Assembly (NCBI GenBank): GCA_021234155.1
Contig: JAJEKV010000210.1
Coordinates: forward strand, 88,501-152,500
Source: Isoetes taiwanensis
Taxonomy: Eukaryota > Streptophyta > Lycopodiopsida > Isoetales > Isoetaceae
Length of the DNA: 64,000 bases
Reading direction: 5' to 3'
Numbering within the stretch: the first letter of the stretch is position 1; every line of letters starts with the position of its first letter. Positions 1 through 64,000 of this stretch are shown here, in pieces. The position numbers and the translations under genes are program-made. The notes under the pieces were generated by a model that did not search any database, had not been told where the DNA came from, and was given only the letters and a program-made list of their open reading frames with translations.

Positions 1-1400
1 ATATGCTTCCTTTTACGAATATTCCAATGATTATCCCAATAATCTCCTGAATATTCATTGTAGGAGAATATGCCTTGTGCCACAACTGCTATTTGTTTTT
101 CCCGTGCTATCTTTCGAGAATAGAGTCGCCGGCGCAGCTGTGCTTGTCTTGTATCTGTCTAATCTTTCCATCTTTCCGAGAATGGAGTTGCCATCTTATT
201 TTTTCGGATTTCTCTGAATGGTTGAGCTGAATCGGACCGGAGCCCTGCTCTCCGGCACATCTAGTTTCGAACTTTCATTGCTATGGGTTCTCTATTTTTG
301 CTTCTCATCCTTTGTCTCGTACATCTTCCCATTCTTCAAAATTATTGCGTTCTTTAGGTTCGTCGGACATTTTGTTTTTCTATGTAATAAACTCTTCTTC
401 CATTCCTTTTCGTCTTCAGGTCAACGGCTAAAACATCTTCCAATACATTGGATTAATAGGCAGATTAACACGGGCATGCAAATTCCTATTGCATTCCTAT
501 TGGGATGGTGATCTAAAAAGTATTATCTATCTATTGTAGGGGTGGCTAACCCGCTCGCTCATAAAGTGCATGCTGGATTTCACCATTCAAGCTCTTTAAA
601 CCTTAGTGAGGCAAATAGGCCACTTAGCAATAACCTATTTGGCAAGTAGGATCAAGTAGATTACCTAATAGCCTTGTAAGAATGGCTAGCCCCCGTCGCA
701 ATTAGGATGAAGTAGACGCATCTATGATAGAAAATTACATATTTCATGAATTTAAAGTAACTCAATTAGGATGAAGTAGATGCATTGTGATAGAAAATTA
801 CATATTTCATGAATTTAAAGTAACTATAATTTAAGGACTCATGAGATATGAATGCATGTAGTAGACAAATCAAAGATGTATATGCTTAGACGTATTATGA
901 AAATCATAGATAGTTGGATTTGCTTATTAAAGTTTAATTCTTCCATTGAATATTATGCTATTGGGATTTCCCAAAAAAAGTTGACTATAACAGGGGAGTT
1001 CAAAATATTGATGAAATTGCTTTCGTCCTCAACTGAAGTAATGTTAGAGTGGTGTGTGCATAATATGTCCTAACGGATGGTAGCAAGTGGCATTCCTCCT
1101 CCTCCTCTCCTCTCCTCCTCGTGTCACAATGTTTTTTGGATTGCCCCCTGTTAAGGGGCAATCTGTTAGAGGGAGGGTGGGTTTTGGTATATTTTGGCAT
1201 ATTATAGGCATATCTTATGATATGACGGCTATTATTGCTGATCGTTTTTCTGATGGTGAAAAACTTTGGTATTTTATCATTTGAATATGCTCTAAGGTTT
1301 TTCGTGTTTTCGACACAATTTTTTTTTCGATCGGAAAGGTCATTTTACCCTATTTTTTTTTCCATTTAAAACAATTGGTTTTTTTAATCTTTAGGATCTT
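1..1400. other. Gene-poor stretch, no recognised gene
   Basis: I see only short open frames with no recognisable domain. The sequence is AT-rich with pyrimidine-rich tracts near 1090-1140 and 1320-1390. The one clear structure is the tandem duplication at 699-826, listed separately. Confidence 0.6.
699..826. repeat. Tandem duplication, period about 64 bp
   Basis: Two adjacent copies begin with CAATTAGGATGAAGTAGA (at 699 and 763) and both run through ATTTCATGAATTTAAAGTAA. They differ by a few substitutions and one small indel, so the duplication is not very recent. Confidence 0.9.
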
Positions 1401-1404
1401 TTTG

Positions 1405-1835
1405 AGAATCGATTTTATGATATGAATTTTTACAAACTGTTTTTAGAATCAATTCTCCTTTTTTGAGGTAAATATAGTGTAGAGTTTGTACAACCTGGAA
1501 TTTCTTATTTGGCCAGCATGGCCTTTCCATTTTTAGAGCCTCGATATATAATGTTAGGAACTATTAGAATTAGAATAGAATATGCCCCATTGGTGTTGTG
1601 CCTAAGGGCAAATATCCACCAAAAAGCGAATATATTCAAAACTTTTAAAGCATTGGACGAATGTTGGATAGGTTAAAATAAGAAATAAAAATAAAAATTA
1701 GTCAACTTCTTTCACGGTCCTCATGCCGCGATTAGATCTTCGCCAACCTTAGAAACTTGCCGAAGGGGCTTTCGTCAAGATTTCGATGCCTTGAAAGATT
1801 AAAAGCTCTGGATTTTCTATTACACAGCCTTCCAG
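1405..1835 (+). repeat. Dispersed repeat, copy 1 (inverted copy at 15.44-15.75 kb)
   Basis: The segment contains CGATATATAATGTTAGGAAC, a run GGGCAAATATCCACCAAAAA and GCCGAAGGGGCTTTCGTC. The reverse complement of the same series of blocks, in the same order, occurs at 15440-15750. No coding frame runs through it. It is probably a non-autonomous transposon or a fragment of one. Outer limits are uncertain because similarity fades at both ends. Confidence 0.7.
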
Positions 1836-1855
1836 TGATCATTTTTGCCTGGTTT

Positions 1856-1935
1856 AGAGATAGATAGATAGATAGATTTTTAATGTCCATGGAGATCAAA
1901 TTGGCCATGGGACCTAAAAAAGGTGTTGTGAGGCC
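1856..1935 (-). mobile_element. LINE 3' end with (TATC)n tail
   Basis: Read on the minus strand it gives GGTCCCATGGCCAATTTG, then TCCATGGACATTAAAAA, then a TATC microsatellite. This is the same terminal block (GGTCCCATAGGCC ... CCGTGGACGATAAAAA, then a simple repeat) that ends the LINEs at 18.9, 31.8 and 35.9 kb. Only about 80 bp of the element is left. Confidence 0.7.
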
Positions 1936-4900
1936 AATTTCTTCTTTTTTCTTTTTCCCCTTTTCTAGGGCCTAGGGGTGGTTTTATATAACATGAGCTC
2001 CACATATAACATGAGCTCCATACTTAAAATTGTTGCAATGGAACTACATGGGAAATGAATCATGAGATGTAAAATAATATTAATACATCAACGATCATGG
2101 GATAATGTATATTGTAGAATACAAGAAAGTGTAAATATCCCTAGTCTAGCATACTTTCTTCTCTAGTAGGTTGTCTTGCAGTTTCAAATACCTTAAAAAT
2201 ATAATACGGCCTCACAGACCATTGAAATATGTTTATAGTCAAAGGAAACTTTGTAGCAAGTAATAAAACGAACAAATAAAGGAAAACAATAACACATCAT
2301 AAATCCTACTCTTACATTACAAATACACAAACAAACGTATAAATAATAAGAAAATGTATGCCAATAATAATAATAATAATAATAACTAGTTATGGTGCCC
2401 GGCGTTGCCGGGCTTTTCAGCATTTGAAGAGGTCGTTGTGTGATGGTTGGGTAGAAGAATCGATGTCGGTTGGAGGAGGGAAGTGTAATTCATTAATTTT
2501 GTGTGTGGTATTTTGTTGGACTACACGTACAAATAGTCTCATTTTAATGTGTCTTGATATGGAAGTAGTTGAGATGAATTATATTTGAAATTTGTGACGA
2601 TATGATTTGTGTTTGAAAGTAGTCGAGATGAATTAGAATTCAAGTTTGTGACGATATGATTTAATAATCTTAGCTAATAAAGTTGTTAATGCCGTTGGGA
2701 TAGGAATTATTGAGCACATTCTATGTAGTTTTGAAGTGACAGTTGTTTGTGGGAAATGTGACAATTGAAATCTTTAAAGTGCAATGGGACAATGTAGTTG
2801 GAAAGAATATGGATTCGAATGTGCCATATAACGAAAATAATTTCAGAGTTGTTTAGTTGTTGTTTTTCTATGTGGAATAAACCCCAAAGAGAATGTCAAT
2901 TCCTTTAGAAAATGAGGTTAAATCTCCAATACGACATTGCTAATGTTGTTTATCTTGCATTATATTTGAATGTACAAAGTGTGACTTCATTGTCGATTGG
3001 TAACAAAGGAGTGATTTTGCAGATATCATATTATATCGTAGATCAAAAATGCTAGAGATAGTAAAGCTTGGAAATCAATGTCATAGTTTCTACTACCATA
3101 TGATGAAGTTAGTGTCTTTCTATCCTCAATCCTTTTTCGTTTTGTGGACAAACTTATTTTTGAGAGGAGTTATATTTGCTATGCATAGTGTAAAACAATA
3201 CAAATGCTTCCAATAGGTTTTCCTTTAAATTTGTGAGAACATCTTAGAACTGTGTTCAAGAAAGAATGTTCTGCAAATAAGAAATAATAAAACAAATCAC
3301 AGTCCCAATATAGAACATTGAAGGATTGTAGAAGCTTTCTTACATATTGAAACATGGAGGTTGCGGTGTCTGGCGTAGATTAGGCGCTTAGGACTTACAC
3401 CGCAAATTCTCCGCCAAATTTGATGATATGAACAAATTAGATACATAGTAGTAGAAAATATAAGTTGGTCTTGTCACAATGATGACCATGATTATTGTTC
3501 AAATTTACATGAAATGATTCTCTATATGCTAGAAATGAATTTGGATTGATGATACGCTTACATATCTTCAATGATGTCCACGATGTCTTATAGGGGTATT
3601 AGAATGTTGCAATTGTGCATAGATACAAAGGTGAAGCAAGATAATACAAAGCATCAATCAGCTGCATTTAAAGTTAATTGGCAGTAGATGATGTCATAAT
3701 AATAACAAACTGAAGTTGCTTAGGGTAAATGCAAGTAGGCAGCTTAAACGGTAGAAGCAGAGGTTGTAATAGCAATGTTGTTAGCACTTCAAAATGCACC
3801 ACGTGTGAGATTTAGGGGAGTTAATTCTCTCATTTCTGACTAACCAACCTTTCAATAAAAATCTTTTAATGTGGAAGTGTCTTATGTTTAGAAAATCAGA
3901 TAATGTGTAGATAGAGAATTTGAAATTGGATAATGGGAATACCAACTTTGAAAATAATGTGTAGATAGAGAATTCGAAACTGGATAATGGGAATACTAAC
4001 TTTGAAACTATCTCATGTCAAAGATATGAGCTAATCATTTGCTATGGACATTCTGCTATATTTTTGCAATTCTGAGAATAATAAAAGAGATCATTGATAA
4101 TTATGCTTGCAAGGCCTGCAATGTGCAAAATTGCAGCTCATGGAACATGCCACCTGTATATTGGCTTCCATAATTTCTAGACTTCCAAAACTTCCAAGAG
4201 GGATACAATGCCTGCATTGGGAAAGGGAATTAAGTGATCAAGGCCCTCATGAGTTGAGCTAATCTGCTAGCTACCACAGTGGTGTAATATGCTTGTTTGA
4301 ATCGGAGAACGAAGCAAAAAAAATGCTAGTCTAACTAAGACGAAATTGAGTAAACATTATGAATTGTTGACCTTTGGCACTCTCTAAGTCAACTGAATGA
4401 CATGACAACTTCTGCTATACAACTCATTTATGCATGAAATTGTACCTGCTCACCCTGAATACTCACTTGAAGATGCTCCTATATGTGAAGAGCTCTGTGA
4501 TGCAAGAATAGGGATAGATTTGAATGGTGCTGTTTATGGTGCCAATACAACATCTGCTATCCAAAACAAAATCAGGGAATAAAATGATGTGAGGTGTAAA
4601 GATCTTACTCAAGAAAGCACCATTGCAAAATATTATATATGGGAGCAAGATAAGGAAATTGGAGCATGTCAATGCAACAATGAAGTTATAGGCATTACTA
4701 AAACCTGATGCTAGAATAAACATGGCAGTCTGATAGTGCTACAACATTTATAGAAGTGACAAATATGCTTTCATTGAGGCCTGCAACTCTGGATTCTGCT
4801 TCTGATGTAGAGAAACATTTGAAAATAAGTGGCACATGAATAGAGATGTTCAGAATGACAACCTAGTTATAGTTATTTGTACTCTAGATCTGACGGAACA

Positions 4901-5200
4901 ATATTTGTTCGCCTGAATGGCCTTTAATATATCCAAATTTGGAAAACTTGTGTTCGACCTAAACATGCAAAGCAGGCAATAGGTACAAAAACTACATAAC
5001 CTTATGAATTAAATAACACTTATTGCCAGGTCAAAATTTGTTTTGCAAAGGGTGGCAGAATTCATGATAAAAGTTGAATATGCATGTCTATATATTCATG
5101 CGCAGCTAAATATATTCTCCACGGTCTCTAGGAGTCTGTGATCAGAGAACGAAAATATACAGAATGAAAAAAGTCGAAGTCAAATGTGTATTGTGAACTT
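1936..5200. other. Gene-poor stretch
   Basis: No recognisable gene. Contents: a short (AAT)n run near 2364-2386, an imperfect repeat around GTGACGATATGATTT near 2590-2665, the tandem duplication at 3901-4008, and a slightly better open frame near 4430-4670 that matches nothing I know. It may be very old transposon sequence. Confidence 0.5.
3901..4008. repeat. Tandem duplication, period 54 bp
   Basis: Two copies begin TAATGTGTAGATAGAGAATT (3901 and 3955) and differ at about four positions. Confidence 0.9.
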
Positions 5201-6092
5201 ACAAATCTAAAGCAGAGAGCTTACTTGTGTTTGTACACCCATAGCTCATTGACTTCGTGCTTTTCAGCGTGGGTTGTGGGTGCTTAGACCACACTCTAAG
5301 CTATAAAGCGACCGGGTGAAAAGGCTTTAATATTAGAACAAAAGCATAAGATGTTAAGACTTGTTGCATTTAATATAGCATCGAGAGATACCTCAATTCA
5401 AGTGTAGAACACGTTGGTACTTGTAGGCTATTGCGAGGCTATTGTATCTTTTTAAAAAGCGGACATTCAAGGGATTTGAGATACATGCATGCTTGTGAGT
5501 AGTAGATCAATAAAGAATGTATAGTATCTTTACATCCTTGTTGGCGGAGATAATATCTAGGAAGGGGCAAAATATAGGAAGTTCGGACCTATGAAGCCGC
5601 GGGAACTTACAAAACAAAATAGAAGCGACAAAGGAAAAAACGTAGGAGCGAGCATTACCAAAGAAGCCCCTACCTGAATAAATAGAAAATGCGTTGAAGA
5701 CTCCATTCTCGGCATGCATACACATAGAATGACACGTATAACGGTCCACATTCAAAAAAACATGCCTCAGCAGAGAAGCTCAAGCATTTAAATCTGCCTG
5801 TATTGAATAGAGCATTAACATACGACAGATTCATCCATGAAAGAGCTTTAGGCTTACAACATAGTTACCTTAACCTAATGCATCCAGCAAGTTCTCTCAT
5901 TTGAATGTTTAAAGCTTTTCCTTCGCTAAGCCTGCACGAAAGACGTTCATACATAAGCAAAGAAGCTAAGATTTTGAACAAAGCATAAATAGTGATCTCT
6001 GAATATAATAGAATTTGGATCAGTCAAATCTCAAAATCAGAAAAGGCTTGTACCTCAATCTTTTTATTCTTTGCCAAACCCTTAGCTTCGTA

Positions 6093-6166
6093 GCTCCTAC
6101 AATCTGTAGAAGGGTAATGTCTGATAGACGCTCCTACAATCTGTAGAAGAGGTAATGTCTAATGAT
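6093..6166. repeat. Tandem duplication, period 37 bp
   Basis: Copies start with GCTCCTACAATCTGTAGAAG at 6093 and 6130. The unit has an internal palindrome (CTACAATCTGTAG). Confidence 0.85.
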
Positions 6167-7540
6167 ACAGTTCATTCGTCTATGATACAGACACTCTATG
6201 ATGAAGTAGAGTCTATGACATGGGCAGAAAAGGTATTTGTCTGGCTTCTTTTTGCGAATCCCATAGGCATCAGTTTTTGTTGCGATAGCCACAATCACCA
6301 AAATGATATTAGACAATACTTAGAAATCACATGATCATAATCTCATGATCCAAACCCAATAATTCACATAATCAGTCAAATGATCCAGTCATTGAACCGC
6401 TTTAAAATGAATATACAAAAAGTAATAGGACAATGCTCAAACATAAAGCATTACCACAGACCCTTAGCACCACAAAGAACCATGTTGGAAAACCAAGATA
6501 GCAGTGTTACCAAATGAATCCTCATGTAAGCCTGGCTAATGGATCTAAAGTTGTACAAACATGCAAAATAAATGGGTCATCTCACATTGAAAGAAGTAGG
6601 CATACAATAGATGTTACAGGGTTTCACCAATAGTTTCTATGCGTACATGTTCAGCCACAGATGAAAGCAATATACCAAGGCAAAAGATCGAGTGGTTTCT
6701 AATTTGAAGTACACGTAGAAATCCATCTTCAGTTTGTTGGGTTAAGCATCTTACAATATCTTACAATAAGAACCTTCTACGAATCTCTGCTGCTCCAAAC
6801 TGGATTCAAGCATGTTACAGAAGAGAGTAACCTGCACCTATAAAGCTGCTTCAAAACAAAACACAAATGCTCATTTCTTCAAGTTCAAGCATATCTGTAT
6901 GAAAATGCCACTTAAGTTCAACCTCCTGTATGAAGTTCACAAAATATCCCAAGGGCATGTAAGAAGTCTATAAATAGCTTAGAAATACACCTTTACGTTC
7001 AGGCCAAATGCTTATACCTCCATGAAGCATAAAACATGAAGTATCTCGATCAAAGTCCAACCCGTCTCTGCAGAATCCACTGCCATATCTAGTGTAACGG
7101 TGTCCACATTGCTTTCGCCCACTAAAAAAAAATTTTGTTTGAAGAGGAAAACCCAGTGAAAATATCACTTTCGGTACCAAGAAGGCGCAATCGGTCAAGT
7201 TCATATCCGTAAAAATAAGCATGAAAATATGGGCTACAAAAATTTAGCGAAGCTCGGCCCATTGCAACTCGGGCCGTTGCTATGAGAAACATAACCTAGA
7301 TTCTCTGACTCACACTGCCGGATTGCTATTAGCGATAAGCTTGCTTACCTAAAAGCGGGACAAAATGTGGCTCTCATGCCATGCCGTCATCGACCAAAAA
7401 TTGGGGACGGATGGCTCCTCCATAGTTAATTTCGAAATCATGAAAAGCCACAGCCCGATTTTTGGAATACTGAAAAAATTTTCCAGCCGGCAAAAACCCC
7501 ACAACCTTAGAAAACTAACCTTAAAAAAAATTCTAAAAAG

Positions 7541-7603
<63 letters not shown>
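7541..7603. repeat. (AAT)n microsatellite
   Basis: About 21 uninterrupted trinucleotide units. On the minus strand it produces a spurious poly-tyrosine frame. Confidence 0.98.
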
Positions 7604-9419
7604 TGTATTCAGGATACAAATTGAAATTACATTACAAGCAGACATTTCAAAATATCGTTCATTAGCAACAATTTAGCTTATGACAACTTACAACTTTGAT
7701 CTGCTGTGGAATAACCCTTGCCCAACACACAAATCACAACTATGCAACCATACAACTTGGTATAACTTCAAAGCTTTCTTCAGGTGGACGTATATCACGA
7801 AGAGGTTTGCAAATTATGCTTTGAGAGGTATGTCCTTCTGTTCTTCCTTGAGGGACTAAAATACAAGCAAAAACAATGAAATTTTCATGAACACAGTACT
7901 GTAGCTTGCTGTCTGCATGAATACAGTATCACAGCTTGCCACTCATAATAAGCTATATCTGTATGAATTGGGAATTTTTGAATCCTAGCTCTCATACAAA
8001 CAAAGCTGCAGATTTACGGTCAAGATGAATGTTGTATGCCTCCTATGTGATAATACCTATATGGCCCGAACAACCAGAGCATTGCTGCTGATCACTGTTA
8101 AGTAGTGTTGGAATCCGACCAGAATAGTCTCGGCTGGAGAATCATCAAACACATTAGCAATCTACACAAAACGAAGAGGAAAAAGAAAAAAAAAAATGCA
8201 TTCTTTGCAACTAAAGGAACACAATGAGCCAAGAATCTTGTAATGTCGCAGAGAAACTTGGATTCTATGTCACGAATCTGCAAATGAAGCACCAAAAAAT
8301 AGCCAAATATGTCATCGATAGACTGATGGCAAATCCATAAAGGAAAAGTATGTGGGGCGGGTGCTATGCAAAGAACCTCTGAGACGGAGTGCAAATCGGT
8401 AAACAAGTAACCTATGTGGGGAGCTGCGCCCAAAGAATATCATGATCATGTTAACATGGTAAATAGTTAGGGAACTGAATTTGAGCTGGATTTACCTCTA
8501 CAGTTCTAAACAGCCAAAAGACTAAAAGTACATGTTCTAATTCCTATTGTAAAAAGAGATTCGGGCTTGAGCATGGTGCAAAAGTCCAGCATTCTGTCAA
8601 ATGCCATGGGCATCAGAAAGATCATTTTGAGCACGGTGAAAAAGTTCAACATTTTGTCAAATGCCATGAACACACTAACATGGTAGATGATCAGGGAGTT
8701 GGAATGGAGATGAATGATCCAAAACTTAAAACTACATGTTCCAGTTCTTGTTGTAAAAACAGATTCAAAGTTATGTGTAGGTAAGAAAATTATGCCAAAA
8801 ATTCTACAAAAGGAACATGCTTAAAAGAAATACACAGAAGCTTCAGAGACCCTCATTCCTACTCAGAGTGAAAATAGTCTGGCAAGATACCAATAAATGG
8901 AAAGGAAAGAATTGGGGTGGCTTGATTTCTGTCTGCATATTGCTAACCATGGTTATAGCAATTGTTTCAGAACAGAGTATTCCATGAAGAAAAGCCTTTA
9001 ATGCAAATTTTTTCGATGAATAGCAATCAAACATGATTTGTAACCTGGCAACTTGAGTCATGACTTGCAAGCATAAAAATACTAGCTAGAGCTTTTAAAC
9101 TGACAAAAGGGACATGGTGGTGCCCTGTAAACTAGGGTAGAACAATCAAAATGCAAATGCGCACAAAGTAATGAAAACAATGAATTGAGGACATGAACAC
9201 TTGTATTGCCAGGAATAATGTCATCATATAATAATTTATCTCATGATTTACCTGCAGGGAACACGTAAGAATAAGAGCAAGCAAAATAAAGATGCATCTC
9301 ACCATCTGTATCTGCAGAAACAAACCAACAGCTAAGAAAGCACATTGGCATATGTGAAAACATAGACATTGTGTATTTGCATAACAATTAAAAAGATCAT
9401 TCAAACAAAAGAAAGACGA

Positions 9420-11505
9420 GAAGGAAACTTATAGTCACAAAATTGTGATTTTTGCCCCATTGGACTAAACCAACAGCAAGATCACCTGTAAGACATTGAT
9501 CAGACTGACTAAAATAAAAAATCCATAATGTACTTTTTATAAACAATAGCCTTGTGTTCAGGATAAACCCTATTAGTTTAAATGTTAAACTAAAATTGTG
9601 ATGATTAGAATATCATGGAATTTTATACCCCCCCTGATTATCACTGCAAGATTTCTTAAGCTCTCGAAAACACTAATGAACACGCTTGTAAGATATAATA
9701 AGCGCAGACATAACAAATATCACCTTGTTTCCTTACTATGGGCATACGATGCAATATAAAAATTGCCCAACCTGCCCTTAAGCATGGAGTACTTTACAAA
9801 TTAATGTGTCAATTCTTGAAGAACACATTCCTACAGACAGGCTTGTAACAGGTTGGTTTAAAACAACAATAAGATAGCTGGAATATAAGTACGTAGTGAG
9901 GCATTGTTGAGCTGGAATGTAAGCATGTGGTGGAGGCATTGTTGAGTGAAAAGCTTTATGAAAAGCAGGAATAATTCTACTGCAAAATTTATTCCTAATA
10001 TCCCTTCAAGGCAGAAGTAATGCAGAAGTAATGCAGAACATAGTATGTTCTTAGTGGCTAAAAATGGGTAGTCACAGTCAAAGACAACGTTTTTGAACTA
10101 AAGAAGAAGAAAAGGAAGAAGTTTCTAAGAAAAAATTCGCATTGTGAAGGATCCATACCCATGCCATGCCATACCTAGTTCTGTGGATTTTACAGAGGAT
10201 CTGCTAGTTCATATCAGCACTTGCATTTTTTGCCGGATTTCCTTCCTTGCTTCCTAGGCCTATATAGATTCACCGGAGTCGGATTTGCATTCCCATTTGC
10301 TTCCTTTATCTCTAAAAGGTATTTTGCTTGCATGATCGCATCGCTTCTGCTTTTTCACTCCTGCCCACAAGTTGTTTATAGACAAATTTTACAGAAAAGG
10401 ATGCCTCAAATGATATCTCCATTTCAAAAGAATGATCGATTCTTAAGAGTTTAGGCAGCCAAGGGATCAATAGACGGGATGCAAATTTGCAGGCCGCATG
10501 CCAGTTTCTCCAAAAATACCGCGGATCTAGATAAAATTTTTACCTGCCTGCCAGTTAACCGGTTGGAACATTCGAGATTTAGAATGGGCGAGACCGCAAG
10601 TTTACAAAAAAAAAAGGGTTTGGAGCAGTCACCAGCATATCCTAGGTATACTCTAGCATATACTTAGGATATGCCACAAACCCACAAAAGCAAGGGTTTG
10701 CCCCCCTAGGGGCAACCCAAAAAAGAATAGAATAGAATAGAATAGTCAGGAATAGATAGATAGATAGATAGATAGATAGTCAGGAATAGAGTCAATACCT
10801 TATGTCTAAGTGATAGTTTTTTATTTTTTTTTAAGTTTAACCATTGGATTATAAACCATTGCATTTTTAAGTATAATCAATAAATACATCAAAATGTATA
10901 AATACATGCACAAATCAACGGCTAAAGAAATAAAAAATATGTGAAGAATTAGCGTGCCAAATTCGTAGTTCTATGGCCCTGCACCAGATCTACATGCTGG
11001 AGAGTTCAACCTTTGCGAAACCAAACCAACGTCTACAAACAAGATGCAATCAGAACCGGAGAGTAGTCGCGGCCCTAATTCATTGGGCCAGAAAAAGAAA
11101 TCCACCTGACACATCCTAAATTGGGACCTTAGTCAAAAAAAAAAAAAAAAGCCCTATCAATTAAAAAATTCCCCTGCACCTTCAAAGCCGGAGGCAAAAT
11201 GATCATTAAAAACCTTACATTACAAATATACGATTCCAAATTTCGGCCACATTATCAGGAATAGAGTCAAATGCAATAATAGAGACAGTCGGAAAGTGGT
11301 CTCTTTAATGTTGCAAAATTTGGACCGTCTGTGCGGCATATTCCTTCGCTGATGCCAAGAAATGGACGGTGGACGGCTGACTGAATGGAAGTTGTGTGAG
11401 TATGTCTGAAACCATGTGTGCATTTTTCGAGAGCAAAACGAACAAGGATACTCAGGAAAGTTCCGGCGATGCCGCTTCACAAGGAAACCTCAGGTAGGGG
11501 TTTTT
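9420..11505. other. Gene-poor stretch upstream of the first monooxygenase gene
   Basis: No gene recognised. It holds an imperfect 36 bp duplication around GAGCTGGAATRTAAG near 9889-9950, the microsatellite at 10723-10790, and AT-rich DNA. It may include distal promoter sequence of the gene starting at 11584. Confidence 0.45.
10723..10790. repeat. Compound microsatellite (AATAG)n and (GATA)n
   Basis: Pentanucleotide AATAG units are followed by GATA units, with a repeated TCAGGAATAGA spacer between them. Its resemblance to LINE tails elsewhere in the window suggests it was seeded by a LINE insertion whose body is now unrecognisable. Confidence 0.8.
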
Positions 11506-11583
11506 ATTACATTCTATATATTATAGACGTCAGTCAGTTTTCTTCATAATCTGGTGCTGTTATCGCTTCAGACTTCACATTTG
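11506..11583 (+). promoter_or_regulatory. Probable core promoter and 5' leader
   Basis: A TATA-like stretch (CTATATATTATAG) at about 11512-11524 lies 60-70 bp before the first ATG of the monooxygenase gene, a plausible TATA-box distance with a short leader. Position is the only evidence. Confidence 0.4.
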
Positions 11584-14034
11584 ATGGCAGATCTTGTTCG
11601 GTCCTCTCAGACAGATGCCGAACCCAATATAGTCATCATTGGTGCTGGCATTGCAGGTCTTGCCACAGCCCTCGCATTTCACAGGTCCGTTCTTCCAATC
11701 ATGACTTTTCAGTCCTAGAAAAGAAAAACTTAAGTTTTTCAGTCATGCGTTAGCCTAGAAAAGAAAATTTTAAGTTAGCCACTGATATATGCCTAGGAAT
11801 TGTTGTGTGGTAAGACTTACCTATCCTTTCTAATGACCATCTTCCTATTCTATTCTATTCTATTCTTTGCATTTGCATGTCAAATATAGAAATTTTTTCA
11901 TTTATGTGCCCTGCGACTAAGCTTGGTTTTCAGGTTAGGAATTCAAACACTCGTTCTGGAGCAGTCAGATACGCTAAGACCAGGCGGTACATCAATTGGA
12001 CTATGGAAAAATGCTTGGCATGCACTAGATGCTCTGGGTGTCTCCGATGAATTACGTAAAAACTATTCGAAGGTCTCTTGGTAAGTTAAATGGCATTTGC
12101 TAGTTGCCTGCATTTTTCTGGTGGATGCTGTTTTGTTTCTGCATGTGATGGCATCTATTGCATGGATATGTAACACTATAATTGGCCATGTCCGTCTACT
12201 ATTTGGAGCGCTGCAAATGCTATAGAAGGATTTTGTGACTTTATGGGCTGTTTGTCGATCATTGACGTGCATAAATCATGACATCGTAGATCTTTTATGT
12301 CTAAATGTTGAAGTGTGGTTTCTAATTTGATATTGTATATTCCATAAGCCATTGCTCTTTAACGCAGTTTTGAAGTTTTGACTGAGGCTGGGAAGTTGAT
12401 CCAGCGCATCAGCTTCAATAATGTCAGGTAAACATGCAGAACTGCAGTCTTTTATGTCATAAAGAAGCATTATTATTCTGCAATTTCTTTAAAGGTATGT
12501 TTTTTATGATTTAGAAACTCAGACCAAGTCATAAGAATAAGTCATGCCCTTCTTATGTTAGTAATCTGCATCGGAGAAAGTAGATTTAAGATTCAATCTA
12601 AGGATGCTTATTTCCATTATTCTCGTCTGTGAATTTTATCGTTCCTTTTGTCCTAACAGCATGTTACCCATTCTACGAACTTCACAGAATTATGGTGTCT
12701 TAGGGTGATGGTAGTAACTGTGGGCATAATATTTGTCCTGTTTTTCATTTCCAGTCATGAACTCCGGGCAGTGGAACGCACAGCACTTCTGGAAGCACTT
12801 GCAAAGCCCCTTCCAAAAGGAACTATTAGGTTCAATAGTAAGGTGACAAAAATATCAAAAGGTAACAAGCGATCTCAGACTGAGATTTATCTGGATGATG
12901 GAACAACTATTACTTCAAAGGTATGCTCAACGTACAGCATTTGAATTAAGCATGTACTTTTGCTTAGCGGTCTCAATTTGGAGACATGTTATAAGGTTCT
13001 TATTGGCTGCGACGGTGTGCATTCTGCTGTTGCCCAATGGATGGGGCTGAAAGAACCTGGTTTTGTGGGCCAATATGCTATTCGAGGAGTAGCTAAATAT
13101 ACAGCGGATCATGAATTTGGCACAGTTTCTAGACAGTACCTTGGTACGGGTACTCGTGGCGGAATTGTTCCCATATCTTCTGATAAAGCCTACTGGTTTT
13201 GTACCTTTAACAACACTAAGCAAGGTCCCTCCCTCCCCCTCTCTCTGGTATGTGCGTGAATACAATAGATATCCTTTTTCCTTTTGTAAATCTATCTCAT
13301 TGCATCTATCTTTTGAGTATAGTAGTTAATGCTAAAAATAGTTTAAAATCATTCATATGTGTATGTGTGTGATGGTCAATTCTAGCTGATGAAAGTCCAA
13401 ATGTGTTGAACTCTTAATCTTGTTCTCTTTATACAGTACTTGCTGACAATAGTGAGATGCATGAAACAAGATGCTAAATGTTTCTATTGCTACATTTGAA
13501 GGTTGGGTGACTGATCCTGAGAGAGTGAAGGAAGAGGCAAAGATACTGATCAAAAATTGGTCAAATGAAAGTAAAGAAATCATGTATGGTCTCATAGACA
13601 ACTCCCCACCAGAGACAATAAGCAGGAGCGCGTTAAGAGACAGGTTGGCACTTCCATTTTTTACTCCAGAGTTGGCTATCGATGGAGTAACACTTGCTGG
13701 GGATGCCCTACATCCTGTAACACCTAACTTAGGCCAGGGAGGATGTTTGGCATTGGAAGATGGTGTTATTCTGGCACGCGAAATTTACACTGCTCTCACT
13801 ACCCAAGAAGAATTTAGCCAGGTGTTATCCGATGCTTTAGAAACATATATAAACCAAAGATGGAAGAGGTTCTTACCATTGACGATCCAGTCCCGCATTA
13901 TGGGTGCAGTTATGACATTGAATTCTGCACTTTTATGTTATTTCAGAGACAACTTTGGTCTCCAGGTTCTGCTTCGGGTTTTTGGCTACTCAAACCATAC
14001 CCAATTTGATTGTGGAGCTCTTCCCATGCCTTAG
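11584..14034 (+). CDS. FAD-dependent monooxygenase, CTF2/MO1 type, copy 1 (6 exons)
   Basis: Exons 11584-11684, 11934-12080, 12368-12427, 12755-12920, 12996-13224 and 13502-14034 join in frame to 411 codons, the usual size for plant CTF2/MO1-like flavin monooxygenases (relatives of zeaxanthin epoxidase and of salicylate-hydroxylase-type enzymes). Residues 20-25 (GAGIAG) are the Rossmann FAD-binding motif; GCDGVHS at 162-168 is the DG motif; GDALHPVTPNLGQGG from residue 301 is the GD motif contacting the flavin ribityl chain. No membrane segment is visible. The reaction in this family is NAD(P)H- and O2-dependent hydroxylation or epoxidation; the substrate cannot be told. All introns are GT-AG. 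Intron 4 is only 75 bp and ends in ATAAG without a pyrimidine tract, and intron 5 ends in TTGAAG, both weaker than in copy 2. An AATAAA lies at 14166. Copy 2 starts 15 kb downstream. Confidence 0.95.
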
Positions 14035-15435
14035 TTTGCAAAAACTTTGCAGTGCAGATGGGAGAGTCATGGCAATCTTGGCAAGCTAGTGACTTTTTGT
14101 TTCCAAGCTAGGCACTTTAGTAACTTGACTTTTTACAAGTCACTTCTTTCAGCCCTCTTCAATCCAATAAAACATGCTCCTCACTTTAAACAAAGACAAA
14201 AGCCAAACAAAGATCTATTACAGAAGTAGCGCTATTAATAAAACATAGAACATTGATTACTCTGTTTGTTCTATCATCTGTTTGTTCTATCATGCAACAG
14301 GAAATACATCATTTCTCTTTCCTTTTCGTTAGATACCATCCTACCAGTGTCACTTATGCAAATATAAGGGAGAAGAAATATAAGCATTCAGCATATAAGG
14401 ACCGTGAAGTGTAAACGACTATTAACATCCTGGCCATTAACAAAGATTCTCATCGGAGGAATTATAAATTGCTTGACTAAGCTGCTTTGCAATAACATGA
14501 CCTCAATAACCTTACCTTTTGGACTACGACAAAAGAATGTAAATCAAAGTAGAATTGCCATGCTCAGTGGATGCAACCATTGCAATAGTTTTAGAATTAT
14601 GTCAGAAATAGAAAAGGAAAAAACATATGAAATCAAATTGACAATGTCAAGGATTTGGATGCAACCATTGCAATAGTTAGAATTAAGTCAGAAATAGAAA
14701 AGGAAAAAAAATATGAAATCAAATTAACAATGTCAAGGATTTTGGCAGTAGCTTCCAAACTACTTCCATAGAGTGCTATCAGCTTTATGCATGAATGAAA
14801 ATGAACTGGACCTAGCCAAGAATGTTACTAGGTCCAAGAATGTTATCTGAACTTCACATGAAGAAATAAAAATATTCAAGCAGACAAATAATAAATCTTA
14901 GATTTAAACAACAAGTTCCAGTTTATATTACCATGAGAAATTATCACATAATCCATGCATATAAGCCAAACTGCATATTGCTTTCTAAGAGAAATAGACC
15001 ATATTGTCTACACAGTTAAAATCAAAGCACAACCATTCATATGCCTTACTGAAACAAATGGCTCTTACACAAAAAAGTTAGATATTATTACTCAAACCCA
15101 AATGGCTTCAAAAATTTACAATATCTCTGTGCAAAATGGACGTCTCAGTTTACATTCGGTGGAAATAAAGTCATCTGTAAAATATAAAATCCCAAGTGGA
15201 AAAAGACTAAAGTCTGATATATGCAGTATCTTGCAAAAACTTCGTCATTCATCAATGAATGTGCTTAGGTTTAAGAAAGCTAAAATAAGACCATGAAGAC
15301 ATCATGATCAATGACTCATACAAACAAGAATCTGTTGTAGTTTGTTCGTCCTGGCCTTTGAAACCTTGAAAGGGCAAAAACATTTCTTTCCAAATGCTTA
15401 AACCAACACCTTTTTTAAACTAGGCAAAAATGACG
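14035..15435. other. 3' flank of monooxygenase copy 1 and gene-poor DNA
   Basis: The first part is probably the 3' UTR (AATAAA at 14166-14171). After it I see only AT-rich DNA, with an 88 bp tandem duplication at about 14571-14746 whose copies contain GGATGCAACCATTGCAATAG. No gene recognised. Confidence 0.6.
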
Positions 15436-15439
15436 ACTG

Positions 15440-15750
15440 CAAGGCTGGCAATGGCGAATCCAAAGCTTTTGATCTTAATGAAAGCCCCTTCCGGCAAGTT
15501 TCTAAGGGTAAGCGAAGATCTAAATCGCGCAACATTCGTGCAATGCTTTAAATTTTTTGAGTATATTCGCTTTTTGGTGAATATTTGCCCTTAGGCACAA
15601 CACTAATAGGGCATATTCTATTCTAATCCTAATAGTTCCTAACATTATATATCGAGGCTCTAAAAATGAAAAGGCCACGTTGGCCAAATAAGAAATTCCA
15701 TGTTGTAGGTTCCAGGTTAGAATCGATTCTATGATATGAATTTTCACTCC
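15440..15750 (-). repeat. Dispersed repeat, copy 2 (inverted relative to 1.4-1.8 kb)
   Basis: Contains GAAAGCCCCTTCCGGC, a GAATATTTGCCCTTAGG block and CATTATATATCGAGGCTC, the reverse complement of the blocks in 1405-1835. It ends near GATTCTATGATATGAATTTT, which also matches the beginning of copy 1. Not coding. Confidence 0.7.
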
Positions 15751-15824
15751 AGGTTGACATGAATAAGCCGTGAAATTTTAGCCATAGAACTTTTATCTTA
15801 ACGGCTCCCGATTTGGGCTTGGAT

Positions 15825-16480
15825 TCCGTGGGGTATTAGACTTGTGGAATAGGGAGTATTAGATTCGTGGTTTCAGCGTGCACGGTTATTCCACAAGTCG
15901 AATACCCCTAATTTCGGGTTGATATTAGGCAAGTCAAATACCTCCAAAATGGGAAATCTCCTTTGCCGGAACTACTATCCCCCCCCAAAAAGGGTATTAG
16001 ACTCGTCTAAACTCACACCCGCATTACACAAGTTGAATACCGAAAGGGGTATTAGGCTCGTCTAATCTAAGGTATGTATTGTGCAAGTGGAATCCCTGAT
16101 TATCACACAAGTCGAATACCCCCTAACACCCCAAAAAAAAAAAAAAAAACCCAAAAAGGGGTATTAGGCTTGTCTAAACTAAGTTATGTATTGTGCAACT
16201 CAAGTACCCTCTTTAGTTATCCCACAAGTCGAATATACCCCCCCCCTTCCCCACTTTTTTTTTCGAGAATTCCAGTATAGTTTAGTATTAGGCTTTTTTA
16301 AATCATAGATTTATTGGGTTCAATGTTACTACGTAGGATTCATATTTAGTTCTAAAGGTTTAGAATCGAATTCAGTAAGCAATTAAGCAATACCAGTATA
16401 TTAGGCTTGTCTAAATCACAGATTTAGTGCACAAGTAGAATACCCTCTTTCACCATTGCAAAAGTCAAATACCACACACC
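15825..16480. repeat. Array of inverted half-motifs
   Basis: About five degenerate units alternate GGGTATTAGRCTYGTSTAA with its approximate reverse complement (CACAAGTCGAATACCCC). Examples start near 15830, 15985, 16045, 16155 and 16395. Unit spacing is roughly 90-130 bp and each pair could form a stem. Homopolymer C and A runs interrupt the array. No coding potential. Confidence 0.75.
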
Positions 16481-17140
16481 GCAGTGTTAATTTAACATGA
16501 CAGGTATAGTTGTCATAGTTTCGTAAGGGTATGTATAAGATGGTTCATCGTACTTTTGAATGTGGCTATTTTGATTCATTTATCAATATAAGAAGCTAAT
16601 GCAGAAGAAGTTTGGGTGCGTTTAAACATGTGGAAATTGAATCCACAGTCATACCACGTATTTTAGATTACAAAATCTAACCTACAGATGCTTCCACTTA
16701 CCCAAGCATTACTCTTTGGTCCCATAGCTACGTCCCAAAGAATTCAGTACTTTATTTTGCAATATAAGTAACATGAACTTTTTTCCATCCTTCACATGAT
16801 CGAAAGTCAACCATTACCTACATAGAGATTGCAATTTAAAGATTGCAAATGTGAAAGTAATGGCATGCATAAAAATGCTTGAAGCGTTTCATGCTACAAC
16901 TAGTAAGTTGTTTGAGATGTCCTAGATCGAACATATGACTAATCCAGAATAAAAAACATCATTAACCCCAAACCTGAGCACTTGCAGATCTCGTTTTGCG
17001 ATCTTTTTGGGGCAAATAAAATTCTACACAAAGACACAAATAGACACCGACAAATATGCACAATGTCACATTCAGACACCAACAACGGCTTTGGACATTC
17101 TAACGTGAAAAAGAGCTTTAATATACTTTCATTGCCATTT
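16481..17140. other. Gene-poor spacer
   Basis: AT-rich sequence between the inverted-motif array and the foldback element; nothing recognised. Confidence 0.6.
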
Positions 17141-17664
17141 AGGATGGCATCGCTCGTAAACTCCTTACGGTTAGGAAGATATCATAGAAAAAGTGGACAG
17201 GGGTCGAACAAGACTGCACATGGAAGATTTTTTGGTGGGTAGCCGGAGCCGAATCTTTGGAGTTTCTGTTGGAATCATCTTTTCTTTTGGTTGATCATTT
17301 GTGTAAAGCTTGCATGTTTACATTGTTATTCTCATTGTGCATGTTTACTTTGTTATTAATTCTTTACGATTGTGTTTGCAAATATAATGAAATGATTTGC
17401 CCATTTGTCGATGCCGAAAAGAGCAACGCGCATGCCAGGTGATTGATATGTAAATGTATATCATGTCACGAACGATATACGGGTGGACCCAGGTGAGGGA
17501 TTGATCATCCCTAAATCACAATAAGTTATAAGAAGATGTTCTTTGCGTGACTACCATTTGTGTGCCTATTGACTGTGTGACTAATGATTTGCCTCAGGTT
17601 AAGGTAATAGTTTACCCACTTAGTCTGCCCCAGAACTAACCCCACCTTTCTTTGATTTCTCCTT

Positions 17665-17882
17665 ACAGATAGGGTTGGTAGCTAAGTGAGTTCTGCATAG
17701 TGGGAAGCATGGGATAATAGTGGAGATGTCAAGGGATTGATTTTCTATGAACTACGAGTAGTTGGAAACACAGATTTTGGGGTTGGTAGCTAAGTGAGTT
17801 TTGCATAGTGGGACGCGTGAGATAATAGTGAAGATGTCAAGGGATAGATTTTCTAAGTAGTTGGAAACACAGATTTTGAGTG
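17665..17882. repeat. Tandem repeat in the foldback loop (2 x about 108 bp)
   Basis: Both copies contain GGTTGGTAGCTAAGTGAGTT, then GATAATAGTGRAGATGTCAA and GTTGGAAACACAGATTTTG. The second copy lacks about 10 bp. A third copy (about 95 bp) sits inside the LTR-like unit at about 20427-20517. Confidence 0.85.
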
Positions 17883-18062
17883 TCTCGCACACAAATGTTA
17901 GTCACACAAAGAAAATCTTCTTAATTATAACTTATTTGATTGAGGGATGATCAATCCCTCACTTAGGTCCACCCATATATCGTACGCGACATGATATAGC
18001 ACTAATCACCTGGTATGCATGTTGCATTTTCGTCTGAATCCCTTCCGCATTGACAAAGGGGC

Positions 18063-18912
18063 GGGTTCTTTCATACGCCATATCATTTACTTTCAGAAGG
18101 TAGTTGGTATGGGTGATGCCCGATTGCCCAACCTTGCATTGGCAATAGCAATGGGTCCACAGTGCCTCAAAGCCTACTGTAAGGACAAGCAAGCTCAGTG
18201 GTTCTCACGTTGGAGTGTGCAGTCACACAGATGCGGGCAAGTACGGACAAAGAAGGAGCACAATGCATTGCGGTAGTACCTAGATGCTAGCTTCCTTTCC
18301 AAGCTCTGGGATGCAGATGCCCTGCTGCATGTTAAAATGGCACACTACAGGCAGCAAGTCAACCCCATGCTCACAAGAGGCCCACAACACTACTTGCGCA
18401 CTTATTTGCCCATGAAGGAGTGCAGACGGATAGCTTCCACTCGCACGGTTGCATACCGTCTCCGCATTGAGACAGGGCGATGGACTCGAGAGCCACGTGA
18501 GGACAGGATCTGTCAGTGTTGTCAACAGGGCGTCGTTGAGGATGAATGTCATGCCCCAGGCCTGCCCTGTGTTTGATCATATCCGGGCACGGTATATTCA
18601 GTTAATTGTGCCTCACCAGCCCTTGCAGGAGCTGTTGAACACGACCTCTGTGGGCTTGTTGGGATCATACCTCTAGGAGGTTATGGATATACGGACTCTG
18701 TTGTGTCCTCGGGTATAACATTGAATTGTCATATGCGATAGTACAGTATACCAATATCCCTATTACTACTAAGGTTTTTCCCTCGCAAACTTTTCGGCGC
18801 GGGGCTTTTTTAATCCTGACAGTAATACGCTTGCTGGTCTCTCTTTGTTTGGGTCCCATAGGCCAGCTGATCTCCGTGGACGATAAAAACATATTCTATT
18901 CTATTCTAATAG
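18063..18912 (+). mobile_element. LINE 3' fragment with (TTCTA)n tail
   Basis: The plus strand encodes the C-terminal part of a non-LTR retrotransposon ORF2: LRIETGRW, then CQCCQQGVVEDECH, a CxxC...H zinc-knuckle-like motif, a frameshift, then CPVFDHIRARYIQL. After the stop near 18675 comes a 3' UTR with GGTTTTTCCCTCGC, GTTTGGGTCCCATAGGCCAG and CTCCGTGGACGATAAAAAC, ending in TTCTA repeats (18890-18909). The 5' end is truncated and lies inside the right arm of the foldback element. Pseudogenised; reverse transcriptase is absent. Confidence 0.85.
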
Positions 18913-19689
18913 CAAAGTGAACATGCACAATGGAAATAACAATGTAAACATGCAAGCTTTTCACAAATGATCAACCAAAAGAAAAGATTATTCTAACACA
19001 ATCTCCAAAGATCCAGCTCCGACTATCCACCAAAAAATCTTCCATGAGCAATCCACTTTTTCTGTGATATATCCCTAACCATAAGGAGTTACGAGCGATG
19101 CCATCCCAATTCTGAAACTAGACTTTGAAGCTTTCCAGAACGCTCAAGATCCCTTAATTCTGATGACTGCTTGCCGAGTTATGACGTTTCAAAGTTTGCC
19201 ATTTTTTTATACTATCTGCCTTTTCTAAAATTAGAACATATCTAGATATTAAATCTATTTCAAACTTAAAAGTCCAAGATGGTCAGAATATCTTCTGTAT
19301 TCTAGGATCAATATCTTATGCTATTCTCTACTCAAGTATCTTCTCTATCTTTGGAGAGAAGCCCTACTTCTTTGCTCCACCACTCGTTACCTAGGAAATT
19401 GACAATGTTCACTATAATTTCTATGTTATTATTTTCTCCAAAGGTCTAATTTACTATTCTATCCTAAAGTCAATATTTATGTTAATTTCTTACCCAATAA
19501 CCCTCTAGGTGTGTTATATTCTCCCATACTAAAATTTACTCATGTCTTCATGGGGAGAACTCATCATAAAGCCCATGTCACAATTACCAAAGTTGTTCCA
19601 AAATTCTATGTCAAACTAACTTGGGATGGCCACGTCCAAGAAAACTCTTTCATAAAATTGTAGGAACAATTTATAAATTACACACGTCT

Positions 19690-19862
19690 TCTATTTCCTA
19701 TCTCTTGTGCGTTTCTCTTAGAAGTTTTTCGTTCCTCTTGCATGTCCTGGGACAAAAAATTGATTTTAGTGCAGACCCAACAGTTCTTGGACTTCTTGCA
19801 ATATTTGGCCCACCATTTCAGTGGGACGTAAAAATTGATCTTATCTTATCTTATCTTATTAT
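19690..19862 (+). mobile_element. Possible LINE 3' end with (CTTAT)n tail
   Basis: GTGGGACGTAAAAATTGAT followed by three to four CTTAT units resembles the terminal block and tail of the other LINEs, but the upstream similarity is weak. Confidence 0.4.
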
Positions 19863-20257
19863 TATCACCATCCTCGATGATAATCTGTGTATTCTCCTTT
19901 AGACAAGGTCATTCAATTTCTATAGGCAAACCAAGATGTCCAAGGTACAAGACATATCTAAGACTATTTTCCACTCCATATGCCCTTTGGGGTTGACTAC
20001 CCTTACCACTACACATTTAAGATTAATTTGGAGGACTATTAATGTTTGGGGACTTCAAGGTTAGGTACTAGGTTTGGAAAAACTAAATTTAAACTCCCTC
20101 TTTTCCTTCATACCATGGCCCAGAAATAACTCTTTTGAGAAGTTTCTTCCTTCTTGGTTTCCCATAACTCAAGTATAATGACTTCTCGTTGCCACTAGCC
20201 CAATAGCCAACTTTCTCTGGCCCAATAACCAACAATGGTTAGTGATCATGAACTCTA

Positions 20258-20626
20258 GCTTTGATACCAAATGAAACGCTCCTAGGGCATTTAACACTTG
20301 AAAATCAACATAGAGAAACAACTGAGACTAAATAAATAACTTTCCAACAAGGTGCAGATGTGTTAACAAAACCGGTTTCACAGATAAAATTTTAGATATT
20401 TATTCAACTGATGGGAATACAGGGTGGCAGTGAGAAGCGTGGGATAATAGCGGAGATGTCAAGGGATAGATTTTCTATGGACTATGAGTAGTTAGAAACA
20501 CAGATTTCGAGTGTCAAGGACCATTACTATTGAAGTTCTCATAATAAAAGAAAGTTATTTATTATTTTAATCTCAGTTATTTCTCTATGTTGATTTTCAA
20601 GTGTTAAATGCCCTAGGGGCGTTTCA
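20258..20626 (-). mobile_element. LTR-like unit with primer-binding site
   Basis: On the minus strand a 355 bp unit runs from TGAAACGCCCCTAGGGC (20626) to GCGTTTCA (20272), that is TG...CA ends, followed after two bases by TGGTATCAAAGC (20269-20258), close to the initiator-Met primer site TGGTATCAGAGC of many plant Copia elements. Its two ends are also inverted repeats of about 70 bp, unusually long for an LTR, so a small foldback element is an alternative. The middle carries the third copy of the 17.7 kb loop repeat. I see no second LTR and no pol gene nearby. Confidence 0.55.
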
Positions 20627-21900
20627 TGTACAAATGATTTAATAGCATGCATTTGCAATTAGAAGTTGCAAATCGACTATATCAATAAAAAATGAAACAT
20701 ACTTGGAATATTGGATATCAACGATAACCCCAACATAATGTAAACAAGTTGCTTACAGTGTTCATACCTAATTAAGAACATCCATGCATGACAATCCATA
20801 AGCAAGGAAGTTCAAAATATAACCTTCAAACCAAACGTGATATCTGAGATCTACATATGTCAATGGAGTCTCTCAGTGTACTGCAACTTCCTTCAAAACA
20901 AAGAATTTGTAATTATTTGATCTCAATATTTGCTAGCAGTCTATAGCTTTAGAAACAAATGAGAAGAACACGGGCACGTTGTGCTCTGTAAATTGACCAT
21001 AAGTTTTGACCTTGACATCAAAATGTGTTATCTCAGATCTGCATATATAAATGGAGTCTCTCAACAAATAAGGTCAAATTTTAAACAAAGTCTACAAAGC
21101 ATAGACCACATTTGCATGCCAATCCCAAATCCAAAAAGTTGGGCCACAACCTCTAAAATGCAATTCCTTGATGAGCAGATAATTTAGAAAAGGTGACTCC
21201 ATGGAGCATATATGGCAATTCCTTGTTGATTTTCTAATATAATATTCGGGATGACAAGTATAGGGGCTTATCAAAATTAGGCACCATTGACATAGCCAAA
21301 CTTCTGAAACTAGTTTTGTTGGCGTCAGGCAAACCTGCTATAACCGAAGCTTCTGGAGTTGCCATCTCTTACCCGTCGACATCATCCCTATTTGCCATTA
21401 TCAAATAGAAGCGAGCCCCACAAAAAAATGGGGAAGTTGCCACAAGGGTAAAATTGCCAAAAAATAGGGAGAATCCTATTTCTAGAATACTAAATGTATA
21501 ATGGCGCCCATAAATCCTAGTCTACATAACGTAAGACTTGGCTTTGGAGACAGTGACTGATATTCATCTTGCCTTTGCTACAATAAGTGCTGGGCTTATT
21601 TGTATTGGCGCCTTAGTACAAACCTCCTTAGGATCGTAAAGTTGCATCAAGTATTGCTCATTGTTCTGGAGAGATATTTCCAATAAGTTGCACAGGTTTC
21701 TGCAACTCTCGTCTCTAAAATGTCTTGGAGTGACGATCAAGGGAGTTCCTCATATATTCTACATCACAATGTTACCAACTGAATACATGAATGAAAGAAG
21801 ACAAAAGATAGTTATATGAGGACTCATTCCCATAGGCTAGCTAGCAGAGTCAATATCTCTATTAGATAAAAATAGCTAATGTGAAATCATCCTCAACTAG
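20627..21900. other. Gene-poor spacer
   Basis: Nothing recognised apart from an imperfect repeat containing AATGGAGTCTCTCA near 20864 and 21051. Confidence 0.55.
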
Positions 21901-24900
21901 TTTTTTTTTTTTTTTTTTTTTTTTGAGGGTAAGAGTGTGTTTTTTTTTTATTAATAATAATAATAAAGATACAGAGACTCCCCAGTGGGACAAATAGGAA
22001 GCATTAGGCCAATTATATGGGTTCTCTAGCATCAATGATGTGTGGAAGTCCTATTCCACAACAACATAATGGTAGAGAGGCCCCATCTGGTCAGTTACTC
22101 AGATTGCTTTTTCCACTAAACTCAAGTTGTCATGAAAGTCTAGGTCCTCCGAGCTCATCCAGTGGCACTTAAAGTAGTTATAAAATCCTTCAATCTTACC
22201 AATTCTGTCCAATCCCTTATTGTAACTCATCCCCATCTTCCTGTGGTGGGACAATGCCATTAAAGCAACTTCCTTATTGAAAAGACTCTTAAGTTTCTCA
22301 ATAGAGATGGATTGCCCCCCCCAAAGCGACATCGCACCGATGTCTCCATATAACCCAGAGAGCCACACTAAGCAGGGAGGCATCAGTACAATCTCTGTCT
22401 AAGATCATAACAACATTCGGCCATCCAAGTTGATGCATATGCAGTCTCATAAGAGGGCATACCCAATACGAACTCAATAATTCTTGGGCCGAGGAAGAAG
22501 AGATGTGAAAGAGATTCGCTAGCCTGGCACCCAAGAGGACATAGGTCTGTAGACACAATTCCTCTATGGACCAGCTTCACTTTAGTGTTGAGACCTCCTT
22601 GGAGAGCCTCCCATCTAAAAAATTGTATTCTCCTAGAGCATAAGGTTTTCTGGGAGTTTGCTAAAAGGAGCTTAGTGCGGATCCATTCACTTGAAGCCTA
22701 GCCTCTGCTAAGAGGAGAGTCATCACAAAGGGGCCGATATACACTTGCAACATTGTATGTCTCCTTACCTGCACATGACCACTTTTCCTCAGGACCAATA
22801 GACCCTAAGAGAAGCTTAACATTATCTAGAATTTTCCGTAGTATCTTTCTATCACCCTCCCCTGCTCTTTGCACTTTGAGTCTAAATTCCATCCAAGAGA
22901 TCCATCTATCGTTTTCCCAAAGATGCCGCAATTTTAAGATCCCATGGTCTCGCCATTTTCTTAAAGATGCGAGGATGAACTAATGCCAAGGGACGTCCAT
23001 TCTCTTCCCATACATGAATGTTCGGAATATCTTGGCTTTCCAAAACCTCTCGAGGTATAGTCATGGGGAGCATACATTTGCACCTCCCTCCAAGCATGAA
23101 GAATCGCCTCATGATGGGGGAAGTGCCAGGGCCACCTTAAAGTTACAAAAAGAGGCTCCTAGTTCATCCCTAGGAAGAGATGGTTTTGCCTTGGATCTTA
23201 CCTGAATCAAACCGAAGGCCTAACAAATGCGAGGCAGGAGATGTACCCCTTGTAAAACTTCGCCCGGACAAATCTAGCCGCTTGAGCTTGAGCACTGCGT
23301 GAAAGGGTCCTTACATCCAATCCCTCCATCCCTTTTATCCCTACATAGCTCGGACCAAACAACGTTAGCCATACCCCCCAAATGAACTTTCTAATGATAA
23401 CTCATGCACGATTATATATTCCTTTACGGGCTACCAACGGCGAGGAATATATGTGAGAGCCGCCGGAAAAGATTAGCAATCAATTACTCTTCACCTTCCT
23501 GAATAATCCTTTAGAGGACCATAACCCAACCTTTTTTCTAAGTTTGTCTAAAATAGGAGCCCGAGACCCTTCATATTATCTCGAGGCAGGAGAGGGGCAA
23601 ACCCAATAGCTTAACTATTCCCCCTCAGCCACCACGGTAGGAAGCCCAATCCATTAGCCTAGGGTCAATATCTCCCTCTAAAGCCCATAAAACGGAACAT
23701 TTGGTGGCATTTAGCCCTATGCACGATGTAACCTCAAAAGCAATCAATATCTCCCAGCGAAAGGAATGAAATTTGCCATCGTCATACACGAGGAACATAA
23801 AGGTGTCATCCATATTGCATGACTGGTGAGTTTTTCGCTTGATTCGGTAAAGCCGGACCATTGATGCTCCCTTCAATACTTTGAGATTAACCATCCTTGT
23901 GAGAAGGTTGGCCATAATTAAAAAGGTATGGGGCAAGCGGGCAGCCACTAATACCCTTCCCGAGGTCAAAGAGACGGAAGGTTCACCATTAACCAAGACA
24001 GATGCAGGAGGCAAATTTGTTCATTCCCATTGAGATGTCGATGAACCTTATTGAATCCCATGTGGCTCATCACTTCTCATGAGCCATCCCACCTAAAGGG
24101 AATCATAATCCATCTTAATAAGTACACAATTTTGCCGTGTAGATCTGCACCAATGCATTCCTTCTCTAGCGCTAGGTAATTGTCCAAAATATATCTACAC
24201 CCGGAAAAGCTGATTGCTCCCTTCCAATAACCCATTTTAAGATAGGCTTAAGATGGTTGGCGATGCCTTTCATGATTACCTTATATAAGACATTTGTTAG
24301 TGCAATGGGACGCCACTCCCCAAGTGATTGAGGTCTAGAGATTTTTGGGACCATGGTGATAAATCCCGCTAGAGTTGGATGTAATGAGCATGAGGACCAA
24401 GCTCCCCAAGCGGCCTCCACAAAGTGCGGTCCAAAGCGTCCCAAAACTCCACAAAGAATTGGGAGGAAAGCCATCCGGGGCACGGGGACTTACCGAGGAA
24501 GCCGAGAGCATAGTACTTTAAATATCTCCTCTTCACCGGCGGTGTGATGAGAGTTTTGGTTGTCATCATGATAATCTTATGTGCCCAATCAATGCTGGGC
24601 CAACCAAAAGAGATTTGGGATTGATAGGAAGATGGGAGATTATGCGCTTTGAATTGAGCACGAAAGTTGTCGAATAAACGCCTTGATAGCCGGGGACCAA
24701 TAAGTATTGACGGATATCTTGTTCTACGCTAATCTGCCCCTGCCATTCTAAAGAAGCACTTAGAGTTTTCATGATCGACTCAGTATTACCACTTTGTTTT
24801 AGAAGCAGACAACCCCCCTAGCTTCCTCCTCCTCAATAGCTTTGGCTTTTTGTTTCGAGTTCCTCCTCCAAGGATTGCTTGTTTACGTTATGGGGATCAA

Positions 24901-26350
24901 GTAATGAGATCTGCTTTTGCCCTTAGAAGGTTATACCGACATTTTTTCCTTTCTTGAATTTCAAGCACTTTTCCTTGCCCCATTTCTTGATCCACATCTT
25001 CATGAGGCTGATCTTTTTTAACCCAAGCCTTCATGGAAGGGAGGCATTCCGTATTAGTTAGAAAGCCGGAAAGTCTGAAGTGCCGAGAATGCCTCCTTTC
25101 CTAGTAGGGAGGTATTAAACTTGAAAGGCACATTCCCTCCTCTTCTCTTAGAAGGATACTCTCCAACACTAGCTTTTGTGGCACATGGTGCGAATGAGAA
25201 AGCAAGCTCTCCTTCAACATAACATCTGCCCATGAAGGAGGTCTGTCCTATTAGCCATGTAGAACACGTCTAGTAAGCGTTATACTCTGTCATGCCCTTA
25301 CGTTTTATTAGACCAGGAAAATGTAGCATTGGATGGAGGAATTAAGGAGAAGCCAACACTATTTAAAAGAGAGTTCCCGGTAACTTCTTCATCATGTAGC
25401 AAATTCCTGTGCAGCCCAATTTTTTGATCCCATACATCCGTCATATCGGATCCCCCAAGGATCAGTTTTCAACTCCAAAACCATGATGAGTTATCCGAGC
25501 TCAATCTCTCTCCACATATTTTGCCCTCTCTGCGGTATATTAGAGGCATAAATGTTGATGAGCCCCCACATACGGTTATTTGTTTCAAAAATTACAACAC
25601 CGCCATCTACCACTTCCCCAAGATATTGATACTTTTGGACTTGTCCCTTCCAAGTGCCTCCTTTAGTTCCTTTGACCGCACAACTAAAGGAGGAGTAGTT
25701 CTCAATCCGGTACGCCAATAGACACGGCCTCAAAGTCGGAAGTCTATGCTCTGTAGAAGGATGACATCGCCTTCATAGAACTGATACTTGCTAACACTTC
25801 ATGCGCTTAAGAACACCCTTGATGCCGCGCAAATTCCATGAGACAATAATCATAAGTTGAGAGTTGTGGGAATGACCAGCTATATCCTTTGCTAAAGGAA
25901 GAGGTCAAGCTTTCTTCCTTTTCATCTCTCCTAAGTTATCACGGACTCATATTTGCATCCAGCTTATTTTTCTTACCTATTAGAGCAAATGGGTTCTCTA
26001 GCATCTCCATGTCATCTACTGTATCTTGACGTATCAAGATTCGCCCAATGGAGTAGCCTTTATGATTCCCCAGAGCCGATTCAAGGAGCCTTGCTCCTCG
26101 TGTATTCTTGGTTATCGTACCTGCGAGAACCCCCTTCTCAATAGAAGATACCTATGAGATATACTTAGATAGAGCTGACATTGGTTGTGGGGAGTCTGCA
26201 CATTTTGAGTTCACCATGTCATGAGAGCCTCTAGATTTCCTGGCCAGATTTCTAGCTTTTATACCATGCTTGGAGGCCACCACCTGCCATTGATTCTCCC
26301 CACCCAAGGTGTCCACTTTAGAACTTGGCACACTCGGGGTTGCGTTTCCA
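21901..26350 (-). mobile_element. Decayed L1-type LINE
   Basis: Read on the minus strand, fragments follow L1 order. Near 26340-26190 is an ORF1-like C-terminus (WQVVASKHGIKARN). Endonuclease starts near 25855 (IIVSWNLRGIKG) and continues to 25491 (GGVVIFETNNRMWGLINIYA). Reverse transcriptase lies at 24483-23625 (MVPKISRP..LGEWRPIALTN, then a damaged catalytic block MDDTFMFLV in place of YADD). A zf-RVT-like end lies at 22580-22383. Poly(T) at 21901-21923 is the poly(A) tail. Many frameshifts and stops mean it is inactive. It occupies most of the space between the two monooxygenase genes and may be 5'-truncated. Confidence 0.85.
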
Positions 26351-26757
26351 GACTAGTTTTAACAATGCAAGTGTTCCTATATTCCCTTATTGGTGTTTGG
26401 TGTTTTAGCTTCAGACATGAATATACTATTGCAAATAAAAAAGGGCCTACCGATGGTGATGGCTGGACAATAAGTTATTGCATATTATTATATGCAACTT
26501 ATTAACAACTATACAACTTGTACTAACATCACGTCTTGGAAGTTTTCAAAATTCCAAAAAACGAGTAATAATGTACTGATAAACTACTTCGAAGGTTTGA
26601 AAATTCCAAAAATTTACAACTAAATAATGCAAAGAAATTCTATACTTTGACACATGAGATCTCTGTTTCCACGACAAGTTGCCTTAAGAATTGAATTTTC
26701 TGCGACAAACTATTTTATTCAAATTTGCTGCTGCTATGGGTTCAGACTCCAAATCTG
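26351..26757. other. Upstream region of monooxygenase copy 2
   Basis: AT-rich, about 400 bp between the LINE remnant and the start codon. No clear TATA box; a TATTTTATTC at about 26711 is the only weak candidate. The promoter may therefore have been partly replaced by the LINE insertion. Confidence 0.4.
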
Positions 26758-29128
26758 ATGGGATCCTCTCACATAGATGCGGAAGGTAGTCAAATTGTTA
26801 TAGTCGGTGCTGGCATTGCAGGCCTTGCCACAGCCCTCGCATTTCACAGGTTCCTCTCTCCTAGTTTGCCTCTGATATATATTATATTTAGAAAAGTTTG
26901 TCAGGCATCCCTTCCGATGAACTTTTTCGCAAATAAATTTTGCTATGTAGACAACTGGCCTTGGTTTGCAGGTTAGGAATTAAAACACTCGTTCTCGAGC
27001 AATCAAATAACCTAAGAGCAGGTGGTACGTCGATTGGACTTTGGAAAAATGCTTGGCGTGCTCTAGATGCATTAGATGTCTCAGATGAATTGCGGGAAAA
27101 CTATTTTAACATCTCTTGGTAAGCTAATGCCATTTGTCAAAACTTTTCTAAATGCCATTATAATTGGACATGTCAACCGACTACCATTTGAAGACATGAT
27201 TCAAAAGCAGTCAAATGTTCTAAAAAGTTCTTTACTTGTATTTCTTCAATGCTCTCTTTCAAATAAATTCAATACAGGCATGGTTAAGTTTCATAACATG
27301 CACAGGCGGTTTATTTATTTAGCATTGAAAAGCATTTTTATAGTTGCAGATAATTTGGTATTATAAAAGCCAGTTCTCTCTGATGCAGCTTTGATATTGT
27401 TTCTGAGGCTGGGAAGTTGATCAAGCGTGTCAGACTCGATAATAATGCCAGGTAAACATGTGTCCGATGTACAACTGCGCTCTTTTGTCTCATAAAGGAT
27501 GTTTAGACATATTTATTTATATATGCATTTCCTTTGAAGCTTAACAAACTAGATATTCCAAATAAGCTCAATTTTTACAATCTAGATATTTCGAAATCAG
27601 CTTAATATTTGCATTTAGATACTAAAAGACTCATTGTCTATCGATAGAAGTCATGCCTCTTGTTGATATTATCTATATCTGGAGGAATTTTGTCTTTCTT
27701 TTCTCCTAAGCATTATGGACAAATGGAATATTTATAAAATGTTACGCATTCTACGGTTTCATACTTTAAAATGTCATGTTTTTTTCCTCCTATCTGATGC
27801 ATCTAGGGAGTGCTCAGTGTTCTAGGTTATAGCATCTGATGTTAGTGAAGTGTATGCCTAAATTCTTTCAAATTTCAGCCATGAACTTCGGCCCGTGGAG
27901 CGCACAGCGCTTATGGAAGCACTTGCAAAGCCTCTTCCTAAAGAAACTATTAAATTCAATAGTAAGGTAGAAAAAATATCAAAAGCTAAAGAAGGATCCC
28001 AGACCGAGATTTATCTGGAGGATGGAACAACTATAACTTCAAAGGTATGCTCAAACCTGCAGCATTTACTTTAAGGACGCATTTCTACTCAGCGATTTCA
28101 CCTGGTTAATGTTGTAGATGCTCATTGGCTGCGATGGTGTGCATTCTGTTGTTGCCCAATGGATGGGTCTGAAGGAACCTAGTATTGTGGGCCAATATGC
28201 TATTCGAGGTGTAGCTAGATATTCAGTAGGTCACATATCTGTCCCATTTTCTACTCAATACCTTGGTAGGGGTGTTCGTGCAGGAATTGCTTCAATATCT
28301 ACTGATAAGATCTACTGGTTTGTTGCTTTTAACAATCCTAAAGAGCAAGGTCTGTTCTCTCTCTCTCCACTTCTAAATATGAGCTTTTTGGGCACGTGGA
28401 TGCCTGGCTAAAATAGGCTTCTTAAAAAAAAGTGCTCTTCTTATTAGCGTTTCTCGTTTCTCGTCAGTACTTATAATCACAGAAAATCGTTATGACGTTT
28501 GTATGATGGCTGATAACAATCCAAAAGTGTTAAAAGTCTTGTCTTCTTTTTTTCTGGTTCAACACATGCTGAGAATGGAGAACTGAAAGTCTATGTTACA
28601 TTTGCAGGTTGGATGACTGACCCCAGTGAACTGAAGCAACAAGCAAAGATTATGATCAAGGATTGGTCAAGTGATAGCAAAAGGGTCATATATGATATTA
28701 TAGACAACACCCCACCAGAGACAGTAAGCAGAAGCACATTCAGAGACAGATTGGCACTTCCATTTTTGACCCCAAAGTTAGCTGTTGATGGAGTAACACT
28801 TGCTGGGGATGCACTACATCCTATCACACCTAACCTGGCCCAGGGAGGATGCTTGGCCTTGGAAGATGGTGTTATTCTGGCACGCGAAATCTACACTGCT
28901 CTCAAGGCCCAGGAAGAACCTAGCCAACATTTGTCCCAGGCCCTGGAAAGATATGTGAAGCAAAGATGGAAGAGATTCTTGCCATTGACAATCCAGTCCC
29001 GTATTATGGGTGCAGTTATGTCACCCAGTTCTCCAATTTTAAGTTACCTTAGAGATTACTTTGTTCTACCTTTGAATCGGTTGTCAAACCATACTCATTT
29101 TGATTGTGGAACCCTGCCTACAATTTAG
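26758..29128 (+). CDS. FAD-dependent monooxygenase, CTF2/MO1 type, copy 2 (6 exons)
   Basis: Exons 26758-26849, 26972-27118, 27389-27451, 27879-28044, 28118-28349 and 28608-29128 join to 406 codons. All introns are GT-AG with better acceptors than in copy 1; the fourth is 73 bp. GAGIAG (17-22) is the FAD-binding fold, GCDGVHS (160-166) the DG motif, GDALHPITPNLAQGG (from 300) the GD motif. The last reads NLAQGG where copy 1 has NLGQGG, a Gly to Ala change in a conserved loop. I chose the ATG at 26758 because an upstream ATG at 26736 runs into a stop and the upstream frame has no other ATG. The chain is very similar to copy 1 apart from N-terminus, codon 230 region and C-terminal tail, so the pair arose by tandem duplication. 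No stops or frameshifts; probably functional. Confidence 0.95.
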
Positions 29129-29760
29129 CTTGCAGCCATTGTCAAAGTATTTAGTCAGTATCAAGGTGCTTGGCCTGTCTCTCTTAAGGAGGAAACTTAA
29201 CTTTAGTTTAGCAAGTGTAAAAGTTCAAAATGTTTGAAGACATCATTATAAGAGCGAATTCTCTTACTTATAAGAGCGAATTCTCTTAGAAGTCTATGAA
29301 GGCAGAGGATTGACGTGCTTTCCCAGAATTTTAAATGATAAGAAGATTATGGTGTTGCAGTGTTGAGTTGCATGATGCTTTCTGTGCGCATTGTTTCTTG
29401 GGTTGATGAAATGTACGAGACAGGAAACATGCATTTGATACTTAAAAGGCAGGAGTGTGCATGTGGATCTTTCTAGGTTCAATTCCTAGGAGACGTTTCT
29501 CTATGTGTGTGTTACATTGTTAACCGGCAGGCCTTTTGATCTGGTTGATCATGGCCATCCGTTCCAACCCTTTGATAGGGCAGAATGGGCTAAGTCCTCC
29601 GGATTGAGTAGAGAAACAAGTTGAGATGCCTTGGATTGAGCTGAGATATAAAGTGGCCTGCTTGATTTTAGCTTCAGATGGTGATAAACTGGTTGGGGGC
29701 TGATAACATTTGCATTTGAAAGTATGGCGTGGGAGACGTATTTGTACGAGAATATATGGT
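29129..29760. other. 3' flank of monooxygenase copy 2
   Basis: Probably 3' UTR at first. A small duplication around TTATAAGAGCGAATTCTCTTA (two copies near 29248-29290) has dyad symmetry (GAGCGAATTCTC). No AATAAA found close to the stop. Confidence 0.5.
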
Positions 29761-29764
29761 TTTA

Positions 29765-29905
29765 GGGGTTTTTTTTTTTTGTTTGAAGGCATGGTTGGTG
29801 GGACTTGCACACACCCACGTCTCCCACCCGATGGTAGCCAGTGGGTTTTGAACCCTAGTGGGTTTTAGGGTTGTTTTCGTGCAGTTGGAAGCAAGGTAGT
29901 TGGGA
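29765..29905 (-). mobile_element. Possible tRNA-derived SINE
   Basis: On the minus strand AGGGTTCAAAACCC resembles a pol III box B, followed by a block with GGGAGACGTGGGTGTGTGC, then CAAGTCCCACCAACC and a short A-rich tail (29770-29780 on plus). A convincing box A is not visible, so this is tentative. Confidence 0.35.
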
Positions 29906-29980
29906 TGCAATGGATTTGGAAGGAGGGCATGTGGCGCACGATTCGCTATGATGCCAAGGATAAACACGGAGGTTCTTGTA

Positions 29981-30077
29981 TAAGGGAAAGCTATTGGAAA
30001 TGCGATTCTCGGTTTAGCTGCGACTGGGCACCGGTCACAGCTAAACCGGGAATCGTAGACCCAATAGCTTTCCCTTA
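29981..30077. repeat. Near-perfect hairpin, arms about 40 nt
   Basis: TAAGGGAAAGCTATTGG (29981-29997) is complementary to 30061-30077; inside it GATTCTCGGTTTAGCTG pairs with CAGCTAAACCGGGAATC, with two short internal loops and a loop of about 17 nt. Size and shape fit either a small MITE or a miRNA-like precursor. Strand cannot be decided. Confidence 0.8.
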
Positions 30078-30787
30078 CAATATATCAATTGGGGAGGCAT
30101 TTTTTTCGAGCGAATTACTCTGTGTGAAGCTTAGAAGATTGGAAGCTGAGAAGATAAAGCAAGATTAGAAGAAATCCGGTGAAGATTGCAGAGAATATGA
30201 TGCTATAGCCAGCTGGAAGAAATTTTCTATTTTTTAGAAAGTCACGTTGCAGATCTCGAGCTGTTAGATCTTTTCAATTCTTTCAGATTGTTCGAAATTT
30301 CGTATAATCTGATCTTCTTGCTCTGTTAAGAACTGTTTCTTGACCGGTGAACCTGTAACACAGGGAATGCTCGACCCGATTAGCATTCCCCATGTGGCGG
30401 CAGGAAAATGTGAAAGGAATTTTGGAAATTTCCTTAAAATCCATAAAAAAGGTCCATTTTTGAAGTATGCTCGTGACAAGTATGACAATTTGAACATTTC
30501 TGGTACCATTTTTGTGTGGGCAATTGAACGTAGCTTCCATGCAACAAAATTTTTAACCCTTTTTAGCTCCCTAGTTTGATATAGAAAATAGTAATATTTT
30601 TGCAGATTAGAAAGAAATAGACAATGAAAAAATAGCGAAAAAAAGGGATGTTGCATTCAGAGCTTTTGAAGTCTCTAAAAGATTATGAACAAAATTGTAA
30701 AAAATGCAATACATTTTGGAATTGCCTCAACGCTGAAGCTTTTTTTCTATTTATATCTTTTCCTTCTCGGATTAACTTTATATTTTG

Positions 30788-31015
30788 CAACGATCATCCT
30801 CTAACTCGTTTAGACTGTGATCATCAGAGCTCTCATTGTCAACTTCAACCTCAAAGCTAGATGTAACTCAATGACCTTCTTCATTACTATCTACCAATAA
30901 ATCTCATCCTCTGACTCGTTTACACTGTGATCATCAGAGCTCTCATTGTCAACTTCAACGTCAAAACTAGATGTAACTGAATGATCTTCTTCATTACTGT
31001 CTACCAATAAATCTT
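30788..31015 (-). repeat. Tandem duplication (about 113 bp) of an acidic coding segment
   Basis: Two copies contain GTGATCATCAGAGCTCTCAT and CTACCAATAAATCT. On the minus strand both encode an acidic Ser/Asp-rich stretch (VEVDNESSDDHS). The upstream copy belongs to the open 3' frame ending at 30891; the second copy lies beyond its stop. Confidence 0.9.
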
Positions 31016-34000
31016 CATCATGATCTCTGGCAATTCTTTTGGGTGCTTTACCCAATCCACATGCTGATCTTAGTAACGTTTGAGTCACAACACACAACTT
31101 GTTAGCAGCAATCAAAACAAAGTCATATGCAAGCACTTTCACTTCAATCAGGTCTATGGTACCAATATTTTCTTTAGTCTTTCTCTCTTTCCCACTCCAT
31201 CTTTTACCATCTCCATACTATAACTCTCACTAAATATATTAACGCCGCTTTTATGAATGCATTGGTCTCGCTTATTCTCAAGGCACACATCTCCACCAAG
31301 AAACGGAGAGCTATAACTGCAATAAGGACAGGGTCCCACCATCTCAGAATTGAGACAGGCCGCTAGGGTACGGATGGAGGGCAGGGAATCCCCCGGCATG
31401 AGAGATTATGCCAGTGCTGTCACATGCAGATAGTAGAAGATGAATACCGTGCTCTACAGGAATGCCCAGCATATGCACACATCCGAGCAGCTCATGCCGA
31501 TCTCAGATGCTCTAAGATAGCAATTCATCAACTGCTGGCTTCGCCAATGGTGGCACGTTTTGCATCTTACATTCTGCAAGTCTCCACCGTCAGGGAGTCC
31601 TTCACAGCACAGGGAATTTGACCGCCCAGATAGGGCCTCTCAACGCCTACTACAAGGGTTTTTCCTCCCACATGGGGGTTTTTTCATCCCAGTGGTAGAG
31701 ACACATTGTACAGGGTTTCTCTGGTTTTCTTTTGTGTTTGGAAACTTTCCGCTATATCGTCTCATAGGCCAGTTGGCCTCCGTGGACGTTAAAATATACT
31801 TCCTTCCTTCCTTTCTTCCTTCTCATCCAGTGCACTTTTAGTTGTATAGGAATTCCCATTCTCTTATGTTCCTTCTAGTAGCTTATCCAACCAGAATGGC
31901 TTCCCCCTCTCATAATTATCAACAAAGACAACAACAAACCTTTAAGTGGGATTTTGATCTGATGCTGAAAAGTGATATTTCTTAAAGCTTCAATCGCATG
32001 AAGACCAAACTGGTCTTCTCGAAATGTCATTTCCTTAAAATCATATCTTCCAGCAACTCGGGATTGTAGAAATCTCTTTCCTTCGAGCAAGACATTTATA
32101 GAACCTACTAAACGTCTGATCAATTTAGCCGTGTGTATGTCCAACAAGAAGGAAGCCAATCTTCACCTTCTTGAAGATTTGTTTCTCAACTAGCATAATA
32201 CAGTGAGTAAATAATTCTTCATTCTTAATTTCTCTCATCGTGTTGTCTAACTGGAGGTATAGTACTGGTGGTATATACTCTAACCTGCCTAAGAAAAAAA
32301 AAGGTTTTTCGGACTTGAATTGTGACGAGCAGCCATCACTCCATACTCAATGCTTCTTGTACTCTATTCCTTGTTCCTTAAGCCATGCAACATGCTTTTG
32401 TAGATAGTGCTCCACAAATAATAAATCATGCACGTTATCATCAATAATAGAAAAGTGAGTCCTTTTTATGATCTTCTTACTATTGTTGAGTCTATTCCTA
32501 ATCTGTTCTAATCTTGTGTTCTTTTTTCTTCTTCTTTGGACAATCTTCCTCTGTCTGCATAGGAACATTAATATCAGCATTCTTGTCATGTCTATATGTT
32601 ATGTGAACGAGTACAGAAATTTGGTCTGTGTGCCAGTGCATTGACTGGGGCTCATTTTGGATCTTGATGCTATAATTTTTTGCAAAGTCAATAACAGATA
32701 CAATTGTATCATCTGGAAATGACGACACACATTGCTTAAACTGATTGGCTTACCAATGTGCTGTGTAATTGTGGGGAACAAAATCTGATATTACCTTCTT
32801 CACATCCTCTTGAAACTCTCAGGGACTTCTTTCTTTCTATACTAATTTTAAGACAGGTTTGTACCTCAACGCCTTTCTTGGATCCCTGAATTCTCTGTCT
32901 TGGTCTGCAGGTTGCTTTTCAAATGTCTTTCAAGTAACTAGTAATGAACCTGTGCTATCCATTTTCCGTGGATATTTTTTAATTCTACCCAAACCACATT
33001 TTTTACACGCCAACATCAAGCAGCTATGATCAAACCACTTGTCACCATCTTTGCCACAAACCACTTGTCTCCATAAGTCCCTGGTGCACTTAATTCTTTG
33101 CTCCTTGGCTGCGCATTCTTGGCTAGGGCCACAAATGTTACAATGGCAGTTGCAATTGTCATGAACTCCACCTGATTTCCTCATGCTATTCAACCCCTGC
33201 ATGATGTATTCAAACTTTAAGTGATAGATACAACAACATGTATGCCTTTAACGCATCCTCCTAACAAAACTCAGTTTCAACATCTCAAAAGTCTGCAATG
33301 CAATTTTGATACCAGGATTCTCCTCTCTGAACCTGGGATAGAACTACAGGGAATTTGTGTGAATACCAAATAATTGCCACATGTAATGAACCTAGAATAT
33401 TGGATGAATACTTGCTTGACTGACTTCAAGAAGGTGAATTGAATGTTCCATCTTTATTCATGTCTCGGATACATATCTCCTCACATCTTTCCTGTATGAG
33501 ATACTCTTGTATTCTATGTCCAGAACTTGATAATAACTTCTCTATTATAATTTAACATGCTATCCATCCGCTTCCTCCTTCTGAACATTGACCAAAATCT
33601 ATTCCCTTTGTTAGCTTGCACCACTTTTTGACAAGCATTTAAAATTGTTTTTCTGGGGCTTCTGTTTGGTTAGGTTTGGTACCATTTGTACCTACTGCTG
33701 CCATTATCAAGATGGACTTTCTTGCATGAAGCATGTCATAATTCCTCTCATACTTATGTTCTTGCATCGTTTCCTTCAAATTCTTCACCATTTGCTCGAC
33801 TACAGTAAACTTCTTAGATTTCTTTACGAAAGCAATTGGTAAGTCCCTTGCCCTGCAAATAAGATTGTCAAGAATACGGCCTTTGTCACTATCATGAATA
33901 TTTGTAGTAATTTGGTGAAATACTTCAAAGATTTCTCCCGAAATGTCTCTCATTCTATGTTTACTCAGTCTCAATTTCTTATTTTTCTTTGAAGATGAAG

Positions 34001-34121
34001 CTTTAGAAGGGAAATTCTTCTTCGTTGCTACCTTCTTTGTAGACAATCTCTGCCTGTAATCTCTCTTCCGTGTTGCATCAATTGCTCGATAAATTGAATG
34101 GGGAGAGGAATTTGGTTTCAT
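30889..34121 (-). pseudogene. DUF7869-type transposase-like gene, broken (element A)
   Basis: Pieces of one protein appear in order on the minus strand. N-terminal basic segment 34121-33639 (160 codons, with SPHSIYRAIDATRKRDYR). Cys-rich segment 33202-32930. A core at 32781-32347 with VIDFAKNYSIKIQNEP, MHWHTDQISVLVH and FSIIDDNVHD, then WSDGCSSQFKS near 32338. A GFLVGHTHG*IDQTF block follows near 32120, where the expected acidic residue is a stop. An acidic C-terminus lies at 31142-30891. The layout resembles the DDE-like DUF7869 family (spaced acidic residues, GHTHxDID); the family name is from memory. Frameshifts and stops are numerous, and a LINE end (31327-31825) sits inside in the opposite orientation. 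Function in this family is unproven; transposase is inferred. Confidence 0.7.
31327..31825 (+). mobile_element. LINE 3' fragment with (TTCC)n tail
   Basis: Plus-strand translation gives LRIETGR, then a stop, then CQCCHMQIVEDEYRALQECP, the same zinc-knuckle C-terminus as the LINEs at 18 and 36 kb. The 3' UTR has GGTTTTTCCTCCC and TCTCATAGGCCAGTTGGCC, then CTCCGTGGACGTTAAAAT and a TTCC tail. It is 5'-truncated and inserted into the decayed element A gene. Confidence 0.85.
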
Positions 34122-35015
34122 CTCTTTCAGATTTCTGCGTTTTGCAAAATTGGTGCAGGAAAATTGTTGAATTTTGGTTTAGGCAATTCTTTAATGAAAC
34201 AAAAGAACCCCTCCATTTTGCTTGAATTCAAGATGGGCAAGGCCGCCATCCACAAATATGGCAGGCTACACGCATTCTTGTTTCTGACACCATTCAAGAT
34301 AATGATTCTCTTAGCCTGTCATTTGATGGGCGCGCACCCTACATGTTAACATGTCAAACACGCATGTCATGTTTAAACACCGATTTTAAGCACATGTAAA
34401 CGTTCGAACGGTGATTTCTCCTACCCACTACCAATTTTGCACCCATATATCGATGCTTTGATCTGCGAATACTCAATTCTACTCATATTTCTTGGTTCTC
34501 AAAGACATGATTCCACAGAAAGATAATGCACTGTTATGAAGAAAATATATTTTAAGAGATTTATGATCACTTTGCAAACAACTCTCTGTGGCAAGATTTC
34601 TCGAATCTAAATGTTCCTGGGCATTTGAATGATTCGAATTACTCTACAAATAATTCTTCACGACAAGATTTATAGAATCTAAATGCTCCTGGGCAACTGT
34701 TTTCAAATTCAAATGAATCACGGCAAGATTTCTCAAATTTAGATGTTCCTGCACAACTTAAATTCATTCAAAACAAGATTTCTTAAATTCTAGCTTCGTA
34801 AAGTCTTCGGACAGTGCTACTCTTCCTAGATTTTGCTAGGACAAAAATAAAACCAGTAACTGGGGAGGTTTCCGTACAATATATAAAAAAATAGTCAATA
34901 ATTTACAACCACCTCATTAAGAAGCACGTGGATTTGGATCGAGGTGCACGACAGCGTGAATCTTGAACTTCGCGTTTTATTTTTTATTTTTTATTTTTTA
35001 TTCTTTATTTTTTAT
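34122..35015. other. Gene-poor stretch with a short degenerate repeat
   Basis: Around 34590-34790 a unit of about 70 bp containing CAAGATTTCTCRAATCTAAATG and GTTCCTGGGCA-like sequence recurs about three times with heavy divergence. Otherwise nothing recognised. Confidence 0.5.
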
Positions 35016-35019
35016 AGAG

Positions 35020-35305
35020 ACCCCCATTTTCTATGGAAACCTCCCCTATTTTCTTAATTGGAAACCTCCAAATTGTACAATGAAAATTGGAGAGGTTTCC
35101 ATGGAAAATTGGGGAAGTTTCCATGGAAACCTTTCCTACTTTTTGAAGTGGAAACCTCCCCAAATCGTACGAAGGAAACTGGAGAGATTTCCATGGAAGA
35201 CTAGGGAGGTTTCCAGGAAAGGTGGGGAGGTTTCCACATAAAGTTGGGGAGGTTTTCAGGGAAAGCTGGGGAGGTTTTTAGGGAAAGCTGGGGAGGTTTC
35301 CACTG
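35020..35305. repeat. Degenerate GGGGAGGTTTCC array
   Basis: Some twelve copies of GGAGGTTTCCATGGAAA or its reverse complement (TTTCCATGGAAACCTCC) are packed in 285 bp, first in mixed orientation (35035-35195), then in the same orientation (35205-35300) with GGGAAAGCTGGGGAGGTTT units. The GGTTTCCATGGAAACC core is palindromic. Confidence 0.85.
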
Positions 35306-35856
35306 GAGTCCAACCCAAATGGCAAATGGCCGATACTGACAAAAATCCAGTTCATAGTTCGTGGGCCTGGATATATGATTTGCAAATTTGCATGTGGATT
35401 TATAGAAACTCACAGGATTTATTCTGCAGCTGGAAATAGCATTAAGCAGAGTTAGATTTGATGTACTTAAGACGGGCCGAACACATAAAAATGGCATAGC
35501 GGATCTGCTGGAATGCCGATTTGGTTACAACATTAAGGTATGATTTATTCTCTAAAGCATTTGGTAACCATGGCAAAGCATCAAGAAACATTCGATTACT
35601 CTTACTATCATTATTACCAGTATCATAGACTTAATATAATGCAAGGCCAACAGTTTAAGTTTTATAGATTAAGAGGACTTCCTACACATGGCAAGGACTT
35701 CTAGAAACTTAGAAACATTAATTTCATGCATATTTATGCCCGTTTCTTCTTGGGAAAGAATGGATACAATGCCTTACGTTGCAATACTGGACTATGCCTT
35801 TGTTAAGCTTTTAGCTAACAAAATGGAACTTTAAGGCAATTTGATTTAATTTTAAA

Positions 35857-36617
35857 ATAGAATCGAATAGAATAGAATAGAATAGGATAGGATAGAATAG
35901 AATAGAATAGAATAGAATAAGTTTTTATCATCCATAAAGACCAATTGGCCTATGGGACCCAAACAGGAGGCGCAGCAAACGTATTACTGTCTGGTTTACC
36001 TCCCCCTCCCCCTCCCCCCCGGGGTCCCGAAGGATTGTTTGGGGGAAAACCGTGATGGGAATAGGCTTGCTATCAAACTATACAAATACAAATACAAATA
36101 CAAATACAAATACAAATACAAATACAAATACAAATACAAATACAAATACAAATACAAATACAAATACAAATACAAATACAAATACAAATACAAATACAAA
36201 TACAAATACAAATACAAATACAAATACAAATACAAATACAAATACAAATATATTATGGGGGAGATACTTATGTACACGTATTAGGTAAGTGCCTGAGGGC
36301 CGACCTGATCTCGGCGATCCATGATCTCTTGAAGGTATGATCTTAACCTTCGTACCGGGCTCGTGCTCAGCATCTTATACAGGGGCTGGCTAGGGCGGAC
36401 CAGCTCAGCATAGCGTATCTGAATGTCCTCATATGCCGGACAACTCTGAAGGATGTGGCATTCGTCCTCCATAGCTCCAACTTGGCAGCGTTGGCAAAGC
36501 CTCTCCTGATGCGGCTCCCTAATCCATCTCCCCGTCTCAATCCGGAGATGGTGTGCACCTGTGCAGATAGAGGCAATGGATCTGTGCTTTTTCATGGGTA
36601 GATGAGTGCGTTGTCAT
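35857..36617 (-). mobile_element. LINE 3' fragment with internal hexanucleotide expansion
   Basis: The minus strand encodes HLPMKKHRSIASICTGAHHL, LRIETGRWI and CQRCQVGAMEDECHILQSCP, the LINE C-terminal zinc-knuckle region, intact down to a stop at 36281. The 3' UTR then contains the (TACAAA)n block at 36081-36250. After it come CAGTAATACGTTTGCTG, GTTTGGGTCCCATAGGCC and a (TTCTA)n tail at 35857-35920. 5'-truncated. Confidence 0.88.
36081..36250. repeat. (TACAAA)n satellite, about 28 units
   Basis: 170 bp of almost perfect hexanucleotide. It sits inside the LINE 3' UTR, not at its tail. All six frames stay open through it, giving spurious YKYK and TNTN proteins. Confidence 0.98.
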
Positions 36618-38160
36618 AAGATTTTTTATGATGCCTTAGCCTATCAAATTACAAGCTATAACTCCAGTTCTTTTTCTAGTTAATGTTTTATCTGCATTGT
36701 CCATCTTGGCATTGCATTCTCTCAAATATATTTTCATAGGCATCTGATGTGTTTTTATGCAAGAAGATTTCAAAAACACTGTCTTAAAAAGGCTAGCTCA
36801 TCAAAGCTCAACAATCCCTTCTTACCCCCTCTTTACCTTCAATGCTAAAGGGTGAGATTGCTTATTTATTTTTAAATCTAACAAATTCCTGTAGGCCTAC
36901 TTATTAGTTATATTGGCTACAGGTAATTGGTGTTTGAGCTCCTTTATACAAGCTTGAGCTTATGTATTTGAGTTCTTGTTGCAATTCTTTGGTGGTATTT
37001 TAATGTTATGTAACAAAAGTTCTGGTTCCCTCTTGGTGGCATTTTAACGATTGTGCATTCTTTGATATGTAACAGTTACTATTTGAATAAAGGAGCTCAA
37101 TTTTTCCACACTCTTGTCTATGAATTTGTAAAATATATTCGTGGTCTTCAATTGTGAAATGCAACTAGATTCAATTTAATCTAGAAGAATATATGTGACA
37201 AATTGTTGACAAAAATGCTAGCAAAAACATTTCTGACGCATTCGTTGATGAAAATGTTGACGAAAATTTTGACAAACTTTTTGATGGTTTTCTTGATGTT
37301 TTTTCGTTGATGCTTTTTTGACGCTTTTTTTTATATTTAATCGTCAGAAGACCTGACGCTTTTTTTGACACGGTGTGTCAGAAAAATTTGCGAAGTTAAA
37401 TGTAGAATTTGATATGGTTTTGTGACCTCATAGAGTCTTGGTGTATTGTTGCAATGCATTTGCTTGGAATATTGGGACTGCGTATATAGTTGACATAAGT
37501 TGACCACTGTGGAAGACTGTAGTTCGAAGAAGGTAATTCTTCTCCAAAATGCAGTGATCATGGATTTTGTAGTGAGTGTTGTGCTGTGAGCTAGCATGTA
37601 AAATGGGTTATGCAGATCTTATTGACAATTTTCATAGCTACAACTTGTCATCCTGAGAAATGAGACTTTCGAGCATCTACATCCTATATGTTTCTGTTCA
37701 GAAAAGATATTAAGTTTATAGAGATACTAACACATAGCTTACAAAATTAAGGATGGGGATGTATCCATATAGTTTATACATTTTTACAGGATGCATTTCT
37801 GCTGTTAAGTGTAGGTAAAGTAGATCCAACTTTAAAGGAAAGTTTGCTGGAACCATTATGAGATATGTAGCAACCATCATTCATTTAAATTGGATTTATG
37901 TCTGTTCCAAAAGCACGCCACTTTTGCATACCCTTTTCTCAATATAGCACGCCACTTTTGCATACCCTTTTCTCAATATAGTGTTTTGTTGTGTGACATG
38001 CTGTTTTGCATTGTTGCAAATTTTTGCATTGTAGTAGTGGGTGGTTTAACATTTTCTTGTTTTAGTAAGAATGTGGTGTTTCAATAGCATTTGTAGATAA
38101 CAACACATCAATATACACAGAACACTTTTTACATTGTATTCACTTGATATGAAGATTACA
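36618..38160. other. Gene-poor stretch
   Basis: No gene recognised. Features: a degenerate TTGACGAAAATTTTGAC-rich segment at 37195-37390 that ends TTTTTGACACGGTGTGTCAG, possibly a transposon end, and a 35 bp perfect tandem duplication (AGCACGCCACTTTTGCATAC) at 37911-37980. Confidence 0.5.
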
Positions 38161-41100
38161 TCATGGAGGGACTAATCCTTTCTTTGTCAAATAACTCTCA
38201 AGATAGGGATCCATCTCCTTAGTCCGATCTAGTTCTGGATGCGTTTTGACAACATCTGATACTGTTTTACCAGAAGCCAAGCCACTCATGATGGACATGA
38301 ATAGTACTAGAAACTCATCTGTTGAGTTATCTTGTGGAGTATAAGTTGGTGGATTTAGAGCCTGACCTTGATTATAAAAGCACTTAAGATCATCATCATC
38401 TACTATTATGATGTCCTCTTTCTTTTGAATGCCAAGCTGATCCATCATAGTACCAAGATGTTTTTAAGACCGGTTTGCCATTCGGATCTCTTGGATGTGG
38501 AAACTTTATACACTTACTTTGGTCCCAAATCGTCACAAAGTCTCGATTCATGCACGGTAACACCCTAAGTACTTCATCAACATTTCTGCGTTCCATTGAG
38601 GGACGGATGGCAACTTCGAAAACAATCTGAACGCCTCATTCATCATATCTTCTAAGTGTGGGCGAGGATAGATCCACTTAGTATTCGATTCTAGAGGGAC
38701 TTGCTCGAAGTCATCCCCATTAATAAGCTTCTTAGGAAACGTTTTACACAGGACACCATTCAGATCGACGACAATGATTTTGTCACAAGCAGGTGGAGGC
38801 CTGAATCATGGAAAACAAAGAGTTAGCCATGCAAAAGTGTTCTGCAATACACGCCAAGCGCGTTTTATGCTTCATAAATAAGCTACATATCGCTACCTGG
38901 CGTGAATTACCTTTCATCGTCGCCGTCATCCGCCCGTTCAGCCGGCGTCTATTCACTCCCGGATGCTTACCGCCCGAAGCATGAACGCCGATTAAGTTCG
39001 GACATGTCCTCTTCTATGAAAGCTACCACAGGGGTTTGATTCCTAACCTCAGTGGTTGCATCTGAGCTTGCATGATCATCCTGGCTGCTATCAGCAACTG
39101 CCGCAGTCGTACCCCCAAGCTGGACATTACCAGTTGGAATGTTATCAAGCATAGACGCCAAATTTTTCTCCATGGTCTCACGTTCTGCTCTAGCATTTTG
39201 GCCTTCTCCTCGGGGTTGCATTGCTTTTGAACATTCGGAGTTGCACTTTCGGAGGCTTTTGTGAACTAGTATTTACCTTACGCCCTTTGTAAGGTACCAA
39301 AGCCAACGGGTTTTTATCTTTGACAGGACCCCAATCAGCCGTGGCTAGTACCTTCTCGAAAAACACTTCAAGGAAATCCCTGGACTGGTCATCGTTGACG
39401 AAACTTAAACATCTTCTTGATGTCTTCAGGGCCTCTCTACCAATATACCCTCCAACATGCAATTCACAGCAAGTGGTATCAAGTGGTGCAAATGCCTCAA
39501 CAAGATAGCTTGCCAGATTGATTGCAAACCCATGTTTATTCAAGGGTCCCTTTTCTTTTGTCAGCAATTCCAGAGTGATGTCTTTCCGGTAGAGGTTAGG
39601 AACATCAAATTCCTCGCCTTCATTTGCTTCATCCTCATCATCTGCTTTGTAGAAGACATTTTTCAAGTTGGGTTCATCCAAAAGAAAACACTGCCATGCA
39701 CCTTTATCCGATGCCCCTTTGCTCTTAGCTACCTCATAGTCATCATCTGGCACAAGGAATATCATTATGAAGATTATACAAGCGCTTTTATACTGCATCC
39801 TCAAATCAATATCCTTTGTCTCAAAGAGAAGAGAGCCTTCCCTAACGACCTTTAGGCATTCCAAGTCGTATGAAGCCACCAAAGCATGCATATGAGGCTC
39901 TCCTGGGGGGCATATGATGACAATAGTAAAGAGCTTCTGAGTTGTTAAGCCTATGCAGCTACTAAAAAAACTGCTGTACTCCTGTTGAGTCATCCCCTTC
40001 TCTCCTTTTGCAGTCCTGCTATCTAATACAAACAGAGAAATATTACGAGGGCCTATTGTTGTATCGGGTAGGAGACCTTTATAGCCAGTAGAGACCAGGT
40101 ATTGGAGTGTAGGTAAGTCACCACCAACATCTTTCAGGATGGCAACCTTTCTTCTCAGCTCAGCCATCACCTTATCAGATAGCTTTGAGGTGTGCTGTTG
40201 GTTCTTTGATTTCCTGTTTTGCAGAAATTCCTTCGACCAAAAGACGTATTTCTTGATGTCATCAGCAGACACGCCATATATACTTGTCTAGCAGGCCGAC
40301 TTCAGACAATGTTACATCACCAGATAGTTTCTGAAGTTCTTCACCAACTGCTACCTTCATAACTCGCATGTTCTTTATATGAGTGCAACAATCAATGAAG
40401 GACATTTTGTCCTTAACTGAAGAAGCCTTCTTGTACAGAACTTCTTTGTTTATGCATTGATTTAACAAGCAAATGATTTCATCATCTTGAAGGCCCTGTA
40501 CTTTCCTCATCTCGGTAGTCTTGAGATCAAATATTGAAGTATCTTGAGGAGGCACTCGTCCCATTGAGTCTCGGTAGTCGTTTTCGAAAGCATAAGCATC
40601 CCGAACTCGTTCCACTTCGTCCGGACTTAGGTCCCTTAGCGAAGACGATCTTGTAGGCATCTGTAGGACCTCACGGGAAGCCGCCTTGACGTCTACTTTG
40701 CTTCCTCCCCTTTTTTTTCCTTTTTTTGGCTCTTGGTTTCCTATCTTGGATGATAGTCCGAGCCAAGGTCTTTTCAATGCCTTAAACTCCTCGGACTTCG
40801 TTCCTCCCCTGCGGTCTTCCATATTCTATCCATTCTTTGGCGGGCATGGCCGGAGTTGTTCCACGTGCGAAGGGCTGCGTGTAAGGAAAGCATGTCACCC
40901 AATATGAGCAAGGCATACAAAAATTAACCGCTTTTAGATCAAGCAAAAGGATAATCGAAACGTCAAAGGCGGCCCGTGCTAATTCGGCGGGCGTGAATTC
41001 ATCTTTGCCAATTGGCCGGCGTGGCGTGAATTCATGTTGCCAATTGCGTGCACGGCGTGTATTCGTCGCCAATTGTCGCATGAATACACGCCACGCTTAA

Positions 41101-43229
41101 TTGCCAATCTATTGCATTTTGATCAGCGGCATGCGTTGGCAATTCGCGTGGGTGTATTCATGCCGACAATTCAGCGGTAATACACGCCAGCGCAATTGGC
41201 AAGATGAATTCACGCCAGAGGCGGGATTCGCGCGGGCGTGTATTCGTCGTATAAGCATGAATACCGCCAGCGGTAATTGGCAACCCATTGCATTCACGCG
41301 GGCGTGTATTCGTATACGCCTGAAGAAAATGCAAAGACATTGGCACTACAGCGTGGCATGTATTCATGCCGACGAATTACGACGAATACGCCCGGCGCCA
41401 ATTGGCAAAGATGAATTCACGCCACGTAATTGGTGTACGCTGACACTGGTTGGACCTAGTCTACTACTGTTATTGCTACTTGATATATCTGACTCTATTC
41501 CACCAAATATACTAACCTTTTATAAAGAAAGACTTCGCCCATTTCGTTCAATGTTGCACTAATCTCTGCCAGGTCCTCTGCAGGGGTATGGGGGCTTAGA
41601 AACCGACACCTCCTGTGGTTGTAATGTAGCAGATACATTGTTTGTCCGATTTGCTTAGCCTGGTTGGATAGGGATCGTTGTGCCTCAATAGAATGCTGTC
41701 CGTCAATAATAAGAAAGCATACATTAGGGTTCTCCACTGTTAGCTCTTCTAGTGTTTTCCACTGGAGTGGAGCATCATTTTTCTTATCCCAAGGAAGCAC
41801 GTCAGCTGGCATAGGAACTTGGCCTGGATTCCTCACCATCGCCCTCAATATTTTTCTTGCATGCTCAGGATCATACCTCCTGCTAACAAGACTTGACTTA
41901 TGTGATCTCACCAGACGGTCAACATGGATGGGATGTGTAAAAGATTGGCCAAGTGGGTAGTTGTCTGCATACTTGACTAGCCTACTCATTGCCTCCAGCT
42001 GCAATTTCTTTTCGGAGTCATTTTCTGCCAAAATGCCATCAAGCAATGCGGCGTGGGGATGTCCTTTCCTAAGTCCGGCAATCTTATTTGACATCCAATA
42101 GGTCGATATCATTTTGATGCTTCATCTCCTCCAGGTAATAACTTGGAGAAGGTCCTCGCAAAGCTCTCCTCACTGCAGACAGCCCTTCACTAATAGAAAC
42201 TGGAGTGAGGACAGTATTTTGAGGCCATCCGTACTTGAAACATGACTCAGCACTCACGTCCTTCTTCATCAGACCATCTTTGAAAGCAGTTGCCCTGGCA
42301 TGTGTAAATCTGGCGAGATCTTTCTTGTGGTTCTTCACAACCTCCACTAGGAGTTGATAACATATGTCATCCTGCTCCTCACAAGTGATAAGAATACCTT
42401 GTTTCTTCATAAGATCGGTCTCTTTCTTTCTGGAGTGTAACACAAGATCCACCTTACCATTTGTTTTGCCTACATCAACATACCACTCCGCACTGTCATC
42501 CATCTTCTCCTCGGGGCATGGAGGATGCGTATGCCGCTCTCGATAATGGATCCGCTATCATCCATCGACAACTCATAGGATATCAAGGTCCTCATTGGGC
42601 TTTCCCTTCTTACGTGAGTTGGAGCTCATTTGGAGTATCTTCCGAGCCTCTTGCTTTCTTAGGAGGAGGTGTAGGAGCTACCATTCGGTTTTGTCTCTTC
42701 TTCCCTCGCAAGCGAGGGTGCAATACACGCTTTAGCGATTTGGTGGTCATCAATTCCGCCAGGGCTAAAGTACGAGAATGGCATCGGTCCCCAATTACGG
42801 ACATGCACTCATAAGGCGTGCCAATTACAGCATGCCGAACAGACACTCGAAGGCAGGCCAACTAAACACGGTCATACTACTTTACAAATTATAGACAGAA
42901 CAGTTAATCACGAGCAGGACAATTTAACACAGGAAGGACATTTATTATGCAGATGCAAATACAAGTCACTGCAGAAATGAGCAGCTAAAGAAATGATAGA
43001 CAGGAGTGTGAGCAGCTATAGAAATTTAAGTCACTGCTACAGAAATAATAGGCAGGAGTATAGGCAGAAGATACCAGAGCAAATACAGTAAATACAGAGC
43101 AAACACTGCACACTAATCAGAGCAATGAACAATGAATGAATAACACACAGAATGATGATAATACTGACCTTCAGCACCTTCTCTCGCAGGCCGGCCTGAA
43201 TTTGGAGCAGCACGACCTTTGGGCGGCAT
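38161..43229 (-). pseudogene. Composite gene: ParB/DGQHR-like + methyltransferase-like + FCP1/NIF-like phosphatase domains
   Basis: Five exons (43229-43169, 42764-42614, 42492-41517, 40808-38971, 38800-38161) join with matching phases at all four GT-AG introns and give about 1,220 codons once five single-base breaks are allowed for (near 42100, 40270, 39230, 38620 and 38463). Start ATG 43229 has a TATA-like box 110 bp upstream. Exon 2 is basic, NLS-like (RGKKRQNR). FLIIDGQHSIEAQRSL (DGQHS near residue 334) matches the DGQHR motif of ParB-like/DndB-like domains. The 640-870 region looks like an N6-adenine methyltransferase, but LDSR (657) stands where DPPY is expected and HVGGYIGREAL (845) replaces the SAM-binding FxGxG. 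KIIVVDLNGVL (DLNGVL at 1020), FEVAI and IIIVDDDD resemble FCP1/NIF HAD phosphatases, with Asn for the second catalytic Asp. Domain names are inferences from motifs. With the breaks it cannot make one protein. Confidence 0.65.
40960..41440. repeat. Intron-borne array of GGCGTGTATTC / GCCAATT motifs
   Basis: Within intron 3 of the composite gene at least ten copies of GGCGTGTATTCRT or GGCGTGAATTC, or their reverse complements, alternate with GCCAATTG or GGCAATT. Orientation switches repeatedly, so many hairpins are possible. GC content is clearly higher than in the flanks. Related motifs recur at 38846-38860, 38897-38910, 42720-42830, 44597-44645 and in the hairpin at 44743-45048. Confidence 0.8.
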
Positions 43230-43757
43230 CTTCGCGATGATCTTGAGTGCCTCGGAGTTCTTGAGTTCTTGAGCGCCTCGGAGTTCTTGAGCGTCTCGGA
43301 GCAAGTCGACAATCAAAAAGAAAGAAATGGAATTCAAAAACTTATATAGATTTCCATAAGGCGATTAGGTCGGCTTTCGATCGACGGGTTTCATTCGGAT
43401 CGACTTTTGATCGACGGTCCGATAGAAGCGAGTGGTTATTAAAATTTCGCGGATCGACTTTTAATCGATGGTCCAGCGAATATTTAAATTTCGCGGATCG
43501 ACTTTTAATCGACGGTTAGCAATCTTACGATTGAGCCTAATGGGCCGGGGACGCGATAAAGACGAGCGATAAATGGCTCTCGACCGCCCGTATTGTCAAA
43601 TCCCATAATTAGATTTCACTCAGCGGCTAGAAAAGCAGTACAATTAACGGATAATTTGAAACTACCACCTAATCTTGCCGTCAGCCTTTCTTCTCATTCG
43701 AACTCGAAAGAACTCGAAAGAACTCGGAAGAACTGGGAAGAAGCCGGCGCTTGAGCG
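43230..43757. promoter_or_regulatory. Divergent spacer with four palindromic repeats
   Basis: This spacer separates the start of the composite gene (minus) from the plus-strand frame. Four copies of a TCGACTTTTAATCGA-type palindrome lie at about 43370-43388, 43395-43420, 43446-43474 and 43491-43523; the last two share a longer unit with AAATTTCGCGGATCGAC. On the minus strand CTATATAAG (43350-43342) is a plausible TATA box. Near the plus side GAACTCGAAA is repeated three times (43702-43735). Regulatory role is inferred from position and symmetry. Confidence 0.5.
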
Positions 43758-43833
43758 ATGTCGAGCGCCTTCATGTAAGTTCATCTACCCTTCCAGAACC
43801 CAAGCTCCAAATTAATCCCATGATCTTGCGACA

Positions 43834-44085
43834 TTGAACATCGTTGGAGAAGAATGCTACATGCTGACGACGAATTTGAAGAGGAGGGTGGGAAATTGCA
43901 AGATAGAATCAGTCGATCCGGAAGCAATCTGCCATGGAGTTCCTCTTGGAAATGATCATGTGAAGATTCTAGTAACCAGTTGCCATTTCAACGACGAAGC
44001 ATTACCCAGAAGCCATCCTGATGGAGACACAGTGGGTGAAAGCATCGGAACCTTTGTTGCATGGCCAGTAATTCGCTTAAAGAAG
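43834..44085 (+). CDS. Exon with DUF8039-like domain, partial gene
   Basis: An 84-codon frame, probably from the ATG at 43861, ends at a consensus donor (AAG/GTGAGT at 44085). It reads CHGVPLGNDHVKILVTS, then DGDTVGESIGTFVAWP. This resembles the DUF8039 domain found beside plant transposase-like proteins (name from memory). An ATG at 43758 with a perfect donor (AT/GTAAGT) could be a first exon, but I could not match its phase to this frame. The next exon is unclear; 46441-46465 starts in the same phase and may belong to the same gene as element B. Divergently arranged with the composite gene, which suggests a shared promoter. Confidence 0.5.
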
Positions 44086-44742
44086 GTGAGTTTCATTTTC
44101 TTGGAAGACATAGAGGAAGATTGAGTGCTCATACTAAAATGCACAAGCTGATTCTGTCATATATATGAAATTAAAACGCTTGCATGCCAGACCATTCATT
44201 CAATATTGCAAAACTATAAGGCCTGCAGACCAGAGCATTCAGGAATTTAAAAAACACTGTATTCTTTACATGGATGGGATATTCTTTAAAAAATCTGCAT
44301 TCTTTACATTGTTTTAATTGTTATTCATCTATGTGTTATTCATCTGTGTGTTGTTCCTCAGTAGTCTCAAATGCTGGCACAATAGTCTCAAATGCTGTTG
44401 AAAAAAGATAAACTGGCATACAAGATTCTGGCAACTAAGATGGTGCAGCTATTGGGATATTACCCAAAATGGCTTCGAGGTCTGCAACTCTAATTATCAG
44501 CTTAGCATTCTCCATTTCAAGCCCCTAAATAGCACGACACTAATTGAATAAGCTTATGCTTGTAGCCTATGCTGGCACAAGAGGAACTTCAGTTGAATAC
44601 GCGCCAGGCGTATGTTCAGTTGAATACGCGCCAGGCGCGAATTCATTGAGAAAACAAATTAGTGATTTCGTGCCATGAGCTAATACCATTCACTTGTAAT
44701 TTAAATGCCATGCGTGTATCCTGTATTGTACTTTAAAGCAGT

Positions 44743-45048
44743 ACTGTAATTTCTTCAGAAGCTGTACTGTAATTTTTAAATTCGAGAGAGCTGAATTGAA
44801 ATCATGCCAGGCGCGAAATATGCTTGTGTGCAAAATGTTTACATTGTGCAGGTCCAATACACGCTTGGCGTGAACTGCATAAAGCTAATTATTGTTTGCA
44901 ATTCACGCCAGGCGTGTATTGGACTGCTTGACAATTTAAACATTTTGCACACAAACATATTTCGCGCCTGGCGTGATCTCACTTCAACTCTCTCAAAATT
45001 AAGAATGAAAGAGCCAGAATTCAAAACAGCTTCTGAAGAAATTACAGT
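44743..45048. repeat. Large imperfect hairpin, arms about 140 nt
   Basis: ACTGTAATTTCTTCAGAAGC (44743) pairs with GCTTCTGAAGAAATTACAGT (ending 45048). Further in, GCCAGGCGCGAAATATG, GTGTGCAAAATGTTTA and CCAATACACGC pair with their complements on the right arm. The centre is near 44889. The arms differ by scattered substitutions and small indels. It contains the CACGCC/GGCGTG motif family of this region. Confidence 0.85.
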
Positions 45049-45283
45049 TATGCTTTCAAGTTAGAGTTGACACTAAAGAAACATATTGTAGTCATTAATC
45101 CTTGTATTGCCATTGAAAATTTTTACATAAGGCCTTTTATTAGAGTTGCCAGAATTCAAAACAGCTTCTGCAGAAATTACAGTTTTGCTTTCAAGTTAGA
45201 GTAGAAACTAAAGAAACATATTGCAGTCAGTAAATCCTTGTATTGCCATTGAAAAATTTTACATAAGGCCTTTTATTAGAGTT
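45014..45283. repeat. Tandem duplication, period 135 bp
   Basis: Copies start CCAGAATTCAAAACAGCTTC at 45014 and 45149 and share CTTGTATTGCCATTGAAAA. The first copy overlaps the right end of the large hairpin. Confidence 0.9.
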
Positions 45284-45404
45284 GCCTACGTGTTACAAAA
45301 ATTACGTAAGTTCTAGGCAGTTTAAGGAGATGCCTAGCTCCATTCATAATCCTCATTTGAGGCCTTTTTTGGAGATGCCCAGCTCGCTCTTCTGAACAAA
45401 AAAC

Positions 45405-45436
<32 letters not shown>

Positions 45437-45450
45437 CAGCCCTCTACCTC

Positions 45451-45906
45451 CTACTCTTCTTCTTCCTCATCTTCTTCCTCTGAGCTTTCATCTGCCATCT
45501 CCTCAAGGATGGCTTCTGCAACAACTTCATCATCGGAGGAGGAGAGGGCGTCCATAATCAGCTGCTTTTTTTCTTCTTCTAATTCTTCCCGCCATTCTTC
45601 ATCTGCTTCCTCCATTTCTTCTTCTTTCTCAATCTCGTTCTCCATCTCCTCATCTGAATCAAGGGGAGTATGGGGGGACTCGGGGCTGCTGATGCTGGTG
45701 CTCAGATAATCTTTTCCCGGGCGAAGCTTGCCCTGAAGAAATAACTCCTCGCAATTATCCAGGGTTGTGGTGCGAGAACAGCCACACCAAGCATCTGCGG
45801 GAGGGGGAATGGATTTCTTTATCAATTTTTTTCGCCTCTTCGCCTCTCGGGAGGCGAGTCCTGGTGAGGATGGAGCGGGGACGAGGCCGGCAGCATGGCT
45901 CACCAT
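45451..45906 (-). CDS. Hypothetical acidic protein, possibly an exon
   Basis: An ATG-started frame of 151 codons. The N-terminus is basic (REAKRRKKLIKK near 20-31), the middle has a Cys pair in AWCGCSRTTTLDNCEELF, and the C-terminal half is mostly Glu, Asp and Ser with a Glu run before the stop. Acidic tails of this kind occur at N-termini of some plant transposases, but I recognise no family. A long A run follows at 45411-45434 (plus). It lies in the gap between the DUF8039-like exon and element B, on the opposite strand. Low complexity alone could keep the frame open, so coding is uncertain. Confidence 0.35.
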   Translation of the reverse strand: MVSHAAGLVPAPSSPGLASREAKRRKKLIKKSIPPPADAWCGCSRTTTLDNCEELFLQGKLRPGKDYLSTSISSPESPHTPLDSDEEMENEIEKEEEMEEADEEWREELEEEKKQLIMDALSSSDDEVVAEAILEEMADESSEEEDEEEEE

Positions 45907-45989
45907 GGTAGAAGGAAGAAAGGAAGAAAGGATTGGCGCTAGAAGGAAGAAAGGATTGGCGGTTGAAAGAATGGAGGGTTTCTTATAGG

Positions 45990-46330
45990 CGCGGTTGTAA
46001 TTATGATTCCATCACATCATACAAGATTTATATCATATACGAATTACCTATCATTACTTCTATTGAATTAATTACGCTCTAGGTTATCATTAATTCTCTA
46101 TAGAATTACCCACATGTCAGCTATACTTAAAACCTATGTTTTCATTAATTTTGTATAATTACCTAGACCCCAGCTATACTTACAACCAACTTTGGCCCAT
46201 CTAGATTTACGACCTATACTTATCTCATTAGTACTACTAGCATACACCATATGTTACCATTAATTTTGCAATAATTACCTACACCTGAGCTATACTTACA
46301 ACCTATTTTTGGCTGCACTTACAACGTATA
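45990..46330. repeat. Degenerate tandem repeat, about three units
   Basis: Units combine ATTAATTTTGTATAATTACC with AGCTATACTTACAACCTAT; copies start near 46060, 46140 and 46255. AT-rich, not coding. Confidence 0.6.
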
Positions 46331-46440
46331 TTTGTCCATTTAATGGTTTTTTTGGTATTTCTTAAAGTTCCCTTTAATCGGTTCTCAAAATTACTTTGTC
46401 CTTTTTTCGAACTAATATTAAGACATTTCACTTCATATAG

Positions 46441-49401
46441 GTGAAGCGTGTGGATCCTAAAAAGGGTAAAAATGTAATGCCTATCCCCCCAACATGTTTC
46501 AACATTGTTACCACATGTTCTTATCACATTGTTACCCCATTGTAAACATTGTTCTTGTAGGTCAATGCTGTGGACCACCCAAAGGGTGTTGAGGCTTAGA
46601 CTACTAAGCAAATTGTCCTCTACAGTAGGTTGGATTGGAAGAATAAGAAGGTGAAAGTGAAGCACCAATGTAATAAGGAGCTAGTAGGTGAAGGAACTAT
46701 CATACTAGCTGATCCTATCCAGGCTGTAAAGGTTAGGAGAGGATAAAGTGGGTGTGGCCATAACAAGTTTAGAGGAAAAATGGAAGGAAAAAGGATCAAA
46801 TCACCAGGATTGCACTGCTTGTATTAAACAATTAGAGGTTCCATGCATCATGCCACGGCCTATAGCCTGCATTGAGTTTATAGGAGAATTCCTTTTACCG
46901 GAGCCAGAGGTTGTGGATGACACTGATTTTCTTAATGCACCTCCAATAGCTGCCAGGACCACATTTTCAGAGAAGAGGGCACACTCAGTGGTGAAACATT
47001 ATCCTAGCAAGAGGTCCAAGTCAAGTAGTGATTGTTCACATGAAGCTCTGACTAAGGTAAGGGGAATAGAATGTTGTTGGGCTAATTGTGTTCAGAAGTT
47101 TGAAATTGATGAATTGGTGGAAGCAAGAGCCACCTTCCAAGAGTATACTTGTGATGAGAGGAGGACTTACATGTACTCCATTCATGAGCTTGCACTTCAA
47201 GATGAAAAATTTCCAAAGAAAAAAAAATACCCACTGCTAGGGACATGGATATGTGAAGTTGCATGGATACATATTCATGGCATTCCAATTTCATCTTGGC
47301 AAAATTGGCAAGCAAGTCATGCAAAGGGGAGTAAAATTGTATTACATGGAAATAATGGCATGTTGAGGCCAACTTCTAGGATCCTGGCTGCTAGGGAGGT
47401 TTTTGAAAAATATGTTGAATTCAATGCTGAGAATATGCCACATAAAAGTAGGAAAGATCAACAGGGAAAAATAGTTGTCGAAAAGAGATTGCCATCCCAT
47501 TGTACCCAGAAGAGCATATTGGAGGAAGTGAATGCTTTGCTTCGAGAACTACAGTACACCGCAATATCTCAACCCGCCTTGATGAGACTATGGAGCAAGC
47601 ACTTCAAGCATGTCACTATAGACACTTCGAACAACTTTGCAAAGTGCAACTTGTGTGCTAAGTTGAAAGAGATTCTTGATAAGACCAAGCAACCAAGCCA
47701 AAGGGATAAGATAAGGGAGCAAATGAAAGATCACATGACAGACCAACTATCATGTAGATCCACTTATTGGATGTGGAGAACATTATCATGTTTGGAACCC
47801 AATAACTATGTTTGTATTATACATGACAAGATGGATCAATCAAGACTTGTTTGCCACAAGATAGTTACATACCCAAGCAAATCAATAGAGCTTATCCTTT
47901 GCAAGTCTCTCTGACAGGTGCAATAGTGCATGGCTCGGTGCCAATGGCCATTTTAGTTTGCAATTGTGGAGTGATGGTCCTGATTTTCATATTGGAAGTG
48001 TGATGAAGTGCTTGAGGAACTATGAGAGTGGTTATTCTGGTGACCTCCACAACCCTGGAGGTGGTAGCCAACCACTCTTGAAGGCATTGTTGGATAGAAA
48101 GCCTAATAATTTAGAGAAGTTTACTAAGGCAAGGTTTAGGAAGTCAGGTGCTTGAACATGTTGGAGCCTCAAGTTCACGCCCCCAACCTCGAGATCTACC
48201 ACCAAGGTTCCTCCTCCAACTTGACAATTGTCTTTGCCGGATGAGAATACAAACAGTATATGTTCTCATTCCTATCTTATTTAAAGTACCGTGGGTGTCT
48301 TTTGAAAGAGTGAATTTAGGGTTCTTAATGCCCGGACATACTCATGAGGATGTGGATACATTATTTGGGAAGTATAGTCTTGCAGCTTGAAATCTCAAAC
48401 GTGACCAATCTTCCTAGACTAATGGAAGTTCTTAGTGAATGCATTTCACCTTCTCCTATAGGGTTGATCATACAAGAGGTGCCTGATTGGAAGAATTTTA
48501 TCGAAGGTTATGCTCTTGATATGGAAGGTCAATCTAGACCTCTTCAGTACACTTTTTGGGTCATGGGAAATAAGCCAATCATGCAATGGAAGATGAGACC
48601 TTCAGATGATAAATGGAGGCCAGATGAGGGAGTACCTATATGGCACGAAGATGAAAATGGTAAACCTAAGATTCCAAGGGGTCAACCAAAAGCTCTTAAG
48701 CCTTTTCCAGAGGTGGATTCATTGCAAAGCACATTGGACGGCCTTTCTGAATACATCAAGTATTGGAAAAATAACCCCGATGATACCAACCTTGCATTGA
48801 TAGATTATTGGACACAGGTACATGGATTATTGGGACAAGTAGACACATCCTCTGATGAACTCATGGATGGCTACCTAAGACTAGGTGGAGAGACTTGATA
48901 ACACCTGAGGAAGCTGATGATGTGGTTAGTAGTATTCGCAAGTCCATGGCTCCTCCAGCTGCTGAAAAACACTATGTTAGTCCTAGGAAAGGAAGGCCTA
49001 AATATCTTGGGCTGGAGGATTATGATCCCAAAGATGACTTGCTTTGCCATCAATTTGCACTTATAGTACTAGAGCGCAAAGAGATATACCATGTGTGGAT
49101 GGGTTACACCATCTCAGAGGTTTGCAAAGAAGTAGGTGACCGCAATGTGAACAAAGTTCGTGTGGAGTGGTGGTGTCCAGTGCACCAGTTAAATGCAGTG
49201 GCAGATGAAGAAAGGTATAGAGACTGTTGGACAAAGAGATGGAAGAGAAACCCTATTGAAGGGGATGATTGGGTTGAGTTAGATACTATTTTGTTTTCAT
49301 GGACCCCAAAGGTCATCCCAGGCAAGACTGCTAGGGTTACAATTTCTGTGGAAGTGAGGAAGAAAGCTATGATATCTCTAGGGGTCACTTCTGAGAAGTA
49401 A
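46441..49401 (+). pseudogene. DUF7869-type transposase-like gene, broken (element B)
   Basis: The longest frame (46748-47914) ends in a frameshift, then the protein continues in other frames to a stop at 49401. In order: IILADPIQAV near 46710, LLRELQYTAISQPALM, NYVCIIHDKMDQSRL (first acidic site, about 47820), YPLQVSLTGAIVHG in a second frame (47905), LHNPGGGSQPLLKALLD (48045), FLLQLDNC (48220), GFLMPGHTHEDVDTLF (48325), then DWKNFIEGYALDMEG and VEWWCPVHQL in the C-terminal part. The LDN and GHTHEDVD boxes are the hallmark I associate with DUF7869, a DDE-like family. At least four frameshifts and one early TAG disable it. It follows the DUF8039-like exon on the same strand, and the pair may once have been one gene. 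Confidence 0.75.
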
Positions 49402-49638
49402 TTGGCAATATGTAACTCGACATGCATATGTGAAATATTTTTAATTTTTAATGCAATCATGTTGTGCTGTTATAAAAAAAAGTCACATTCTCGATGCAAA
49501 TTTACTAACCCGGGAAAAAGTTGCAGTGCCAAAATGGTCCAAAATCCTGACATAAATCCAATTTAAATGAATGATGGTTTAGCTCATTTTATTACCCTTT
49601 CTCCTCCCTTAAAGTTTGTGTTGTATGCATATTGGCAG

Positions 49639-50269
49639 GACAGGATTGTACCAGTATGATCCTAATGGTATACTAGCTGAGTCCTTGGAGAAGGCATTGG
49701 ATATTCCTGTCTTACATCATGGTAAGTTCATGATACACTTTCTGGAGGTAACAATTAGCTACTCCACCAACAAGATTGTCCGCACATTTCAGGCTCCAAG
49801 AAGCCATCTGGATCTGCAGAATCCTTGGGAAAATATTTTGGCTGCGATCCGAAACTCCTTGTGATGATAAACGTTATGCATGCTGAGTTTTTTCTGTTGT
49901 CAGTGGAGGTTGAAAACTAATCTTATCAATAACCTTGTATTAGGTGGGAGATCGTTATCTTACTGACATCGTCTACAGCAACAATAACCACTTACTAACA
50001 ATTAGAACTGCACCTCTTACATGGATCGGGGAGCCTTTTGTCGTTACACAGGCATGTTTTGGTGAATCAATGCTACATATTTTCTTCTAATTTGTTAAGT
50101 AGTAACTTTTCAGGTTAGAAAGATTGAAGAAGCTTTAGTTGCATGGTGGGAGAAAATAGGGGTCAGACCAATAGTAACTTTTTAGGTTAGAAAGATTGAA
50201 GAAGCTTTAGTTGCATGGTGGGAGGAAATAGGGGTCAGGCCAATGGACCATAGCCTCATGACCAACAAG
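49639..50269 (+). pseudogene. Phosphatidylglycerophosphate phosphatase (PGPP1-like) 3' fragment
   Basis: Exon-like blocks, in phase: 49644-49721 (GLYQYDPNGILAESLEKA, LDIPVLHH), 49793-49866 (SKKPSGSAESLGKYFGC), 49944-50051 (VGDRYLTDIVYSNNNH, TIRTAPLTWIGEPF) and 50114 on (VRKIEEALVAWWEKIGVRP). This is the C-terminal half of the plant HAD phosphatase that removes phosphate from phosphatidylglycerophosphate in phosphatidylglycerol and cardiolipin synthesis. GDRYLTD is the conserved HAD motif with the Mg-binding Asp. The N-terminal half with the nucleophile Asp is absent; element B lies directly upstream. The donor after 49866 reads ATAAAC instead of GTAAAC and the donor after 50051 is GC. The last exon is tandemly duplicated. 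A truncated pseudogene. Confidence 0.8.
50102..50245 (+). repeat. Tandem duplication of a terminal exon, period 72 bp
   Basis: Two copies of TTAGAAAGATTGAAGAAGC ... GAGRAAATAGGGGTCAG. The unit includes the splice acceptor and the coding part of the last PGPP1-like exon. In the first copy the frame runs into a TAG created at the junction. Confidence 0.92.
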
Positions 50270-51227
50270 TATAATTTTATAAAGGACCCAGGATGTTGGT
50301 GAGGAAGCTTAAAGCAAGACATCGCGCAATATGGCTCACTGTTGTTATGCTAATGAGAAGTAAAATACAGAAGCAACATGTAGATTAACCCATGGGGGTT
50401 CAGAATATTGATTTCAGAATCTTTAGAAATTTAAAAGTAAGGTGGACAAGATTCCATTAGGGATAGATGGTATAAATTGGATGAGATGGGTCTGGATGCA
50501 TATTTTTTAAAATGAACAAGATGAGGGATACTTGGATGACAGCAGCATTGTCAGTTGAAGGAAAATTGTTACTTGAAAGAGAACTTGAGAGTAAGGACTG
50601 TGTTATTTGCATGTCACCTCGTCACCGTGCAGAAACCACAACCATTTTTTAATGTGCGTAAACCCATGTAGATCTTCTTCATATACTAGAAGAAAACTGA
50701 TTACATATGCCAAATGATTAGAAAGGAACAATCACTATTTTGGCTCAACAAAGACTTCCAAATCAAAGTCCTTGTGGTTTATTTTTACTTCCAACACAAA
50801 TATAAGGCAATATCATTTTATGTTTGAAGGTAATATTTCTGCCCCATGAAAAAACGGGAGCACAACCGGTGTCCCTAAAAATTATAACTAAAAATTAAAA
50901 GAAAAAAAAAGTAGTGACCCCTTTCTTCCTCTGCAAGCAAACTGGTCTGCCAAGAGCCATGATTTTCTTCCTTGTGCAAGCTTTCAAGCAAGCTCTGATT
51001 TTGGGCATCCCCGTCTCCGCCAGAGCTGTGGAGGTCGAGCATTCCAATTTCCCACGTCATTTTGCCGGATTTTGGCCGGGTTGGACCAACTTGCTCTGAT
51101 CCCAACTCCATTTCCTTCATGCAGATGGGAATGTTTTGAGTGTGAAATCCTTTCGTTGATTCCGATCCTGGACCTTCTGCCTTTCTTGAAAACCCTTTGA
51201 ATTTCTTACTATGGGTTATAAATTTCT
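50270..51227. other. Gene-poor spacer
   Basis: No gene recognised. Short frames near 50914-51120 on both strands show no domain. Confidence 0.5.
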
Positions 51228-51410
51228 ATGACCCGAGCTCTTGTTATTGCCGCTGCTATCTGCGGCTACAGAGCTTACCCCTTCTTAGACACAACCAAAA
51301 TAGCAGGGGCCGAAGCTTCTGCTCCATCTTGGGCATTGCACAGTTACTCGTGGGCAGCGGCAGCGACGGCTAAAGAAGCCCTCCCATTTCCTGGTAACCT
51401 TCAAAACTGA
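51228..51410 (+). CDS. Possible first exon, unidentified
   Basis: An ATG-started frame of 60 codons begins MTRALVIAAAICGYRAYPFL (a hydrophobic N-terminus) and reaches a possible donor after CCATTTCCTG (GTAACC at 51407). Composition (GC-richer, Ala-rich) differs from the flanks. It precedes the ELMO fragment by 650 bp, but I know no ELMO protein with this N-terminus and cannot connect them. Confidence 0.25.
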   Translation: MTRALVIAAAICGYRAYPFLDTTKIAGAEASAPSWALHSYSWAAAATAKEALPFPGNLQN

Positions 51411-52050
51411 TCTGGTCGTCGCGAGTCTGGCTTTGCCTTGCTAGATCAGAAATGCTTTTGCAGAGACAGACCACAGTTTCTTTTAGTTTCTAGAGTTGGC
51501 AAGTTCGAACCTATACAAAATCTGGTATGTGCTATTGTGCAAACCCTTTTCCCTTTAAAAAAATAGATTAGTTGTCTTTGGGTATGATGTGGGATTTACT
51601 CAGCTTATTTTCCTGCTAACTTGCCACTTGTCTTGCAATCACGAAATCTCAACTTTATCTTAAACTTGAATCATTAAAATGCATCTATTCTGTACTATTA
51701 GAATCTAGTAATGGAGTCTTATGAGGCATGTCTTAAGTTAGATATGTTGTTGTACACTGGTTTTTTGTCTATATATTGGGTACTAGTGCATTGTACAGTA
51801 AAGTCCACTGTATATAGGTTAGCATACAAAGCCTGGCAATGGAAGCGCTTTTGCAATGAGGACCTACTAAGCCATTCCTTCTCATTGATGCTTGGAGGCT
51901 TAGAGAGGTTCCTAGAAAATCAAATACATAGTGCAAAATTTGTACTTATATGTAGATAATAATAAGTTAAATGGACAGAATAAACGTGTTTTCTATTGAT
52001 TTGCATTATCTGCAATGATTTATGATCACATAGCTAGTCTAATATGAGTT
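51411..52050. other. Spacer before the ELMO fragment
   Basis: Nothing recognised; a short frame at 51711-51959 has no domain. Confidence 0.5.
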
Positions 52051-52055
52051 TCACA

Positions 52056-52974
52056 TCTCGGCAAAAATCATTTCAACGAATGCTTCACAAAGAGGAAGGA
52101 AAACGAGCACGTTGGGAATACCCATTTGCTGTTGCTGGCATCAATATATCGTTCAGGCTTATTCAAATGCTCTATCTTCGTTCTGGTGTGACTCTTCTGC
52201 TTTGGACTGCTTGTTTTGTTTAAAGGGTTATTTTTCTAACACATAAATCTTCTGGGCAGCGAAACCAAGTTCAAATTCGAAATGAACTTTCTGAAGATCC
52301 TAGGAGGTATAATGCGTACACATTTAACTTCAATTTCGTTCATTTTCATTATTTTCTTCTGTTTTAGAAATGTTGTGCTACACCAATTCAGCTTTTGCAG
52401 GTTGATGCTTTGAGAAATTGTATTTATTTGTAATCTGGTTCCTCAATTTTAGCAAATAGCATCTAGTCTTTCCAATTCGTCAGTGATACCTACTTCACTA
52501 AGCATAATTATAGACTTTATTTCAATCATGAATAGAAAATCAGCACCCTTCCTCATCCAGCACAAACAATGGAAAATAAATGCAGCAAGTAGACATGACC
52601 TTTTTCTCAATAATTCAATCTAGGACTTCATAATTGACTGCATGTAGTTCCTTCAGCAAGCAGCATTTTGATCAATTTCTGTTTTTGTGCAGAAGATGAG
52701 ATGGCATTCGATATGTTGAATGCTGTATTGTGTGGCATTTGAAGTCATGGATGCACAATGACTCGCAATGCGTGCTTCATATATGGAATTTAATGTATGC
52801 ATTGAATACGAATAAATTCTGTACTTCTATGATTAATGAATTGCTATTATCTAATTGAATTTCCTTGTCCAGGCTGTGCTCGGTGCAACTTACAATCAGA
52901 TTGAAAGGGAATTGCCACTGAAAAATGTTACATCCATCAGAGATGTGCCAGCATATAACCTGCTATGCGAGTGA
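52056..52974 (+). pseudogene. ELMO-domain protein, C-terminal fragment
   Basis: Four exon-like blocks: to 52185 (SFQRMLHKEEGKRA, then WEYPFAVAGINISFRLIQML), 52260-52311 (AKPSSNSK, frameshift, NFLKILG), 52693-52794 (EDEMAFDMLNAVL, frameshift, FEVMDAQ*LAMRASYMEFN) and 52873-52974 (AVLGATYNQIEREL ... VPAYNLLCE). Introns are GT-AG and phases fit. These are the core motifs of plant ELMO/CED-12-domain proteins, which in animals act with small GTPases; plant roles are poorly known. The TGA at 52759-52761 replaces the conserved Trp of DAQWLAMRASYM, and two frameshifts break the frame. The N-terminal half is missing. Clearly a pseudogene; its low divergence suggests fairly recent loss. Confidence 0.87.
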
Positions 52975-53027
52975 TCCTAATATATTTCCAGCATATAACC
53001 TGCTATGCGAGTGATCCTAATATATTT
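52948..53027. repeat. Perfect tandem duplication, period 40 bp
   Basis: CCAGCATATAACCTGCTATG ... at 52948 and 52988, identical. It duplicates the end of the ELMO fragment including its stop codon. Confidence 0.97.
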
Positions 53028-54495
53028 AACTTTTCAGGATTTTGTTTTCAGAACCCTACAGGGCTATAGATTTTGGTATACGCTAGACTGGTTCCATGCA
53101 GAAGGAAAGTCATCAATAAAATTTTTAAGCAGGTGTCTTCGAAATAGATTGATACTCCTGCTTGTTGTACAATACACAAACTTGCTAAAGAGGTAGTCTT
53201 TTGCCTCCATGGATTGTTCATGGGGCATATACATGGTTGAAAACTGTTCCTATAGATTCATGCTTAACACCTGTGCTTGTAAAAGGGTTACTTACTGGTT
53301 TTGCAAGTTTCAAACTTGTTGATTGAGATGATTGGGTTTCACATACTTATAAAAAGTAAAATGTTTTAAGTTGAAATGCCCTAATATTTTGATGAGCTGG
53401 TTATCTTCCGATGAAACTTACTACATGGAACTGCAATTTGTCAAGACTTTCAAAGAGTTTTATCCTTGCAAGTAAAGTATGTTAAGTCATTGTACATGCT
53501 ATACATGTTGTGTGGTTTGGATAAATTATATGAAACAAGATCTATCCTAAAATGTTCAGAAGAAATTATTTAGGCTCAATTCAACATCGATGTAAAACAA
53601 GATATCTCAATATGTTTGGGGAAATTATGTACGCTCAACTTGACATCAATATGAAAATAATACCTATTTAAAAATGCCTGTCATATGCCAGCTGTCTTGG
53701 AAGTGTTTGGGTAATTTTGAGGAAACTCGACTCTTGAGGTCAATGAGTTTGGGTTATGCTTCATGTTTGTTTCGGGTTGTGCTTCATGTTTTGGCCTTCC
53801 CTTGAAAACCGGTTGTGCTTCACATTTGCTTTCACTTATTTGGTAGCCCTCCCTTTTAATGCATGAGCAAGAGCTTCAGGCTAGAGTCGTTTTTGCCCCT
53901 TGGTGAAGATATAAATACATACTAGCATGTATAGCTATAGTGATACGAAAATTTAGGGTCTAAAATGGTCAACCTAAAATCTAAAATCACATCAATGCTA
54001 AGAAAAATAGTAGAATTCAAAGCAACCTAAAATTAGGGAGCCATGTTGTGAAGTTGTGGTGCACATCTTACATAGTTGAGGCAAGGTGCCAGTATTATTA
54101 TAAGGCATGCTCGCTTAAATTTGATTGTTTATTCACTTGGATAATTATGTTTTAATTTTCAATTTGTGACTATTCCTCTTACCTGTTTCTAAAATTTTTC
54201 TTTGCCTTTATGTAATCATAAAAAGGCAAGATGGAAATATCATTCTTTGTTGTCATTGCTCCAGGTCCCTAGCTAAGCTCCTAGCTGTCTCATGGGCCTA
54301 GGTGGTCTCCTAAAAAAGTTAATGCAACTTTTCTTCCTTGCTTGATTTCTTTAATCGTTCCATAGTCTTTTACGACCAAAAAAACAATAACTCATAGCTT
54401 GGGGCTTTACATGATAAAGTTCATTCATAAAAGGAGACGAAATACTTGTAGAGGCATTCCATAATGCATAAGCCTCACTCGAATATCACAATAAT
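53028..54495. other. Gene-poor stretch
   Basis: No gene recognised. A short duplication around GTTGTGCTTCATGTTT lies near 53750-53820. Confidence 0.5.
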
Positions 54496-54498
54496 AAT

Positions 54499-54605
54499 AT
54501 AGAATAGAATAGAATAGAATAGAATAGAATTGTTTTTATCGTCCACGGAGAATAGAATAGAATAGAATAGAATAGAATAAAATAGAATAAAATAGAATAG
54601 AATAG
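54499..54605 (-). mobile_element. LINE tail inserted in a LINE tail
   Basis: On the minus strand a (TTCTA)n tract of about 55 bp is followed by CTCCGTGGACGATAAAAAC and a second (TTCTA)n tract. The 19 bp terminal block is that of the LINEs elsewhere. Either a severely truncated LINE copy inserted into an existing tail, or an older tail expanded. Confidence 0.75.
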
Positions 54606-55600
54606 TAAGGGTCACTGCTGGTCTCAATTCTTGGCCCAAATGATCAATTGAAATGCGCAACAAAATATATTCGACAACTGGTATGAGAAGCTATAATCCA
54701 GGTCCTGCAAATAGCTACTTAAAATAAATCTAAAAAAATAGATCAAAACTCACCGTAGTCTTCAATATTATTAACAACGAATCATGGGTAGAGTGTCTTA
54801 TACAATCCCCCTCCCTGCGTGGCTGATACCTAAACTCACAAGTTCTTTATTTCACAGGTTGCTAAACTCTTTAGCTGCATTTTGGAAGATAAAGGTAGTT
54901 CGTTGGCTACAAAGGATTTCGTTTCTAAATGTTCGGGGTTATGGTTTTGAATTGATTGTCAAAATATGACTATCAATTCAAAAACTATAATTTAAGCCAC
55001 TTCACCCTCCGGCGATGGAGGGCAACCCTCCATGCACAGCACCTTGTTTGTTTTGAGTGTATATTATAGGTCGTGCGTGAACTTGTAGATTGTGGCCTCT
55101 TTTCTCTATAGAGTTAAGGAGGAACTAAAAATTGTTAGATGATGAATTGAGTTCCTTGCCCTTTCATCTACCTATTATTAATGTCATGCAATTTGACTCT
55201 TCCTCTGCAAAACCTATAATCACGGAACCTATGCTGCAGGGTAATGCTAAAGTAGTATCAACTGTAAAATCTCCAAATATACATAATAGTTTTACTTCAA
55301 ATTTGCACAGGTCTCCAAAGTGACACCCTGCAACCAACTAGCAGTGCATGATTTATGAAACTCTTCCAGGCAATATCCGTCGTATAACTAAAGAGCTTAC
55401 AAAAGAAAACTTGCATTTTTTAGTTGTTGAGGGCTTCAGGCAGGTACATACTGTTTCTTTGCAACCCTATAGAGCTCTACCAACAAAATTGAAGTCACAA
55501 AACATGTTACATCAGCCATATTACTGACAACCTCCTCATATAAATTTGAGTAAATTACCTAAGCATTGACCATTAGTAATGCTGCTTATTTTGTCAACAT
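54606..55600. other. Gene-poor stretch
   Basis: No domain recognised. A frame at 55132-55323 and the following sequence to about 55490 have somewhat protein-like composition but no family I know. Confidence 0.45.
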
Positions 55601-55603
55601 GAT

Positions 55604-55667
<64 letters not shown>

Positions 55668-55700
55668 TATTTTAACGTCACGCCACTAGGCAGCATCCAA
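55604..55700 (-). mobile_element. LINE 3' end with (TATC)n tail
   Basis: A 64 bp GATA run (55604-55667) is followed by TATTTTAACGTCACGCC; the minus strand thus reads GGCGTGACGTTAAAATA then (CTAT)n, matching the end of the 31.8 kb LINE (GTGGACGTTAAAATA). Confidence 0.6.
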
Positions 55701-56350
55701 TTGGATATGTGACCATGCAGACATTAATAGCATTATGTGGAAACAAATTCATAGCATCATAGATATGAAGATAAAGCTAGAGATGCGGAACAGACATGTT
55801 ATTGACAAAGCTCAATAGCTCCTGGTTTGTCTACAACAATGCAAAACTTTTGGCTGCTTCCATTTCGAATCGTTCCACAACCATAATATATGCCATCCAC
55901 CAACCACCGAGTAAAGTCCACCTGGTTACCGGGCTCACAGGGCCAATGTTTTATCTAGACAAAATGAGTTCATGTTTGGTCTATTTGATCATAATAAATA
56001 GGTGCATTCTTAGGTCATTTTATCCATATTATATACAATTGCAATTTTATGATGGTTTCATTACATTTTGCATCAACTTTGTGCAATGGGCAGTGAAAGT
56101 TACAATTTATCTAGTGGCATAAGCATGATCTATAGCCCTTACTATTCCATTATCTAAACACTAATCTACATCCCTGTTGCGATTTGGGTTATTGAAGATG
56201 GACTTTGTTCTTTTATGAGAGGAAATCATTTTTGAGTTAGCATTCCATTCCACGCTTCCACAATTGTCCACCATCGTGCATGACTTGGCATAGACCTTGA
56301 GGTTCAGATGGCGAGGCATTGGTTTGACCAATAATTATCTTTATCATTTG
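55701..56350. other. Gene-poor stretch
   Basis: Nothing recognised. The frame at 55796-56122 has no known domain. Confidence 0.5.
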
Positions 56351-56354
56351 TCAA

Positions 56355-56473
56355 ATGAAAACCTTTCGGTGCGGTGGGTTTTTAATCCTAGTAGTAAATT
56401 GTACTAGCCCATTGTATGGGTCCCATGACCTATTGGTTTATGGGCATGAAAAACTATTCTATTCTATTCTATT
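56355..56473 (+). mobile_element. LINE 3' end with (TTCTA)n tail
   Basis: Contains CTTTCGGTGCGGTGGGTTTT, ATCCTAGTAGTAAATTGTAC, GGGTCCCATGACCTATTGG and ATGAAAAACTATTCTATTC in the order seen in the 18.7-18.9 kb LINE 3' UTR. Only this 120 bp end is present, so a SINE sharing the LINE tail is an alternative. Confidence 0.7.
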
Positions 56474-56744
56474 AGTTACCAGATGGACTTTGTCTATAGA
56501 GGAAGCTAAGTTTGAGTTAATACCCTACAATTGTCCTGCAAAGTTTCAGATAGACCTACATCCAGAGGCATTGGTTTGACCAATAATCATCTTTACTTTG
56601 TCAAATTAGCAACAACACAATTTGCAAGAGGACGGATTTTATGCATGAGCAATAGTTGTAAGTGTTAGTTACCAAGGTGTAAAGGTAGAAAGCTCCAAAC
56701 GAAATTGTTGTTGGGGCTATGAAACTGATGAAAAATAAATTTGG

Positions 56745-56865
56745 CGTAATCGACGGGGAGGGGGAGCCCCGAAAGCGGCCGCCGGCTGAGGGAGCCAGGC
56801 CGGGCGGGTGCGCCGAGAGGGCACCCTCGCGAGGGCGAATGCCCCCTCCCGAGAGATTATGGGAC
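56745..56865. other. GC-rich islet
   Basis: About 120 bp with GC content far above the surroundings, including GCGGCCGC, GGCCGGGCGGG and CCCTCGCGAGGG, a 12 bp palindrome. It lies immediately beside the TIR element and may be part of it (it begins GTAATCGAC, like the TIR start GTAATCAAC). Confidence 0.7.
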
Positions 56866-57445
56866 GTAATCAACACTAGGCTTAAATTTCCGGTCGTTTG
56901 CTCGTTTGATTGGGTTTACCGATGGATTCCGTGATGAATCAAGCCGTGATTCGATGGGTTTTTATACAAGATTTGAAGATTGATGGGTTCTTATAAAGCA
57001 AAAGCAAGAAAAACTCGCAAGCAAGGAAGAAAACTCGCACAAATTTGTTCCTTAATGCAGAACCGACCATTTCTTCTCGTTTATGAAGTCAGTAGCTTAT
57101 TTCTTCCGCCACAACCATAGTTAGATCCGGTAGTTGAAGCAACGGAAGAGAGTCGCAGTGGAAGATCCCGGCCACCATAACTGTGCACCACTCCGGAAGC
57201 TGGCTGCATAGAAAAAACAGAGGGCAGGAAGCCGATCAGAAGCCCATCGCCGCCTGCATAGAAAAAACAGAGGGAAGGGGAGCGGCACCTGCATAGAAAA
57301 AACAGAGGGAAGGGGAGCCCATCGCTGCCTGCTTAGAGAAAACAGAGAGGAAAGGGGGGCGGCGCCGCTCCGCTAAACCGGCCATGTTTACGCCATATAA
57401 TATTGATGTAATTTAGGCATAATTTAAGCCTAGTGTTGATTACGA
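56866..57445. mobile_element. Small TIR element (about 575 bp)
   Basis: GTAATCAACACTAGGCTTAA (from about 56870) is repeated inverted as TTAAGCCTAGTGTTGATTAC (to about 57444). The interior holds three to four copies of GCATAGAAAAAACAGAGGGA (57205-57350). No coding region. A non-autonomous DNA transposon is the likely identity; a target duplication is not obvious. Confidence 0.75.
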
Positions 57446-58955
57446 ATAAAGAGTTGCAAGAAAGAGTTACCAAGAGAAGGAATAAGGAAATATTTACTGC
57501 ACAAAAGTGACAAAAGTGAGAGCAAAATGCATTAGCCATCAAGCCCTAAGAAATCATATGTGCGATCATTACAAATGAAAGATACACATTATAACTCCCA
57601 ATGTTCAAAGATGGCTTTACCAAATAACAAATAATGTCTGATATTAATAAGGCCAAATGGAAACTGATATGGTTAAAGGATTCTTTAAGATGATAGCCAC
57701 TTGTTCAACAGTTAAAAGAATAGAACACAGAAGAGATAACTCCTTAGAGTCTTATAAGAGCTTGATCAAGAACAAAAGTACTTGGTTTCCACAACCAAGC
57801 TATTGGAGCACCCAGTTTCCACCCAACCGGGTCCAAAAAACTAAGGCAATTCCAAGGGATTTAGGGAAATGAAAGATTAAGACTCCTCTTCCTTTAGCAT
57901 ATGATCTTCCAATTTACAACAGCATTTAGGCTTTGCTAAGCTAAACAAGAAGAATCGACAATAAATAAGCTTGATCCAAATCTTCCGCAGCACCAGGAAG
58001 GCAAGATTCGAATCTCCAGCCTATCTAGAGTCCCTGCAGGTCGAACTCAGAAAGTGACAGCCAGGAACTCAGTCGGAAGCCTGCTCTCCCGGATTGATGT
58101 CTGAAGTCTGCTTCTGCTTTCCAATCTGTGCTGGCCGCCCCTTCTAAAAACAGATCTGGCCGCCCCCTTGATTTATCCTGTTCACGCTTTCCGCAAATTT
58201 GTCTCCCTCTTTCCAGAAATAGTGAAGCTTGCTTTTTCGTTAAAGTATCATGCCTTATAAAATATCTTCCTTACTTTAAGGTCTATAATTGCACGCCCCC
58301 TTTTTAAGGTCTATAATTGCACGCCCCCTTCTTAGGGCGCTTTCCCATGGACGGCCGGACCTGGATGAGGTCAGGCCCAGGTCCAAAAGTATTCTTCGTG
58401 ATTATTTTCTGAGTGAGGTTCTTAACCTCAGCCACTCCGGTTCTCAGCTCATGGGAACGTCGGAGAAGCAGACCAGACCTTCAGGAAACCTGGAGGTTTT
58501 CTGCCCATGGGAAATCACCCTTAAACCATTAGAAATCATATGCCCATATGCCCCATTACCATGCCCCATTGCCTTAATTTTCTTGGACCACTCCCCCTAG
58601 CATGCTCCATATCAGAAACCCTCATGTTCTTGGCATCAAGATAACATGAAACTAAGAAGCATGCCATGCATTTTTTGATCTATCATCATAATCAGAAGTC
58701 TTACCAACTTCACGTACTCATCTATTCATGCTAAGCAAACATATAGATGTTCATGATTGACCAAGGAGTAGACATAAACTTAATTTAATTTGATTTGATT
58801 TATGTCTAATGCTCACTTGAGCCTTGAGAGACCATGGAGCACATGGAGCAAATGTTTACATCTTTAGTAATAAGGCACATTATGCATTCACTACCCTTAT
58901 GTATGGTCCTAGAAACATTGGTGACAAAGATAATAGTGAGTAAAATTATGTCGCC
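57446..58955. other. Gene-poor stretch
   Basis: No gene recognised. It includes a GC-richer segment at 58020-58520 with GGCCGCCCC repeated, and the small tandem repeat at 58279-58334. This may be remnant LTR sequence, but I found no ends. Confidence 0.45.
58279..58334. repeat. Tandem duplication, period 28 bp
   Basis: AAGGTCTATAATTGCACGCC followed by CCCTTTTT or CCCTTCTT, two copies in direct contact. Confidence 0.9.
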
Positions 58956-58959
58956 TGGA

Positions 58960-61275
58960 TGCCAAAACTGAACCTAATATGTATATATCCAGCACATTGC
59001 AAAAAAACATGATGTTCATCTTCTATATACCCTGCATTGCATACCTTACATAATCTTTCTTGCAATGGAATCTTTATCTATCTTCCTGTTTCTACTTCCA
59101 GCTTATGTGCACATGTTCTATATCTCGCTATCAACTGTTTATGTAATTTTGGTATGCATGCCTTCAGATAATTTTTACATTCATAAGCATCTAGATGGTT
59201 GACACTAGTCTGATATTGTATCATTCGTTTCCCATGTTCGGCCCATAGACGGTCTATTGCTAGCTTTTCTATCAAAATTCTCGCTTCCTGCTTATCAGTC
59301 AGCCAATTTAAGCTGTCCATGCCCCATCTGTTCATCCAAAGCATAAGACTTCTCTTCCATCTTGGATTTGAATCTAGCATAGCTCGATGGGATAAGCCAT
59401 CCAATTTTTTGTTCCCTAACGAGTTATAGAATTTATGGGCCTGATATAAGCTCTCGAGTTCGATTGGGACATGCCCACTTCTGCCAACATTATAGCATAT
59501 GGAACTTGGGATTAGATGCCAAGTTCCTCTCTCAATAACATTTTCTAAACTGTTTCTATCTGTTTCCACATCTGGGTTGAGATCCCAGGACCCCAGATAG
59601 GCACATCGTATGGCAGAATGATTTGAACAAGCGTCTTAAACAAGATTCTTTTCAATCTCCATTCAATGAGCGATGCCTTGCTGCACTTTGCCAACATGCT
59701 ATACAAGGTGGCTTTTCCTCCTGACACTCTTCTTTTTGTACAGTTCTTCCAACTATAGTTAGATGCTATATCTATGCCGAAATATTTATACCAGTCCAAA
59801 GTCTCTAGAACTTGCCCCTTGTATGTGAAATCCAGTCTGTCTTTGATGCCAAATATCATGACCTTCAATTTAGTTACATTCACACTCATGCATTTTGCTT
59901 CACTGAATGCTTCTAAGCTGTTCAAATGATCTTGTAATACTTTCTGTTTGCTTGCTAACAATACCACATCATCTGCATAGAGAAGAAGTTGGATAATATA
60001 CATGCCTAGTTTTGTGCCCGCAAGAGATCTGGCTCTCAACCAATCATCCAATTCATCCACGAAAATTCTGGACAGGGTCGGAGATAAAGGGTAGCCCTGA
60101 CGTACCCCTATGGTACTCTTAATTTCCATGTCAAGATCCCATGAGACTTTTACCAACACCTCAGCATATAACTTTGAGACTGCCTCTTTAATATTTTGAG
60201 GAACACCAATCTGTTGCAATCTATCACTAAGCTTTTTGCATGGCACATTGTCGAATGCTTTAGCAAAATCTATGAATGCTATATATAGGATGCATTTGGA
60301 GCTTTTGCCTTTTCTATCAAAGTCCTGAGGATAAGCACATGATCCAATGTGTTATGATTACCTCTGGAACCTGCTTGATACTCTGAGCATATGGCCATTT
60401 TCTCTGCCAGGAGCTTAGTTTCCATTCCAAAAGGTTGCCTAGAATTTTGGCGGAGACACTACCAATCAAAATTGTTCTGTAGTTTCTTCCTACCTTTTTG
60501 TCTCCTCCATTGTGAATTGGATGAACACGGTTGGTTCTTTAGTTGGATGGCAGCCCTTGCATGAGGCTTTTATTCATCAGATTTGTCAGGATAGATAGGG
60601 TCTCATCACCCCCTCCCCAACTTGAAAAGATCCACATAGAAGCCATCTGCATCATGTGCCTTGGATCGCTTTGGATAGGCAATCACTAACCTCTGATATA
60701 GTGAATATGTTTGCACTAAAGAGCCATTTTTGGCATCCCATTTGCGCCCTCCTTTTCATAAATATCTTTCACTAAATTGGACAAGGCTTCCATGTCCAAA
60801 ATAGCTTGCTCTGATCTGCCTTGAAGCATGTCCCAAAAGCTTTTTGAAATTTTCCTAAATTGGTCAGATAACTTTGCCTGCTGTTGTGCACAAAAGTCAT
60901 GCTTTTTTTGTCTGATCAAGTTCTTATACCATTTAGTTTTGTATATACAATTTTGTGGTAATGTGCTTCTCGCCTCTTGGCATTCAGAATCCCACCATGA
61001 ATTGCAAGGCGTACCTTGTAGGCATTTTTTGGACAAACCAAATATATGTCTAGCTGCCTCAAATATAATGTCCTAGAACTGTTTTGCATCTGCTTCAGAA
61101 TTCCCTGACCCAGTGGCTTTAGTAAGGCGCTCCTCTACTAATTTTGTGTATGCCAAGTGATGCTCATAGTTAACCTTGAGCTTGGGATGGTAACATGGCT
61201 TTGCACTTTTGAATTTGCTTGCAGCTTAAGCATTATATATAGTGGGGTATGATTCGATTCTGGTAGAACTAAAAA
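58960..61275 (-). mobile_element. LINE fragment with reverse transcriptase, 5'-truncated
   Basis: Minus-strand order: ESNHTPLYIML near 61262, an endonuclease end (SDH-like box); linker 61200-60716 (WWDSECQEARSTL, FWDMLQGR); reverse transcriptase with NYRTILIGSVSAKILGN near 60480, FIDFAKAFDNV near 60270, GVRQGYPLSPTLS and the catalytic LLLYADDVVLLA at about 59985; then a connection region to 59078 and a zinc-knuckle CKVCNAGYIEDEHHVFLQC near 59030. Stops and frameshifts separate the segments, so it is inactive. It belongs to the same broad LINE group as the short 3' ends in this window, whose C-termini share the RIETGR and EDExH pattern. The 3' end near 58960 lacks an obvious tail. Confidence 0.88.
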
Positions 61276-61474
61276 TATTTGTTAGATTAAATCATACTCC
61301 TTCAATTCCCGCTGCAAAATTGCAGCAGTAGCACATCTACATGTTATGAGAACTTGATACCCTTTGCAAAATTGAAGTACATCTAGATGTTATAAGAATT
61401 TGATATAGTAAGAGAAGGAACCTTACATAATTTTGTATTTTTCTAATTTTCCTTGCCGTCCCTCCCCCTTTCCC

Positions 61475-61511
<37 letters not shown>

Positions 61512-62300
61512 ATTTTCCTGATTTTTCTGACCATCGATTATATGGATAGTGTCAAGAACTTTTTACAGGATATTCTTTTTTTGTAAATAGTTCCTTTACA
61601 TATCCCCTCCCCCCTTTTTTAAAGAACGAGAAAACTATTTATAAAAGAAAAAAAGAATATTTAACATAATAACAGGGGGTTTCCTTTGTGTTTTTTGTAC
61701 GCTTTTTCATTTAGTTTGTTATGATTTGATTGACGTATTCATCTGACTGTACTAAATAATATTTCTAGAGTGCAGTCTTTTCCTTGTTGTTGATTTCAAA
61801 ATAAAATAAAAGGAGAGATCGGGTAGTTGTGTGTGTTTTTTCTCCTGCTTTATTTTGTATTTCAGATAATGGAACAATTTTTTAGCATGAAGTGCTTGAG
61901 GCCCTTCAGTATAGGGTTGGCCCACAATCATCTTCAAATTTTCTCATCCGTCAAATGTGAAATGAATTACCCTATCTCAATGCTGCTATTTGATTGTGTT
62001 CTTTTTTAGGGTTGGGTGCTCGTATCATAATAGCTGCAACTTGCGCATGGAGCAGCGGATTTGCAAACTAGGATTTACATTAATTTAAATCCAGACTACA
62101 CTGAACCTTTCCCATTGTTGCTGGCTTACACCATCTGTATCTTTCTTGTCTTGTTAGCATAATTTGTAAGGAGGAAATTACAAAGGAAAAAGTGGACGGT
62201 TGGTGAGATTCGTATTTGCAGGTAAAGAAGAAATTACAAAGGAAAAAATGGACGATGGTGGATCTGTGGTTGCAGGCCCACAAACTTACGAATATGAGAG
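61276..62300. other. Gene-poor stretch with homopolymers
   Basis: A 32 nt T run (about 61478-61509) and several A/T and C runs. An imperfect duplication around GTAAGGAGGAAATTACAAAGG near 62167-62250. No gene recognised. Confidence 0.55.
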
Positions 62301-62376
62301 GGATAACACCCTGGAACGAGGGTGTTATGCCCTTTATTATAGTATGGCATAACGCCTGAGTTCTAGGGTGTTATCC
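62301..62376. repeat. Hairpin with 31 nt arms
   Basis: GGATAACACCCTGGAACGAG ... GTTATGCC (62301-62331) pairs with GGCATAACGCC ... GGGTGTTATCC (62346-62376) with five mismatches and a 14 nt AT-rich loop. Each arm is itself partly palindromic (AACACCCT ... AGGGTGTT). Confidence 0.85.
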
Positions 62377-63089
62377 GCCTTAACAACCTGGGCCGAGAGT
62401 TTTATAGTGGTTTTGTAGTGGTTTTATGGTGGTTTTTATAACAAACTAGGTGTTTATGCACTTTTTAATGTGTTACTAGTGGGTAACACTCTTGCAACAG
62501 GTAACACTCTTGCAACCAACGGCTGAGCTCTGATCTCAGCCTTAAAACTTGAGACCAGGTTGTTAAGGTATGTGCTCTGTCCGATTTCTTGGTCCGTGAG
62601 AGAACCGGATGGAATGTTTAAGGCAAGATCAATTCTTGGCCTGCAAGAGAGTCACATAAGCTTGCATGTGTTCATGTTCTTCACTTTTACGGCCCTTGGT
62701 GTTATGCTTATGCAAGAATATTCAAATGGGTGTGGCTTATCCAGTGTCCTGTAGATACATGAGAAGCTTAAATGTTTTGTTTGTTTACTCGGAGGTTATA
62801 AACAAAGTCCCTTCCAATTTGGGGAACACAGACCCTTGGGGATCGGGCGCTTGCCAGGAAACAGATTTAAAGTTGCAGATATTTGCTGGATAATGGAGTT
62901 GAAAAGCACATTGAAGCAAAATTCTTTGTTAAGAGACAAGTCTATTTCTTCCCACGCAGGAGTAGAGATGAGATGGCTGCAAAGTGGAGGATATCTTTAA
63001 TTCCTAGGGCTTAAATCCAGCACCATGGCAGATTGGTCCCTTTGAACTAGTTTAGGCAGAAATAATACATCTGCTCAAGTTTCTGTATC
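62377..63089. other. Gene-poor spacer
   Basis: A 19 bp tandem repeat (GGTAACACTCTTGCAAC) near 62474-62514. Otherwise nothing recognised; it is the 3' flank of the minus-strand gene at 63.1 kb. Confidence 0.5.
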
Positions 63090-63989
63090 TCAGAGGCTAG
63101 ACGAAGATAGTTGACACAACAGTCTCGAAATGTTTTCCTTAAAGAAGGTGGATGTAAGATAAAGCAGATTTTCCAAAGGCTGGATCCGAGGTAGGATTCT
63201 GTCACGACATACACGATCAATAGTCTTCTTAATAGCTAATGACGGTTTACCCCTTATAATCTTGGCAATAAGGGCTTGATTATCAAGGTAACGAATTAGG
63301 TTTGCCACCTGGGGGATATGCAGGGAGACATAAGTCTATTCACCCATACTAGGACAAACAATGGCATCAGCATTCTCAACGGGCAAAGCAGGCTCCAAAG
63401 AGGTCATTGCTCAATAATACGTCTCCAACCAGTAGTAGGAATTGTTGAGCCAAGAGCAATTTACCAGAAAGGACTGAGTAGAATCTGTTTCCAGGTTACT
63501 GAAAATCAAAAGTCTGACCAGTCTTTGGACAAATGCAGGATCAGCTCCACGTATAGCAAAGCCCCCAACAGGAGAAAACAGCCTGCTGCAACTGCCTTCG
63601 ATTGATAATAGAACCCTAGAGCTGCAATATTGGACCCTCAATATATCCCCACCAAATGTAGTCAGTACTCACAAGAATAACAGATTGAGTGATGGTTGAG
63701 ATATCAAGCGAAAAGGAAGATGGAATGGAAAAAACAGAAGAAGCAGGTGGCTAGAATTAGAGGAAAAAGCTAGATACTCCATACTAAGGCCACATCAGAA
63801 GGATTTGTAGAGCTCCAAAGTAATGTAATCAGTGAAGGCTTCATAGTATAGGAAAACCTTAGCAATAGGTGGTCTATCTGCATCAAGGTAAGCAATTCTA
63901 AATTCCACTTTATCAGCAGACGAATCTTGCGTGGGATGGGAGTGTTCTCCTATGAAGAAGATCTCAGGGAAAACAGTTTCCTCCACCAA
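63090..63989 (-). CDS. Last exons of an unidentified gene, continues beyond the window
   Basis: Two exons fit exactly: 63621-63465 (PVGGFAIRGADPAFVQRL, then ETDSTQSFL) and 63308-63090 (VANLIRYLDNQALIAKII, then TIDRVCRDRILPRIQPLENL, stop at 63090). Acceptors are TTGCAG and CCCCAG, the donor is GTAAAT, and the junction is in phase. A third frame, 63989-63795, is protein-like (FFIGEHSHPTQDSSADKV, VFLYYEAFTDYITLELY) and is probably an upstream exon, but I could not find its donor. The chain looks helical, without membrane segments or known motif. No family recognised. Its 5' part would lie beyond 64000. Confidence 0.5.
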
Positions 63990-64000
63990 GAAGGCCCAAA

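Follow-up and report, generated by a model that had tools for sequence, protein, structure and literature searches.

Results

The window, a 64,000-nucleotide stretch of Isoetes taiwanensis DNA, contains an 11.7-kb DNA transposon at positions 37872–49579, and a gene that we call gene A lies inside it on the minus strand. The element ends in terminal inverted repeats of 31 bp (37872–37902 on the left and 49549–49579 on the right) that form a perfect inverted pair, and it is flanked by the target site duplication TAGC (37868–37871 and 49580–49583). At a threshold of at most three mismatches, the end sequence has 2,683 matches in the organism's own 1.66-Gb genome, 1,332 forward and 1,351 reverse, and its reversed control has none. 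Exact 4-bp target duplications were seen at the window copy and in 16 of 17 other end pairs (three of the 17 stem from one contig and share an identical duplication). With its inverted repeats and duplications of fixed length, the element is a TIR DNA transposon. Ten copies were tested for an element end 3′ of gene A, and eight have one; among seven tested copies from the two other subfamilies, five have related ends there. The Sola1 superfamily has a 4-bp target duplication; that of Kolobok elements is also 4 bp long, but TTAA only. The duplications observed here thus fit Sola1 and are by themselves not diagnostic.

The motifs from which gene A was originally predicted, FLIIDGQHSIEAQRSL, ELHVGGYIGREAL, KIIVVDLNGVL, FEVAI and IIIVDDDD, were all found in that order on the minus strand from 43229 to 38161. 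The segment bearing FLIIDGQHSIEAQRSL has matches at E ≤ 2.5e-57 in 150 places scored across this genome, and in 17 of 20 copies examined all three segments, ParB/DGQHR-like, methyltransferase-like and NIF, follow one another in this order along a single strand; the series of motifs is therefore not a chance arrangement, and the proposal of one gene uniting the three modules holds. Four introns had been claimed. By eye and by comparison with the open exons of other copies we placed three, at about 43168–42705, 41516–40875 and 38970–38801; an acceptor for intron 2 at about 40809 was dropped, as exon 3 begins farther upstream in open copies. Exon 1 (43169–43229) would comprise the start codon and about 20 codons, as judged from the sequence and a donor site. 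It is followed by exon 2 (41517–42704, upstream boundary approximate), exon 3 (38971–40874, boundaries likewise deduced) and exon 4 (38161–38800), each of the three frameshifted in the window. Exon lengths sum to roughly 1,200–1,300 codons, in agreement with the predicted 1,220 or so.

The window copy has at least seven frame changes along the reading and thus does not encode the full protein. Every exon of gene A is nevertheless open in some other copy: exon 2 over 393–406 residues and exon 4 over 214–236 residues in seven other copies each, while copy L043 has exon 3 open for 683 residues. None of the 20 copies examined was seen to be open from the first exon to the last; in L036 the frame breaks once, within exon 3, and in L043 once, shortly before exon 2 ends. 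Gene A falls into three subfamilies that are about 50% identical in exon 2. Between diverged members, omega was 0.08–0.21 for exon 2, 0.07 for exon 3 and 0.23 for exon 4, with dS near saturation in several of the comparisons; judged by these ratios, the gene is under purifying selection at that depth. Close pairs within the window subfamily gave 0.37–0.88 for exon 2 and, from very few changes, 0.99–4.23 for exon 4, values indicating little constraint on recent copies.

The three modules are recognizable to very different degrees. The C terminus is, on its profile matches, certainly a NIF/FCP1-type phosphatase domain: Pfam NIF (PF03031) matched exon 4 of all six other copies tested at 1.1e-17 to 3.8e-12 without read-through (46.6–64.6 bits against a cut-off of 21.8), and the window exon at 1.5e-11 with X placed at the frame changes, which bears out this part of the prediction. 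The catalytic motif of these phosphatases is DxDx(T/V). Copies covering the position read DLNGVL, or DLNDVL and DLNVVL in two, and so keep the first aspartate and have asparagine at the second position; whether the domain would act as a phosphatase is uncertain. In a sequence search of the PDB, the nearest match to the NIF domain of L036 was UBLCP1 (E 0.066).

The middle part is probably derived from a methyltransferase that has lost catalysis. Comparison of exon 3 with phage N4/N6 methyltransferases by hhalign gave a score of 24.4 (P 0.015, probability 3%) on a shallow alignment, which none of 100 column shuffles reached (the highest scored 23.3), and placed ELHVGGYIGREALK (39424–39465, minus strand) against the motif I region. 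The similarity that had been predicted is weakly supported, and the expected residues are missing. Motif I reads E-x-HVGGY against DPFxGxG in the phage consensus, and the DPPY-type motif IV of beta-class N4/N6 DNA methyltransferases is absent from the exon 3 rows that cover it, the position reading CPPG, CPSD or CHSD, with one row gapped after CPP. With both sets of residues lacking, methyltransferase activity is unlikely. No methyltransferase family was among the Pfam and NCBIfam matches of the 20 exon 3 rows, and AlphaFold2 on 20 rows, several from one copy, gave a poor model (mean pLDDT 32.8).

For the N-terminal half, a ParB/DGQHR-like origin is weakly supported by profile comparison. The FLIIDGQHSIEAQRSL motif (41669–41716, minus strand) shows I-D-G-x-H-S-x-E-A-Q invariant in 12 of 12 aligned rows, and in all 12 the DGQHR signature reads DGQHS. 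Pfam DndB matched 6 of the 12 exon 2 rows, the best at E 0.0012 and under the curated cut-off (15.3 bits for the first row against 29.1), and one of three exon 2 proteins matched a ParB-like PHROG (E 0.077). These matches are in keeping with the predicted identity; on the other side, no ParB/DGQHR profile in Pfam or PHROG exceeded its curated cut-off for exon 2, and the arginine of DGQHR is replaced by serine. Aligned with phage ParB by hhalign, exon 2 paired the right motif but was outscored by at least 4 of 100 shuffles; the alignments behind both hhalign profile tests were shallow (Neff 1.6–1.8). Searching the own genome with DndB gave no match (0 of 25 candidates), and the AlphaFold2 model of exon 2 (12 rows) was poor (mean pLDDT 39.6).

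Head-to-head with gene A lies gene B, on the plus strand. Its 5′ exon (43816–44087) recurs in 18 of the 20 copies examined and is similar to Transposase_23 (TNP1/EN/SPM), with E 0.0021 and 18.3 bits, below the cut-off of 21. The 3′ exons, with a deduced start (46442–49401), are transposase-like and frameshifted here; they match DUF7869 at 1e-25 on a read-through with X, and a single piece at 9.1e-5, below the cut-off. Gene B has 109 rows of matches in the own genome. At 24 of 105 gene B places gene A stands head-to-head with it, and at 3 in another arrangement, where a shifted null gave a mean of 0.5 and a maximum of 3. The predicted membership of gene A in a selfish element is borne out by the inverted ends, the target duplications and this transposase-like partner. 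An acidic open reading frame on the minus strand (45451–46011), within the putative gene B intron, is matched in 8 of the 20 other copies.

The noncoding parts of the element carry a palindrome, CGCYWRGCG. In the window, one lies in intron 3 of gene A (38852–38860) and five in the putative intron of gene B (starting at 44602, 44629, 44862, 44906 and 44965; 44602–44973); intron 2 holds two loose relatives (41184 and 41388), and no CGCYWRGCG occurs in the rest of the window, over 52 kb. In 17 copies we counted 127 sites; introns 2 and 3 hold 51 and 24 of them, the promoter together with intron 1 holds 12 and the gene B side 40. In these copies, neither the exon matches (56.3 kb) nor the DNA lying 3′ of gene A (35.9 kb) contains any, and intron 2 is the densest location in the other copies at 5.46 per kb. 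Two exact forms of the palindrome occur 1,771 and 1,639 times genome-wide, their reversed controls once each. The half-sites differ by subfamily: the window subfamily has the hybrid state at 53 of its 72 sites, the second subfamily A/T at 23 of 25 and the third G/C at 29 of 30, the palindromes of one subfamily being related by descent. Spacings are often 32 or 41–42 bp, near three and four helical turns, and 32 bp accounts for 10 of the 26 spacings below 160 bp in a subset of sites, many of them in duplicated stretches; a helical phasing is only suggestive. The palindrome arrays with their subfamily-specific half-sites are a new finding of this analysis.

Searches for relatives in other collections were negative: exon 2 and gene B have none in IMG/VR, exon 2 none in GTDB contigs or phages and exon 3 none in plasmids. 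PADLOC returned nothing for seven proteins, and searching the PDB by sequence gave nothing significant, some queries having no match and others matches at chance level (E 0.63; E 0.82 and up).

Discussion

The closest known system, as far as its available description goes, is Sola1-1_Ec32 of Ectocarpus, in which a ParB-methyltransferase gene lies on the strand opposite a Sola1 transposase (PMC12477816). Both are large DNA transposons with an accessory gene opposite the transposase strand, and both accessory genes combine ParB-like and DNA methyltransferase-like domains, weakly recognizable in gene A, in proteins of 1,104 aa in Ectocarpus and roughly 1,200–1,300 aa here. The Ectocarpus authors suggest that the product modifies the element's own sequence, and the same source reports ParB-methyltransferase-like accessory proteins in transposons of green and red algae (PMC12477816, citing pmid 21507349 and the Bostrychia genome, Curr Biol 2025). 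The window element differs in its length (11.7 against 21.5 kb) and its plant-like host, against a brown alga. Compared by description, gene A adds a NIF domain and its methyltransferase part looks catalytically lost, unlike that of Sola1-1_Ec32; neither a NIF domain nor palindrome arrays in introns are mentioned in what is available of that account (PMC12477816). The original statement that no described protein has this order of domains thus stands for the NIF addition only, for which a search of the open-licence literature for FCP1 (rather than NIF) found no such fusion; a ParB-methyltransferase gene opposite a Sola1 transposase is already described in Ectocarpus. Phage ParB-methyltransferase fusions (such as EJ-1 ORF37 and Javan95) resemble gene A in a ParB-like N terminus joined to a transferase or methyltransferase annotation; they differ in that their ParB parts keep G-H-x-R and that they have no NIF domain annotated. 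The consensus sequences of nine further phage methyltransferases include DPPY, which gene A lacks.

A second parallel comes from VANDAL transposons. These are MuDR-type elements, and we know of no ParB, methyltransferase or NIF part in their VANC proteins. In Arabidopsis, VANC proteins bind tandem motifs in noncoding DNA that differ between families, according to the accessible part of PMC10398659. Each of the two systems has a protein that is not the transposase, repeated motifs in noncoding parts of its own element and versions of the motif specific to a family or subfamily; the VANDAL motifs are tandem repeats, with no palindromes named in the main text, as opposed to the palindromes found here (PMC10398659).

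The element is most likely a two-gene Sola1-like TIR DNA transposon with gene A as an accessory gene. We propose, by analogy with VANC, that gene A encodes a self-recognition or anti-silencing factor acting at the palindromes. Its protein would recognize the palindromes in the introns and spacer of the element, and would thus act on its own family only; there it may oppose host silencing or sustain transcription of the element, and the DUF7869 protein of gene B would move the element. The NIF domain may recruit or dephosphorylate a transcription factor, and the middle part presumably descends from a methyltransferase. We give this explanation as a whole an even chance of being right. A parS-like or operator-like self-recognition, in which a ParB-derived protein with a dead methyltransferase and a NIF domain would read the intron palindromes, is a tentative reading that falls somewhat short of probable; subfamilies would have rewritten both the protein and the half-sites, so that each would protect only its own copies. 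The palindromes could also be bound by the gene B protein or a host protein instead.

In some plant transposons a second protein attaches to repeated sites, and gene A might likewise encode a co-factor of transposition that uses the palindromes as binding sites for pairing or presenting the DNA of the transposon, silencing being irrelevant. The head-to-head position beside a transposase-like gene, the arrays inside the element and the sub-threshold resemblance of the gene B 5′ exon to Transposase_23 speak for such a role, but the sites of co-factors are usually subterminal, whereas these are in introns and spacer and absent from the 35.9 kb of DNA on the gene A end, 3′ of that gene, where 8 of the 10 copies tested have an element end; we regard a co-factor role as unlikely. 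The same empty 35.9 kb speaks against the improbable possibility that the palindromes have no relation to gene A and spread in introns as a fold-back repeat or an RNA hairpin, for instance one helping the splicing of GC-rich introns or supplying small RNAs. They can form hairpins, and both direct and inverted duplications are seen in the arrays of the window, yet half-sites that differ in a fixed way, as in 53 of 72 window-subfamily sites, fit two protein half-sites better than the stem of a hairpin.

Another possibility is that the gene A protein remains an active methyltransferase (N4C or N6A) that modifies the element in or close to the palindromes and so marks it as self. The architecture shared with the Ectocarpus gene, for which self-modification was suggested in the portion of PMC12477816 at hand, and the weak profile match to phage N4/N6 methyltransferases favor it; against these stand the residues at the DPPY and motif I positions and the lack of a methyltransferase family among the Pfam and NCBIfam matches of 20 rows, which make it quite improbable. 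Least credible of all, and highly improbable, is that gene A was captured from a host and is copied along as a passenger without function for the element: many copies, that of the window included, are broken and constraint among close copies is weak, but the order of domains is kept across three subfamilies only about 50% identical in exon 2, with omega of 0.07–0.23 between diverged members.

ParB-methyltransferase genes in eukaryotic transposons are described for a few algae, where self-marking has been suggested and, in the available part of the source, no target site is named (PMC12477816). To these cases the gene A family contributes a plant-like host, in whose genome the end sequence has 2,683 matches, together with a fusion to a phosphatase domain and concrete candidate target palindromes. 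Of these, the candidate target, intron palindromes with a distinct half-site version in each subfamily, is the most useful addition. If the gene A protein does bind the palindromes, it would represent a second, independently evolved sequence-specific self-recognition in a plant transposon, here built from parts of prokaryotic type.

Gene A Lies in a Transposon with Terminal Inverted Repeats

The original prediction that gene A, the minus-strand three-module gene (43229 to 38161), may belong to a selfish element is borne out: the whole gene, together with a second, plus-strand gene, is enclosed by a perfect 31-bp repeat pair, identified by inverted-repeat search (37872–37902 and 49549–49579) and flanked on either outer side by TAGC. 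We searched the whole genome (1.66 Gb, 1,110 contigs) for the end sequence with at most three mismatches and found 1,332 and 1,351 matches on the two strands and 0 for the reversed control. Among the matches listed (100, all exact), we took all convergent pairs 9 to 16 kb apart, the window excluded, and in 16 of the 17 pairs the 4 bp outside one end are duplicated exactly outside the other; three of the 17, which share both their contig and their duplication, are probably a single duplicated insertion. We class the element as a TIR DNA transposon whose 4-bp duplications vary in sequence. Of seven copies of the other two subfamilies, five have a related end sequence 3′ of gene A (score 23–25 of 31, shuffles at most 15), and two, L033 and L034, showed none. 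Contig C19 carries three copies of the element inside 165 kb; they share CAAG as target duplication and also part of the flanking sequence, and the element was thus probably copied by segmental duplication.

Elsewhere in the window, the hexamer ATACAA occurs 28 times with 100% matches at 36080–36250. Two similar plus-strand open segments (13465–14034 and 28517–29128), probably a tandem gene pair, look like 3′ exons of FAD-dependent monooxygenases, and at 59078–60351 on the minus strand, broken ORFs that carry a YADD motif and resemble reverse transcriptase are probably a LINE fragment.

Structure and Constraint of Gene A

The minus-strand segments named in the prediction are present in the sequence, but we infer three introns, not four. 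The open segments (ten as cut) are parted by these and by at least seven frame changes, and the copy in the window is therefore broken. We fetched 20 places chosen for good first-domain matches: the full set of modules in order was present in 17, and 18 had the exon of the second gene nearby. The exceptions to the order were L026 (first module only), L031 (rearranged), and L030, with its third module outside the fetched stretch, beyond an insertion. Exons are open in several copies: in L036, exons 2 (393 residues) and 4 (232) are open and exon 3 has a 564-residue open segment with a frame change upstream, and in L043, exon 3 is open over 683 residues and exon 2 shifts frame close to its end. 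Close to another copy, L046, is a 605-aa ORF, presumably a Copia-like polyprotein.

The three subfamilies are ∼50% identical in exon 2. Nei–Gojobori ratios, computed for pairs inside subfamilies from open segments only and thus biased toward constraint, were 0.08–0.21 in exon 2 (four pairs), 0.07 in exon 3 (one pair, dS 2.6), and 0.23 in exon 4 (one pair) for diverged members, several dS values being near saturation. For close pairs, the ratios were 0.35–0.88, 0.28, and, on very few changes, 0.99–4.23, respectively.

Domain Evidence

Of the three predicted domains, NIF is confirmed by Pfam in 6/6 copies tested (1.1e-17 to 3.8e-12), whereas the ParB/DGQHR-like part stays under every cut-off and the methyltransferase match is weak, with the catalytic motifs lost in the rows seen. 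The NIF catalytic motif has Asp at its second Asp position; in gene A it reads DLNGVL, and with Asn at this position NIF activity is uncertain. The ParB/DGQHR-like exon 2 contains I-D-G-x-H-S-x-E-A-Q, invariant in 12/12 rows, where S stands for the R of DGQHR. No profile reached the cut-off for this part: DndB matched 6/12 rows with a best E of 0.0012, PHROG 1033 matched one of the three proteins of exon 2 with E 0.077, and a DndB family search of the same genome returned no match. Aligned with eight phage ParB proteins using hhalign, exon 2 had the motif in register with a score of 16.8, which was exceeded by 4 of 100 shuffles and by at least 5 with exon 2 trimmed.

No believable family match was found for any of 20 rows of the methyltransferase-like region. 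Against nine phage N4/N6 methyltransferases, hhalign aligned KG-LNK-GF...ELHVGGYIGREAL of exon 3 to the HxTQKP...DPFAGSGT region with a score of 24.4 (P 0.015, probability 3%), compared with at most 23.3 for 100 column shuffles, 15.8 and 18.3 for reversed alignments, and 13.2 for exon 2, the hhalign profiles being shallow (Neff 1.6–1.8). This match is weak, though correctly placed. AlphaFold2 gave no usable model for either the exon 2 or the exon 3 part.

A Transposase-Like Partner and Described Transposons

The plus-strand gene B, divergent from gene A, resembles Transposase_23 in its 5′ exon (E 0.0021, under the curated cut-off), and the rest matches DUF7869 at 1e-25 (90.9 bits against 26) with X placed at frame changes; a single piece without read-through gave 9.1e-5, just below the cut-off. 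Its matches in the same genome number at least 109 rows, many with open frames of >400 residues. Among the matches listed, a gene A place lies head-to-head within 16 kb in at least 24 of 105 gene B rows, mostly ∼5 kb off, and in another arrangement near 3; shifted gene A places gave a mean of 0.5 and a maximum of 3. Both lists are confined to the top-scoring places out of thousands of candidates, which makes 24 a minimum. An acidic minus-strand ORF (45451–46011) lies within the inferred gene B intron, and 8 of 20 other copies contain a match to it.

Sola transposons create 4-bp target duplications, and that of the element fits this group. In Ectocarpus, one report describes a 21.5-kb Sola1 element with an accessory gene on the opposite strand, encoding a 1,104-aa protein with ParB-like and N4C/N6A methyltransferase parts, and mentions similar proteins in green and red algal transposons (PMC12477816); the gene layout is the same as in Isoetes taiwanensis. 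Sola1 is also listed for Physcomitrella (PMC9033089). The claim that no plant protein of this order is described is narrowed accordingly: the ParB–methyltransferase pair is known from Ectocarpus, but in the open-licence papers searched we found no description of the NIF fusion or of the intronic palindromes.

Palindromes with Subfamily Versions

By counting common words in four copies, we found the palindrome CGCYWRGCG. All six sites of the window are inside the element; the remaining 52 kb has none. Across the 17 copies that carry all modules we counted 127 sites: 51 in intron 2 (5.46 per kb), 24 in intron 3 and the exon 3 tail (2.60), 12 in the promoter and intron 1 (0.56), and 40 on the gene B side (1.18); 56.3 kb of exon matches and 35.9 kb on the 3′ side of gene A contained none. 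The lack in exons may reflect coding constraint, and the site-free 3′ side is the better control. The three other copies had 0, 2, and 2 sites. Genome-wide, CACGCCWGGCGTG occurs 1,771 and CGCGCCWGGCGCG 1,639 times, the reversed patterns once each. The base five from the center is A/T in both arms at 23/25 sites of subfamily 2, G/C in both arms at 29/30 sites of subfamily 3, and A/T in one arm and G/C in the other at 53/72 sites of the window subfamily; sites within one subfamily are related by descent and thus not independent events. Sites are repeatedly 32 or 41–42 bp apart.

A symmetrical noncoding site that is repeated, and that each subfamily has in its own version, is the trace expected of an element's own sequence-specific protein. 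Arabidopsis VANC proteins act on their own VANDAL family by binding its noncoding regions and inducing loss of silent marks, and the bound regions are rich in short tandem motifs, which vary from family to family (PMC10398659); the likeness to that system lies in the repeated noncoding motif with a family version, palindrome binding by the gene A protein being putative. That protein is the natural candidate for the reader of the palindromes, because its gene is the conserved non-transposase gene and has a ParB-like part, and its NIF part could recruit a protein of transcription or chromatin or act on one.
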